Shown: piece after piece, positions 1 to 46,552 of the stretch
Layout: each line of letters begins with the position of its first letter
Position numbering within the stretch: the first letter of the stretch is position 1
Assembly: GCA_009692065.1 (NCBI GenBank)
Contig: SHZY01000032.1
Location: 1 to 46,552, forward strand
Length of the DNA: 46,552 nt
Source: Gemmataceae bacterium
GTDB lineage: Bacteria; Planctomycetota; Planctomycetia; Gemmatales; Gemmataceae
Reading direction: 5' to 3'
Made by a program: the position numbers and the translations under genes
The notes under the pieces: model-generated
The model's database searches: none
Seen by the model: the letters and a program-made list of their open reading frames with translations, nothing else
Told to the model about the DNA's origin: nothing

Positions 1-114
1 AAAAACAGTTACCCAACGGGCATCAAGGTCACCGACGACGAACTGGCGTCGGTGAATCTTCGCCCAGCAAAGTTCCACGGCGAGTGGAACTATACCATCA
101 GGCCGTCCGGATGA
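1..114 (+). CDS. C-terminal end of a Rhodopirellula-type (ISAzo13 family) transposase, partial
   Basis: Frame 1 is open from the window edge to a TGA at 112-114 and encodes 37 residues. They include SYPTGIKVTDDELASVNL and end FHGEWNYTIRPSG. From family knowledge, YPTG.KV.D.E and FHG.WNYTI at the extreme C-terminus are typical of the DDE transposases annotated as Rhodopirellula transposase, placed in ISAzo13. The catalytic part lies outside the window, so whether the element is intact cannot be judged. No terminal inverted repeat could be assigned with the left end missing. Confidence 0.8.
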   Translation, partial: KNSYPTGIKVTDDELASVNLRPAKFHGEWNYTIRPSG

Positions 115-250
115 AGTTGTAACACTAATCGCCGGACAGCCCCTTAGCGTGGCGCCGTTGCAGCTAGTCGGGATGTCGTTCGCAACGGATCGGCAGGTGG
201 TGGCGGCGGTGCAGGCCTCGATGATGGCGATCAATAATCGCGGAAAGTAA
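115..250 (+). pseudogene. Possible 3' remnant of a gene interrupted by the insertion sequence
   Basis: Directly after the transposase stop, a different frame (codons from 110) is open to a TAA at 248-250. It reads DEVVTLIAGQPLSV, then APLQLVGMSFATDRQVVAAV, then QASMMAINNRGK. The composition is protein-like, but there is no plausible start, because the frame is closed by a stop near 53. This is what the tail of a gene split by the insertion would look like. It could also be chance, or belong to the element's end. The family is not recognised. Confidence 0.25.
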
Positions 251-269
251 AATAAGTGACGTCGCGATT

Positions 270-297
270 TTGCCGCTTGCGGCGCAGCAAGCGGCAA
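270..297. repeat. Perfect hairpin, CCGCTTGCGGC family
   Basis: TTGCCGCTTGC (270-280) and GCAAGCGGCAA (287-297) form a perfect 11-bp stem with a 6-nt loop. It lies just past the stop of the minus-strand PilZ-like frame. There is no T-run on either strand, so it is not a standard intrinsic terminator. The same arm sequence recurs at 8227-8270 and 26355-26411. Confidence 0.7.
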
Positions 298-301
298 CTC
301 G

Positions 302-535
302 TTAACTCGGCGAGGCGAGGTTCTGCCAGTCGCGATAGGGCAGATATTTCTGGAACTCGATGCCGGCGCAGTACGAGCCGTTCTCCATTTTGACCTGCCA
401 CCGCACCGTGCCCATCCGCTTGAGCGGTTGTTTCATGCCGTAGCCGCCGATGATGATTTCCACCTCGGCCGGCACGTCCAGGGCATGCGAAACAATCAAG
501 CGGACGCCGGTGTCCGAAAGATCGAGCAACTGCAC
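302..535 (-). CDS. PilZ-like domain protein, short, start uncertain
   Basis: The frame encodes about 77 residues from a GTG at 535. It has the PilZ-like pattern LLDLSDTGVRL (matching D.S..G), a central beta-rich stretch EVEIIIGGYG, and GTVRWQV with CAGIEF near the end (matching V.W ... G..F). PilZ domains bind cyclic di-GMP, but that needs an N-terminal RxxxR arginine motif. In the same frame upstream (about 536-590) the reading includes IRRNQTNKPPP, a possible remnant of that motif, yet there is no ATG or GTG before it. The gene may therefore be truncated, start at an unusual codon, or carry a frameshift. The family match is moderate and the integrity doubtful. Confidence 0.45.
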   Translation of the reverse strand: MQLLDLSDTGVRLIVSHALDVPAEVEIIIGGYGMKQPLKRMGTVRWQVKMENGSYCAGIEFQKYLPYRDWQNLASPS

Positions 536-877
536 GGCAAGGGCTGCGACCGGCGGTGGTTTGTTTGTCTGGTTGCGACGGATGTGTCCATGTTGTTCTC
601 CAGTCGAGCATAGGCCACACTTACCGCGAAGGCATATCGACGGCGTCGGTTTGCTGCGACGCGGAGCAGATCGCGTCGGACAGGGTCGTAGGTCGTTATG
701 CCAGCGTTCCGTTGCGCGTCGCGGCTAACCACGGTTGTGCCGGAAAAGTGGGCGTTTTGGTGTGGCAACACAAGTTATTAAAACCAAATGAATTCGGGAT
801 TTATTGCGTGACAACCGATGCCATAAAGGGTTATAGTGAGTGGTGAGAGCGACCCCATTCTTTCAGGATGCCAAACC
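536..877. other. Intergenic region between the PilZ-like fragment and the EF-hand gene
   Basis: This stretch of about 340 bp lies between divergently oriented genes. The part near 536-620 may hold the missing N-terminus of the PilZ-like gene. The right part (about 770-840) is AT-richer and holds a candidate promoter. Short frames here look like shadows, with no family features. Confidence 0.4.
808..837 (+). promoter_or_regulatory. Candidate sigma70-like promoter for the EF-hand gene
   Basis: GTGACA (808-813) and TATAGT (832-837) are spaced by 18 nt, about 40 nt before the chosen ATG at 878. The location in a locally AT-rich stretch supports it. It was found by eye only. Confidence 0.35.
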
Positions 878-2047
878 ATGCGCGCCGTCACCTTCTTCGG
901 TCTGCTGATTTTGGGATTTGCCGCGATTGTCATTACTCCCGCCATAACCAGCGGGCAGCCGGGCGGCGGGTTCGGGGGCAAGGGGAACAAGGGGACCAAA
1001 GGCGGCGGCACCGGCGGCATGACCTTTGATGCCGGCGGGATGTTCGACCGGCTTGCCAACGGTCGGACTTCTATTCCGACTTCAGAAATCCGCACGCGAA
1101 ACCCCGAGGCCCTTCAAGAATTCCTCAAGGAACGCGGCATCACGAACGGGCAGCTCACGCGTCAGCAGTATGTCGATTACACACAACAAGCGATTGCGCG
1201 CTTCACTGCCAACCCCGGCGGCGGGATGGGCGGCAAAGGAACTCCCACCACCGGCGGCGGAACCGCTGACGGCGGGGGGGGCGGAGGCAAAAAAGGCGGC
1301 TTCGGCGGCGGCGGCAACCCATTCAGTCCTCCCGGCAGCGGCGGCGGCGTCATCACCTTGAACCCGAGCGTCCAGTTCAATCCCGACGCCCTCAATCAGG
1401 CCGCCGACACTGAATTTCGGCGCCGCGATGGCAACGGCGACGGGAACTTGAACTCCGATGAGATGCCCCAGCAACTCCGCGGCAGCGTAACCAAGTGGGA
1501 CAAGAACGGCGACACCTTCATCGACATCAATGAATTCCGCGAGTACTTCATGGCCCGCATCCTCGGCGGCGACGACTCGCAAGGCACCCGCGGCGTCGCC
1601 TCGATCATCATCGAAGAGGAAGAACTCGATCGCAAGCCCGTCGTCTATCGCGCCGGCGGCAAAATGCCTCCGGGCATGCCTGGCTGGTTCAAGGAAATGG
1701 ATATCGACGAAGATGGCCAAATCGCTGTGTGGGAGTGGCGCAAAGCCGGCAAGTCGCTCGATGAGTTCACTTCCTGGGATATTAACGACGATGGCCTCGT
1801 CACCCCCGATGAGGCCGTTCGCCAGCAAACCTCGCTCAACAAGGCCAATGGTATATCATCGAGCGGTGAGAAGCCGGCCTTCGGCGGTTTTGGCGGCTTC
1901 GGCGGCAAGGGCGGCGGCAAGAAGGGGGGCGGCGGGTTTGGCACTCCTCCCGATGGCAGCACCGGCGAGAGACCGGCCTTCGGTGGCTTCGGCAAAGGTG
2001 GGGGCGGCAAGGGCGGAAGCAAAAAGGACAAAACCGGTGGACAGTAA
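878..2047 (+). CDS. Secreted EF-hand protein with glycine-rich linkers
   Basis: The product is 389 aa. The ATG at 878 was preferred to 836 because it starts a signal peptide (MRAVTFFGLLILGF...) and has an AGGA ribosome site about 9 nt upstream. Four calcium-binding-type loops are visible: DGNGDGNLNSDE (about residues 183-194), DKNGDTFIDINE (208-219), DIDEDGQIAVWE (274-285) and DINDDGLVTPDE (301-312). Before and after these are long Gly/Lys stretches (GGFGGKG, GGGKKGGGG), probably flexible. The protein is likely exported and calcium binding. EF-hand proteins of this kind are common in planctomycetes and their partners are generally unknown. A strong terminator follows, so it is probably monocistronic. 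Confidence 0.85.
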   Translation: MRAVTFFGLLILGFAAIVITPAITSGQPGGGFGGKGNKGTKGGGTGGMTFDAGGMFDRLANGRTSIPTSEIRTRNPEALQEFLKERGITNGQLTRQQYVDYTQQAIARFTANPGGGMGGKGTPTTGGGTADGGGGGGKKGGFGGGGNPFSPPGSGGGVITLNPSVQFNPDALNQAADTEFRRRDGNGDGNLNSDEMPQQLRGSVTKWDKNGDTFIDINEFREYFMARILGGDDSQGTRGVASIIIEEEELDRKPVVYRAGGKMPPGMPGWFKEMDIDEDGQIAVWEWRKAGKSLDEFTSWDINDDGLVTPDEAVRQQTSLNKANGISSSGEKPAFGGFGGFGGKGGGKKGGGGFGTPPDGSTGERPAFGGFGKGGGGKGGSKKDKTGGQ

Positions 2048-2073
2048 CCGTTGATGCTCTCAGTATCCAACCA

Positions 2074-2101
2074 GCCCGCGGCTTATTGCCGCGGGCTTTT
2101 T
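2074..2101 (+). terminator. Intrinsic terminator after the EF-hand gene
   Basis: GCCCGCGGC (2074-2082) and GCCGCGGGC (2088-2096) form a perfect 9-bp GC stem with loop TTATT, followed by TTTTT. It ends where the convergent hydrolase gene ends and has no T-run on the minus strand. Confidence 0.85.
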
Positions 2102-2991
2102 CATTGGGCGATGACGTACGCCGGCCGCAGCACTTTCCACATCGTTTCCGCCATCAACTCATGACCGGCCGGCGAGAGGTGAACGCCATCGCCGGTCGCT
2201 CCAGCGGACGACAACACGCCGATGAGCACCCGCCGTGGAATCAGAATGACGCCGTGCTGGTGCGCCAGCCGCCGCTGAATTTGACCGAATCGGTTGGCGA
2301 AAGGAGGCAACGGCAATTCGAGCAAGATCACGGTGCGGTTCGGCCGGCAGACATCGGTCAGCAGTTGATCCAGCCTTTCCTCGAACAGGTCGGAGGTCGT
2401 GCTGCCGAGCAGATCGTTGCCGCCGATCTCGAGCAACACCAGGCCCGGCGCGGCGCCGATGCGCTCAACCTGCTTTCGCGCGGAACCGACCGTCGCGCCC
2501 ATTTGTGAGAAATCGCCGACGTCGATCTCGTATTTTTTCTCGAATTTTCGTGGCCAGGTGTTCTGTTCGACGCTCGTCATTCCCGCACTGATCGAATCGC
2601 CAATCACGTAAAGCGTCGGGTTGCCAAGCGGCGGAAGGGTGGGCGTAAAATGATACGGCAACTCCATCACCAGTGCGAGCAACCACGCCGCTAGCACCGC
2701 CGGCCGGGCCGCCAGGACAATTTTTTTGTGGGCCGGGTTCGCATACCATTCCAGCGGCAGCCAGATCAAAGTGAACGTTGCGACTAAACCATACAGCCAC
2801 CAATCCAAGGGTATGGCAGAAATCGCCACGAAAATGCCGCCGATCAGCACGGCGAGATTGCGCGCAAGTTGCAATGCCCGGCCTTGAACGGACGCAGAAC
2901 CGGCGACGCCCAGAATGACCGAGCCTAATCCGACAAAGAACGCCAAGCCGCTCCCCACGAAGTAGATCGCCAGGTCGAGGCAATAGTCCAT
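2101..2991 (-). CDS. Membrane-anchored SGNH/GDSL hydrolase
   Basis: The product is 296 aa. The first ~110 residues form about four hydrophobic segments (for example AIYFVGSGLAFFVGLGSVIL and PAVLAAWLLALVM), followed by an SGNH hydrolase domain. Block I is VIGDSISAGM with the Ser nucleophile near residue 133. Block III is GGNDLLG near 190. Block V is DGVHLSPAGHELM near the end, with the Asp and His of the catalytic dyad. The family acts as esterases, lipases or acyl transferases on lipids or cell-envelope glycans. The substrate here cannot be read from sequence, and the domain probably faces outside the cytoplasm. It is followed on the minus strand's 3' side by the convergent EF-hand gene. Confidence 0.85.
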   Translation of the reverse strand: MDYCLDLAIYFVGSGLAFFVGLGSVILGVAGSASVQGRALQLARNLAVLIGGIFVAISAIPLDWWLYGLVATFTLIWLPLEWYANPAHKKIVLAARPAVLAAWLLALVMELPYHFTPTLPPLGNPTLYVIGDSISAGMTSVEQNTWPRKFEKKYEIDVGDFSQMGATVGSARKQVERIGAAPGLVLLEIGGNDLLGSTTSDLFEERLDQLLTDVCRPNRTVILLELPLPPFANRFGQIQRRLAHQHGVILIPRRVLIGVLSSAGATGDGVHLSPAGHELMAETMWKVLRPAYVIAQ

Positions 2992-3115
2992 CGGTGTCTC
3001 TAAGCTTAAGCTTTCGGTTTACCCATTCAGCGTTTCACCGGCAGCGACTTCTCGATCCAACCGACCGCATACCGTAATAGAATGTTTGCCGCGAGCGCTA
3101 AACGCCAAGCGGGTG

Positions 3116-3988
3116 TCATCTCATTTCCAGCACCACGCGGAAGCCGGTGGTGTAACTTTTCTCGTCCGGGGGCAAATGGTTGCGGCCCGCGCTTCGGCAC
3201 GCTTTCGCAGAGGACGGCCAGGCCCCGCCGCGCAACACGCGCTCCGTCCCGTTGGCAGGTCCGGGCGGATCGTCCTTCGGGCTCTTCTTGTAATAATCGG
3301 CCGCATACCAGTCGGAACACCACTCCTGCGCGTTGCCGTGCATGTCGAACAGGTGAAACTTGTTCTCCTTGTACTCGCCGCACGGTACGGTGACGCGATA
3401 AAACGGGCCGGCTTCCTCCTTGCCGTAGGACGAATAGGCAAGGCCGTTGATGTTGCCGAGATTTCCGTTGAAGTCGTTGCCCATATGAAAGACCGTCTTG
3501 CTTCCCGCCCGGCAGGCATACTCCCATTCGGCCTCGGTGGGGAGGCGGTACGTTTTGCCTTCTTTGGCGCTGAGTTTCTTGCAGAACTCGACGGCATCGT
3601 TCCATGAGACGCGTTCAACGGGGTGACTCGATGTGTCCTTGCGGCCGACGCGCTGTTTGCCGCCGCCGTTCTTGGCGAAGAAGCTCGGATTGTTGCCCAA
3701 GATCTTCGCGTACTCGCCTTGAGTGACCTCGTAGGTGCCCAGGTGGAACGGCTTGGTGATCGCGACTTCGTGCTGAAGCTCATCGCTGCCGCGATGCACT
3801 TCGTTCTCGGGCGAGCCCATCACGAATTTGCCGGGGGCAATGGGGACGAGCATCATGCCGATGGAGTTAGTGATGACTTTGACGTCGTCCTTGGGCTGTT
3901 CGGCGCCAAGCTGGCAATACCACCCGACGCCGCCCGCTACACTGGCCAAGAGGAGAACAACGGCCCCGACAATCAGGATTCTGCGCAT
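3116..3988 (-). CDS. FGE/SUMF1-domain protein, membrane anchored
   Basis: The product is 290 aa. An N-terminal signal anchor (ILIVGAVVLLLASVAGGVGW) is followed by a formylglycine-generating-enzyme-like domain: SIGMMLVPIAPGKFVMGS, then YEVTQGEYAKIL, YRLPTEAEWEYACRAG, DMHGNAQEWCSDWYAADYY, and RVLRGGAWPSSAKACRSAGR. These are the hallmarks of the SUMF1 family. The C-terminal GGAWPSSAKAC segment appears to lack the two active-site cysteines of true sulfatase-modifying enzymes, so sulfatase activation is doubtful. A binding or structural role is more likely, as for many planctomycete members. Its start faces trpE across a short divergent region containing a hairpin. Confidence 0.85.
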   Translation of the reverse strand: MRRILIVGAVVLLLASVAGGVGWYCQLGAEQPKDDVKVITNSIGMMLVPIAPGKFVMGSPENEVHRGSDELQHEVAITKPFHLGTYEVTQGEYAKILGNNPSFFAKNGGGKQRVGRKDTSSHPVERVSWNDAVEFCKKLSAKEGKTYRLPTEAEWEYACRAGSKTVFHMGNDFNGNLGNINGLAYSSYGKEEAGPFYRVTVPCGEYKENKFHLFDMHGNAQEWCSDWYAADYYKKSPKDDPPGPANGTERVLRGGAWPSSAKACRSAGRNHLPPDEKSYTTGFRVVLEMR

Positions 3989-4016
3989 GTTTCAGCCTCT
4001 TCAGGCGTGAAAAAAT

Positions 4017-4045
4017 CTTAGCACAGGCAAGATGCCCGTGCTAAG
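4017..4045. repeat. Hairpin between the SUMF1 gene and trpE
   Basis: CTTAGCAC (4017-4024) pairs with GTGCTAAG (4038-4045). An inner GGCA/TGCC pair and a 3-nt loop make a nearly complete 13-bp stem. It lies between divergent genes, so it cannot be a terminator for either. Confidence 0.65.
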
Positions 4046-4149
4046 AGAAATGAGTCTAATCGACGCCGTTGCGATTGTCACGCGCCAAAATTCGCGTGCG
4101 GCCTCTCCCCGCGATGGCGCTTGGTCGGTAAATCAGGTGGGAGGTCCGT

Positions 4150-5634
4150 ATGTCACATCAACCCGAGTTGCCGCGATTCCTGGAGCTGGCGAAGCAGCAT
4201 CGCCTGGTGCCGGTCTATCGGCAACTCGTCGGCGATACGCTGACGCCCGTGATCGCATTCCACAAGATTCAGGATGGCGACTGGTCGTTTCTCTGCGAAA
4301 GTGTGATCGGCGGCGAGCGTGTCGGGCGCTACAGCTTCCTCGGCTCCGGCCCGTTCCTGCGCTTCCAGGCCTGGGATCGGCAGGTTCGCATCGAGGATGG
4401 CAAGACACGCGAACTTCACCACGACGATCCGCTTCGCCTGCTTGAAGAGACCATGGCCGAGTACCGTACGCCGCCGATGCCTGGTCTGCCGCGATTTTGC
4501 GGCGGCGCCGTCGGCTATGCGGGCTACGACACGGTCCGCTATGTCGAGCATTTGGATCATCCGCCGCTCGATGATCGCCAGCTGCCGGATCTGTGCTTCG
4601 CGTTTTACGATCGCATGGTGATCTTCGATCACATCAACAAGACCATCGCCGTCGTCGCACACGCTCACGTCGATGCCCAGAACCCGCGACAAAGTTATGA
4701 CGAGGCATGCCGGCGCGTCGATGAGCTGGTCGAGCGCTTGAAGCAACGTAACGCGGAGCTGCCGCTGTCGGACATCGCGCCGGGCGGTTCGGTGGGGCGG
4801 AAGTATCAATCAAACTTTGCCACGGGCGATTTCGAGAAAGCAGTCGAGAAGGCGCAGGAGTACATCCGGGCGGGCGACGTTTTCCAGGTAGTGCTGAGCC
4901 AACGTTTCACCACGGAGACGACGGCGCAACCGTTTGACATCTACCGCACGCTGCGCGTTGTCAATCCGAGCCCCTTCATGTTTTACCTGTCGCTGGGGCC
5001 GGATTTGCGGCTCGTCGGCAGTTCGCCGGAGATCATGGTTCGCGTCGAGGAGGACAAGGTGACGATCCGTCCCCTGGCCGGCACGCGCAGGCGCGGCAAG
5101 ACGGAGGAGGAAGACCAGCGCCTCGCTGACGAGCTGATCTCGGACCCGAAAGAGCGGGCGGAACACATCATGCTGGTCGACCTGGGCCGCAATGACGTCG
5201 GCCGTGTGGCTCGCTATGGCACGGTGCAGCTCAGCGACGTGATGCAGGTCGAGCGCTACAGCCACGTGATGCACATATGCAGCAACGTGATCGGCCGCTT
5301 GCAGCCTGGCATGAGCGCGTTCGATGCGCTGCGCTCGTGTTTGCCCGCGGGAACCTTGAGCGGGGCGCCGAAGGTGCGGGCGATGCAGATCATCGACGAA
5401 CTGGAGCCGCACCGCCGCGGGCCGTACGGCGGCGCCGTCGGCTATGTAGATTTCTGCGGCAGCATGGACACGTGTATCGCCTTGCGCACCATGGTGATCA
5501 AGGGACAGACCGTCTATGTACAGGCCGGGGCAGGCATCGTCGCCGACAGTGTGCCTGCGTCCGAGCGCGAGGAGTGCGAGAACAAGGCGATGGGGCTGCT
5601 GCGGGCGCTGGAAATTGCGGAGACCCAGATGTAA
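4150..5634 (+). CDS. trpE: Anthranilate synthase component I
   Basis: The product is 494 aa, normal for TrpE. It converts chorismate plus ammonia, supplied by the glutamine amidotransferase TrpG, to anthranilate, the first step of tryptophan synthesis. The N-terminal domain carries [20 protein letters not shown], which matches the LLES tryptophan-feedback region of TrpE and argues against PabB. The chorismate-binding domain shows [50 protein letters not shown] and [10 protein letters not shown]. The ATG at 4150 has a GGGAGG site just upstream. No trpG or other trp gene is adjacent in the window, so the pathway is probably dispersed. Confidence 0.95.
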
Positions 5635-5643
5635 GCCGCTCGG

Positions 5644-5703
5644 CGTTTAGCGCCCGCCCGACCGCGGGTTTTACCTCTGACGCTTTCGCGTGGGCGCTAA
5701 ACG
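5644..5703. repeat. Interrupted palindrome, TTTAGCGCCCGC family
   Basis: CGTTTAGCGCCC (5644-5655) and GGGCGCTAAACG (5692-5703) are perfect inverted arms around about 36 nt that includes another GC-rich segment. It sits between trpE and the rpmE promoter. It shares its arms with 10881-10924 and 29346-29383. Confidence 0.75.
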
Positions 5704-5716
5704 CGGAGCTGAGACC

Positions 5717-5744
5717 TTGCTGTTTCTCAGTCCATCGTTATAAT
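5717..5744 (+). promoter_or_regulatory. Candidate promoter for rpmE
   Basis: A consensus -10 TATAAT (5739-5744) lies 16 nt after TTGCTG (5717-5722), about 38 nt before the rpmE ATG. The -10 is a full consensus match but the -35 is only partial. Confidence 0.45.
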
Positions 5745-5781
5745 TGCAGGGAGGCCAAGGACCCAAAAACCGAGCGAACCC

Positions 5782-6030
5782 ATGAAAAAAGACATCCACC
5801 CAAAATACGAAGAAGCGACCGTGAGCTGCGGCTGCGGCAACAAGTTCACGACACGCAGCACCAAGAAGGCCATCTCCGTCGAAATCTGCTCGGCGTGCCA
5901 TCCGTTCTTCACCGGTAAGATGAAGTTCGTTGACACCACGGGCCGCGTCGAGAAGTTCCAGAAGAAGTACAACTGGGCAAGCCGCAAAAAGGCCGAGGAC
6001 GTACCAGCCGCTGCCGCCGAAGCCAAGTAG
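5782..6030 (+). CDS. rpmE: 50S ribosomal protein L31
   Basis: The product is 82 aa. It begins [20 protein letters not shown] and continues to [26 protein letters not shown], the standard L31 sequence. The CGC...CSAC cysteines make this the zinc-binding (C+) form of L31, a large-subunit protein at the intersubunit bridge. The Lys/Ala-rich tail ([14 protein letters not shown]) is slightly longer than in many homologues. It has its own candidate promoter upstream and a strong terminator downstream, ahead of prfA. The rpmE-prfA-prmC order is common in bacteria. Confidence 0.97.
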
Positions 6031-6046
6031 CTCCCGTCAATTACCG

Positions 6047-6082
6047 AGGCAAAAGGGCGTTCGTGCGTCCTTTTGCCTTTTT
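6047..6082 (+). terminator. Intrinsic terminator after rpmE
   Basis: AGGCAAAAGG (6047-6056) pairs with CCTTTTGCCT (6069-6078). The stem is extended inward by a G-T and two C-G pairs, has a short loop, and is followed by TTTT. It separates rpmE from prfA. Confidence 0.8.
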
Positions 6083-6108
6083 CATTTTCGCTGAATCCCG
6101 TTGCAAGT

Positions 6109-6135
6109 CCCAGGATGAGCGCAGCGATTCCTGGG
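6109..6135. repeat. Short palindrome before prfA
   Basis: CCCAGGA (6109-6115) and TCCTGGG (6129-6135) form inverted arms around a 13-nt centre, TGAGCGCAGCGAT. It ends 20 nt before the prfA start. It could affect translation of prfA or be another dispersed repeat. Confidence 0.5.
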
Positions 6136-6155
6136 GTTCACACTGTGAAAATACC

Positions 6156-7247
6156 ATGTGGCCCGCATTCGAACAGGCCTTGACTCGCCATCATGAACTC
6201 GAGACGATGCTCGGCGATCCGACCGTCATCGGCGATCGTATGCGCTACACTAAGCTCGCCAAGGAGCACGGCGCCTTGCAGAAGACGATCAAGCCCTACG
6301 TCGAATTCCTTGCCGTCACCGACGAGATGCAGCAGGCGAAGTCGATGCTGGACGGCGCCGATGCCGAGATCCAGGCGATGGTCGCGGCGGAATTGAAAAC
6401 GCTGGGTGCGCGCGAATCGGAGCTGCGCACCAGGCTCGAAGACATCTTGCTCATGGGCGGCGAGGACTACACCAGCATCATCATGGAAATCCGCGCCGGC
6501 ACCGGCGGCGACGAGGCGGCGATCTTTGCCGGCGACTTGCTCCGCATGTACACCACGTATGCGCGCGACCATGGTTGGAAGGTCGAAGAGATCTCCTTCA
6601 GCCCCGGCGAGCAGGGAGGATACAAGGAAATCATCTTGAGCGTCAGTGGCGACGACGCCTTCCAGCACCTCAAGTACGAAAGCGGCGGCCATCGCGTCCA
6701 GCGCGTGCCCAAGACCGAGACGCAGGGGCGCATCCACACTTCGGCAGCGACCGTCGCCGTCATGCCGGAGCCGGATGAGGTTGAAGTCGATATCAAGGAT
6801 TCAGACATCGAATGGGAACGCATGCGGGCCGGTGGGGCAGGGGGGCAGCACGTCAACAAGACTGAAAGCGCCGTCCGCATCTGGTACCGCAAGGGCACAC
6901 CCGACGAGATGGAAGTGAAGTGCCAGGACGAACGCAGCCAAAGCAAGAATTACGATCGGGCGATGCGTGTGCTGCGCAGCCGGGTGTTCGAATATCAGCG
7001 AGAAAAGCTGCACAAGGCCCGCTCCGCCCAGCGCAAAAGCCTGATCGGTTCCGGCGACCGCGGCGAGCGCATCCGCACCTACAATTTTCCGCAGAATCGC
7101 GTCACGGATCATCGCATCAACGAATCGTGGTACCAACTCGACGCCATCGTCTTGGGCGGCCTCAGCGGCGTCATCGATGCCCTGCGCGCATTCGACCGGA
7201 AACAGCGGCTGGAAGGCGGCAACTTACCTTCCAGCGATGCGGGTTGA
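6156..7247 (+). CDS. prfA: Peptide chain release factor 1
   Basis: The product is 363 aa from the ATG at 6156 (MWPAFEQALTRHHELETML). An upstream in-frame ATG at 6063 overlaps the rpmE terminator and adds non-conserved residues. It recognises UAA and UAG stop codons and triggers peptide release. The catalytic GGQ is at residues 229-231 within RAGGAGGQHVNKTESAVR. The family segment MEIRAGTGGDEAAIFAGDL is present upstream of it. The GGQ glutamine is the target of the methyltransferase encoded by the next gene, prmC. The codon-recognition region was not assigned residue by residue. Confidence 0.95.
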   Translation: MWPAFEQALTRHHELETMLGDPTVIGDRMRYTKLAKEHGALQKTIKPYVEFLAVTDEMQQAKSMLDGADAEIQAMVAAELKTLGARESELRTRLEDILLMGGEDYTSIIMEIRAGTGGDEAAIFAGDLLRMYTTYARDHGWKVEEISFSPGEQGGYKEIILSVSGDDAFQHLKYESGGHRVQRVPKTETQGRIHTSAATVAVMPEPDEVEVDIKDSDIEWERMRAGGAGGQHVNKTESAVRIWYRKGTPDEMEVKCQDERSQSKNYDRAMRVLRSRVFEYQREKLHKARSAQRKSLIGSGDRGERIRTYNFPQNRVTDHRINESWYQLDAIVLGGLSGVIDALRAFDRKQRLEGGNLPSSDAG

Positions 7248-7294
7248 TGTGCGATAATGCTCGATGATATCGCAATCATCTGCAACTCGATCTT

Positions 7295-7332
7295 CGTTTA
7301 GCGTTCGCGTGACGCAATGCGAACGCCAAACG
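7295..7332. repeat. Palindrome between prfA and prmC, TTTAGCG family
   Basis: CGTTTAGCGTTCGC (7295-7308) and GCGAACGCCAAACG (7319-7332) form a 14-bp stem with one mismatch and a 10-nt loop. It ends 16 nt before the prmC start, between two genes that are normally cotranscribed. Confidence 0.7.
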
Positions 7333-7348
7333 AGGAATGGGAAATCAC

Positions 7349-8227
7349 ATGGCCACCGCCACGGAACAGGTCTGGACCCTCGGTGCCTTGCTGGATTGGA
7401 CCGCCAAGCACCTCGCCGAGAAAAACATCGACACCGCTCGCCTCGATGCCGAAGTGCTGCTCGCCCACGCCGTCGGCTGTAATCGCATCGATCTTTACGG
7501 CAGCCGCTACTCGGAGGCGGCGTCTGCCGAAGTTAAGCAGAAATATCGCGAAATGATCCGCAAACGCCTCGAGGGTTGCCCGGTGGCGTATCTCGTTGGC
7601 CGCAAGGAGTTCTACGGGCTGGAGCTCAAAGTTTCGCCCGCCGTCCTCATCCCGCGACCCGACAGCGAGCATGTCGTCATGGAGTGCTTGACGCTCGCCA
7701 AGGCGATGAACAGGCCGCGCATCGTCGATATCGGCACCGGTTCCGGCAATCTCGCCATTGCCATCGCCAAGCATCATCCCGGGGCAGAAGTGACGGCTAT
7801 CGACAAGAGCGTGGATGCACTCAAGGTCGCGCAAGAAAACGCAGCCAAGCTTGGCGTCGCCCAGCGAATCCGTTTTCTGGAAGGCGATCTCTTTGCGCCG
7901 CTCGGGGCCGACGAACAGTTTCATTTCATCGTCAGCAATCCCCCCTACATCGCCGAGGAAGACGTTCCGAAGCTGCCGGTCGGCGTACGTCAATTCGAGC
8001 CTCTGCAAGCTCTATCAGGCGGCCCAGGCGGCTTCGTCGTGTTCGATCGCTTGATCGCGGAGAGCCGAGCGCGACTTCTGCCGGGCGGCTATCTAATTGT
8101 CGAAATCGGCTCGCCGCAAGAGAAGCCCGCATGCGAAAAACTGACGGCAATCCCGGAGTTTTCGCTGGCGCCGACCGTTTTCGATTTTTCGGGACATCCA
8201 CGCGTGCTGCGCGTCCACCGAAAATAG
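7349..8227 (+). CDS. prmC: Release factor glutamine methyltransferase
   Basis: The product is 292 aa from the second ATG (MATATEQVWTLGALLDWTA). An ATG four codons upstream is also possible. It uses S-adenosylmethionine to methylate the GGQ glutamine of release factors. A helical N-terminal domain is followed by a Rossmann methyltransferase domain. That domain has VDIGTGSGNLAIAIAKHHP (SAM binding), VTAIDKSVDALKVAQENA, and FIVSNPPYIAEEDV with the NPPY motif at residues 197-200. Adjacency to prfA supports the assignment. Confidence 0.93.
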   Translation: MATATEQVWTLGALLDWTAKHLAEKNIDTARLDAEVLLAHAVGCNRIDLYGSRYSEAASAEVKQKYREMIRKRLEGCPVAYLVGRKEFYGLELKVSPAVLIPRPDSEHVVMECLTLAKAMNRPRIVDIGTGSGNLAIAIAKHHPGAEVTAIDKSVDALKVAQENAAKLGVAQRIRFLEGDLFAPLGADEQFHFIVSNPPYIAEEDVPKLPVGVRQFEPLQALSGGPGGFVVFDRLIAESRARLLPGGYLIVEIGSPQEKPACEKLTAIPEFSLAPTVFDFSGHPRVLRVHRK

Positions 8228-8270
8228 CCGCTTGCGGCGTAGCATCCTCGCGTGCCACGTCGCAAGCGGC
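8227..8270. repeat. Palindrome after prmC, CCGCTTGCGGC family
   Basis: GCCGCTTGCG (8227-8236) and CGCAAGCGGC (8261-8270) are perfect 10-nt arms. The centre contains a degenerate GTAGCATCC...CGCG segment resembling the inner TTAGCG arms of other elements. Confidence 0.6.
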
Positions 8271-8285
8271 GCGGTGGATTCCTGC

Positions 8286-8316
8286 TTGACAACCGGGCAC
8301 TTTTTCGCCACGATAG
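8286..8316 (+). promoter_or_regulatory. Weak candidate promoter before the DUF1549/DUF1553 gene
   Basis: A perfect TTGACA (8286-8291) is followed after 19 nt by CGATAG (8311-8316), about 70 nt before the ATG at 8388. The spacing is long and the -10 poor. Confidence 0.25.
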
Positions 8317-8387
8317 CCTTGTAATCACCCGCCTTGCGACCGTACCGTTCCGCGTTTCCTGCCAGCTGATCTTTCGAGGATTCCGCG

Positions 8388-10868
8388 ATGTTCCGTGCAG
8401 CGCTTGTATCGTTCCTCATCCTTCCCGGACTCCTTGCAGCACAGGAATCCAAGACGCCGGTGAAATTGACGCCGGTAGTCCACGCCGAGCCGCCCAAATC
8501 GGCATTGCAGAAGCTCTCGACCTACCCCGGCCAGATCGACTTCACCGGCCCGCGCGATGAGCAGCGCATTGGCATCGTCGGCGAGTTCGCGGACGGCCGA
8601 ACCTGGGAGCTGACGCGAACCGCCAAGTACACGAGCGCCAATGCGAAAATTGCCGAAGTCGATGCGGCCGGCATCGTGCGCCCGGTCGGCGACGGGCAGA
8701 CGACGATCACCGTTGAGGCGAACGGCAAGAGCCAAACGATCCCAGTCAAGGTGACGAAAGCGACTGCCGACATCCCGGTCAGTTTCAGCCGCGAGATTGT
8801 GCCGATCTTGACGCGGTCCGGCTGCAACAGCGGCGCCTGCCACGGCTCGCAGCATGGCCGCGGCGGGTTCAAGCTCAGCCTGTTCGGCTTCGATCCTCTC
8901 TTCGATCACCCGCAGATCGTGCAGAGTGCCGAGGGCCGGCGCGTGGTGCTGAGCGATCCGGAGCGCAGCATCTTCATGATGAAGCCGGCCCTCTTGATGG
9001 AGCACGGCGGCGGCGAACGCATCAAGGTAAACGCACGAGAATACACCTACTTCAAGCGATGGCTCGAGGACGGCGCGCCGGAGCCGAGTGCCAAAGATCC
9101 GGAGGCCACGTCGCTCGAAGTTTGGCCCGCTCGCCGCATCATGATCCCCGGCGAACAGCAGCAAATCCTCGTCAAGGCAACCTGGAAGGACGGCAAGGTC
9201 GAGGACGTGACGGCGACGGCGCAATTCGACACGCTCAATGACGGCGTGGCAGGCGTCAGTCCGAGCGGCCTCGTTACCGCCAAATCGCGCGGCGAGACGC
9301 ATGTCATGGTGCGATTCATGGGCCAGGCGACCGTCTTTCAGGTGACGCTGCCCTATGGAAAATTCGACAAGCATCCCGATGTTCCGAAGCACAACTTCAT
9401 CGACGAGAAACTGATCGCCAAGTGGAAAGACCTCGGCCTGACCCCGTCGCCCCTGTGTGCTGATGACGAGTTCTTCCGCCGCGTCCATCTCGACGCGATC
9501 GGCACCCTACCGACGCCCGAAGACATCCGCACGTTCCTCGCCGACAAATCACCCGACAAGCGAGCCAAGGCGATCGACAATGTCTTGAATCGCTCCGAGT
9601 TCGTCGATTTTTGGGCCCTCAAGTGGGGCGACCTGTTACGCATCAATCGCGATGCCCTCAATGAGCGAGGCATGTGGAGCTTCCACAATTGGGTGCGAGG
9701 CAATCTCCGCGACAACAAGCCGATCGACGAGATGGTGCGCGATATCGTTACCGCCGAAGGCAGCACCTACACCGAAGGCCCCGCGAATTTCTTCATCGTC
9801 GGCAACACTCCGGCGGATTGGGCCGAGACGACTTCGCAGCTTTTCCTCGGCGTTCGTATCGGTTGTGCAAAGTGCCATCACCATCCGTTCGAGAAGTGGA
9901 GCCAGGACGATTACTACAGCATGGCCGCCTTCTTTGTTCGCCTCGGCACGAAGGGGAGCCAGGAGTTCGGCATCTTTGGCCGCGAGCGGGTCGTCTACCT
10001 GAAATCGGTCGGCGAACAAACGCATCCGCGCAAAGGAGGCGTCGTCAAGTCGCGCCCGCTCGACGGCGTCGACATGAACGACCCGATCGATCGCCGCGTC
10101 AAACTCGGCGAGTGGATGACGGCGGCGGACAATCCGTTCTTCGCCAGGAACATAGTCAATCGTTTCTGGGGCTACATGATGGGCCGCGGCCTGGTCGAAC
10201 CGATCGACGACATGCGTGCGACCAATCCGGCCAGCAACCCGGAACTGCTCGATGCGCTAGCGGCGGACTTCGTCAAGAACAAGTACAGCCTGCGGCATTT
10301 GCTGAAAACGATCATGAACTCCCGTGCCTATCAACTCAGCTCGATCAAGATACCGAGCAATGAACTCGACATCCAAAATGTCCACTATACGCGTTACACG
10401 GTTCGCCGACTCTCGGCCGAACAGATGGCCGACGCGCTCGACTTCGCCACCGGCACGCGGGAGAAGTACGCGGGCCTGCCGCTGGGCACGCGCGCGATTC
10501 AGTTGCCGGACACGTCCGTGAAGTCGTACCTGCTCGACGTTTTCGGGCGACCGGCTCGTCAGATCACCTGCGAATGCGAGCGGACGACGCAGCCGAACAT
10601 TGCGCAGGCGATGCACTTCCTCCACGGCGATGCGCTCAACAAGAAGATCGGCGCCCCGACAGGCAGGCTCGAAACGCTGCTCAAGGCGAAGAAAACGAAT
10701 GATCAGATTGTCGAGGAGATGTATTTGGTGACACTGTCACGGTTGCCAAATGCCGACGAGGTTGAGCGATCCCAGCGGTTCATCCGCGAATCGCCGACGC
10801 CGCGCGAGGGCTTGCAGGATGTGCTGTGGGTGCTGTTGAATTCGCGGGAGTTTTTGTTCAATCATTGA
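8388..10868 (+). CDS. Secreted DUF1549/DUF1553 protein with Ig-like region
   Basis: The product is 826 aa with a signal peptide (MFRAALVSFLILPGLLAAQ). Residues about 45-260 look like BIG2/Ig-like sequence (for example VDAAGIVRPVGDGQTTITV and GVAGVSPSGLVTAKSRGETH) split by a cysteine segment, SGCNSGACHGSQHGRGGFKL, near residue 145. Next is the DUF1549 (PSCyt2) region with FIDEKLIAKWKDLGLTPSP and DEFFRRVHLDAIGTLPTPED, a haem-type CAKCHHHPFEKWSQDDYY, and the DUF1553 (PSD1) region with NPFFARNIVNRFWGYMMGRG and LLKTIMNSRAYQLS. These domain sets are a planctomycete hallmark, and their biochemical role is not settled. The next two genes form a set often seen together in this phylum. Confidence 0.9.
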   Translation: MFRAALVSFLILPGLLAAQESKTPVKLTPVVHAEPPKSALQKLSTYPGQIDFTGPRDEQRIGIVGEFADGRTWELTRTAKYTSANAKIAEVDAAGIVRPVGDGQTTITVEANGKSQTIPVKVTKATADIPVSFSREIVPILTRSGCNSGACHGSQHGRGGFKLSLFGFDPLFDHPQIVQSAEGRRVVLSDPERSIFMMKPALLMEHGGGERIKVNAREYTYFKRWLEDGAPEPSAKDPEATSLEVWPARRIMIPGEQQQILVKATWKDGKVEDVTATAQFDTLNDGVAGVSPSGLVTAKSRGETHVMVRFMGQATVFQVTLPYGKFDKHPDVPKHNFIDEKLIAKWKDLGLTPSPLCADDEFFRRVHLDAIGTLPTPEDIRTFLADKSPDKRAKAIDNVLNRSEFVDFWALKWGDLLRINRDALNERGMWSFHNWVRGNLRDNKPIDEMVRDIVTAEGSTYTEGPANFFIVGNTPADWAETTSQLFLGVRIGCAKCHHHPFEKWSQDDYYSMAAFFVRLGTKGSQEFGIFGRERVVYLKSVGEQTHPRKGGVVKSRPLDGVDMNDPIDRRVKLGEWMTAADNPFFARNIVNRFWGYMMGRGLVEPIDDMRATNPASNPELLDALAADFVKNKYSLRHLLKTIMNSRAYQLSSIKIPSNELDIQNVHYTRYTVRRLSAEQMADALDFATGTREKYAGLPLGTRAIQLPDTSVKSYLLDVFGRPARQITCECERTTQPNIAQAMHFLHGDALNKKIGAPTGRLETLLKAKKTNDQIVEEMYLVTLSRLPNADEVERSQRFIRESPTPREGLQDVLWVLLNSREFLFNH

Positions 10869-10880
10869 TTCACCTGCTTT

Positions 10881-10924
10881 CTTCGTTTAGCGCCCGCGTG
10901 GCGCCACGCGGGCGCTAAACGAAG
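10881..10924. repeat. Perfect 44-nt palindrome, TTTAGCGCCCGCG family
   Basis: Arm 10881-10902 (CTTCGTTTAGCGCCCGCG plus TGGC) is the exact reverse complement of 10903-10924, with no loop base. It lies 13 nt after the stop of the DUF1549/DUF1553 gene and 13 nt before the ATG of the next gene. It has no T-run. A copy differing at the centre is at 29346-29383. Confidence 0.9.
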
Positions 10925-10936
10925 ATGGAAGTTGCC

Positions 10937-12544
10937 ATGCGCTGGTTGTCAATCCTATTGCTGTTGTTGGTCACGATGCCGGCGTCCGCGCAAACTGACC
11001 TCACCTACTGGCAGGACATCCGCCCGATTTTCCGCAAGCATTGCACCGCTTGCCACAGCACGAAGAACCTGAACAAGGTCGAGGCATCCGGCGGCCTGGC
11101 TCTCGACACGTTCGAGGCAGTCAAGAAAGGCTCTCGGCAATCTGTCGTCACGCCAGGCAAGAGCGATAAGAGCCTGCTCCACGAATTGCTGGTAACATCT
11201 GACGTCAAACGGCGCATGCCGCTCGAATCGGATGCGCTGTCGAAGGAAAAGACCGAGCTGGTGAAGCGCTGGATCGATGCCGGCGCCAAGGAAGGCACGC
11301 CGCCGCTGGAAGTCGCGGTTGGGCCGACGAAGAAGACGCTTACGCGCAAGCTCGACGTTGTCCTGCCGACCGGTGCGATCTTACCCGCGGGATTCGCGGG
11401 CCCCAAGGTGGCCGGCAAGCTCGACCTGGTAATGAAGATTGGGCCGCTCGCACCGGTCACCGCCGTCGCCTTCAGTCCGGACAACAAGTTGCTTGCGGCG
11501 GGGAGCTACGGCCAGATCGTAATCTGGGACCTTAACGAAGCCAAGCCGGTCAAATTGCTCACGAACGTCCTCGGCGCTGTCAACGATCTCCGCTTCTCGC
11601 CGAAGGGGGACATCCTCGCGGTCGGCGGCGGACAGCCCTCGGCCAAGGGGGATCTGCGCCTCTATCAGACGACAGATTGGAAGCTGCTCGCAACCTTGCG
11701 CGGCCATGATGATGTCGTCTTTTCTCTGGCATTCACCCAAGACGGCAAGCAACTGGCGTCGGCCAGTTTTGACCATTCGGTAAGACTATGGGACGTTGCA
11801 ACCTCTGCCTTGCTCAAAGAATTCCATCACCATTCTGATTTTGTGTATGCCGTCGCGTTCAGCCCGGATGGGAAACGCCTGGTGTCCGCGAGCAAAGATC
11901 GTACGGTGGCGCTGATCGATATCGAGACTGGCAAGAGCGTCTTCACCTTCAGCGGCATGGAGCAGGACATCATGGCCGTTGCGTTTCACCCGGACGGCAA
12001 GTCGGTGATCTCCTCGGGCTTCGAAGCGAGTATCTACTGGTGGAACACGCAAACCGGCGAACGGATCAAGCTCCAGGGCGGCCACGGCATCGCGACGCAC
12101 GAGTTGGCATTCTCGAAAGACGGAAAACGCATCATCTCCGCTGGCGCCGATCGCACCGTGCGCTCCTGGGACGGCACCGCGGGCACGCTCGTCAAGGCGT
12201 TCCCAGTTGGATCGAGCGCGTACTGCGTTGCGATCATCGCCAACAACAAGCTGGTTGCCTCGGGCAGTTTCGATGGTCTGGTCCGGGTGTGGGACGAAGC
12301 CAGCGGCCGGCATCTAGTAACTCTACTTGGGCTGGCCGGCGAAAGCGACTCGCTCGATTGGCTGGCGTTGACGCCGGAAGGGTATGCGACGGGCGCCGAC
12401 AAGTTCATCGCGCAATCGCGCTGGCGCGTGAGTGGGCAGGAAGCGAAGGTCGATGCCGTATGGAGCGTGTTGCGCCAGCCGGCCCAGGTTGCTCGTGCGA
12501 TTCGCGGCGAGGCGGTGCCCACACCTGTTTTTCTCAAGAAATAA
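10937..12544 (+). CDS. Secreted cytochrome c (PSCyt1)-WD40 fusion
   Basis: The product is 535 aa. The ATG at 10937 gives a signal peptide (MRWLSILLLLLVTMPASAQ); an ATG four codons upstream touches the palindrome. The planctomycete cytochrome c domain follows: YWQDIRPIFRKHCTACHSTKN with haem motif CTACH, then GDRMP-like KRRMPLESDALS and WIDAGAKEG. From about residue 165 there are at least seven WD40-type repeats, for example VTAVAFSPDNKLLAAGSYGQ, SLAFTQDGKQLASASFDHS and VAFSPDGKRLVSASKDR. The beta-propeller probably mediates protein binding outside the cytoplasm. It is likely cotranscribed with the genes on either side. Confidence 0.88.
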   Translation: MRWLSILLLLLVTMPASAQTDLTYWQDIRPIFRKHCTACHSTKNLNKVEASGGLALDTFEAVKKGSRQSVVTPGKSDKSLLHELLVTSDVKRRMPLESDALSKEKTELVKRWIDAGAKEGTPPLEVAVGPTKKTLTRKLDVVLPTGAILPAGFAGPKVAGKLDLVMKIGPLAPVTAVAFSPDNKLLAAGSYGQIVIWDLNEAKPVKLLTNVLGAVNDLRFSPKGDILAVGGGQPSAKGDLRLYQTTDWKLLATLRGHDDVVFSLAFTQDGKQLASASFDHSVRLWDVATSALLKEFHHHSDFVYAVAFSPDGKRLVSASKDRTVALIDIETGKSVFTFSGMEQDIMAVAFHPDGKSVISSGFEASIYWWNTQTGERIKLQGGHGIATHELAFSKDGKRIISAGADRTVRSWDGTAGTLVKAFPVGSSAYCVAIIANNKLVASGSFDGLVRVWDEASGRHLVTLLGLAGESDSLDWLALTPEGYATGADKFIAQSRWRVSGQEAKVDAVWSVLRQPAQVARAIRGEAVPTPVFLKK

Positions 12545-12547
12545 GAT

Positions 12548-12610
12548 CTCACGCCAAGGCGCAAAGTCGCGAAGAATTTCACAATTTGCGCCTTTGCGGC
12601 TTTGCGTGAG
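12548..12610. repeat. Imperfect inverted repeat (CTCACGC...GCGTGAG)
   Basis: CTCACGCCAAGGCGCAAAG at the left and CTTTGCGGCTTTGCGTGAG at the right are inverted with a few mismatches around an AT-richer centre. It fills almost the whole gap between the PSCyt1-WD40 gene and the PPC gene. Similar AAGGCGCAAAG repeats are widespread in bacteria. Confidence 0.65.
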
Positions 12611-12636
12611 CTATGAGAGATGAAAGGATCAGATCG

Positions 12637-14691
12637 ATGAGATTCATGTCATCCGCCATTCTAGTCGCGTTCCTGACGGCGAGTCCAGTGCTCGCCCAGA
12701 CCTCGTTTCCGATGGTCACGCACGCTTATCCTGTGGCGCTCCAGCGTGGCACGACAACGGAGATTTCGGTCGATGGCCAAATGAATTTCGCCGGCGCCTA
12801 CAAGGCGCTCTTCGAGGGCGACGGCATCACCGCCGAAGTCACCAGCCCGCCGCCGGTGCCGAATGCCGTGATCAAGAGCGTCAAGATGAAGGTAACGGTC
12901 GCCAAGGACGCGCGGCTGAGCGTGCGCGAATTCCGCATCGCGACCTCAATTGGTTTGTCCTCGGTCGGTCAACTCGTCATCGTCGATGACCCCGTCGTGA
13001 TGGAATCGCTGAACAACAACACCCCGGCACAAGCGCAGGCCGTCAAGTTGCCCTGCGTCCTGGCCGGCAAACTCGAAGTCGTCGAGGATCTCGATTACTT
13101 CAAGTTCGAGGCGAAGGAGGGGGAGACTGTCACGTTTGAAATGTTCTGCGCTCGCCTGCAGGACAAGATCCACGACCTGCAAAAGCACGCCAAGCCGATG
13201 CTTACCTTGCTCGATAGCGACGGCCGCGAGCTGGCTGCAAACGACACGTTCTTCTTCGCCGATCCGATGCTGTCCTACAAGATTCCCAAGACCGGCACGT
13301 ATGTCCTGCAAGTGCGTGAATCAACCTACGATGGCGACCCGCGCTGGGTTTACGCCATCGTGGCGACGAATCAGCCGTACATCTCGCACGTCTTCCCGAT
13401 GGCGGGCAATCCCGGCCAGGTGATCGACGTCGAACCGATCGGCTCGGCGCGTGCCGCACAGGAAAAAGTTAAGCTGGCGATTCCCGGCACCTTCGGCGTC
13501 CAGCAAATCCAGCTCGACGTTGGCGGCAAGAAAACGAACCCGGCGACGTTCATCGTCAGCAAGTTGACGCAGTTCAGCGAACTCGAGCCGAACGACGAGC
13601 CAGAGAAGGCGAACCGCGTGACGCTGCCGATCGGAATCAACGGTAGGATCGGCAAGAAACGCGATATCGATCACTATGTCTTCGACGCGAAGAAGGGCAA
13701 ACCAATCCGCTTCGAGTTGAAGGCGCGTCGGTTCGGCACATTGCTCAATTCCTCGCTACATGGCATCCTCGAAATCATGACGCCCAAGGGGCTCGTCATC
13801 GCCTCCAACGATACGACTCATGGGCTGGAGGCATCGCTCGTCTTCACGCCGGCGACCGACGGCGATCTTGTCCTGCGCGTGCGCGATCTGAACAGTAAAG
13901 GCTCCGAGTCGGCCGTCTACAACGTCGAGGCCGACTGGGCGCTGCCGGACTTCACCGTGCGCTGTGATCCCGACAAGGCGATGATCGGTCCGGGGTCGAG
14001 TACCGCGTGGTACGTGCATGTGGTTCGCCAGCATGGCTTCACCGGGCCGGTCGAGATCGCGAGCAAGGGATTGCCGAAGGAGATCACCGCCAGCGCGCTG
14101 ACGATACCGGCGACGATGACGCAAGGCTTGATCGTGTTGACGGCCGCTCCGGACGCGACACTGACGGCGGCGAAGGTCGAGATCGTCGGCACCGCCAAGG
14201 CCAAAATGCCGGATGGCAAGGAGGAGACGTTGGTGCGCGGCGTGACGCCCAATCAGGAGATCTATCTTCCAGGCGGCGGCCGCGGACGGTTCGATGTCAA
14301 CATGCAGGCGGTGGCGGTGACGTCGCCATCGGATATCCTCAAGGTCGAAGTCAGCACCACCAACATCACGCTGAAGCCTGGCGAGGAAATCAAGATCGAG
14401 GTGACCCTGGAGCGCCGCGGCGATTACGACAAGGGAGTTTTTCTCGACATCCTCTTGCAGCACCTCGGCTCCGTGATGGGCAACCCGCTGCCGCCGGGCG
14501 TCACGATCGTCGGGGGCAAGAGCAAGACGCTGCTGGGCAATGGCAGCAAGGGCTTCATCACCATCAAGGCCGCTCCAAATGCGGAGCCGATCGACAACGT
14601 GCCGATCAGCGTGCTCGCCAATGTGTCGGTCAACTTTGTCGTCAAGCTGCATTATTCGAGCGTGCCGATTTTGATATCGATCAAGAAGTGA
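12637..14691 (+). CDS. Secreted protein with pre-peptidase C-terminal (PPC)-like domains
   Basis: The product is 684 aa. The ATG at 12637 begins a signal peptide (MRFMSSAILVAFLTASPVLAQ) and has AAAGGA about 11 nt upstream; ATG 12613 adds a non-conserved stretch. The N-terminal region is beta-rich (YPVALQRGTTTEISVDG). Two PPC-type modules follow: LEVVEDLDYFKFEAKEGETV...MLTLLDSDGRELAANDT, and ELEPNDEPEKANRVTLPIGI...RDIDHYVFDAKKGKPIRFEL...ASNDTTHGLEASLVFTP. The C-terminal third is more beta sandwich. It has no visible catalytic motif and is likely a structural or binding protein acting with the two upstream products. Confidence 0.82.
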   Translation: MRFMSSAILVAFLTASPVLAQTSFPMVTHAYPVALQRGTTTEISVDGQMNFAGAYKALFEGDGITAEVTSPPPVPNAVIKSVKMKVTVAKDARLSVREFRIATSIGLSSVGQLVIVDDPVVMESLNNNTPAQAQAVKLPCVLAGKLEVVEDLDYFKFEAKEGETVTFEMFCARLQDKIHDLQKHAKPMLTLLDSDGRELAANDTFFFADPMLSYKIPKTGTYVLQVRESTYDGDPRWVYAIVATNQPYISHVFPMAGNPGQVIDVEPIGSARAAQEKVKLAIPGTFGVQQIQLDVGGKKTNPATFIVSKLTQFSELEPNDEPEKANRVTLPIGINGRIGKKRDIDHYVFDAKKGKPIRFELKARRFGTLLNSSLHGILEIMTPKGLVIASNDTTHGLEASLVFTPATDGDLVLRVRDLNSKGSESAVYNVEADWALPDFTVRCDPDKAMIGPGSSTAWYVHVVRQHGFTGPVEIASKGLPKEITASALTIPATMTQGLIVLTAAPDATLTAAKVEIVGTAKAKMPDGKEETLVRGVTPNQEIYLPGGGRGRFDVNMQAVAVTSPSDILKVEVSTTNITLKPGEEIKIEVTLERRGDYDKGVFLDILLQHLGSVMGNPLPPGVTIVGGKSKTLLGNGSKGFITIKAAPNAEPIDNVPISVLANVSVNFVVKLHYSSVPILISIKK

Positions 14692-14899
14692 TGTCCGTAA
14701 CGAGCCGCAACCGTCAGGGAGCGTTGGTGATGTCGATTCCCGTTCCCATACGATCGCGGTTGATCGGCAGGCTAATTGGATGGATTGTTCCGCCCGGGCG
14801 ATTCTGCTCCAGGCGGAAATCGCTTGCATTGTTCACCAAATCTGTGATAATGGCCGATTGATTGGAAATCGCCCTGACCTCGATGACGCGGAGGCCGGC
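14692..14899. other. Intergenic region with a candidate promoter
   Basis: The 208 bp after the PPC gene hold no convincing coding frame. They become AT-richer toward a candidate promoter close to the next start. Confidence 0.4.
14824..14851 (+). promoter_or_regulatory. Candidate extended -10 promoter
   Basis: TTGCAT (14824-14829) and GATAAT (14846-14851) are spaced 16 nt, with TG one base upstream of the -10 (TGTGATAAT). It lies about 50 nt before the ATG at 14900. This is one of the best consensus matches in the window. Confidence 0.5.
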
Positions 14900-16414
14900 A
14901 TGAACGCTCGACGATGGATTCTCGCAATTACTCTGCTGTTAGCCGCTGGTTCGGCCTCCCACGGGCAGCTCCAGCCGGATTACTACTTCTCCCACGGCAT
15001 CAGACAGCTCATATCGGAGCTGGGGAATTCCTCCTTCGCGATGCGCCAATCGGCGTTCAAGAACATCGAGTTTTTTGGCCCGATGGCGCTTGACCATCTA
15101 CGCCGCGCGCGTGTATCTGCTGATGTGGAGACGACACGCCGCATCGTCGAGCTGATTCGCCGGGCCGAGGAACAACAGCTAACCCGGCAGGTGCTTGCCC
15201 CCAAAGAAGTCCATCTCAAACTAAAAGACGTCAGTGTGCAACAAGCGATTACGGAGTTAGCGACCGTCAGCGGCTATCCCATCCAGTTTCAGGGCGATGC
15301 CACGAGATTGGCTGATAAGAGAATTAGCCTGGATACCGGGAGGACATCGTTCTGGCAGGCGTTCGACCAGATGTGCGAGCAAGCCGGTTTGATGGAGCGA
15401 GTCAATCAGGCGACGTCGATCGATCAACCGATGTATTACCAAGGCGGCAAAGGCGGCCGGATCATGCGTGGACTGCCGACGCCGATGCCGCAACCGATGC
15501 AGCCCACTGGTCCGATCATCGTCACCAATCGCGGCAAGGAGAAATCGCTCGTCAGCCACTCCGGCGCCGTCCGGACCGAATTACGCATCAGCCGCGATGC
15601 GGCGGCCAAAGAGTTGAACCTGCAATTCATCGTCAGCGTCGAACCGCGCTTGCAGAACAGCAGCGTCATCGGCCGACCGGTGCTCGCCAAGGTCGTCGAT
15701 CAGCAAGGCAAGCGGCTGGCGGAATCGCTAGACCTGCCCAAGGCGAATCCGAGCGATGTGCGAATGGCCCACGACGACATGATCTTCACGGATCTGGGAG
15801 GAATGCCGCCGCAATCAACGCGTGTCACGCAACTTCGCGTCAAGGAAGGCGAACAGGCCGCCAAACAACTCAAGGAACTTGCCGGCAAACTCGGGCTACA
15901 GCTCGATCTGCAGAATGTCCTGCTTGCCAAGATCGACAATGTGATGGAGGCGTCGGGTAAATCCGTGGCCGGCGCCAATGGCGGAAGCATGAAGGTCGGC
16001 GCCGTCAACAAGCGGCAAAACGGGGAGATCGAAGTGCAAGTCAGCATGGAAAATCTTACGCCGAACCCCTTCGGTGGCAACATCATCATGAACGGCAACG
16101 GCGGCGTCATCATCCGCGGCAACGTCATCATCAACGGCGGCGGCATGGTCATCGGCCCCAACGGCGTGCGCGTCAACGGCGGCGGCAACGGCAGAGACCT
16201 CCCCGACCTCCTCGACGCCAAGGGCCAAAAGTTCCGCGTCGCCAATCCTACGAACGACAGCTTCAACTTTGTCAACGGCTCCTCGACGCGCAGCGCGACG
16301 ATGGTATTCTCGCCGAACCCCGGCCAGACCGAGCCACGCGAGCTGGCGCTATTTGGCACACGTACCTACACCATCAGCGTGCCGTTTCGTTTCGAGAACC
16401 TGCCGCTGCCGTGA
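14900..16414 (+). CDS. Secreted protein of unknown function, first of a tandem paralogous pair
   Basis: The product is 504 aa. The ATG at 14900 was chosen because a signal peptide follows (MNARRWILAITLLLAAGSASHG) and GGAGG is just upstream. An alpha-helical segment resembling a HEAT-type repeat comes first (SSFAMRQSAFKNIEFFGPMA). Then LKLKDVSVQQAITELATVSG and RISLDTGRTSFWQAFDQMCE resemble the small STN/secretin-N-like fold. The middle is beta-rich, and near residue 390 there is a Gly/Asn-rich stretch (NIIMNGNGGVIIRGNVIING). The downstream gene has the same layout. The function is unknown; the signal peptide puts it outside the cytoplasm. Confidence 0.75.
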   Translation: MNARRWILAITLLLAAGSASHGQLQPDYYFSHGIRQLISELGNSSFAMRQSAFKNIEFFGPMALDHLRRARVSADVETTRRIVELIRRAEEQQLTRQVLAPKEVHLKLKDVSVQQAITELATVSGYPIQFQGDATRLADKRISLDTGRTSFWQAFDQMCEQAGLMERVNQATSIDQPMYYQGGKGGRIMRGLPTPMPQPMQPTGPIIVTNRGKEKSLVSHSGAVRTELRISRDAAAKELNLQFIVSVEPRLQNSSVIGRPVLAKVVDQQGKRLAESLDLPKANPSDVRMAHDDMIFTDLGGMPPQSTRVTQLRVKEGEQAAKQLKELAGKLGLQLDLQNVLLAKIDNVMEASGKSVAGANGGSMKVGAVNKRQNGEIEVQVSMENLTPNPFGGNIIMNGNGGVIIRGNVIINGGGMVIGPNGVRVNGGGNGRDLPDLLDAKGQKFRVANPTNDSFNFVNGSSTRSATMVFSPNPGQTEPRELALFGTRTYTISVPFRFENLPLP

Positions 16415-16437
16415 GAGTGTGCAATGCAGATAAACAA

Positions 16438-16464
16438 GCTCACGGGTTTCCCGTGGGCTTTTTT
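16438..16464 (+). terminator. Intrinsic terminator between the paralogous pair
   Basis: GCTCACGGG (16438-16446) pairs with CCCGTGGGC (16450-16458), with one G-T pair and loop TTT, followed by TTTTTT. It suggests the two paralogues are at least partly expressed separately. Confidence 0.8.
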
Positions 16465-16558
16465 ATTGGGAACAAGACGAGCGCGAGACTCGTCGAATGC
16501 CTGGCCCGGTCGGCAAACACGGGGATGCTTTCGTCGCTTACGCTTCCGGCTCGGAAAA

Positions 16559-17992
16559 ATGAAACATTTCACCATCTCCTGGATCGCCCTCGTGATTCTT
16601 GGTTGGCTTGCGCCCGTTCAAGCGCAGGAATCGGCTGCGGACCTCGTGGCCAAACTCGGCAGCCGCAACTATGCGGAGCGCGTGCAGGCAGCCAGGAAGC
16701 TTGAACTACTGGGAAAAGCCGCGCTGCCTGCGCTCGAAAAGGCGCTTGCGGCCGCGGACCTCGAGACCCGGCGGCGGTCCTTGCAGCTCATGGAGCGAAT
16801 CGAAGACTTGACGATGTTAGCTGCGCTGGTGACCCCGACATCCGTCCGGTTGCGTATCGACGACCTTCCCGTCAGCGATGCCGTGCGCGAAGTGGAAAAA
16901 CAGACCGGTCTCAACCTGGGCAACACTTCAAGAAGCGAGCGCATCACGCTTGATACCGGCGTCATGCCTTATTGGCAAGCATGGGGAAAATTCCGTGTCG
17001 CGGCGAAGCTGGCGGAAAGCGACTACGCGCTCCCAACTGCCAAGGTGAAGCCGATTGGCGAAGAGGAATCGCAACAATTGCGCGGCAAACTCGAGCGAGC
17101 GGAAATCACCATTCCGGCCGTGCCCTGGGCCCCGCAGCTTAATTTCAACGCTACGCCTTCCCACGATGCTTACTCGGTGGATGACCGCAACAGTATCCGT
17201 GTCCGCGTGAGATGGCATTCGCTGGACGAGTTTGGCGATCCATCGGCCCCGCACGGGATTTTCGCTGTCGAAGTGCGTGCGGAGCCGCGTCTTGAGCTTG
17301 CAGCGATTGCAAAAGTGGAGATTACGAAGGTCGTTGATGACGAAGGTCGCGAGCGGTCGGTGACGTCGAATCGCCTGTATCCGACTCCGGGTTCCGTTCA
17401 GGTTGCCAACCTCCTGGCCGCTTATGTGGGCGAAATCCAGTACGGCGGTTTGGTGCAGCTCAAGGCGATCGCGTGGCAGGGGCCGCCGTGTTCGCTCAAG
17501 GAAGTGCATGGCCGGGTCCGCGTGGACGTCACGGTCCGGCGTCGCATGCTGGAGATGCCGCAGGTACTCAAGGCCGCCGGCAAGCAAATGCGCGGCCATC
17601 AAGGGATTACCGTGAAAGTCCTGGAAGCAGAAGTGGCGGATGACGGCGAGGTCCACCTGCGGCTGCGGCTGGATCATCTGGAGAGCCTGACGCCGCAGAC
17701 GCTGGAGGAAAAGATCATCCGCATTCGGCCTGGGCTGACCGCCGTGCGTGGGCCGATGGACGTGGCACTGGAACGCCTGGAACTGGTCGGTCCCGCTGGC
17801 CAGAAGGCCAAGCTGGTGCAGTCACGCTATGAGCAAATCGAGGCCGGTAAAAGCTATGACGCGGTCTTGCGGTTTGCGATTCCTGGCGTGAATACCAATG
17901 ATCTGACGCTGGTGATGACGAAGGCGGCGCGCACGGTGCCGCTGGAGATACCGTTTCTGGTGCGCGACGTGAGGGCATTGGAAAAGAAGTGA
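16559..17992 (+). CDS. Secreted protein of unknown function, second of the tandem paralogous pair
   Basis: The product is 477 aa. The ATG at 16559 begins a signal peptide (MKHFTISWIALVILGWLAPVQAQ); the open frame from 16424 runs through the terminator and was not used. The helical segment GSRNYAERVQAARKLELLGK is followed by VRLRIDDLPVSDAVREVEKQ and RITLDTGVMPYWQAWGKFRV. Both align with the upstream gene, for example RISLDTG...FWQAF against RITLDTG...YWQAW. The C-terminal half is beta-rich with no Asn/Gly stretch. It is clearly a diverged duplicate, with function unknown. Confidence 0.75.
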   Translation: MKHFTISWIALVILGWLAPVQAQESAADLVAKLGSRNYAERVQAARKLELLGKAALPALEKALAAADLETRRRSLQLMERIEDLTMLAALVTPTSVRLRIDDLPVSDAVREVEKQTGLNLGNTSRSERITLDTGVMPYWQAWGKFRVAAKLAESDYALPTAKVKPIGEEESQQLRGKLERAEITIPAVPWAPQLNFNATPSHDAYSVDDRNSIRVRVRWHSLDEFGDPSAPHGIFAVEVRAEPRLELAAIAKVEITKVVDDEGRERSVTSNRLYPTPGSVQVANLLAAYVGEIQYGGLVQLKAIAWQGPPCSLKEVHGRVRVDVTVRRRMLEMPQVLKAAGKQMRGHQGITVKVLEAEVADDGEVHLRLRLDHLESLTPQTLEEKIIRIRPGLTAVRGPMDVALERLELVGPAGQKAKLVQSRYEQIEAGKSYDAVLRFAIPGVNTNDLTLVMTKAARTVPLEIPFLVRDVRALEKK

Positions 17993-18042
17993 GAGCTTGC
18001 CGACGCTGGCAAGGCGCCACACGAGCGCGAAGCCACACTCGG

Positions 18043-18085
18043 AAAAAAAGAAACAACTCGCTTGACGTACTAGTCAAGCGAGTTG
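18043..18085 (-). terminator. Intrinsic terminator of the minus-strand Tyr/Pro/Gly-rich gene
   Basis: CAACTCGCTTGAC (18054-18066) and GTCAAGCGAGTTG (18073-18085) form a perfect 13-bp stem with a 6-nt loop. Read on the minus strand it is followed by TTTCTTTTTTT. It lies about 30 nt beyond the stop of the minus-strand gene. Confidence 0.85.
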
Positions 18086-18112
18086 CCGGAATGGACTTCA
18101 AGCGTTGGAATT

Positions 18113-18661
18113 CTAGTAGCCGGTGGGCATCATGCCCGGACCGCCGCCGCCGGGGAAACCGCCGGGCATGGGGCCGCCGAAACCGCCGGGCATGGGGCCG
18201 CCGAAACCGCCGGGCATGGGGCCGCCGCCGTAGGTCGGGAAGCTTTGGAACGCGCCCGGAGGCGGGAAGCCAGGACCGCTGGGAGCGCCGGACAGCGTCT
18301 GGTTCGGGACCGCCCAGTTCATGGTCGGGCTGACGAAGACCGGCGCGAACTGAACTCGCTGTGAGCCGCCGCCTGGGCCGCCCATGCCGGTGTTGATCTG
18401 GTAGCCATGGTTCTTGTAGTACGCGACCCAGTCGATGCGGTCGAGCATGCCATAATAGCGGCGTAGGGCGTCGTAGTAATCGTGCCAGAATCGCTGCAGG
18501 CGTTCTTCTTCAACGCTCATGTAGGGATTGCGCTTGGCGAAGATGTTCCACCACGGTTGATAGCCGCCGTAGTGCGCGCTGCCCCAGTCCGCGTTTGCCG
18601 ATTCAGCCGTCGCCATCGCCATGCCCATGCAGGCGACCAAAAGACATGCGAAACGTTTCAT
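18113..18661 (-). CDS. Secreted Tyr-rich protein with Pro/Gly repeat tail
   Basis: The product is 182 aa from the ATG at 18661, which has AAAGGAG upstream and starts a signal peptide (MKRFACLLVACMGMAMATAESANA). The mature N-terminal part is aromatic (YGGYQPWWNIFAKRNPYMS, FWHDYYDALRRYYGMLDRID). The tail is Pro/Gly/Met-rich and holds three exact copies of an eight-residue unit, GGPMPGGF. There is no cysteine in the mature part and no catalytic motif. It may be a small envelope or matrix protein. I do not know a named family. An ATG at 18916 would add 85 residues without similarity to anything and was rejected. Confidence 0.72.
   Translation of the reverse strand: MKRFACLLVACMGMAMATAESANADWGSAHYGGYQPWWNIFAKRNPYMSVEEERLQRFWHDYYDALRRYYGMLDRIDWVAYYKNHGYQINTGMGGPGGGSQRVQFAPVFVSPTMNWAVPNQTLSGAPSGPGFPPPGAFQSFPTYGGGPMPGGFGGPMPGGFGGPMPGGFPGGGGPGMMPTGY
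18156..18227. repeat. Three exact 24-nt tandem copies within a coding sequence
   Basis: The unit begins AAACCGCCGGGCATGGGG and is repeated at 18156-18179, 18180-18203 and 18204-18227. It encodes GGPMPGGF in the minus-strand gene. Identity at every base suggests recent expansion. Confidence 0.85.
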
Positions 18662-19036
18662 TGCGACTCCTTTAGAGGGTGACCCCGAAACCGTGCCGAA
18701 CCCGTGACGCAAACGCCCGATCCTTGACGCAAAGACCCGCTTGCATCGGCTGGCCTGACGGCACTTCCATGCGTGTTTTGTCGCTAATCGGCGTTCTTGT
18801 CTTGGCGCGAGCGCCGTATTCAGCACAACTAGCATCGGCTGAATCCTCCGCAAACTCCCGAAAAAATTCCCTTTCTCTGTAATGCTTTTTTCGCTTTTTT
18901 CTTCGCCCACCCGCAAAGTTTCGCTGAATTGCCCTTGTTGCCAGAGTGGATTTATCCGAGCCTTAGCGCCAGCGAAGGGCCGCGTAATGCCCCTCGCTGG
19001 CGCTAAGGCGAGGAGGACGGGAACATAGAATGCGGC
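18662..19036. other. Intergenic region between the Tyr-rich gene and thiL
   Basis: About 375 bp. The part next to 18661 should carry the promoter of the Tyr-rich gene, but no clear consensus was found. A long palindrome is at 18961-19008, close to the thiL stop. Frames here show no protein features. Confidence 0.4.
18961..19008. repeat. Long palindrome (CCTTAGCGCCAGCGA arms)
   Basis: Arm 18961-18980 (CCTTAGCGCCAGCGAAGGGC) and arm 18989-19008 are inverted with one mismatch and an 8-nt loop. It lies about 28 nt past the thiL stop and has no adjoining T-run. The arms resemble the TTAGCGCC core of the main family and the element at 31474-31517. Confidence 0.8.
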
Positions 19037-19963
19037 TCAGGAAAATCGATGTGTGTACCCGCGTGGCTCGATGCAGCGGCGCTGGCCGGCTTCTTCCAGC
19101 AGCAGCACGCGTTCGGTGATGAATTCGCCGGCGTGCGCCAGCGTGATTCCATCGATGGGCTGCGATTTTAGCAAGCGGGCCCCGTCGCCTGGATCGACCG
19201 CAAACGCCAGCTCGAAGTCTTCGCCGTCACTGAGGGCGTGATCCAACGGCGTCTTGCCGTCGCTCATTCTCAAGGCCGCCTCGCTGATCGGAATCCCGTC
19301 GGCAAACAGCACGGCGCCACAGCCGCTCTCCTCGCAAATGTGGAACGTGTCCGCGGCAAGCCCGTCGCTGATGTCGATCATGGCGTGAATGGGAGCATGC
19401 TGCTGAAGGAGCAGGGCCTCCTTGACGCGCGGCGTGAAATCGAGGTGTTTACCGAGGATGCTGCCGCCCAGGGGGCCGGTGACGACGAGCCAATCGCCTG
19501 GCCTGGCGCCCTGGCGACGGATCGTCCCTTGCGGCCCTGGATCGCCCAGGAGTGTCACATTGATCACGAGCCCGCCGGTCCAGGTGTTGGTGTCGCCGCC
19601 GGGTATTGAAGTGTCAAAACGATCCGCCATCTCGCGCAGGCCGGCGTAGAGTTCCTCGGCAAAGCCCAGGGACGGCCGTCCCTGGGCTTCCGATAAAGCG
19701 ACGCTGACGAAAGCCGCGATCGGCTTGCCCCCCATCGCTGCGATGTCGCTCAGGTTGGCAGCCATCGCCTTGCGGCCAACGCGGCGTGGGCCAACTTCGG
19801 CAAGGATGAAGTCGACTCCCTCCATCAGCATGTCCGTCGTCACGAGCATCGGCCGTCCGGTCGTCGTGCCGACGACCGCGCAATCATCCCCCGGCCCGAT
19901 GAGGATGCGCGGGCAAGATGGGGTTTGCTGGCGGATCCAGCGGATGTAGTCTAATTCTCCCAT
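19037..19963 (-). CDS. thiL: Thiamine-monophosphate kinase
   Basis: The product is 308 aa. It phosphorylates thiamine monophosphate to thiamine diphosphate with ATP. The ATG at 19963 (MGELDYIRWIRQQTP) matches the usual ThiL N-terminus and has GGAAAG upstream; the ATG at 20038 adds non-conserved residues. Family motifs seen are LIGPGDDCAVV, VTTDMLMEGVDF, RVGRKAMAANLSDIAAMGG, GGDTNTWTG, MIDISDGLAADTFHICEESG and LSDGEDFEL. No other thiamine genes are nearby. Confidence 0.93.
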   Translation of the reverse strand: MGELDYIRWIRQQTPSCPRILIGPGDDCAVVGTTTGRPMLVTTDMLMEGVDFILAEVGPRRVGRKAMAANLSDIAAMGGKPIAAFVSVALSEAQGRPSLGFAEELYAGLREMADRFDTSIPGGDTNTWTGGLVINVTLLGDPGPQGTIRRQGARPGDWLVVTGPLGGSILGKHLDFTPRVKEALLLQQHAPIHAMIDISDGLAADTFHICEESGCGAVLFADGIPISEAALRMSDGKTPLDHALSDGEDFELAFAVDPGDGARLLKSQPIDGITLAHAGEFITERVLLLEEAGQRRCIEPRGYTHRFS

Positions 19964-20121
19964 GGGATAGATTCTTTCCAATTTACGGGCCAGGTAGCTT
20001 GTGGCGTTTCTGCCAGCTTTGCGGTACAATACAATCACCTAAGCGAACTCCGGCCAAGATTTCCTCAAGTTTGTGCCCATTCCCACCGCGGGGGGGGCGA
20101 AAGTGTTGTAAAATTTACCTG

Positions 20122-20192
20122 CCAGCCCCGCGCGCAAGCGTGGGGGTTCATGCCCCGGACGAGCCGATCCCCACGCTTGCGCGTGGGGCTGG
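20122..20192. repeat. Long palindrome upstream of the WD40 gene
   Basis: Left arm 20122-20146 (CCAGCCCCGCGCGCAAGCGT plus GGGGG) and right arm 20169-20192 are inverted with about two mismatches around a 22-nt loop. It is about 37 nt before the WD40 ATG. There is no T-run. Confidence 0.75.
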
Positions 20193-20228
20193 TTGGTTAA
20201 AATCATTCTATGCTCCGGTGACGCTCGC

Positions 20229-22058
20229 ATGACCACCGCCACGATCGCGCAACAACCGTTCAAGAACAAGTTTACCTTCGGCGAGTCCAAGCTCCGTACC
20301 GATGGCGACGTGCTACTGGTAGCCTTCGGCAAGGACGGCTGGCTCTATTCCGTCGAGGAACTCGGCATTTTGCGGAAGTGGAATCCGGCTTCCGGTGAGC
20401 AGCTCGATTGCACGCCATTGAGCGACATGGAAACGCTGTGGGCATTCAGCGCCGACGGCCGCGTGCTCGCCTCCGCCAGCGACGAACTGGTCATCTGGGA
20501 CGCGGTCGCCGGGCAATTGTTGACGTCGATCCCGCAGCATTGCTGGATAACGGCCCTGGCGTTTCATCCCGATTCGAGTTTCATCGCGACGGGCGACGAC
20601 GATGGGGCCATTCACTACTTCGATGCGCCGGGCCATCATCCGGTCTTCGAAAAGGGCTTCGCCTACCACAAGAAAGCGATCAGCGCGTTGGCGATCAGCC
20701 CCGACGGCAAAAAGCTTGCCGCGGCCAGCGAAGACAAGCAGGTCACTGTCTGGGACCTTGTCACAGGCAAGTACATTGGCTGTCTGTCGGGCCATACCGA
20801 TCGTATTCCGGCGCTCGCCTGGCATCCGAGCAGCAAGTTCCTTGTCTCCGCCGGTTGGGACACGACCGCCCGCGTGTGGGACGCCGACACGCTGCAGCCC
20901 GTTATCCTGCTGAATACGCACGGCACCCAGGTCAACGCGCTCGCCTTCAGCCGCGACGGGCGCTGGCTGGCCTGTGCCGATTCAACGCACACTATTCACG
21001 TGTGGGACTTTACCACGAAGAAGACGGTCCACAAGCTCAAGGTCCCCGAGGCCGAATTGCGTTCGCTCGCCTTCAGCCCGGACGGCAAATACCTTGCCTG
21101 TAACGGCGATCGCATCCTGCATCTGTGGAATCCAGAAACCGGCAAGTCTTACGCCGACCTTGGCCCACGCCCGGTCGCCAAGACTTCGGTGTCGGTCCAT
21201 GCCGATGGCGCCAAGCTGCTCACCAACGGCGGCGGGAGCATGGTCCGCGTCTGGAATACCTCCTCGCGGCAGCCGATCACCACGCTAGATTCCGCCGATC
21301 CGATCAACGCCATCGCCTTCAGCCCAGACGGCAAGTGGATCACCAGTTCCATCGGCAAGCGCATTCGGCTCTACGATGCCACCGGGAAGTTCATCGCCGA
21401 CTGGGAAGATCTGGCCGATGCCCCCATCACAACCATCGCGTTCAGTGGCGATTCTTCGCTCCTGGTTTCCGCCGCCCGCGAAGGCCTCTCTGCCATCGTC
21501 TGGCGCGTCGCCGACGGTGAGCCGATCTTGCTTATCCCGGATGCACTCGACGGTTGTTCCATCGAAGCAGTCGCTTTTCACCCGGACAACAAGCAAGTCG
21601 TGATCGGCGGCGTCGATGCGCTGGCGACGACGACGACCGGCAACGATGGCCAAATCAGCATCTGGAACATCGACCAGCGGGTCGAAATCACCACCTTCCT
21701 GGATGGCACGACGGCCCTAGCTGTTCATCCTTCCGGTGATATCCTCGCCACCACGACCCTCGATCGTTCCATCTTCACCTGGGATCTGCATCTCAAACAA
21801 CTTCTGCAGGAACTTGTCGGTCACGATGGCCCCGTCAATTGCCTTGCTTTTAGCCCCGATGGCAACTGGCTCGCCTCTGGCAGTGAAGACCTGACCTTGC
21901 GCATCTGGGACGCCAAGGGGCGCGAACAGGTCGCCCTCGAAATGGAAAGCCAGGTCACCAGCGTCGCGTTTTCCGCCGACGGAAACTTCCTCTACACCGG
22001 GCACGCCAACACGACTTGCAGCCAGATTCAACTCCCCGATCTGCTGCAACGGAAATAG
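20229..22058 (+). CDS. WD40 repeat protein, probably cytoplasmic
   Basis: The product is 609 aa from the ATG at 20229 (MTTATIAQQPFKNKFTF), with no signal peptide or membrane segment. At least ten WD40 units cover almost the whole length, for example ALAISPDGKKLAAASEDKQV, ALAWHPSSKFLVSAGWDTTA, SLAFSPDGKYLACNGD and CLAFSPDGNWLASGSEDLTL. This is enough for two seven-bladed propellers. It probably acts as a scaffold. The Ser/Thr kinase gene follows on the same strand, and WD40-kinase links are common in planctomycetes, so a signalling role is a reasonable inference. Confidence 0.88.
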   Translation: MTTATIAQQPFKNKFTFGESKLRTDGDVLLVAFGKDGWLYSVEELGILRKWNPASGEQLDCTPLSDMETLWAFSADGRVLASASDELVIWDAVAGQLLTSIPQHCWITALAFHPDSSFIATGDDDGAIHYFDAPGHHPVFEKGFAYHKKAISALAISPDGKKLAAASEDKQVTVWDLVTGKYIGCLSGHTDRIPALAWHPSSKFLVSAGWDTTARVWDADTLQPVILLNTHGTQVNALAFSRDGRWLACADSTHTIHVWDFTTKKTVHKLKVPEAELRSLAFSPDGKYLACNGDRILHLWNPETGKSYADLGPRPVAKTSVSVHADGAKLLTNGGGSMVRVWNTSSRQPITTLDSADPINAIAFSPDGKWITSSIGKRIRLYDATGKFIADWEDLADAPITTIAFSGDSSLLVSAAREGLSAIVWRVADGEPILLIPDALDGCSIEAVAFHPDNKQVVIGGVDALATTTTGNDGQISIWNIDQRVEITTFLDGTTALAVHPSGDILATTTLDRSIFTWDLHLKQLLQELVGHDGPVNCLAFSPDGNWLASGSEDLTLRIWDAKGREQVALEMESQVTSVAFSADGNFLYTGHANTTCSQIQLPDLLQRK

Positions 22059-22244
22059 GATGAACCACGAGGACACGGGGAGTGAAAGCAACGAACCCTG
22101 GCTATGCCGCGATCGTACAGGTCGCAGAGAAAAACTGGGGCCTCGCCGGGGATCCGCGGAAATCACAATGAATGCCGCGGCTTCCAATCCTCTTTTCTTT
22201 CCCCGGGTCCCCCGTGGGGTGGTTCTTTTTCAGCGAAAGCCGCG

Positions 22245-23963
22245 ATGGACAACGCGATCCAACCCACTGATCGATTGGCCGCACCTACCGCCAACCTCGC
22301 CGACGAGGTCGATTGGACCGGACAGGTGCTGGGGGAATTTCGCCTGATGTACCGCATCGGCCGCGGCGGCATGGGGCAGGTCTATCTCGCCGAACAAACC
22401 TCACTCAAACGCAAGGTTGCGCTGAAGCTGCTGCACCCCGAGCTCGCTTCCAACGAGCGTTCGCTCTTGCGTTTCAAGGCCGAGGCCGAGAATGTCGCCC
22501 GCGCCACGCACGCCAACATCGTGCAGATCTACACCATCGGCCAGGCCAACGGCATCAACTACATCGCACTCGAATATGTCGAAGGCAAGAACCTGCGCGA
22601 GTACCTCGAGAAAAAAGGGACGCCCGAGCTATCCCTTGGTTTGCACATCATGGCCCAGGTTGCGGCGGCCTTGCAGCGTGCGAGCGAGCTCGGCATCATT
22701 CATCGCGACGTCAAGCCGGAGAACATCCTGCTGACGAAAAAGGGCGAGGTGAAGGTTGCCGACTTCGGCCTGTCACGCTGCTTTGCCGAAGAATCGCAGC
22801 AATCGATCACGCAGAGTCAAGTGACGATGGGGACTCCGCTCTACATGAGCCCCGAGCAGGTCGAATGCAAGACCGTCGATACGCGTACCGACATCTACTC
22901 GTTCGGTGTCACCTGCTACCACATGTTCGCCGGCACGCCGCCGTTCAAGGGCAACTCGCCGATCGAGGTCGCCTATCAGCACGTCCACAAGGATCCAGAG
23001 CCCTTGAGTGAAATCCGCCCGGATCTGCCCGCCGACTTGTGTGCGATCATTCAGAAGATGATGGCGAAGAAACCGGAGGAACGCTATCAGAACGCTCGCG
23101 AAATCCGGCGCGACATCAATCGCCTGCGCGAAACGTTGAACCTCGGCGCCGTGGCGGCGATCTCGATTTCCTCGTCGTTCATCGGCTCGCCAGCCGAGGC
23201 TCTTCGCAACATCGCCACCCAACCTTTCGGCGCGGCGACTGCCGTAACAGATCGAAGAGAGCGCCCCTGGCGGGTACGAACCATCTTGACCGGGGCCGTG
23301 CTCTTGGCTCTGGCGATCGGGCTGACCGCTGGCTGGTATCAAAACCAGCCCCCAGCGCAAGCGATTGGACAGGTCAAGCCCGCGGACCCTGTCGCCAAGG
23401 AAAAGAAGCCCACCCTGAAGGAGCGCGAGAAGGAATTGCGGCAACGCGTCGAGGAGAACCTCAAACCGGAAAGTCAGCTCGACGTGGTCTCCGGCCTGAA
23501 AGCGTGCACCGATATGGGGCTTTTCTATCTCAAGTACCGCCAGCTCAAGGAAGCCGACGACCACTTCCAGGATATCCGCAAGCCGGAGCGCAACGTTCCC
23601 GCCTACCGCTTTCTGGGCAGGCTTGGCCACGCCATGGTGCTCGCTTTCAAGGACGAGACCGCGGCTTCGAACAAGGAGTTTGTCGATTTCTTCGCCGGCA
23701 TCGAAAAATTCGAGGCCCGTGTCGGCGTGGGGCCGTTCCCCAAGATCGATCGGACCAAGGGCGAAAAGTTTATCGCCCTCAAGGACGAGATCGAGGTCTA
23801 TCGATTCCTGTGGAAGGAGAATCACGCCTCGATCCGCGAGGTCGCCGCCAAGGCGCTCAACCACAACCACGCCAATGACCCGAAGGGCTTCCCGGAAAAG
23901 CTCGATGGCTACCGCTTCCCGCCGCGGCCAACGCTGAAGGGGCCCGCGGGGCCGATTCCCTAA
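22245..23963 (+). CDS. Hanks-type Ser/Thr protein kinase with one transmembrane segment
   Basis: The product is 572 aa from ATG 22245; an upstream ATG at 22104 runs through repeat-like DNA. The kinase domain covers about residues 30-300. Visible motifs are IGRGGMGQVYLAE (ATP loop), VALKLLHPE with the catalytic Lys, IIHRDVKPENILL (catalytic loop near 153), VADFGLS, and MGTPLYMSPEQ for the activation segment end. A transmembrane helix, ILTGAVLLALAIGLTAGWY, is near residue 346. The remaining ~200 residues are charged and helical (LKEREKELRQRVEENLK) and are probably on the outer side of the membrane. All catalytic residues are present, so it is likely active. It follows a WD40 protein on the same strand. 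Confidence 0.92.
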   Translation: MDNAIQPTDRLAAPTANLADEVDWTGQVLGEFRLMYRIGRGGMGQVYLAEQTSLKRKVALKLLHPELASNERSLLRFKAEAENVARATHANIVQIYTIGQANGINYIALEYVEGKNLREYLEKKGTPELSLGLHIMAQVAAALQRASELGIIHRDVKPENILLTKKGEVKVADFGLSRCFAEESQQSITQSQVTMGTPLYMSPEQVECKTVDTRTDIYSFGVTCYHMFAGTPPFKGNSPIEVAYQHVHKDPEPLSEIRPDLPADLCAIIQKMMAKKPEERYQNAREIRRDINRLRETLNLGAVAAISISSSFIGSPAEALRNIATQPFGAATAVTDRRERPWRVRTILTGAVLLALAIGLTAGWYQNQPPAQAIGQVKPADPVAKEKKPTLKEREKELRQRVEENLKPESQLDVVSGLKACTDMGLFYLKYRQLKEADDHFQDIRKPERNVPAYRFLGRLGHAMVLAFKDETAASNKEFVDFFAGIEKFEARVGVGPFPKIDRTKGEKFIALKDEIEVYRFLWKENHASIREVAAKALNHNHANDPKGFPEKLDGYRFPPRPTLKGPAGPIP

Positions 23964-24268
23964 CTTGGACCGCGTTCCGGTGGTCCAGACTTGAATTGCG
24001 TGGATGGCCTTTCTTGGATCGTGATTAACTCCTCGATCCTCTGCAAACGCATTATTTCTCGGCGGATCTCATCCAGGTTTTCTTTGATCGTCCCAACCGC
24101 ACTGAAGACCGCGCAGATCGCGGCTACGGGTAGCGCTCCCATGATCGAAAAGACGAGATTTACCCCACGATCCGGACCACCGTGCGGCCAAGCCATCTGG
24201 AACATCGCACAGAATACGAGAAATCCGACGATCGCGCCAATCGCAGCCCAGATGATCATTCGAGGCAT
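23960..24268 (-). CDS. Small membrane protein with helical tail
   Basis: The product is 102 aa. Two hydrophobic segments (IIWAAIGAIVGFLVFCAMF and VFSIMGALPVAAICAVFSAV) are followed by a charged helix (IKENLDEIRREIMRLQRIEE) that could form a coiled coil. The start has AGGAGTG at good spacing. Its last codons overlap the 3' end of the convergent kinase gene by 4 nt. No family is recognised. Confidence 0.65.
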   Translation of the reverse strand: MPRMIIWAAIGAIVGFLVFCAMFQMAWPHGGPDRGVNLVFSIMGALPVAAICAVFSAVGTIKENLDEIRREIMRLQRIEELITIQERPSTQFKSGPPERGPS

Positions 24269-24289
24269 GATGACACTCCTTGCGGCAGA

Positions 24290-25606
24290 TTACGATGGAC
24301 CTGCCAGCCGCCGCACCAACTCTAGTCCTTCTTCGCGTGTCTTGATCGTCCCATCCAACTGAGCCTCGCGCACTGCATCCAGCAATTCCTTGTAGCGCGG
24401 CCCTGGCTGGATGCCCGTCTGCATCAGGTCGTGCCCCGTCACCAGTGGCGGTGGGTTCAGATCTTGCGGCGACCACTGGTGCAGCAATTGTTCGCAGTAT
24501 TCAACATGTTCAATGCTCTTGGGCGTCGCCAGCGCGTCGGCTCGGTGCAGCGCGAGCAGTTCGTGGATGCCCGGATCGCTCAGGATCACTTTGAGCTTGC
24601 TGGGCCGCATCTTCTTGGCGTCGGCCAGGTACTGGTGTTTCTCGACGAGCCAGACGATCCGCTCTCGCTCGGCGTTCGAGAGTTTTAGCCTTAGTGCGAT
24701 CTCGTCGGCCATGCGCGCGCCGACGTGCTCGTGGTGATAGAAGGTGTAACGGTCCGCTGTGCGATTTGCCGTCGGCGGCTTGCCGATGTCGTGTAAGAGC
24801 GTGGCCATCGCCAATGGGAACGACGCGTCAGGGCCGATCAAATCCAGCACGCGCATTACGTGGTCCCACAGATCGCCGGTGGGCTTGTCCGGCAGTCCCT
24901 TCATCGGCACGATCTCCGGCAGCACCGGCTCGGCCAATCCCAGGTCCATCAGGAGATTCAGGCCACGGACCCGGCGAGAGTGCACCAGAAGTTGCCGCAG
25001 TTCCTCAGCAATACGCTCGGCGCTTACAACCGGCAGTTGGCTCGCCATCGCTTGGATGGCTGTTTGTGTCTGCGGCTCGATCGCCAATTCGAAGCGTGTG
25101 GCGATGCGCACGGCCCGCAAGAGGCGCAGCTTGTCTTCTTGAAAACGCACGGCCGGGTCGCCGATGGCACGGAGGATGCGTGCATGCAGGTCGTTCTGTC
25201 CGCCGACGAAGTCGTGAAGTTCGCCCTTGATAGGATCGAAGAACATGCCGTTGACGGTGAAATCGCGGCGCAGGGCATCCTCGCGGGCCGAGGCGAAGAC
25301 CACCTGATCGGGCCGCCGGCCGTCGGAGTAGCCGCCGTCGGTGCGAAAGGTCGCGACTTGAACCTTGAGATTGTTGCCGTTCTCGCGCGGGCCAAGCACT
25401 TCGACGACGCCGAAGGTGGCGCCGATGGCAATCGTCCGGCGAAACAAGTTTTGCACCGCCTCCGGGACCGCGTTGGAGGCAACGTCGTAGTCCTTCGGCG
25501 TAAGTCCGAGCAATTCATCGCGCACGCACCCGCCGGCCCAGAGGGCCTGATGGCCGGCGTCTTGCAGCAGCTTGACAACAGAGATGGCGAACTCGCGTTC
25601 GGTCAT
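24290..25606 (-). CDS. cca: CCA-adding-type tRNA nucleotidyltransferase with HD domain
   Basis: The product is 438 aa. The N-terminal nucleotidyltransferase head has AGGCVRDELLG and KDYDVASNA (the catalytic D.D), then RRTIAIGATFGVVEV, RRDFTVNGMFFDP and LRLLRAVRIATRFELAIE. The HD domain follows, with TLLHDIGKPPTANRT and FYHHEHVGARMADEI. It adds or repairs the 3' CCA of tRNA. A related poly(A) polymerase or A-adding role cannot be excluded from sequence alone. The small membrane protein gene lies 21 nt beyond the stop on the same strand. Confidence 0.88.
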   Translation of the reverse strand: MTEREFAISVVKLLQDAGHQALWAGGCVRDELLGLTPKDYDVASNAVPEAVQNLFRRTIAIGATFGVVEVLGPRENGNNLKVQVATFRTDGGYSDGRRPDQVVFASAREDALRRDFTVNGMFFDPIKGELHDFVGGQNDLHARILRAIGDPAVRFQEDKLRLLRAVRIATRFELAIEPQTQTAIQAMASQLPVVSAERIAEELRQLLVHSRRVRGLNLLMDLGLAEPVLPEIVPMKGLPDKPTGDLWDHVMRVLDLIGPDASFPLAMATLLHDIGKPPTANRTADRYTFYHHEHVGARMADEIALRLKLSNAERERIVWLVEKHQYLADAKKMRPSKLKVILSDPGIHELLALHRADALATPKSIEHVEYCEQLLHQWSPQDLNPPPLVTGHDLMQTGIQPGPRYKELLDAVREAQLDGTIKTREEGLELVRRLAGPS

Positions 25607-25622
25607 GATAATGGAGAATCAT

Positions 25623-25770
25623 CCACGAAGGGCACCAAGGGCACGAAGGGAATAGGGGAAGGAATCGGTTGGCCGCTGCAGGTTGAGGAATTGTTTCTCG
25701 ATGCCATGTCGATAGAAGACTTAAATGGCCGCTTCTTCTTCCCCTTCGTGGCCCTTGGTGTCCTTCGTGG
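25623..25770. repeat. Inverted pair of CCACGAAGGGCACCAAGG-type repeats
   Basis: Copy 1 (25623-25650) reads CCACGAAGGGCACCAAGGGC and onwards. Copy 2 (25742-25770) is its near reverse complement, CCCTTCGTGGCCCTTGGTGT and onwards. They flank about 90 bp. Copy 2 lies inside the 3' end of the rsmD frame. The sequence type is found dispersed in many bacterial genomes. Confidence 0.75.
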
Positions 25771-26341
25771 ACAAGTTCTGAATTTCGCGCTGCCAGATCA
25801 GCAGCTCATTACGGCCATACTTGCGCCGTTCCCAATCGGGCAGAGCGTCATCGAGCGGGGAGCCGGTCTCGGTCTGCACCACGATCACCGAATCCTCGGC
25901 GACCTTGGCTTGCAGCTGTTGAAGGGCCTCGAACAATACGTCCGTGCGTTCCGTGAGATCGACAAACGGCGGGCTCAAGAAAACGTTCACCGGCTCCTTC
26001 GGCGCGACCCAGGCGGCGATCCAGCGGTAGGAATCGGTGCGATAAAGCTTTGATTGCCGCATGAGTTCGAACGTGCGCAGGTGCGACTCGATGTCCTTGG
26101 CAAACTGGGCGTCGCGCTCGATGAATAGCGTTTGCGTCGCTCCCCGGCTCATCGCTTCCATGCCGACGACGCCAGTGCCGGCGAAGATATCGACGAAAAC
26201 GCGATTCGGAATCGCGTTGCCCAGGATGCTGAAAAAGGCCTCACGCACCATCTGCGGCGTCGGCCGCAACGATTCGGTAACGGTGCAGCCGACCTTGCGG
26301 CCGCGCAAGGTTCCGGAGATGATACGGATGAAGGTACGCAT
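25721..26341 (-). CDS. rsmD: RsmD-like 16S rRNA (guanine-N2) methyltransferase
   Basis: The product is 206 aa from the ATG at 26341 (MRTFIRIISGTLRGRKV), the conserved N-terminus. It would methylate G966 of 16S rRNA. SAM-binding VFVDIFAGTGVVGMEAMSRG and TESLRPTPQMVREAFFSILG are typical. The catalytic motif usually read as D/N-PP-F/Y is here VFLSPPFVD, with Ser in place of Asp. The last ~16 residues (STKDTKGHEG...) are translated from a dispersed repeat and are not part of the family. The assignment is good; activity is slightly less certain because of the Ser. Confidence 0.87.
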   Translation of the reverse strand: MRTFIRIISGTLRGRKVGCTVTESLRPTPQMVREAFFSILGNAIPNRVFVDIFAGTGVVGMEAMSRGATQTLFIERDAQFAKDIESHLRTFELMRQSKLYRTDSYRWIAAWVAPKEPVNVFLSPPFVDLTERTDVLFEALQQLQAKVAEDSVIVVQTETGSPLDDALPDWERRKYGRNELLIWQREIQNLSTKDTKGHEGEEEAAI

Positions 26342-26354
26342 TGAATTTCCAATC

Positions 26355-26411
26355 GGCCGCTTGCGGCTTTGCGTTCGCACGGCGTCCGGTGGACGCTAAA
26401 CGGCGAGCGGC
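26355..26411. repeat. Composite nested palindrome upstream of rsmD
   Basis: Outer arms are GGCCGCTTGCGGC (26355-26367) and CGGCGAGCGGC (26401-26411). Inner arms are CTTTGCGTTCGC and GGACGCTAAACG. The outer arms belong to the CCGCTTGCGGC type and the inner to the TTTAGCG type, so the two families appear to be parts of one element. It starts 14 nt upstream of the rsmD ATG. Confidence 0.6.
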
Positions 26412-26631
26412 TCAGGTATCCCGCATCCTATCAGATCACGAAACGCTTGACAAACCGACGCCTGAAAATCGTGAAAGGTTCGTGAAACGTGGCAAAAGCG
26501 TATTGTTCTTGGCTGACTACAACGGTAAACTATTCGTACATGTCTTGATTGTCGCCTTCAAAAACCGATTTCCATGGGTCGGCGATCAGGTCGGACGAGG
26601 AATCAATCGAAGATTAAAAGGAGGTCGTTCG

Positions 26632-27423
26632 ATGAAGTTACGTTACAGCATGGCGCTGGTGTTGGTGGCGGCGGGATGTTTGGCCTGGCAAGCGTCGTCG
26701 GGGGCCGACGAAAAAAAGACAACTGACAAGAAACCCGAGCCGGCCAAGGATGTCATTGTCAATGGTGAATTGACGAACGCCGACCTCAAGGACAAGGTGC
26801 TCACGGAAAGTTTTTGCAAGACCTACACCTTCAAGATGATCGAAGGGCGAACCTATCAGATTGATCTGAAAAGCCGCGCTTTCGATGCCTTCCTGCGTCT
26901 CGAAAATCCCAAGGGCGATCAGGTCGTCGCCGATGACGATTCCGGCGGCATGCTTGATTCTCGCATCAATTACCGCGCTCCAACAACCGGCGATTACACC
27001 ATCTGTGCCATGTCGCTTGGCGGCGGCAGCACCGGGAAGTTTATGTTGATCGTCAAGGATCTCAACATTGAAGTCAAGCCGATCGTCTTGAAAGCTGAGA
27101 AGGGCCAAGCCGCCTACACCGGCAATATCGCCAACACCGATCAACGCCACAACAACAAACTGCACAAACAGTTCAAAATCACGCTCGAAGAAGGCAATAC
27201 CTATCAGATCGACCAAGTGAGCGGAGCCTTTGACGCCTACCTCTATCTCATCGGTCCCGACGGCAATGTCCTGGCGGAGGACGACGACGGCGGCGAAGGG
27301 CTCAACTCGCGCATCGTCCACAAGGCGGGGAAGGCCGGCGCCTACCAGATTATCGCCACTAGCCTGAGCGGCCAAAATACCGGCCAGTTCACCTTGACCG
27401 TCAAGCAAACGAATCCCAAGTAA
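26632..27423 (+). CDS. Secreted protein with two PPC-like modules
   Basis: The product is 263 aa. The ATG at 26632 follows AAAAGGAGG and starts a signal peptide (MKLRYSMALVLVAAGCLAWQ). Two similar modules follow: FKMIEGRTYQIDLKSRAFDA...GDQVVADDDSGGMLDSRINY, and FKITLEEGNTYQIDQVSGAF...GNVLAEDDDGGEGLNSRIVH. Each ends with a GDYTI or GAYQI strand and GSTGKFML or GQNTGQFTL. This is the pre-peptidase C-terminal-like fold on its own, without a protease. The Asp-rich loops suggest calcium binding. It is the larger member of a tandem pair with the next gene. Confidence 0.82.
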   Translation: MKLRYSMALVLVAAGCLAWQASSGADEKKTTDKKPEPAKDVIVNGELTNADLKDKVLTESFCKTYTFKMIEGRTYQIDLKSRAFDAFLRLENPKGDQVVADDDSGGMLDSRINYRAPTTGDYTICAMSLGGGSTGKFMLIVKDLNIEVKPIVLKAEKGQAAYTGNIANTDQRHNNKLHKQFKITLEEGNTYQIDQVSGAFDAYLYLIGPDGNVLAEDDDGGEGLNSRIVHKAGKAGAYQIIATSLSGQNTGQFTLTVKQTNPK

Positions 27424-27439
27424 CGGCAGCCCGCTACCT

Positions 27440-27466
27440 CGTTCCCAGGCTCCAGCTTGGGAGCGA
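27440..27466. repeat. Short palindrome between the tandem PPC genes
   Basis: CGTTCCCAGGCT and AGCTTGGGAGCG form imperfect inverted arms around CC. It is an intergenic repeat type (CGTTCCCA...TGGGAGCG) common in other genomes. It sits between two paralogous genes and is not followed by a T-run. Confidence 0.5.
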
Positions 27467-27505
27467 CGGTGCGTACTCACATAACCCAAACCGCGAGGAC
27501 TACCC

Positions 27506-27949
27506 ATGAAACTGCACTGCAAGTTGGCTTTGGTCCTGCTGGCGGCAGCGGCGTGCTTGCTGCAGGCGGATCTTTCAGCCGGCGACAAGAAGAAAGAGGA
27601 CAAGAAGGACGACAATCCCAAGGAAGTCATCGTCAACGGCGAACTCACCAACGCCGACCTGAAGGACAAGGCACGCCCAACATGCTACTGCAAGACCTAT
27701 ACCTACAAGATGATCGAGGGGCGCAACTATCAGATCGATATGACCAGCGCCGACTTCGATTCCTATCTGTGCCTGGAAAACGCAGCAGGTGAACAGGTCG
27801 CCGCCGACGACGATAGCGGCGGTTTCCCCAGCGCACGCATTATCTATCGTGCCCCCAAGACCGGCGACTACACGATCATCTGCACCACTTTCAGCGGCGG
27901 CTCCACCGGCAAGTACAGGCTGGTGGTCAAGGATCTTGACGCCAAGTAG
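27506..27949 (+). CDS. Secreted protein with a single PPC-like module, tandem paralogue
   Basis: The product is 147 aa with a signal peptide (MKLHCKLALVLLAAAACLLQ) and a Lys/Asp-rich linker. It shares VIVNGELTNADLKDK, YKMIEGRNYQID, VAADDDSGGF and GDYTIICTTFSGGSTGKYRL with the first module of the upstream gene. It has extra cysteines (TCYCKTY) where the paralogue has a single Cys (FCKTY). It is probably a recent duplicate of one module. Confidence 0.8.
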   Translation: MKLHCKLALVLLAAAACLLQADLSAGDKKKEDKKDDNPKEVIVNGELTNADLKDKARPTCYCKTYTYKMIEGRNYQIDMTSADFDSYLCLENAAGEQVAADDDSGGFPSARIIYRAPKTGDYTIICTTFSGGSTGKYRLVVKDLDAK

Positions 27950-27966
27950 CGTACGCTTTCTTTTGT

Positions 27967-28013
27967 GGCTTAGCGCTCGCATGGTGCCTTGTGAGCGCTA
28001 AACCGTAAGCGGC
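27967..28013. repeat. Composite palindrome, TTAGCGCTCGC family
   Basis: TTAGCGCTCGCA (27970-27981) and TGTGAGCGCTAA (27990-28001) are inverted with one mismatch. The right side continues ACCGTAAGCGGC, an outer arm as in the element at 26355-26411. Confidence 0.65.
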
Positions 28014-28645
28014 GAAAGAAATCGCGGCGCTGCGGCTGGATCGGATCGAAGGCGTGCGTTACGAGGCGGCTGTTGCCAACGCCAAGTGCCGCAACGTTAC
28101 GCCACCCATGCTGGAATCGCTCAACTTGACGGCACTTGGCAGCGACAGGGACGGCAATCCCGTTGGGAACTCGGATGGGGTGCTGAGGTCCGCAGTGTAC
28201 TGAATCGGGACGTGGGCGTGCCGACTGCCGATTCGCAGCCAATGGCTGCGTGGTTCATGCCGGACCCGAACTGGGTCCAACCGATGAGCTACTTCACGCC
28301 GGTGTCTTTGCCCCTGTAGGTGCAAGAAATACTACCGGTGTTGAAGCAAGACCGCGATTTAGCGCAAGCAATATGTGCCAGCAAGCCCAGCTCGGTTGCC
28401 CTCGTTTATTCGCGCCCCTTCGGGCGGTTCTTGGCTGGCCTGCTGCATTCACGCGATTCCTCCACTCCGGTTGGCAACGCTGGCAAGGCGGTGGACCTGC
28501 GTCTGCGTGGCTTGGCGCCGCGTGGCTCGGACGTGAATCTGGCGATTCCAACGGCGCATCCAACCCACGCCGCATGTCCGATGTACAATTATCCGCAGTA
28601 ACGATGAGGCTGCGCTAATCCCACTTGTTCCATAATGGTTGACCG
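28014..28645. other. Gene-poor region, possibly decayed coding sequence
   Basis: About 630 bp before queC. A frame from about 28020 reads EIAALRLDRIEGVRYEAAVA and continues to a TGA near 28203, without a start. Another frame ending at 28319 finishes NWVQPMSYFTPVSLPL. A GTG frame 28320-28601 ends in MYNYPQ. The pieces look partly protein-like but in shifting frames, so a degenerated gene is possible. No family is recognised and no RNA gene was seen. Confidence 0.3.
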
Positions 28646-29338
28646 ATGCCGCCTACGCCGAAAGCCGTCGTTCTCTTGAGCGGCGGACTCGATTCCACGA
28701 CCACGCTTGCCATCGCCAAGCAGCAAGGGTTCGCCTGCCATGCGCTGACGATTGCGTACGGCCAGCGCCACGCCATTGAGATCGAGGCGGCGCGCAAGAT
28801 CGGGCGGCAGTTCGGCGTGGTCGCCCATGTCGTGATGCCGATCGAGTTGCGCCAGTTCGGCGGCTCCGCCCTCACAAGTGATGTGCCGGTTCCGAATGAC
28901 CGTCCGCTCGAAGAGATGGCCCATGGCATTCCGGTCACCTATGTGCCGGCGCGGAACACGATCTTCCTGTCGTTCGCGCTGGCATGGGCGGAGACGCTTG
29001 GCGCGTCGGACCTCTTTCTCGGCGTCAATGCCCTCGACTATTCGGGCTACCCCGATTGCCGGCCCGAGTATATCGCGGCGTTCGAGAAACTCGCGGGGTT
29101 GGCGACCAAGGCGGGTGTTGAAGGCGGGGTGTTCAAGATTCACACGCCGCTGATTGACCTGACAAAAGCCGCGATCATTCGACGCGGCCTGGAACTGGGC
29201 GTGGATTTCACGCTAACGACATCATGCTACGACCCGACGCCGACCGGGTTGGGCTGCGGCCGTTGCGATGCGTGTTTGTTGCGGCTAAAGGGATTTGCGG
29301 AGGCGGGTATCGCCGATCCGCGGCAGTATGTGAAGTAG
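28646..29338 (+). CDS. queC: 7-cyano-7-deazaguanine synthase
   Basis: The product is 230 aa. It converts 7-carboxy-7-deazaguanine to preQ0 with ATP and ammonia, in the queuosine/7-deazaguanine pathway. The ATP-binding P-loop is [20 protein letters not shown]. Other QueC segments are [38 protein letters not shown] and [20 protein letters not shown]. The zinc site is [20 protein letters not shown], with four Cys. No queD, queE or queF is in the window, so its partners lie elsewhere. A family A palindrome follows 7 nt after the stop. Confidence 0.95.
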
Positions 29339-29345
29339 AGTTTTA

Positions 29346-29383
29346 CGTTTAGCGCCCGCGTGGCACCACGCGGGCGCTAAACG
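29346..29383. repeat. Perfect palindrome, near-identical copy of 10881-10924
   Basis: CGTTTAGCGCCCGCGTGG (29346-29363) and CCACGCGGGCGCTAAACG (29366-29383) are perfect 18-nt arms around CA. Including GAAGAT at the right, it matches the 10.9-kb copy except at one central base. It lies between the converging queC and HtrA-like genes. Confidence 0.9.
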
Positions 29384-29396
29384 AAGATCGCGAGAT

Positions 29397-30818
29397 TCAA
29401 TTCGGCAACATCGGCAGCTTACCTTGCCGAATCTGCCCGGATCGCACAACAAAAAACGGCACCGGATTGAATGTCGCCAGGTCGGGGTGGCCGATCACGT
29501 AGCTAACGTTGTCGAGGTTGACGGTCTCCCAGGTGTGCAGCCCGACGAGAATGTCTCCCTTTTTGATACCTGCCCTGGCAGCGATACCGCCCGGATTGAG
29601 CGCGGTAACTTCCAGCCCGCCATGAAGTTGGCTGTTAACACGGGTGACCGATTCGCCGGCCACGGGTGCAAGCTGGATGCCGAGTTTCTGCCAGACGATA
29701 TCCGACGCCACCGCTGGCCGCACCTGGCGATCGCTGCCCAGCAGTGCGACTTTCACGCTCTTCTCTTGATCGCCGCGCCGCACGACGACGGCAATGCTGT
29801 CGCCTTGCTTGCGATCCATCAGGCCTCGCTCGACATCGATGCCGGAGGTGATGCTCACGTCACCGACCTTCAGAATCACATCGCCCGCGTTCAGGCCGGC
29901 CGTCTCTGCAGGGCTCGAGGCCTCGACGCGATCGACGATCACTTTGCGTACCAGGCCGTCGCTCGACTGCTGGAGAATATCGCGGCACACCAGGCCATCG
30001 TAGGTGACGGAGCGCCGCCGCGCCTTCAGCATGTCGCTGACCGATTTGACCATGTGATCGACCGGAATCGCAAAGCCGATGCCCTGAGCGCCGGCGCGGA
30101 TTGCGACGTTGACGCCGACCAGTTCACCGTTGATGTTGACGAGCGGCCCGCCGGAATTGCCGGGATTGATGCTCGCATCGGTCTGAATCAGCTGCTTGTA
30201 CGACATGCTCTCATTGAGGCTGACATCGCGCTTGATGGCGCTGACAACGCCGACCGAGACGGTGTGCTCGTAGCCGTAAGCGTTGCCGAGCGCGATGACG
30301 GTCTCGCCCACCATTAAGTCGCTGGCCGTGCCGATCGGCATGACCGGCAGCGGCGTCGAGACGTCAATCTTCAGGATCGCAAGATCGAGTTCGGGATGCC
30401 TGGCGACCACGACGGCGTTTTGCGTGCTGCCATCGCATAGACGGATGCGCAGGGCCGTGACGTCATCGACCACATGCTGGTTGGTGACGATGTAGCCACG
30501 AGGATCGATGATAATGCCGGTCCCCATGCCGTTCATGGGCTTGCGGGGAGCGGCGGGCAAGGGATAGAGGTCTCCTGCTCCGCCCGGCGCGAGCCGCTCG
30601 CTGTGAATATTGACGACCGCCCCTTTGACGCGCTCAATGGCGGCAACGACGGCGGTCTTGCGCGCGCCGGTCCGCGTCAGTTGCGCGGCGACTTTCGGGC
30701 GGGCTTCGGTCGTGAAGAGATGCGGTCCCTGAATTGCTTCCTGGGCCTGGATTGTGCAAAGAACTGCCCAACAACACAAAGACCCCAAGGCGATTAACCA
30801 TCGGTGGTGCAAACTCAT
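29397..30818 (-). CDS. HtrA/DegP-like serine protease with two PDZ domains
   Basis: The product is 473 aa from the ATG at 30818, which has GAGGAC upstream and a signal peptide (MSLHHRWLIALGSLCCWAVL). A trypsin-like domain has all three catalytic residues: His in YIVTNQHVVDD, Asp in PELDLAILKID, and Ser in SINPGNSGGPLVNINGELVG. Two PDZ domains follow, with VDRVEASSPAETAGLNAGDV and EVTALNPGGIAARAGIKKGD. It should act in periplasmic protein quality control. The open frame continues upstream to 31166, but that part lacks conserved features and was not used. Confidence 0.9.
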   Translation of the reverse strand: MSLHHRWLIALGSLCCWAVLCTIQAQEAIQGPHLFTTEARPKVAAQLTRTGARKTAVVAAIERVKGAVVNIHSERLAPGGAGDLYPLPAAPRKPMNGMGTGIIIDPRGYIVTNQHVVDDVTALRIRLCDGSTQNAVVVARHPELDLAILKIDVSTPLPVMPIGTASDLMVGETVIALGNAYGYEHTVSVGVVSAIKRDVSLNESMSYKQLIQTDASINPGNSGGPLVNINGELVGVNVAIRAGAQGIGFAIPVDHMVKSVSDMLKARRRSVTYDGLVCRDILQQSSDGLVRKVIVDRVEASSPAETAGLNAGDVILKVGDVSITSGIDVERGLMDRKQGDSIAVVVRRGDQEKSVKVALLGSDRQVRPAVASDIVWQKLGIQLAPVAGESVTRVNSQLHGGLEVTALNPGGIAARAGIKKGDILVGLHTWETVNLDNVSYVIGHPDLATFNPVPFFVVRSGQIRQGKLPMLPN

Positions 30819-31128
30819 GATGTCCTCAGGTCCTGGCTTTTTTCGACTCGGCTGGATTGGCTGGGACGCATGTGCTTCCCCGTGTGTTTCGCGCACATGC
30901 ACTACTATGCTTTCGGCATCGCCTGGACCTTGCCTAAGTTTCCTGGGTGCAGTTTCGAATCTTGCTCCCTGCCGACGATGGATAGAGCCAAAGACGACGA
31001 GCCTTCCCGTCCAGCGAAGATGGCAAGGGGGCGAAAGCTCCACGATTGTGCGGGTTTTCTTGTGTGCCTGGTAACCGTAGAATTGCTCCAGCCGGTAAAG
31101 CTTGCCTGACTTATGAAAGAAGCCCCTC
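30819..31128. other. Divergent intergenic region between the protease and TPR genes
   Basis: 310 bp with no convincing gene. It must hold promoters for the protease and the TPR gene, but no strong consensus was found by eye. Confidence 0.35.
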
Positions 31129-31446
31129 ATGACTGCTAAGAGCAAACGCGACCAAATCGAGGCCATGCTCGTTGATGAGCCGAACGATCCGGAGTTGCGC
31201 TACATGCTGGCGATGGATCATGTCAGCGCGGGTGACGACGCCGGGGCGGTCCACTGCTTTGAGCAGTTGATCCAGGTGGCGCCCAACTATCCGCCGGGCT
31301 ACCACATGGCAGGCCGGGCGCTGCAAAGGCTCAATCGCATCTCCGAGGCCCGTGCCCTGCTGGAGCGGGGCATCCCGATCGCGCAGAAAACCGGCGACCA
31401 TCATGCCGCGGGCGAGATGACGGAATTGTTGCAGACGATGGAGTGA
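31129..31446 (+). CDS. Small TPR-like protein
   Basis: The product is 105 aa. It has tetratricopeptide character: DPELRYMLAMDHVSAGDDAG, AVHCFEQLIQVAPNYPPGYH, and MAGRALQRLNRISEARALLE. There is no signal peptide, so it is cytoplasmic. It probably mediates protein contacts. It precedes the response regulator by about 180 bp with a palindrome between, so joint expression is uncertain. Confidence 0.75.
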   Translation: MTAKSKRDQIEAMLVDEPNDPELRYMLAMDHVSAGDDAGAVHCFEQLIQVAPNYPPGYHMAGRALQRLNRISEARALLERGIPIAQKTGDHHAAGEMTELLQTME

Positions 31447-31473
31447 TTTCTCATGCCCTGGTCGTCAGAGCTC

Positions 31474-31517
31474 GAGCGCCCAGCGAGGGACAACGCCTGG
31501 ACCCTCGGTGGGCGCTC
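31474..31517. repeat. Palindrome between the TPR and response regulator genes
   Basis: GAGCGCCCAGCGAGGG (31474-31489) and CCCTCGGTGGGCGCTC (31502-31517) are inverted with one mismatch around a 12-nt loop. It has no T-run. The arms resemble those at 18961-19008. Confidence 0.75.
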
Positions 31518-31627
31518 GGGCTCGGAATCATGGAGCTTGGGCACGAGAAGAAATTCAACTTGTAGATGTCGCATATGCCTGCTAACCTGAACAGCAACAG
31601 GAATCAGTCGCCTCAAGGAGCGTCAGC

Positions 31628-32041
31628 ATGGCCGAGCAGAAAATCATCCTAATCGTTGACGACGACTACGAACTGAGCGACGGTATCCGCGCCGTCCTGG
31701 AGACGCACGGACACAAGGTCCTCCAGGCTCGCGACGGACAGCAGGGGCAGAACCTCATCTATCAGCAGCGGCCCGACCTCGTCATCCTCGACATGATGAT
31801 GCCGCGCAAGGGGGGCTACCCCGTCCTCGAACATTTCCGCGACAAGAAAGACGCCCCGCCGATCATCATGATCACCGCCAACGAAGGCAGTCGGCACAAA
31901 GCCTATGCCGAGTACCTCGGCGTCATCGATTACATTCGCAAGCCCTTCGCGATGGAACGTCTTTTGGAAGCGGTCGAACGTGGCCTGAATCCGGTGCAGC
32001 CCGCGGACGAAGCCGCGCCAAAATCTGAGAAAAAATCGTGA
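31628..32041 (+). CDS. Single-domain response regulator
   Basis: The product is 137 aa. It is a receiver domain only: acidic pocket ILIVDDDYELSDG, phosphorylation site in LVILDMMMPRKGG, then MITANEGS with the Thr-type switch, and YIRKPFAMERLLEAVERGL with the conserved Lys. There is no output domain, so it signals by protein contact. AAGGAG precedes the ATG. Its stop overlaps the start of the next gene (GTGA), which suggests translational coupling. No histidine kinase is in the window. Confidence 0.93.
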   Translation: MAEQKIILIVDDDYELSDGIRAVLETHGHKVLQARDGQQGQNLIYQQRPDLVILDMMMPRKGGYPVLEHFRDKKDAPPIIMITANEGSRHKAYAEYLGVIDYIRKPFAMERLLEAVERGLNPVQPADEAAPKSEKKS

Positions 32042-33516
32042 GCGTCATCACGCCCGCCGCCAGCGTTCTGTTGACGCGCGGCCCCGGGTCACGCGACCTC
32101 TTCGCCATCCTGCGCGGCCAGCACCTCAAGTTTTTTGGCGGTTTCTGGGCCTTCCCCGGCGGCAAGCTCAGCGCGGAGGATACGGAGGCGACGGACCATC
32201 TGGAGGCGCGCCGAACCGCGGCGTGCCGTGAGCTGTTCGAGGAGACCGGTGTCCTGGTCGCGCGGCGATCCGACGGCGAGTTTCCCCCCACCAGTCCCGA
32301 TCTTGATGCCTGCCGACACGCGCTCTTGGCGGAGCAGATTCCGTTCGCAAGCATACTGGCAGAACGTGGTTTAACCGTCCGCGCAGAGGATTTTGCACTC
32401 ATCGGCGAGATCACGACGCCCGACTTCGCGCCGCTAAGGTATGCGACCACCTTCTTCGTAGCACACTTGCCGCCGGGACAGCACCCAGTTGTATGGCCCG
32501 GCGAGTTGGAGCGTGGCGAATGGATTGACGGGCAGCACTTGCTTGCGAAATGGCGATCCAGCGAGATCCTGTTGACGCCGCCAACCGTGATGTCGCTAGA
32601 AACGCTCGGCGAGCAACCGATCGATTTGGCGCCGCAACGGTTGGGGCCGCTTTTCGGGCACTTATCTCGCGGCGCGATTCACCCGATCTTTTTCGCGCCG
32701 TTCGTGCGCATGCTGCCGCTGAAGACAGCCGGCCTGCCGCCGAGCACGCATACCAATGCTTACATCGTCGGCAATTCACCGCGTTACCTGATTGATCCAG
32801 GCGCGGAGGATACGTCTGTACAGAAATGCCTATTGGACTTCTTGAAGAGCGAAACGCCTCTGACTGCGATCGTGCTCACGCATCACCACCCGGATCATGT
32901 TGGAGCGGCGGCTGTTTGTGCGAATCGGTTTCGATTGCCGATCTGGGCCCATGCGCAGACGGCGAAGAGGCTGGAATGCCGCATCAAGGTCGAACGCATG
33001 CTGAACGATGGCGACCGGCTCGATCTCGGACCGTGCCCTGGGGAGCGTGATCGCTCCTGGTTTCTTGAAGTGTTGCACACGCCTGGGCACGCGTCGGGAC
33101 ATCTGACGTTTTACGAACCGTATTACCGCCTGCTGTTCGCTGGCGACATGATCTCAACGCTCTCGTCGATGGTGATCGCCCCGCCTGACGGTAATCTGGC
33201 CGAGTATTTGCAATCGCTTATACGGTTGCGCGAGCGACCGGCCCGACTGCTTTTGCCGTCGCATGGCAACGTCAGCGCGCGGCCCGTGGAGCTGATCGAC
33301 GCGGCGCTCGCCCATCGTGCCAAGCGCGAGATGCAGCTTCTCGACTCGCTTACGGATGAGCCTGCCGCTGTCGAAGAACTGACCGAGCGCCTGTATCGCG
33401 GCACGCCGGAGCCGCTGATGCGATTTGCGCGGGCGCAAGTCCTAGCGGGACTTTTGAAGCTGCAAGCCGAGGGGCGTGCTTGCCCGCTTGACGCGGACCG
33501 CTGGCAGCGGAGTTGA
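32038..33516 (+). CDS. NUDIX hydrolase-metallo-beta-lactamase fusion
   Basis: The product is 492 aa from a GTG that overlaps the response regulator stop. Residues about 1-200 are NUDIX-like: AASVLLTRG, FWAFPGGKLSAEDTEA and AACRELFEETGVL, which match the NUDIX box. From about residue 230 a metallo-beta-lactamase fold begins, with NAYIVGNSPRYLIDPG, the zinc motif VLTHHHPDHVGAAA, LHTPGHASGHLTFYEP and LLFAGDMIS. Late residues (EELTERLYRGTPEPL) resemble the winged-helix tail of LACTB2-like enzymes. The substrates are not evident. Both active sites look complete. Confidence 0.88.
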   Translation: MSVITPAASVLLTRGPGSRDLFAILRGQHLKFFGGFWAFPGGKLSAEDTEATDHLEARRTAACRELFEETGVLVARRSDGEFPPTSPDLDACRHALLAEQIPFASILAERGLTVRAEDFALIGEITTPDFAPLRYATTFFVAHLPPGQHPVVWPGELERGEWIDGQHLLAKWRSSEILLTPPTVMSLETLGEQPIDLAPQRLGPLFGHLSRGAIHPIFFAPFVRMLPLKTAGLPPSTHTNAYIVGNSPRYLIDPGAEDTSVQKCLLDFLKSETPLTAIVLTHHHPDHVGAAAVCANRFRLPIWAHAQTAKRLECRIKVERMLNDGDRLDLGPCPGERDRSWFLEVLHTPGHASGHLTFYEPYYRLLFAGDMISTLSSMVIAPPDGNLAEYLQSLIRLRERPARLLLPSHGNVSARPVELIDAALAHRAKREMQLLDSLTDEPAAVEELTERLYRGTPEPLMRFARAQVLAGLLKLQAEGRACPLDADRWQRS

Positions 33517-33532
33517 GGTACGTCCCCATATT

Positions 33533-33581
33533 GCCCGCCGTTTACGGCGGGTTTGCAGCGTACCCGCCGTAAACGGCGGGC
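33533..33581. repeat. Perfect palindrome upstream of the NifU-like gene
   Basis: GCCCGCCGTTTACGGCGGGT (33533-33552) is the exact reverse complement of 33562-33581, with a 9-nt loop. Each arm is itself a near-palindrome (CCCGCCGTTTACGGCGGG). It is 24 nt before the ATG at 33605. Confidence 0.85.
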
Positions 33582-33604
33582 TATATGAAAAAAGGGAGAT
33601 TCTC

Positions 33605-33844
33605 ATGTCACCCGATCAACTGAAGGCTCGCGTAACTGCCGCCCTGGCAACCCATGTCGGCCCCGCCCTGGAGATGGACGGCACGCGACTGGAAGTGCTC
33701 GACGTCACTGACGGCGTCGCACGCATTCGCCTCAACGGCGTGTGCGGCAACTGCCCCAGCTCCATCATGCTGGTCGTCAACGGCATCGAGGAGGAACTGC
33801 GCAAACACGTGCCGGAGGTGCCGTACATCGAGGCGGTGCCGTGA
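33605..33844 (+). CDS. NifU C-terminal-domain (Nfu-type) iron-sulfur scaffold
   Basis: The product is 79 aa from the ATG at 33605, preceded by GGGAG. It is a stand-alone Nfu domain: HVGPALEMDGTRLEVLDVTD and GVCGNCPSSIMLVVNGIEEE, with the CxxC that binds a 4Fe-4S cluster. It carries or delivers Fe-S clusters. The last base of its stop is the first base of the next start, so translation is probably coupled. The Rieske protein at 39 kb is one possible Fe-S client, but that is speculation. Confidence 0.9.
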   Translation: MSPDQLKARVTAALATHVGPALEMDGTRLEVLDVTDGVARIRLNGVCGNCPSSIMLVVNGIEEELRKHVPEVPYIEAVP

Positions 33845-34680
33845 TGTTGCTCGGTTACAACACGAACGGCTTCGCCCACCATCGCCTGGAGGACGCCCTG
33901 CGCATTCTCGCGGACCTTGGTTATGCCTCCGTCGCAATCACGTTGGATCATCACTCGCTCAATCCATTCGACCCGAATATTGGCCGACAATGCGAAGGCA
34001 TCCGAAAACTGCTCATCGAGCTTGATCTGCGCTGCGTGATCGAGACGGGCGCGAGGTTCCTGCTCGACCCCCGTCGCAAACATCAGCCGACCCTGGTGAG
34101 TCTGCGCAAAGAGGACCAGGAGCGGCGGCTCGATTTTCTGCGCCGTGCCGTGGATATTGCCGCCGAGTTGGGGGCCGGCGCGCTCAGCTTCTGGTCCGGA
34201 ACTGCCGACGAGCCGGCGCCACCTGCCGAGTTGCTGGTTCGCTTGAGCAGCAATTGCGAATATCTGGGCGAATACGCGGAAGCGAAAGGAATCCGGCTGG
34301 CTTTCGAGCCGGAGCCGGGGATGTTCATCGATACGATGGATCGCTTTGACGAAGTGGAGCTGATCGTCAGCCGGTCCAACTTCGGCCTGACGCTCGACGT
34401 GGGGCATCTGCACTGCCAGGGCGAACTGCCGATCACGCCGCACATTCACCGCTGGAAAGACCAGTTATGGAACGTCCACCTCGAAGACATGCGCCGCGGC
34501 GTGCACGATCACCTGATGTTCGGCGACGGCGAGATGGACTTCCCGCCGATCTTCCAGGCGTTGCGCGAGATTGGCTATCAAGGCGGCGTACATGTTGAAT
34601 TGAGCCGGCATAGCCACGACGCGGTGAACACGGCGACGCGGGCGCTGGAATTCTTGCGGACGATGGCTGCACCATCGTAG
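33844..34680 (+). CDS. Sugar isomerase/epimerase-like TIM-barrel protein
   Basis: The product is 278 aa, starting at the ATG that overlaps the Nfu stop. It is of the xylose-isomerase-like TIM-barrel family: LGYNTNGFAHHRLEDALRIL, ALSFWSGTADEP, IRLAFEPEPGMFIDTMDRFD, GLTLDVGHLHCQGELP, WNVHLEDMRRGVHDHLMFGD and GYQGGVHVELSRHSHDA. Conserved Glu, Asp and His at the strand ends suggest a divalent metal site. The substrate is unknown. Coupling to an Nfu gene is unusual for this family. Confidence 0.82.
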   Translation: MLLGYNTNGFAHHRLEDALRILADLGYASVAITLDHHSLNPFDPNIGRQCEGIRKLLIELDLRCVIETGARFLLDPRRKHQPTLVSLRKEDQERRLDFLRRAVDIAAELGAGALSFWSGTADEPAPPAELLVRLSSNCEYLGEYAEAKGIRLAFEPEPGMFIDTMDRFDEVELIVSRSNFGLTLDVGHLHCQGELPITPHIHRWKDQLWNVHLEDMRRGVHDHLMFGDGEMDFPPIFQALREIGYQGGVHVELSRHSHDAVNTATRALEFLRTMAAPS

Positions 34681-34689
34681 CACGGGGTT

Positions 34690-34715
34690 GTGGCACGGTC
34701 TCCTGACCGTGCCAC
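34690..34715. repeat. Hairpin GTGGCACGGTC/GACCGTGCCAC
   Basis: GTGGCACGGTC (34690-34700) and GACCGTGCCAC (34705-34715) form a perfect 11-bp stem with loop TCCT. It lies between converging genes. The same arms occur in the larger element at 41931-42033. Confidence 0.8.
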
Positions 34716-34729
34716 TCCGCCGAACGAGG

Positions 34730-35254
34730 TCAATCCTTGAACAGGGTATGGCAGCGGTTGCAGGTATTGGTGACTTTGGCGGCGGCGGCGGCGGCGGCCT
34801 TGTCGTTCTTGGCCTTGGCAAGTCCATCGGCGGCGGTGCGCATTTCGTCGTTCAAGTCGTTCCACGCTTTCTTGGTCCGCTTGCCCTTGGGATCGGCCCA
34901 GCCCTTGGCGATCGACAGGTCCGCCATCGCTCGGACCAGGTTGGCCAGGTCTTCGGCATTCTTGGCGGTCGCCTTTTTCAGGCTGCTCTCGATGCCCAGG
35001 CCCCCCTTGTCGACGGGGCGGTACATGTGCATGAGGTCCGAGATCTCGTCGATCAACTTCACATTCTTCGCCGTCGCCGTCGTCAGTTTCTTGGCCGCGT
35101 CGGCATCGCCTTTCTTGAGTGCCGCAGCGATCTTTTTCACGACGGCCGGCAATTCATCGCCGCCCTGGGCGTAGGAATCGGCGGACGCTTGAAGGAGTGC
35201 GAATATCGCCGTCAGGGTGATGCCGGCGAGCCAGATGCGAGTTTTCGTAGTCAT
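34730..35254 (-). CDS. c'-like cytochrome, third of a tandem set
   Basis: The product is 174 aa from the ATG at 35254, with a signal peptide (IWLAGITLTAIFALLQASAD) and GAGGGG upstream. A helical domain contains ELPAVVKKIAAALKKGDADA and ISDLMHMYRPVDKGGLGIES. A single haem motif, CNRCHTLFKD, is at the extreme C-terminus, as in cytochrome c' and c-556 types. It is paralogous to the products of 36112-36705 and the broken 35344-36013. It is probably a periplasmic electron carrier of the adjacent bc-type complex. Confidence 0.85.
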   Translation of the reverse strand: MTTKTRIWLAGITLTAIFALLQASADSYAQGGDELPAVVKKIAAALKKGDADAAKKLTTATAKNVKLIDEISDLMHMYRPVDKGGLGIESSLKKATAKNAEDLANLVRAMADLSIAKGWADPKGKRTKKAWNDLNDEMRTAADGLAKAKNDKAAAAAAAKVTNTCNRCHTLFKD

Positions 35255-35343
35255 GATTGGTCCCCTCTTGAAGATTACTTGCACGTTCGACTGAAATCCC
35301 GCAGGCCACCAGCGTTTGCCTCCGCGCCTGCGGTAACGACAGG

Positions 35344-36013
35344 TTAGTATTTGAAAATGGAATGGCAACTGGTGCAGGCGGCCTGGATTCTGACGGCGGC
35401 GGCCTGGATCGCCTTGGCGTCCGCCAGAGCGCCTGCCGTGGCCAGGTCTCCGCTGGCGACGCGCAGCTGTTGCCCAGCAGCCTTCCAGACTTTGACGGCC
35501 TTTTTTCCCGGTCCGTCCTTGCCCCACCCCTTGGCCAGCGTTAGCTCCGCCATCGCCAGGAAAAATGGGGCGAGTTCCCGGGCCATCGGCGCGTCGGGCT
35601 TTCTTGCGAGCTTCGCCAGGTTCCCTTCGGAGCCGAATCCTCCCTTGCTCACGGGGCGGTGCATCTGCATCAGGTCACCGATTTCCTCGATCTGCGGAGC
35701 CGTCAGCCGTATGAGCTTGTGGGCCTCGATCGGCTCACCCTGCTTGAACAAGTCGGCGATATTGCTTGACATTGACGCGCAGATCCTTGCTCAGCGAAAT
35801 CGGCTCTGGCTTCTTGGCAGGCTCGACTGGAGCCGGACTGATCTTCGCGGTGACACACTCAAGCGGAATGGGCTGAGTGCAATTCCCTCGAAAAAAAAGA
35901 CCGCGGCCAAAGATCGGACGGCGCCCGTGGGCATCACAAACGCCAGTATCCAGCCAGCCGACGACTGCGCCGAGCGTGATAGCGGCGAGCAAAACGCGGG
36001 AGGTTCGTGTCAT
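35344..36013 (-). pseudogene. c'-like cytochrome gene split by a frameshift
   Basis: The 5' frame (36013-35735) gives a signal peptide (MTRTSRVLLAAITLGAVVGW) and ends in KDLRVNVKQYRRLV. The 3' frame (35772-35344) contains NIADLFKQGEPIEAHKLIRL, IGDLMQMHRPVSKGGFGSEG and haem motif CTSCHSIFKY. Neither alone is complete: one lacks the haem, the other a signal peptide. Comparison with the two flanking paralogues shows that skipping one base at about 35764 joins VNVK to NIADLF and restores the family layout. It is a one-base insertion, a sequencing error or, less likely, a programmed frameshift. No slippery site was seen. Confidence 0.75.
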
Positions 36014-36076
36014 GGTGTCTTCCTGTCAGCATGCCATTTGCGGCGTGGTCCTGCTGCACAGCACCCTCACCCCCGG

Positions 36077-36099
36077 CCCCTCTCCCGGGGGGAGAGGGG
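36077..36099. repeat. Palindrome CCCCTCTCCC/GGGAGAGGGG
   Basis: Perfect 10-bp arms (36077-36086 and 36090-36099) with loop GGG. It is a repeat type seen in many unrelated bacterial genomes. It lies between two c'-like cytochrome genes of the minus-strand cluster. Confidence 0.65.
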
Positions 36100-36111
36100 A
36101 GTAAGGTGGGA

Positions 36112-36705
36112 CTAATCCTTGAAAACGGAGTGACAGTTGTTGCACGTCGCGTTGACCTTGGCGGCGGCGGTCTTGATCTCTTGCGCGCCCTTGGTCGTGG
36201 CGGCCTTGGCGAAGGCGATGCCAGCAGCACGCATGTCGGTCATCCCGTCGGTCCAGGCCTTGATGGTTTTCTTGCCCATGTTCTTGGTGGGGGCCTTGGC
36301 ATGGCCCAACTCGGCCATGGCGGCAATCCAGTAGCCGGAGGTTTCGAGCGCCTCGGATTGCTTGGCGATGGTGGCCGGCACATCGCGGGCGAGATCGCGC
36401 AGGTAGACTTCGAGGCCATCCTTGGTAGGGTTGGCCATCGGTTTCTCACCGATGCCCAGGCCGCCCTTGTTGCGCGGGCGGAACATGTGCATCAGGTCGG
36501 GCAGCTCTTCGATGTTTTTCGCGGCGGCGGTGGCCGTCTTCTTGACGCCGTCGTCGTCTTTTTTCTTGATCATCTCCGCGATCTTGCGCACGGTGGCGGG
36601 GATGTCCTTGCCTTCGCCTGCGAGGACCGGCGCCGATAGATAAGCCAGGCCGAGCATCGCCACGAGGGTGGTGCCGACGATCAAGTAACGGATCTTCGCG
36701 GTCAT
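36112..36705 (-). CDS. c'-like cytochrome, first of a tandem set
   Basis: The product is 197 aa. The signal peptide is MTAKIRYLIVGTTLVAMLGL and onward, with cleavage near VLAGEG. The helical domain has DIPATVRKIAEMIKKKDDDG and LPDLMHMFRPRNKGGLGIGE, and the single C-terminal haem motif is CNNCHSVFKD. It is the closest to the cytochrome b gene, 67 nt downstream of it on the minus strand. It is likely a subunit or partner of that complex. Confidence 0.87.
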   Translation of the reverse strand: MTAKIRYLIVGTTLVAMLGLAYLSAPVLAGEGKDIPATVRKIAEMIKKKDDDGVKKTATAAAKNIEELPDLMHMFRPRNKGGLGIGEKPMANPTKDGLEVYLRDLARDVPATIAKQSEALETSGYWIAAMAELGHAKAPTKNMGKKTIKAWTDGMTDMRAAGIAFAKAATTKGAQEIKTAAAKVNATCNNCHSVFKD

Positions 36706-36772
36706 GGATCAATCTCCTCCAGAAAAAACAGTTGCGCTCGGCCGCTGTGCGAACAGAGGCTTTGCGAGTTAC

Positions 36773-38926
36773 TCACCGAATCGGCGCGCCGCCGTAGATC
36801 GGCCGGTAGTCACGCGTTATCCATCTTATGATCATTTCACGTTCGATGTCCGTCAAGGGCAGGAACGTCTTGGCTCTCACTTTTTCATGTGTATCGCGGA
36901 ATTCCTCTGCAAGGACCTCGGCGCCGAGTCCGTCGATGTTGCGAAACGCCGGCATCAGATTACGGTCGGCATAGCGCGACTTGTGGGCAGGATTCATGAT
37001 CATGCCGCGAATGTAGGCCGCGGAGCCCCAGTCGGTCAGGTCGGGCGCCGTGACGTCACCCTGCTTCTCCCACACGAACTTCCCAGCGTCGTTTTTCACC
37101 CTGGCCTCGATCATGTGGCATGTGGAGCATTTGTTCTTGTCGCTAGTGAACGCTTCCTGGCCGGCGTCGATCAGCTTGTCGTTCCTGCGCTCCGCTTTCG
37201 GGGTCTTGGCCTGGTATTCTAGCCATTCGGCGATGGTGTCGAAGTCCTTGTCCTGGATCTTCGCGTCGATTTTTTTGGCATCGCGCCGCTTGTCCACGCC
37301 TTTGCGCCAGCCGCGCATGCCGGTCAGGCCGTGGACAATATTCGGCTTGCCCTTGTCGTCCTTCACCTCTTTGTCGTCCGCGTCGCGCTCCACGACCTTG
37401 ATAAGGCCGAAGTATTTGTCGCTCATCGGGTTCTCAAGGAGTCCGCGAATCCATGAGGCGCGGCCGAAATCGCCGAGGTCGCTGGCTGTTTTGCCGCCGG
37501 TCCAGCTCTTGTCAAATAAGTCCTTGTCTTGCTTCGTGAAGTTATGGCAACTGCCGCACTTCTGCTGAAAGAGTTCGCGTCCTCGCGTGAAGGGATCGTT
37601 GCGCATCAGGTATTCGCCGCCCTCAACCGGTGTGCCGTCCATGGCGAGCTGGCAGGCGCGTTTCGCCTTCTCTTCAGCTTCTTTGACGCTTTCCTGAAAC
37701 TTCTTGGCCGTCTTGACGGCTTCCTCATCGTTCTTCTTCATGATGCCCCAGAGGATTCCGTCCGGTTGATCGTCGTCCAGAGCCTGCAGAGTAAGAAGGC
37801 CGGTCAAGACCAGCAGCGTGATCAATACCAGGATGCTGGCAAAATGCCCGAACTTGCGCAGCGGGCCGAAGCCGAGGAGGGGCAAGAGGGCCAACAACAG
37901 CATGGCGCCGTTGGGGATGACGACGGTACCGATGATGGCGTACTCGCCCTTGAAGTATTTGAGGAGTTGGAAGAGCGCTAGAAAGTACCACTCAGGTCGG
38001 GCCGGATAGTTGGCCGTGTCGCGGTCGGCGGCAGCGTCGAGTTCCGCGCCTTTGCCTTGCGTTCCCATTCGCGCGAGTTGTTCATATAGGCCCGGCTCGG
38101 CGCCGTCTTCGCGCGGCGGAGTCTCGATTTTATGGGCAAAGCCGTACAGCACCAGGCCGAGCATCACGCCGAAGACCGCCATGCAGGCGAGCATGTCGTA
38201 GAACGCCTGGCGCGGCCAGAACGGCTCGGCGCCGGCGCTGTGCTCGTTATCGGGATTGGTAACCAGGCCTTCTTGATTCTCTTTGCAAGTCACGCCGTGC
38301 CGGCGAAAGATATAGATGTGAGCAATCATGAGCAGGATCATGCCCAGGGGCAAGATTGCGACGTGGAGCGCATAGAAGCGCGTGAGCGTATAGTTGCCGT
38401 AGTCCGGCCCGCCGACCGCCTGTTGCCGAACCTCGCCGCCGATTTCGGGCAGCGTGCCGGCAATATTAGTAGCGACACGAGTGGCCCAGTAGCCTTTCTG
38501 GTCCCACGGCAAAAGGTAGCCGGTCAGGCTCAGGCCGAGGGTCAGGCTCAACAGGCCGACGCCGAGCCACCAGTTGAGTTCGCGCGGCGGCAGATGGGCG
38601 CCGGCGATGACCACTTGAAGCATGTGTAGCGCGATCAGCACCATCATAGTCTGCGAGCCGAAATGGTGCAGGCCGCGGATCAGCCAGCCGAAGTCCATCT
38701 TGTACTGAATGGCGTGAACGCTGTTCCATGCCTGCGAGCTGGATGGGCTGTAGGCGGTCATCAGCATGATGCCGGTGATGAGCTGAAGGCTGAAGACAAA
38801 GACGAGACAGCTGCCCCAGACATAGCGCCAGCGGGCGCCGCCGGGCACGCCTTCGAGCAGCATGGCGCCGATCAGCTCGCGCACGGCCGAGCGATGGCGA
38901 AGCCAGTTCAGGAGCGGTGTTATCAC
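36773..38926 (-). CDS. Cytochrome b of a bc-type complex fused to c-type haem domains
   Basis: The product is 717 aa. Residues 1-400 form a cytochrome b core: WRYVWGSCLVFVFSLQLITG, GLHHFGSQTMMVLIALHMLQ, GYLLPWDQKGYWATRVATN, and RFYALHVAILPLGMILLMIA with histidine haem ligands. QLLKYFKGEYAIIGTVVIPN belongs to the subunit-IV-like part. A helical, charged linker leads to two c-type haem motifs, CGSCHNF near residue 455 and CSTCHMI near 600. Thus cytochromes b and c of the complex appear in one chain, coupling quinol oxidation to haem c. It starts 58 nt after the Rieske gene's stop. Confidence 0.9.
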   Translation of the reverse strand: MITPLLNWLRHRSAVRELIGAMLLEGVPGGARWRYVWGSCLVFVFSLQLITGIMLMTAYSPSSSQAWNSVHAIQYKMDFGWLIRGLHHFGSQTMMVLIALHMLQVVIAGAHLPPRELNWWLGVGLLSLTLGLSLTGYLLPWDQKGYWATRVATNIAGTLPEIGGEVRQQAVGGPDYGNYTLTRFYALHVAILPLGMILLMIAHIYIFRRHGVTCKENQEGLVTNPDNEHSAGAEPFWPRQAFYDMLACMAVFGVMLGLVLYGFAHKIETPPREDGAEPGLYEQLARMGTQGKGAELDAAADRDTANYPARPEWYFLALFQLLKYFKGEYAIIGTVVIPNGAMLLLALLPLLGFGPLRKFGHFASILVLITLLVLTGLLTLQALDDDQPDGILWGIMKKNDEEAVKTAKKFQESVKEAEEKAKRACQLAMDGTPVEGGEYLMRNDPFTRGRELFQQKCGSCHNFTKQDKDLFDKSWTGGKTASDLGDFGRASWIRGLLENPMSDKYFGLIKVVERDADDKEVKDDKGKPNIVHGLTGMRGWRKGVDKRRDAKKIDAKIQDKDFDTIAEWLEYQAKTPKAERRNDKLIDAGQEAFTSDKNKCSTCHMIEARVKNDAGKFVWEKQGDVTAPDLTDWGSAAYIRGMIMNPAHKSRYADRNLMPAFRNIDGLGAEVLAEEFRDTHEKVRAKTFLPLTDIEREMIIRWITRDYRPIYGGAPIR

Positions 38927-38984
38927 GTCGAATCCTTCAAGTTGGCGTGCAGTTGTCGCAAGAAGCAGGCAGGCGGGAGGAAAC

Positions 38985-39599
38985 TCAACTCATCGGCTCT
39001 TTTGCCACTTGGAGACTCTTGAAGTTCTGATACTTCACTTTGATCCGATTGGCATCGGGATCCTCGGGGTCAATCTCCCATTCGAGCGTATCCATGCCGC
39101 GCAGCGCGGGGTTGCTGGCCGCAGCACGCGCGCCGTTGAGCACGAACGTTGCCGCATGGCAGGGGCAGGCGAAGCCGGTGCCGGCGCCGTCGAGATTGAC
39201 GGAACAACCGAGATGCGGACAGATCGTCGTGAAAACGATCACGTACGCTTCCTTGGCGGGCATGGCGCTGGCGTTGAATTCCTCCACCTTCGCTGGCGTG
39301 GTGAGATTGGGGCGTACGCCGAGCTGGACAACCCAGACTCGGCCAAGCACATCGTTTGGGTAGAGAGTCCACCCGTCAGTGCGTGTGTCGCGAATCACTC
39401 CTTGCATGGGAGGGGTGCCGACTACGAGGTCGGCGAGTGTGACGTCGCTAACCAGTTTCAGATCGCTCTTGGGGCCTTTGCGGTGGCGAGGATCGAGGAA
39501 ATAGGCGCCCAGCGGTATGCCGAGAACGGCGGAGAAAATCGCGCCGATTCCGAAAGTTGCAAAGGAGAGAAACGAGCGGCGATCGGGTTCTGGGGCCAT
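38985..39599 (-). CDS. Rieske iron-sulfur protein of a bc-type complex
   Basis: The product is 204 aa from the ATG at 39599. An N-terminal membrane anchor follows a Tat-like start (DRRSFLSFATFGIGAIFSAV). The 2Fe-2S site has CPHLGC and CPCH, with spacing and His/Cys ligands as in Rieske proteins. It passes electrons from quinol to cytochrome c. It heads a minus-strand cluster with cytochrome b and c'-like cytochromes. Upstream is GGAG about 11 nt from the ATG. Confidence 0.93.
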   Translation of the reverse strand: MAPEPDRRSFLSFATFGIGAIFSAVLGIPLGAYFLDPRHRKGPKSDLKLVSDVTLADLVVGTPPMQGVIRDTRTDGWTLYPNDVLGRVWVVQLGVRPNLTTPAKVEEFNASAMPAKEAYVIVFTTICPHLGCSVNLDGAGTGFACPCHAATFVLNGARAAASNPALRGMDTLEWEIDPEDPDANRIKVKYQNFKSLQVAKEPMS

Positions 39600-39688
39600 G
39601 GCGGGATGGACTCCGGCGGGTGGGACAGTTGTATTTATCCTACCCGTCGCAGAATCATTGTCAATTGGTGGGAGTGGCCGTGTTCCTT

Positions 39689-39745
39689 GTTTAGCGCCCG
39701 CGCGTGGTACCACTTGTAAAAAAGTGGATCGCGTGGGCGTTAAAC
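39689..39745. repeat. Nested palindrome, TTTAGCGCCCGCG family
   Basis: Outer arms GTTTAGCGCCCGCGCG (39689-39704) and CGCGTGGGCGTTAAAC (39730-39745) are inverted with two mismatches. An inner CCACTT/AAGTGG pair lies around an A-rich loop. It is between the divergent-to-tandem minus-strand genes and about 90 nt before the Rieske start. Confidence 0.7.
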
Positions 39746-39755
39746 GGGGACGGAG

Positions 39756-41909
39756 TTAGTTTTTTGGCAGCCGATTCAGCCGGGCGTCGAGCTCTTTCTT
39801 CAACCAGAAGTAGCTGCCGGTTGGGGTCCAATCGCGGGCGAGCAGATCGAGGCGAGGCTGGAAGATCGCCTGGGCATTTTGAGATGCCCGCAAGCGGTCG
39901 CTGAAGCTCTGCACATCGGCCTTGAGAATGCCTTTCTTTTCGAGGGCGTCGATCTCCGTCCGGCTTTGCTCCAGGTAGATGCGTGCGCTGTTCGGTCCCT
40001 CCAACGCCGCGCGACATTCCGCGAGTCGCAGCCTGGCCTGGAAGTACTTGTGTACATCGAGATGGACTTTTTCGAGCAAGCTCACTTGCGTGTGAAGTTC
40101 CTCGTTCACGGTGGCCGACTTTCTTCGCTCGCGCACGGATTTGTGGTGCTGGTCGATGAGGCCAAACAGCGAGATACGATCGAGGTAGAGGTTCCCCCAT
40201 GACCCGGCGGCGATCTCCCAGGCCTCGCGGGCTCGTTCCTTGGCCGCGGCAGGCTGTTTCGCCGAGGCTGTCAAGATCGCCTGGGCGTGGGCTGCTTTTT
40301 CGTGATTGGCCATGGCCCGGACACGCGGTAATTCGCCGTCGAAGTAATCGCGCATGCCGACTGCGAGGATCTTCGTCATCACGCTGGTCCTGTCGGCGTG
40401 GTCCAGTTGCTTTTCATTTTCGACGTCGAGCAAAAAGCGAATGAAAACGTCCTGTGTCCAGATCGCGGCTACCTGCTGCGCCTGGGCCTGCATTTTCGGA
40501 TCGGCCACCAGGTTGGCGAAGTCCGTGTTGAGCTTCTCCTGCCATTCCCCGCGTTCCTTGGCGAAGGTTTCATCACGTAAAAGGCCGAGGAGCGATTCGT
40601 GCCTGACAAAAACCTGAATCCGTTCGTGCCTGCGGCTCAGGGCGTCGTGGCGGCTGCGCAGAAGCATTTCACGCGTTTGCAATTCATACTTGTCGAAGAC
40701 GAGCTTGGTGAGGTTTTGCAGGGACCGAAAGACCGGAGCGGGCAGCAGCAATTCGGTCATGTTGATCTGCGTATAGTTGGCCATCACGCTGGGAAACGGC
40801 AGGCGCGACTGGTAGAAGATCGCGGCGCGTTTCGTTTCGTCGCTGCCCCCCTCTTCTTTCGGCAGGAATGCCCGCAGCCAGCGTGCCGGCGAGTTGACGG
40901 CCTTGTGCTCCTCGGAACCTGGACTGGCAAACTCGATGTCGACCTTCCAAGCCTTGACCGGCATTCCGGCGGCTTTGGCGATTTCCTTGTGCAAGTCCCC
41001 GGCATTCAGATGCAGTGTAAGCGACACGAAGGGGCTGAAGCCGCGTTGCAATTCGAACAGGCGCGGCGCCAGCGCGTAGATGGGACAGACGATCCAGGGT
41101 TCCAGCTTCTTCACCTGCTCCGGCGTGATTTTTGATGGCTCCAAGAGGCTTGGATCGGCCAGCGCTTCGTGGAAGGTCGCGATTCCCTTATTCTTGTTCA
41201 GGACAGGTAAGCCGAGGCGGGTGTCGAAGAGCCGCAAGCTGGAGGCTTTTGCGTCGTGAACGCCCACGAGAAATTGCAGCGGAACCGAATCGGGGACAAC
41301 GACGACGCAACCCTCGATCTGCGCCTGCCGCAAGAGTGCCAGGAACACCATCGCCCGCTCCATCGAGCTGCCGAAGCCGCGCCGCAGTGTGAAGCCCGGC
41401 GGCGTGTTGGAATCGCCCTGTTCGTGGGGCAAGATATTGCGCATCACCCACTGGAAATAGAGGTTGGCCTGATCCGCGGCGGGGAGATCTCGCACATCCA
41501 GAGATTGTGCAGCCTCCTTCAAGAGAAAACACTCGTCGAGGTAATGAGCGTCGGCGGTTCGGAACGAGGTCGCTTCAATCTCGGAGAGTTCAGCCGCGCT
41601 CAAGCCGAGCTCGCTTTCGAGGAACTTGCGCTGCCCCGCCGCCGACTTGCCGATGCGGTCGAGGATTTCCGCCTGGGCGAAGTGGTTGTCGAGTTGGCGA
41701 ATGCCGTCGCGGAATCGCGTCCAATCATCGCTGCCACGCGGGTTGTCCGGATAGCGGAAACCGTCGAGCACACGCTGAAATACGTTGGTGGGCCGGTCGG
41801 GCTTCGCGCCGTTCTTGATCTCCGCAACTTTGGGCGGACGGCTGCAGCCGGCACTGCCGAGGATCACGACGGCGACCAGCATGAACAGGGATTGCAACAG
41901 GTACTTCAT
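39756..41909 (-). CDS. Lipoprotein with a degenerate transglutaminase-like region
   Basis: The product is 717 aa from ATG 41909, which begins MKYLLQSLFMLVAVVILGSAGCSR, a lipoprotein signal with lipobox LGSAGC. Near residues 150-260 the pattern QANLYFQWVMRNILPHEQGD, LRRGFGSSMERAMVFLALLR and SLRLFDTRLGLPV resembles the transglutaminase-like fold. The catalytic Cys position holds Ser (GFGSSMERA), so enzyme activity is doubtful. The C-terminal 350 residues are long and helical and may bind other proteins. The start at 42035 would include repeat DNA and was rejected. Its function is unknown. Confidence 0.7.
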   Translation of the reverse strand: MKYLLQSLFMLVAVVILGSAGCSRPPKVAEIKNGAKPDRPTNVFQRVLDGFRYPDNPRGSDDWTRFRDGIRQLDNHFAQAEILDRIGKSAAGQRKFLESELGLSAAELSEIEATSFRTADAHYLDECFLLKEAAQSLDVRDLPAADQANLYFQWVMRNILPHEQGDSNTPPGFTLRRGFGSSMERAMVFLALLRQAQIEGCVVVVPDSVPLQFLVGVHDAKASSLRLFDTRLGLPVLNKNKGIATFHEALADPSLLEPSKITPEQVKKLEPWIVCPIYALAPRLFELQRGFSPFVSLTLHLNAGDLHKEIAKAAGMPVKAWKVDIEFASPGSEEHKAVNSPARWLRAFLPKEEGGSDETKRAAIFYQSRLPFPSVMANYTQINMTELLLPAPVFRSLQNLTKLVFDKYELQTREMLLRSRHDALSRRHERIQVFVRHESLLGLLRDETFAKERGEWQEKLNTDFANLVADPKMQAQAQQVAAIWTQDVFIRFLLDVENEKQLDHADRTSVMTKILAVGMRDYFDGELPRVRAMANHEKAAHAQAILTASAKQPAAAKERAREAWEIAAGSWGNLYLDRISLFGLIDQHHKSVRERRKSATVNEELHTQVSLLEKVHLDVHKYFQARLRLAECRAALEGPNSARIYLEQSRTEIDALEKKGILKADVQSFSDRLRASQNAQAIFQPRLDLLARDWTPTGSYFWLKKELDARLNRLPKN

Positions 41910-41930
41910 GGTGTGGATCGGACGAATGTT

Positions 41931-42033
41931 GTGGCACGGTCTCCTGACCGCGCCGCCCGTCTCGACCGAAGGTCTCACGGAGTTCCAGGAAACCTTCGGT
42001 CGGGTCCGTGGCACGGTCGGGAAACCGTGCCAC
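41931..42033. repeat. Large composite palindrome between the lipoprotein gene and kdsA
   Basis: Outer arms GTGGCACGGT (41931-41940) and ACCGTGCCAC (42024-42033) match the element at 34690-34715. A second hairpin inside has CGACCGAAGGT (41963-41973) and ACCTTCGGTCG (41992-42002), and there is a third GTGGCACGGT at 42008-42017. It fills most of the gap upstream of the lipoprotein gene. Confidence 0.8.
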
Positions 42034-42065
42034 AACGCGAGTGTATTTGCTACGCCGCAAGCGGC

Positions 42066-42896
42066 TCAATGGAGGGCGGTACGAAGGCGCTGGCAGCACG
42101 CGATCAATGCCGGCAGGTCGGCGAGAGCCACCATGTTCGGTCCGTCGCTGAGCGCCTCGTCGGGCCGTGGGTGGGTCTCGATGAAGACGCCGTCGCAACC
42201 GCAGGCCACCGCGGCCTTGGCGAGAAACGGCACCATGCGGCGGTCGCCGTCGCTTTTGTCCCCTTTTCCCGCTGGTTTCTGTACGCTGTGAGTGGCGTCA
42301 AAGATCACGGGACAGCCGAATTCTTGCATCCAGGGGATGGCCCGCATGTCGTTGACGAGTTGACCATAGCCGAAGGTGGACCCACGCTCAGTGAGCAAGA
42401 GCTGGTGGTTCCCCACCTCCGCCATCTTGCTGACGACGTTCTTCATGTCCCAGGGGGCCATGAACTGGCCCTTCTTGACGTTGACGGCCTTGCCGGTCCG
42501 CGCCGCCGCCTGGATCAGGTCGGTCTGCCGGGCGAGGAACGCCGGGATTTGCAAAAGGTCGCACGCCTGTCCGGCCGGCTCGGCGTGGCAGCACTCGTGG
42601 ATATCGGTCGTCACGGGCAGGCCGGTCCGCTGGCGCACCATTTCGAGCGTCTTGAGGCCCTCCTGCAAGCCGGGCCCGCGGAAGGACTTTCCAGAAGTCC
42701 GGTTCGCCTTGTCGAACGATGCCTTGAAGATCAGCGGGATCTTTAGCTGATTCGCCAAGGCGGCAAGTTGATCGCCCATCCAGAGCGTGAAGTCATGCGA
42801 TTCGATGACGCAGGGCCCGGCAATCCAGACGAGCGGTTGCCCCTGCCCGCAGGCCACCTTAGACAAGTGGCCGATGTGAACGATGTTTCCAGCCAT
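42066..42896 (-). CDS. kdsA: 3-deoxy-D-manno-octulosonate 8-phosphate synthase
   Basis: The product is 276 aa. It condenses phosphoenolpyruvate with arabinose 5-phosphate to make KDO 8-phosphate for lipopolysaccharide. Recognised segments are [84 protein letters not shown] and [10 protein letters not shown]. The Cys in AGPCVIES corresponds to the metal-ligand Cys of the metal-dependent class. GGAGGG precedes the ATG. It implies a KDO-containing outer membrane. Confidence 0.94.
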
Positions 42897-42986
42897 GTTG
42901 GGTCCCTCCGTGGCGCGAAATTGTCTCCATCAGGATAATCGAGAGTGGCATTGCACGGAAAGGGCAATTCCGGGCCTTCGCCTCCT

Positions 42987-43018
42987 CGTTTAGCGACCGC
43001 CTGGCGTCTCGCGAGCGC
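42987..43018. repeat. Degenerate TTTAGCG-family palindrome
   Basis: CGTTTAGCGACCGC at the left and GCGAGCGCT at the right form an imperfect inverted repeat. It is a decayed relative of the 10881-10924 element and lies upstream of the kdsA start. Confidence 0.45.
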
Positions 43019-43031
43019 TGCTCTGAAAATG

Positions 43032-43091
43032 TGGGACAGGATTCCAATCCTGTCCTGGTCCGCTAAGGGACAGGATTGGAATCCTGTCCCA
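43032..43091. repeat. Perfect 24-bp inverted repeat (GGACAGGATTCC family)
   Basis: Arm 43032-43055 (TGGGACAGGATTCCAATCCT plus GTCC) is the exact reverse complement of 43068-43091, with a 12-nt loop. Each arm is also internally palindromic (GGACAGGATT and AATCCTGTCC). It lies between the kdsA start and the SMP-30-type gene's stop. Confidence 0.85.
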
Positions 43092-43115
43092 AGGCCACCG
43101 GTTTTCATGCCCTTT

Positions 43116-44162
43116 TCAGAATCCTTTCCCCTTGCTCAAGGTCTTCACCCGGCAAATATCGTGATTGGCCGCGATGTAGAGGATTGAGCCGTCGGCGCCG
43201 CCGAATGCGACGTTAGCCGTGTTTGTGCCCGTGTCGATGTTGCCGAGCACAGTGCCTTCGGGGTTGAAGATCCAGACCCCGCCTGGGCCGGTCGCCCAAA
43301 GGTTGCCGTAGATGTCTACTTTCATGCCGTCGGGCAGCCCGAGGCGTTTTTGCTGGACCCATTTCTTGCCATCGACAAAGACCTTACTCTTGCCTAGCGT
43401 GCCGTCGGCCTTGACCTGGAACGACATCCAGACCGGCTGGTCGGGATCGGAGTTGGCGACGTAGAGCGTTTTCTCGTCCGGCGACAGGGCGATGCCGTTG
43501 GGCCGAGACATTTCCTTGGTCAAAAGTATCAGCTTGCCATCTTTCTTGCGGAGGTACACGCCGCAATAGTCGAGTTCGCGTGCCGGATCGTCGGCCCACT
43601 TGGGCAGGCCGTAAGGCGGATCGGTGAAGTAGAGGTCGCCGTTCGAGTGATAGACGAGGTCGTTCGGGCTATTGAGTTTCTTGTCCATGTACTTGTCGGC
43701 GAGAACGGTTTTCGTGCCATCCTTCTCGATGCGCGTGACGCGGCGGTCGCCATGCTCGCAGAGCGTCAGTCGGCCTTCCGCATCGAAGAGGAGGCCATTG
43801 GAGCCCGGCTCGTCGCCCGGCTTGCCGCCGCGCGGCGCCTTACCGGTGTAGCCGGAGGGCTTGACGAATTCAGAGAACTTGCCGTCCTTCCACTTGTGGA
43901 CGACATTGTGTGGGATATCGGAGAATACGAGGAACCCGCCTTCCTTGTTCCAGGCCGTACCTTCCGTCCAGATGAAGCCGCGGGCGATGGTTTCGACGAC
44001 CGCCTTCTTCGGCATCAGCTTGTAAAAGTCCTTGGCGACGAGAGCCACGATTTTGCGCGGCGGGATCGGCTCTTCCTTTTTCTTGTCCTGGCTATCCACG
44101 ACCGGCAGGGCGACCAAGCCGGCGACGGGAATGAACAGCAGCAAGTAGCGCAATCGCTTCAT
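43116..44162 (-). CDS. Secreted SMP-30/gluconolactonase-type protein
   Basis: The product is 348 aa with a signal peptide (MKRLRYLLLFIPVAGLVALP) from the ATG at 44162, and GAGGA upstream. It belongs to the SMP-30/LRE beta-propeller family: WTEGTAWNKEGGFLVFSDIP, GSNGLLFDAEGRLTLCEHGD, LNSPNDLVYHSNGDLYFTDP, MSRPNGIALSPDEKTLYVAN and GLPDGMKVDIYGNLWATGPG. Conserved Glu, Asn and Asp residues suggest a metal-dependent lactonase. The substrate is unknown. It lies 35 nt after the DUF4340-ThuA gene on the minus strand. Confidence 0.87.
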   Translation of the reverse strand: MKRLRYLLLFIPVAGLVALPVVDSQDKKKEEPIPPRKIVALVAKDFYKLMPKKAVVETIARGFIWTEGTAWNKEGGFLVFSDIPHNVVHKWKDGKFSEFVKPSGYTGKAPRGGKPGDEPGSNGLLFDAEGRLTLCEHGDRRVTRIEKDGTKTVLADKYMDKKLNSPNDLVYHSNGDLYFTDPPYGLPKWADDPARELDYCGVYLRKKDGKLILLTKEMSRPNGIALSPDEKTLYVANSDPDQPVWMSFQVKADGTLGKSKVFVDGKKWVQQKRLGLPDGMKVDIYGNLWATGPGGVWIFNPEGTVLGNIDTGTNTANVAFGGADGSILYIAANHDICRVKTLSKGKGF

Positions 44163-44197
44163 GAGAATTCCTCGCAAAAGGGTTTGATGTCGTCTTG

Positions 44198-46552
44198 TTA
44201 CTTTACCGCAATCCCATCCTTCGGTATCGGCAAATTCAGCGTCCACAGCACGCCCTGGGTCACCAGGCGGCGGTATTCGGGCAGTTGCCAGTTTTCGTGG
44301 AAGTGCAAGCCGCTGAAGCCGATGGAGCGGCCGCCGCCGTCGCGTTCCAGCGCCCAGGCGACCGCGTGGGCGTCGCCGTCAATGGTCACATTCAAGAGGG
44401 GCGTCATCTTCTTGGCGAACTTGAGCGTGTAATAGAATTCATCGCGAACCTTGAAGTCGGCCAGGCCGTTCAGGATCGGCTGCTTGTTGCCGGCGACTTT
44501 CGCCTCGGTGGAGACGACCTGATACTTCCGATCCGGCCCGCCGTGGCAGCCGCCGAAGAGATCGACGAACGGCTGAATGTTCTTGGCGTCCTTGGTCCCC
44601 ATGCCCCAGTGCAACACGACCAGCCCCGCTCCCCGTTTAGCGCACGCTTGAAAGGCGCCGAGGCGTTCCGAATTGTCATTCACCCACTTGGCTCCTTCCG
44701 ACACGTACAACACCACGCCGTCCGCCTTCGCCAGCAATTGCGGACCGTCCTTCCATGGGTCGTCGGCATTGATGAGGACGGCATCGATGGCAGCGAACTT
44801 GTCGAGTTCGTGCTTGAGGATTTTCTGCCCGAGCTGATATTCATGAGTGTCTTTGGGATGGCCATCAGGGCTTTGCCAAAGGAGCAACACACGCTTTTTT
44901 GGGGCGCCACTTTCGGTTGGGGCCTTCTTCTCTTCCACGACATACGCCGACAGCGGGCGGGCCAGAATCTCGCTCGAGATTTCGTCGAGCACGAAGACGG
45001 CGCCGGAGCCCGGCACGGTGGCGTAGAGCCGCTTCGATTTGTCCTCGAACGCCCCCAGCCATAGCTCACGCTTGTCCTTCGCAACCTCGATGGTAATCTT
45101 CCATGCCGGCTCGGCGAGGCCGTAAAGTTTCAGATCGGCCTTGGCGTCGGCAATGTAGCGGACAGCTTTCAGTGTATCGAGGATGGCGATCGTGCCTTCC
45201 ACGGGGCGATCGTTCACCTTGGCTTTCTCGTCGCCGCCGACGTGCCAGTCCGGGCCCTTGCGATTGAGCTCGAAGGTCTTGCCCGCTTGCGTGACGAACA
45301 GTTTGCTAACCGCCACGGATACGAACGGACTCCAGGGTGATCGGTTGCGGTATTCGGCCAGCAGCTTTGTCGCCAGTTTGCCGCTGATAAGGAAGATGGT
45401 GTTCTTGTCGCCGAGCTTGGCGAAACGGCGTGCGCCGGGCTGATCGTTCTCCGCAGCGCCGACGATCAGGTGAAGCTTTTCATCTGGACCGGACTTGAAA
45501 CGCCACTGGGCGGCTGGTTGGTCGAGGCCGTATTTTTTCAGGTCGGCTGTCTTCTCGGCGACGATTTCGTCAGCGCGTAACCGCAGCATGGAGCGAACCA
45601 GGTCTTCGAGTGCACCGTCAGCCGCCGCGGCTTTGGTCGGTTGCGACATTTCCCAGCCGGTGTTCGTTCGACCGAAGACGGCCTTGCGCGATCCGCTGGT
45701 AAGTTCGGCCTGATCGGCGCTCGCAAAACTGGCGAGATTGCGGTCCGCGAAATAGAGCGCCGGCGCAACCAGATGGCGCGACAGCTCCGCCGACAGGACG
45801 ACCACCATCGCCTTGTCGTCGATCAGCGCGTAACGCTCGCCGGTATCTTTCTTGGCCACGTCCTTGACCGGATCGCCGAGCTTGATGACATGTTTCTTGC
45901 CGACGCCGTCGATCTCAAACTGCATTGTCACCACGGCGGTCGGCTTGTCGAGGCCGTACTTGGCCAGGTCTTTCGCAGGGAACTCGGCGATGCGATTGAC
46001 GCGCAGGGCGGAGGTTTGGCGTAGCAGGTCGAAGACGGTCAGGTTGTCGGCCTCGCGAAGCGCCGGCTTGGTAAGGTGCCAGTTGTCCTCACGCCGCGCC
46101 AGCTCCAGGTAGGCGTCCTTCATCTTACGCTCGATCGAGGTCACCGCGTCGCCGTCCATGCGCAGGACGCCAAGGTCGAGGAAATCCAGATGCGAGCGCA
46201 CCACCCGGCTGGTCGTCAACGCGTCGAGCAGGACGACCGCGTCCTTCTTGTTGATGCGGGCAAAACGTCCGCCGGCTTTGTCCTCGTTGCCCAGCTCGAT
46301 CACGTGCTCGACTGCCTTCTCGGCGGTCTTCTTGTCTTTGTCTTTGTCTTTGTCTTTGTCCTTATCTTTGCCTTTATCGTTGTCCTTGTCCTTGTCCTTT
46401 TCGCCTGCCCTCAAGGTGATCTTGACAACCAGAAAGGGCGTGTCGAGGCCGTACGATTTCCAATCGATCTTGGGACCAACGGCAACAAAGCGATCCGCCT
46501 GAAGCTTGCCCCACGGTGCCAGTGCGATCTTCAGCATCTCGTCGTCGGCCGT
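44198..46552 (-). CDS. DUF4340-repeat protein fused to a ThuA-like domain, partial at its N-terminus
   Basis: The frame is open to the right edge, so the true start is outside the window; 784 residues are visible. The first ~520 residues have repeated DUF4340-like units (KIDWKSYGLDTPFLVVKITL, AKYGLDKPTAVVTMQF, KYGLDQPAAQWRF). From about residue 545 of the visible part, a ThuA-like domain follows: RVLLLWQSPDGHPKDTHEYQ, GLVVLHWGMGTKDAKNIQPF, GCHGGPDRKYQV and SIGFSGLHFHENWQLPEYRR. Near the N-terminus is a Lys-Asp repeat tract. It is probably cotranscribed with the SMP-30-type gene. Confidence 0.8.
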   Translation of the reverse strand, partial: TADDEMLKIALAPWGKLQADRFVAVGPKIDWKSYGLDTPFLVVKITLRAGEKDKDKDNDKGKDKDKDKDKDKDKKTAEKAVEHVIELGNEDKAGGRFARINKKDAVVLLDALTTSRVVRSHLDFLDLGVLRMDGDAVTSIERKMKDAYLELARREDNWHLTKPALREADNLTVFDLLRQTSALRVNRIAEFPAKDLAKYGLDKPTAVVTMQFEIDGVGKKHVIKLGDPVKDVAKKDTGERYALIDDKAMVVVLSAELSRHLVAPALYFADRNLASFASADQAELTSGSRKAVFGRTNTGWEMSQPTKAAAADGALEDLVRSMLRLRADEIVAEKTADLKKYGLDQPAAQWRFKSGPDEKLHLIVGAAENDQPGARRFAKLGDKNTIFLISGKLATKLLAEYRNRSPWSPFVSVAVSKLFVTQAGKTFELNRKGPDWHVGGDEKAKVNDRPVEGTIAILDTLKAVRYIADAKADLKLYGLAEPAWKITIEVAKDKRELWLGAFEDKSKRLYATVPGSGAVFVLDEISSEILARPLSAYVVEEKKAPTESGAPKKRVLLLWQSPDGHPKDTHEYQLGQKILKHELDKFAAIDAVLINADDPWKDGPQLLAKADGVVLYVSEGAKWVNDNSERLGAFQACAKRGAGLVVLHWGMGTKDAKNIQPFVDLFGGCHGGPDRKYQVVSTEAKVAGNKQPILNGLADFKVRDEFYYTLKFAKKMTPLLNVTIDGDAHAVAWALERDGGGRSIGFSGLHFHENWQLPEYRRLVTQGVLWTLNLPIPKDGIAVK
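46328..46401. repeat. Hexanucleotide tract (CTTTGT type) encoding a Lys-Asp run
   Basis: Near-perfect copies of a 6-nt unit (TCTTTG on the plus strand, with CCTTGT variants) span about 70 nt. They encode alternating Lys and Asp, with a few Asn and Gly, in the DUF4340 protein. Such tracts can change length by slippage in steps of two residues without breaking the frame. Confidence 0.8.

Follow-up and report, generated by a model that had tools for sequence, protein, structure and literature searches.

The 46-nt palindrome at positions 10,880 to 10,925 of the window (the whole 46,552-nt stretch of DNA that was analyzed) is a full-length copy of a repeat with about 300 copies in the genome of a planctomycete, likely a member of the Gemmataceae; the repeat has probably spread as inserted DNA and lies mostly in the narrow gaps that follow a stop codon and precede the next gene. 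REP-like palindromes are common, yet their spread and their gathering behind stop codons are unsettled. The genus investigated here offers natural replicates, as different palindrome families occupy the same slots in genomes with about 93% identity, and one slot of this kind is found within an aminoacyl-tRNA synthetase gene for which many relatives carry no insert. This allows mobility and site preference to be told apart from each other and from selection for a 3' hairpin, and makes it possible to ask whether palindromes are exchanged as cassettes. This in-place replacement between sister genomes is the surprising part of the finding.

A sequence-only reading of the window had described a perfect 44-nt palindrome at 10,881–10,924. 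This palindrome is real (it equals its own reverse complement), and its symmetry continues for one more base on each side, giving 46 nt. Among the perfect loopless palindromes of the window it is the longest, and the chance of such a palindrome in 46.5 kb, calculated by us from base frequencies alone, is of the order of 1e-9. The core TTTAGCGCCCGCG has 15 matches in the window at two mismatches or fewer, against 3.0 expected, and none of 100 shuffles reached 15. The palindrome separates two genes on the same strand (Table 1). The earlier placing of a start codon 13 nt downstream needs a small correction: the likely ATG is found 11 nt past the 46-nt palindrome (12 nt past 10,924). The alternative in-frame ATG, which overlaps the last base of the palindrome, was the one chosen by our own gene finder; the downstream ATG, at 10,937, fits the orthologues in the congeners G001 and G005.

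Table 1. Copies of the repeat family in the window, with the genes next to the 46-nt palindrome.
Feature	Position	Strand	Remark
Family copy, 58 nt	5645..5702	.	10 nt behind stop codon
Family copy, 36 nt, TTCGC/GCGAA arms	7296..7331	.	17 nt before predicted start codon
Upstream gene, PSCyt2/PSD1 (DUF1549/DUF1553) protein	8388..10868	+	Stop codon TGA 10866-10868, 11 nt before palindrome
Perfect loopless palindrome, 46 nt	10880..10925	.	Full-length copy of the 304-copy repeat family
GGAAG, Shine-Dalgarno-like	10927..10931	+	Between palindrome and ATG 10937; by eye, putative
Downstream gene, WD40-repeat protein	10937..12544	+	Likely start ATG 10937; alternative in-frame ATG 10925
Family copy, 36 nt, one end GCTTAGCG	27968..28003	.	
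Family copy, 36 nt	29347..29382	.	Between converging genes
Family copy, 57 nt	39689..39745	.	10 nt from stop codon

Copies were counted in the source genome (G000, 5.97 Mb), in six congeners (G001–G006) and in a set of 95 genomes from 39 genera of the bacterial family. The exact end pattern GTTTAGCG-N16..46-CGCTAAAC occurs 304 times in the source genome and 77, 135, 119, 51, 163, and 77 times in G001 to G006, respectively, with 0–1 hits for the backward control. Similarly, the 13-nt core is found 201 times on both strands of the 5.97-Mb genome, compared to a single occurrence of the pattern read backward. At least one copy is present in 27 of the 95 genomes and 11 of the 39 genera. The largest counts outside the genus are 20, 18, and 16 copies, and in other genera the same ends surround different hairpin sequences, often two inverted hairpins. 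An exact copy of the 46-mer is also found in G005, where its location is not the orthologous one.

The position and structure of the copies were analyzed in 427 kb of the source genome, consisting of the window and the loci L034–L053, mostly chosen around known copies and around three matches to Y1 genes (see below). Genes were predicted with our own script, so that start codons are approximate. Of the 58 copies in this sample 55 are intergenic and three lie in predicted genes, one of them only 70 nt from the predicted gene end and possibly the result of a gene-call error; 86% of random positions are genic. A mobile palindromic repeat had been one of the options of the sequence-only reading, to be supported by hundreds of copies enriched in intergenic DNA, and this option is borne out by the genome-wide search and by the intergenic share of the sampled copies. 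The intergenic copies are distributed over 30 codirectional, 17 converging and 8 diverging gaps. Where a gene end faces the copy, the nearest facing stop codon is located within -8 to 22 nt in 44 of 47 cases, whereas with uniform placement 16% (counted per intergenic base; p 2e-31) or 46% (counted per gap; p 3e-12) would be expected. In the 17 converging gaps (of 55 intergenic copies), a stop codon is close on both sides. With a stop within 400 nt, 27 of 30 family copies fall in the stop-proximal zone, compared to 25 of 45 other strong intergenic palindromes of this genome. The predicted stop codon of the neighboring gene is supplied by the copy itself in four cases, through the TAG of GTTTAG or its mirror image (L038 17431, L046 13372, L049 14566, and L053 14316).

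Measured from GTTTAG to CTAAAC, the sampled copies range from 26 to 86 nt, and 34 of the 58 have a length of 36 nt, a form that is a single loopless palindrome in the source genome. Among these 34, each of the first 13 pairs is matched in 32–34 copies, but as the selection of copies allowed one mismatch at most in the 16 end bases and used a combined score favoring paired inner bases, the matching of the outer eight pairs follows from this criterion and that of the next five is mildly biased. Two of the pairs 9–13 covary (C-G in 26 and T-A in 6 copies; C-G in 20 and T-A in 13), and the central pairs are looser. The five bases adjoining each end come from a limited set (TCTTC, TCCTC, TCCCC, TTTAC, and others), and agreement between the two sides of the palindrome is 68%, versus 59% by chance; 0 of 1000 shuffles gave such a value.

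Only two copies in the 427-kb sample are convincingly located inside genes, and both are in frame. One lies in metG, encoding methionyl-tRNA synthetase. Among the best 30 of 93 genomes with a metG match, 28 were readable at this position (G032 and G084 were not read by the pattern), and in 23 of the 28, including the congeners G004 and G005, the stretch is 27 or 28 residues long and carries no insert. In G000, G001, and G002 an in-frame family copy makes this stretch 15–17 residues longer, with a palindrome that is strong in G000 (0/200 shuffles as good), fair in G001 (1/200) and weak in G002 (4/200). G003 has a strong palindrome of unrelated sequence at this codon position, and G006 has an 8-residue insert without a clear palindrome (17/200 shuffles); the metG of G105, without insert, also shows a weak inverted repeat, one matched by 0 of 200 shuffles. 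The reading as an insertion is strengthened by metG, since the in-frame copy stands where most relatives have no insert. The second copy is found at the end of the first UvrA unit in a double-length UvrA gene (2345 aa; L046 4609-11646), where a stop codon may have been lost through the insertion, fusing two genes. The repeat is likely inserted DNA that resembles REPs in gaps and Rickettsia palindromic elements (RPEs) in genes.

The slot between the PSCyt2/PSD1 and WD40 genes is filled differently in the sister genomes. In G005 a family member of 54 nt stands there, whereas in G001 the place is taken by a double hairpin with the GTTTAGC tag and in G003 by a palindrome of about 67 nt that is unrelated. 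In G006 and G004 the upstream gene is a different one and there is no strong palindrome at this slot; in G002 a clear orthologue of the downstream WD40 gene was not found.

Gaps were compared one by one between G004 and G006, a close pair with 93% identity over 122 kb, dropping hits below 80% identity and setting aside three gaps shorter than 20 nt (71 to 68). Of the 68 orthologue-anchored gaps, 24 share a palindrome, 3 hold a decaying one, 27 have none in either genome, 8 contain different palindromes in the same place (swaps), and in 6 only one of the two genomes passes the threshold. Between one and three of these last six are plain gains or losses: inspection by eye revealed one clean gain or loss, one messy case and one that is not interpretable (a length difference of 868 nt), together with two eroded copies of a common palindrome and one replacement by a weak inverted repeat. 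A GTTTAGCG or GCTTAGCG palindrome takes part in seven of the eight swaps, on one side or both (GTTTAGCG in two of the seven), and in the eighth neither is involved. Independent gains and losses at so low a rate would be expected to produce well below one double event. The excess of swaps thus points to direct replacement, to very fast refilling of the slots, or to selection for a hairpin, the last of which is disfavored as the whole answer because different palindromes share one metG position. In two swaps (L241 and L202) a remnant of the older palindrome apparently lies beside the new one, an impression rather than a count, and this would seem to fit insertion into the old palindrome followed by its loss. 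At about 1357-1450 of L241, a GTTTAGCG half copy is directly followed by the palindrome AAGCCCCACCA..TGGTGGGGCTT, as if one had been inserted into the other.

For the exact family, a clean empty site was not found in the pair G004/G006, where copies are common to both genomes, eroded or replaced; a comparison of empty sites across the congeners for target duplications was set aside, as the sequences are too diverged. GTTTAGC-tagged palindromes can insert, since at two places of apparently repeated sequence G004 has a double hairpin with this tag that G006 lacks, while the flanks match. The insertions, of 74 and 83 nt in L223 and L236, carry GTTTAGCCGCGACGCGCCAGCGGAGCG double hairpins. Tentatively, the slots at gene borders and the one metG codon position might act as sockets that swap cassettes of unrelated families, through recombination or hairpin processing acting on palindromes whatever their sequence, though we think such an exchange rather unlikely.

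Folding of the 80 nt of RNA around the palindrome predicts a stem of 20–21 bp at -45.6 kcal/mol, and 0 of 200 shuffles were as stable. The absence of a T-run, claimed by the sequence-only reading, is confirmed: none follows 10,880–10,925, and a terminator scan gave no terminator-like site there, in line with the opinion that the palindrome does not look like a terminator. Copies also occur between diverging genes and in metG. T-run terminators are not clearly enriched in the parts scanned (5 versus 4.7 expected in 8000–13000; 23 versus 18.5, sd 5.1, in 20001–40000), and for all these reasons an intrinsic terminator was rejected as the main reading. Rfam 15 gave no match above the gathering score in the window. 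A role in mRNA stability, also proposed from the sequence, remains a candidate because copies lie right behind stop codons and the predicted RNA fold is very stable.

Another explanation for the position of the copies would be a selected 3'-end device, i.e., a bidirectional terminator lacking a T-run or a protector of the mRNA 3' end, for which some hairpin is kept whatever its sequence. We consider it clearly unlikely, despite the tight spacing behind stop codons in 44 of 47 copies, the 17 of 55 copies flanked by close stops in converging gaps, a T-run hairpin that takes the place of the palindrome in one converging slot of G002, and the retention of a palindrome, though a changed one, in the slots of sister genomes. 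Such a device does not account for eight copies between diverging genes, for a family copy and an unrelated palindrome at one metG codon position, or for the 27 of 68 G004/G006 gaps that lack a palindrome in both genomes. In orthologous gaps of distant congeners a strong hairpin is present for 19 of 27 family slots, 13 of 26 slots with other hairpins and 26 of 55 hairpin-free slots, so that occupancy is only weakly higher for family slots; with this small difference, the deep comparison was discarded as a test of hairpin selection. Protein binding was the remaining option of the sequence-only reading and gains no support here. A site for a dedicated DNA-binding protein, belonging to a large regulon or serving as a nucleoid signal, would fit the perfect dyad symmetry and the conserved ends, but is very improbable for copies that lie mostly behind stop codons, occur in coding sequence as well and vary freely in center and length (26–86 nt).

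A classical REP/REPIN family is conceivable, though somewhat doubtful; the RAYT moving it would then either have been lost or lie in a part that the incomplete assembly lacks. High copy number and gap location agree with it, as does the GTTTAG tag with two inverted hairpins in other genera. The source genome has three Y1 matches, two over the curated cut-off, and each has palindromes of other families near or beside the gene. However, the element has no GTAG/GTGG or CGTC foot, its 36-nt copies are loopless palindromes, and a linked RAYT was not found among 83 Y1 loci of the bacterial family (some overlapping, most with 1.5 kb flanks). In these loci no Y1 gene has the element directly beside it, and complete copies occur in two of the 83, more than 1.2 kb from the gene; the missing link is not proof of absence, as the source assembly is 94% complete.

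Several Y1 genes were considered as the mobilizer and rejected. The best-scoring ones of the bacterial family are often flanked by CCCAGGG-type hairpins instead, and those in G032, G026, G035, G001, and G005 have no complete copy adjoining, with a half copy about 1 kb away in L130. A Y1 gene in L035 (7912-8496), which resembles class 3 (Y..HRQ motif, by eye), is flanked by hairpins with AGCGAGCC feet. Its relatives are found in 63 of the 95 genomes, and the recurrent hairpins in 30 loci mostly have a CGAG-type foot, not GTTTAG. A weak Y1 match in L036 (9744-10274) has CCCAGGGGTTCGGAGTACCTCACCCCTGGG palindromes on both sides, and GTACTCCGAACC occurs 88 times in the 2.28 Mb of sequence examined (overlaps included). 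The window itself contains a double palindrome, GCCCGCCGTTTACGGCGGG..CCCGCCGTAAACGGCGGGC, at 33533-33581, and similar CCCGCCGTYRACGGCGGG hairpins surround Y1 genes of G032 and G026 (L130 and L132). Palindromes of other families are also present at 19662-19689 (CCCAGGGACGGCCGTCCCTGGG) and 43032-43091 (TGGGACAGGATTCCAATCCTGTCC), the second of which recurs in L046 and L049.

For the reading that we prefer, a repeat spread as inserted DNA, we infer movement of the entire palindrome as a single-stranded hairpin, probably with the help of an enzyme acting in trans, for which a Y1 HUH nuclease would be the first suspect. Insertions are expected to survive where neither reading frames nor ribosome-binding sites are broken, and this would account for the location behind stop codons as well as for the few copies in frame. 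On the mRNA, the predicted hairpin of 20–21 bp behind the stop codon would protect the 3' end of the upstream message or cause it to be trimmed. Ribosomes that terminate there could also be slowed, as is reported for E. coli REPs in a similar position in work cited by PMC12306157. Both the mode of spread and the effect of the copies on mRNA are likewise inferred. Against this reading stand the absence of a Y1 gene with the element directly beside it, the want of a clean empty site for the exact family in the pair G004/G006, the weak metG palindrome of G002 and the swaps, which independent insertion and loss would hardly produce.

No published description of the repeat was found in the literature within reach, which comprised titles, abstracts and passages, with most subscription journals outside it. 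REPs have been reported in Planctomycetes (PMC3733652), and the string TTTAG is absent from the main text of PMC3733652, PMC6006769, and PMC12306157. Like intrinsic (Rho-independent) terminators, the palindrome is a strong GC-rich hairpin shortly behind a stop codon; unlike them, it has no T-run on either side, belongs to a repeat family and has copies between diverging genes and inside genes. Class 3 TnpA-Y1 proteins, with hairpins that have a CnGA foot, occur mainly in Planctomycetes, Acidobacteria and Proteobacteria, as described in PMC6006769. A class-3-like gene, classified by eye, is present in this planctomycete genome (L035), and the CGAG-type foot beside genes of its type is in keeping with the CnGA foot of class 3, but that foot differs from the GTTTAG of our repeat.

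The likeness to REP, REPIN and BIME elements lies in copy number and location: hundreds of short palindromes, mostly extragenic (304 copies; 55 of 58 sampled copies intergenic) and often just behind stop codons, with same-tag double inverted hairpins in related genera. In contrast to these elements, the ends are GTTTAGCG and CGCTAAAC rather than the GTAG or CGTC of REPs (no GTAG/GTGG or CGTC foot tetranucleotide is present in the 46-mer, as read from the sequence), the 36-nt form is one loopless palindrome, and some copies lie in a coding frame. As the REP tag is absent and the 83 Y1 loci gave no link to a RAYT, we do not file the repeat as a REP. With the RPEs it shares, by description (PMC10969869), the in-frame insertion into protein genes, here in metG, where 23 of 28 orthologues are without it, and at the end of a UvrA unit. 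The length of RPEs is about 150 bp, and nearly half of them were found within genes, as reviewed in PMC10969869, whereas our repeat is typically 36–57 nt long and intergenic in 55 of 58 copies.
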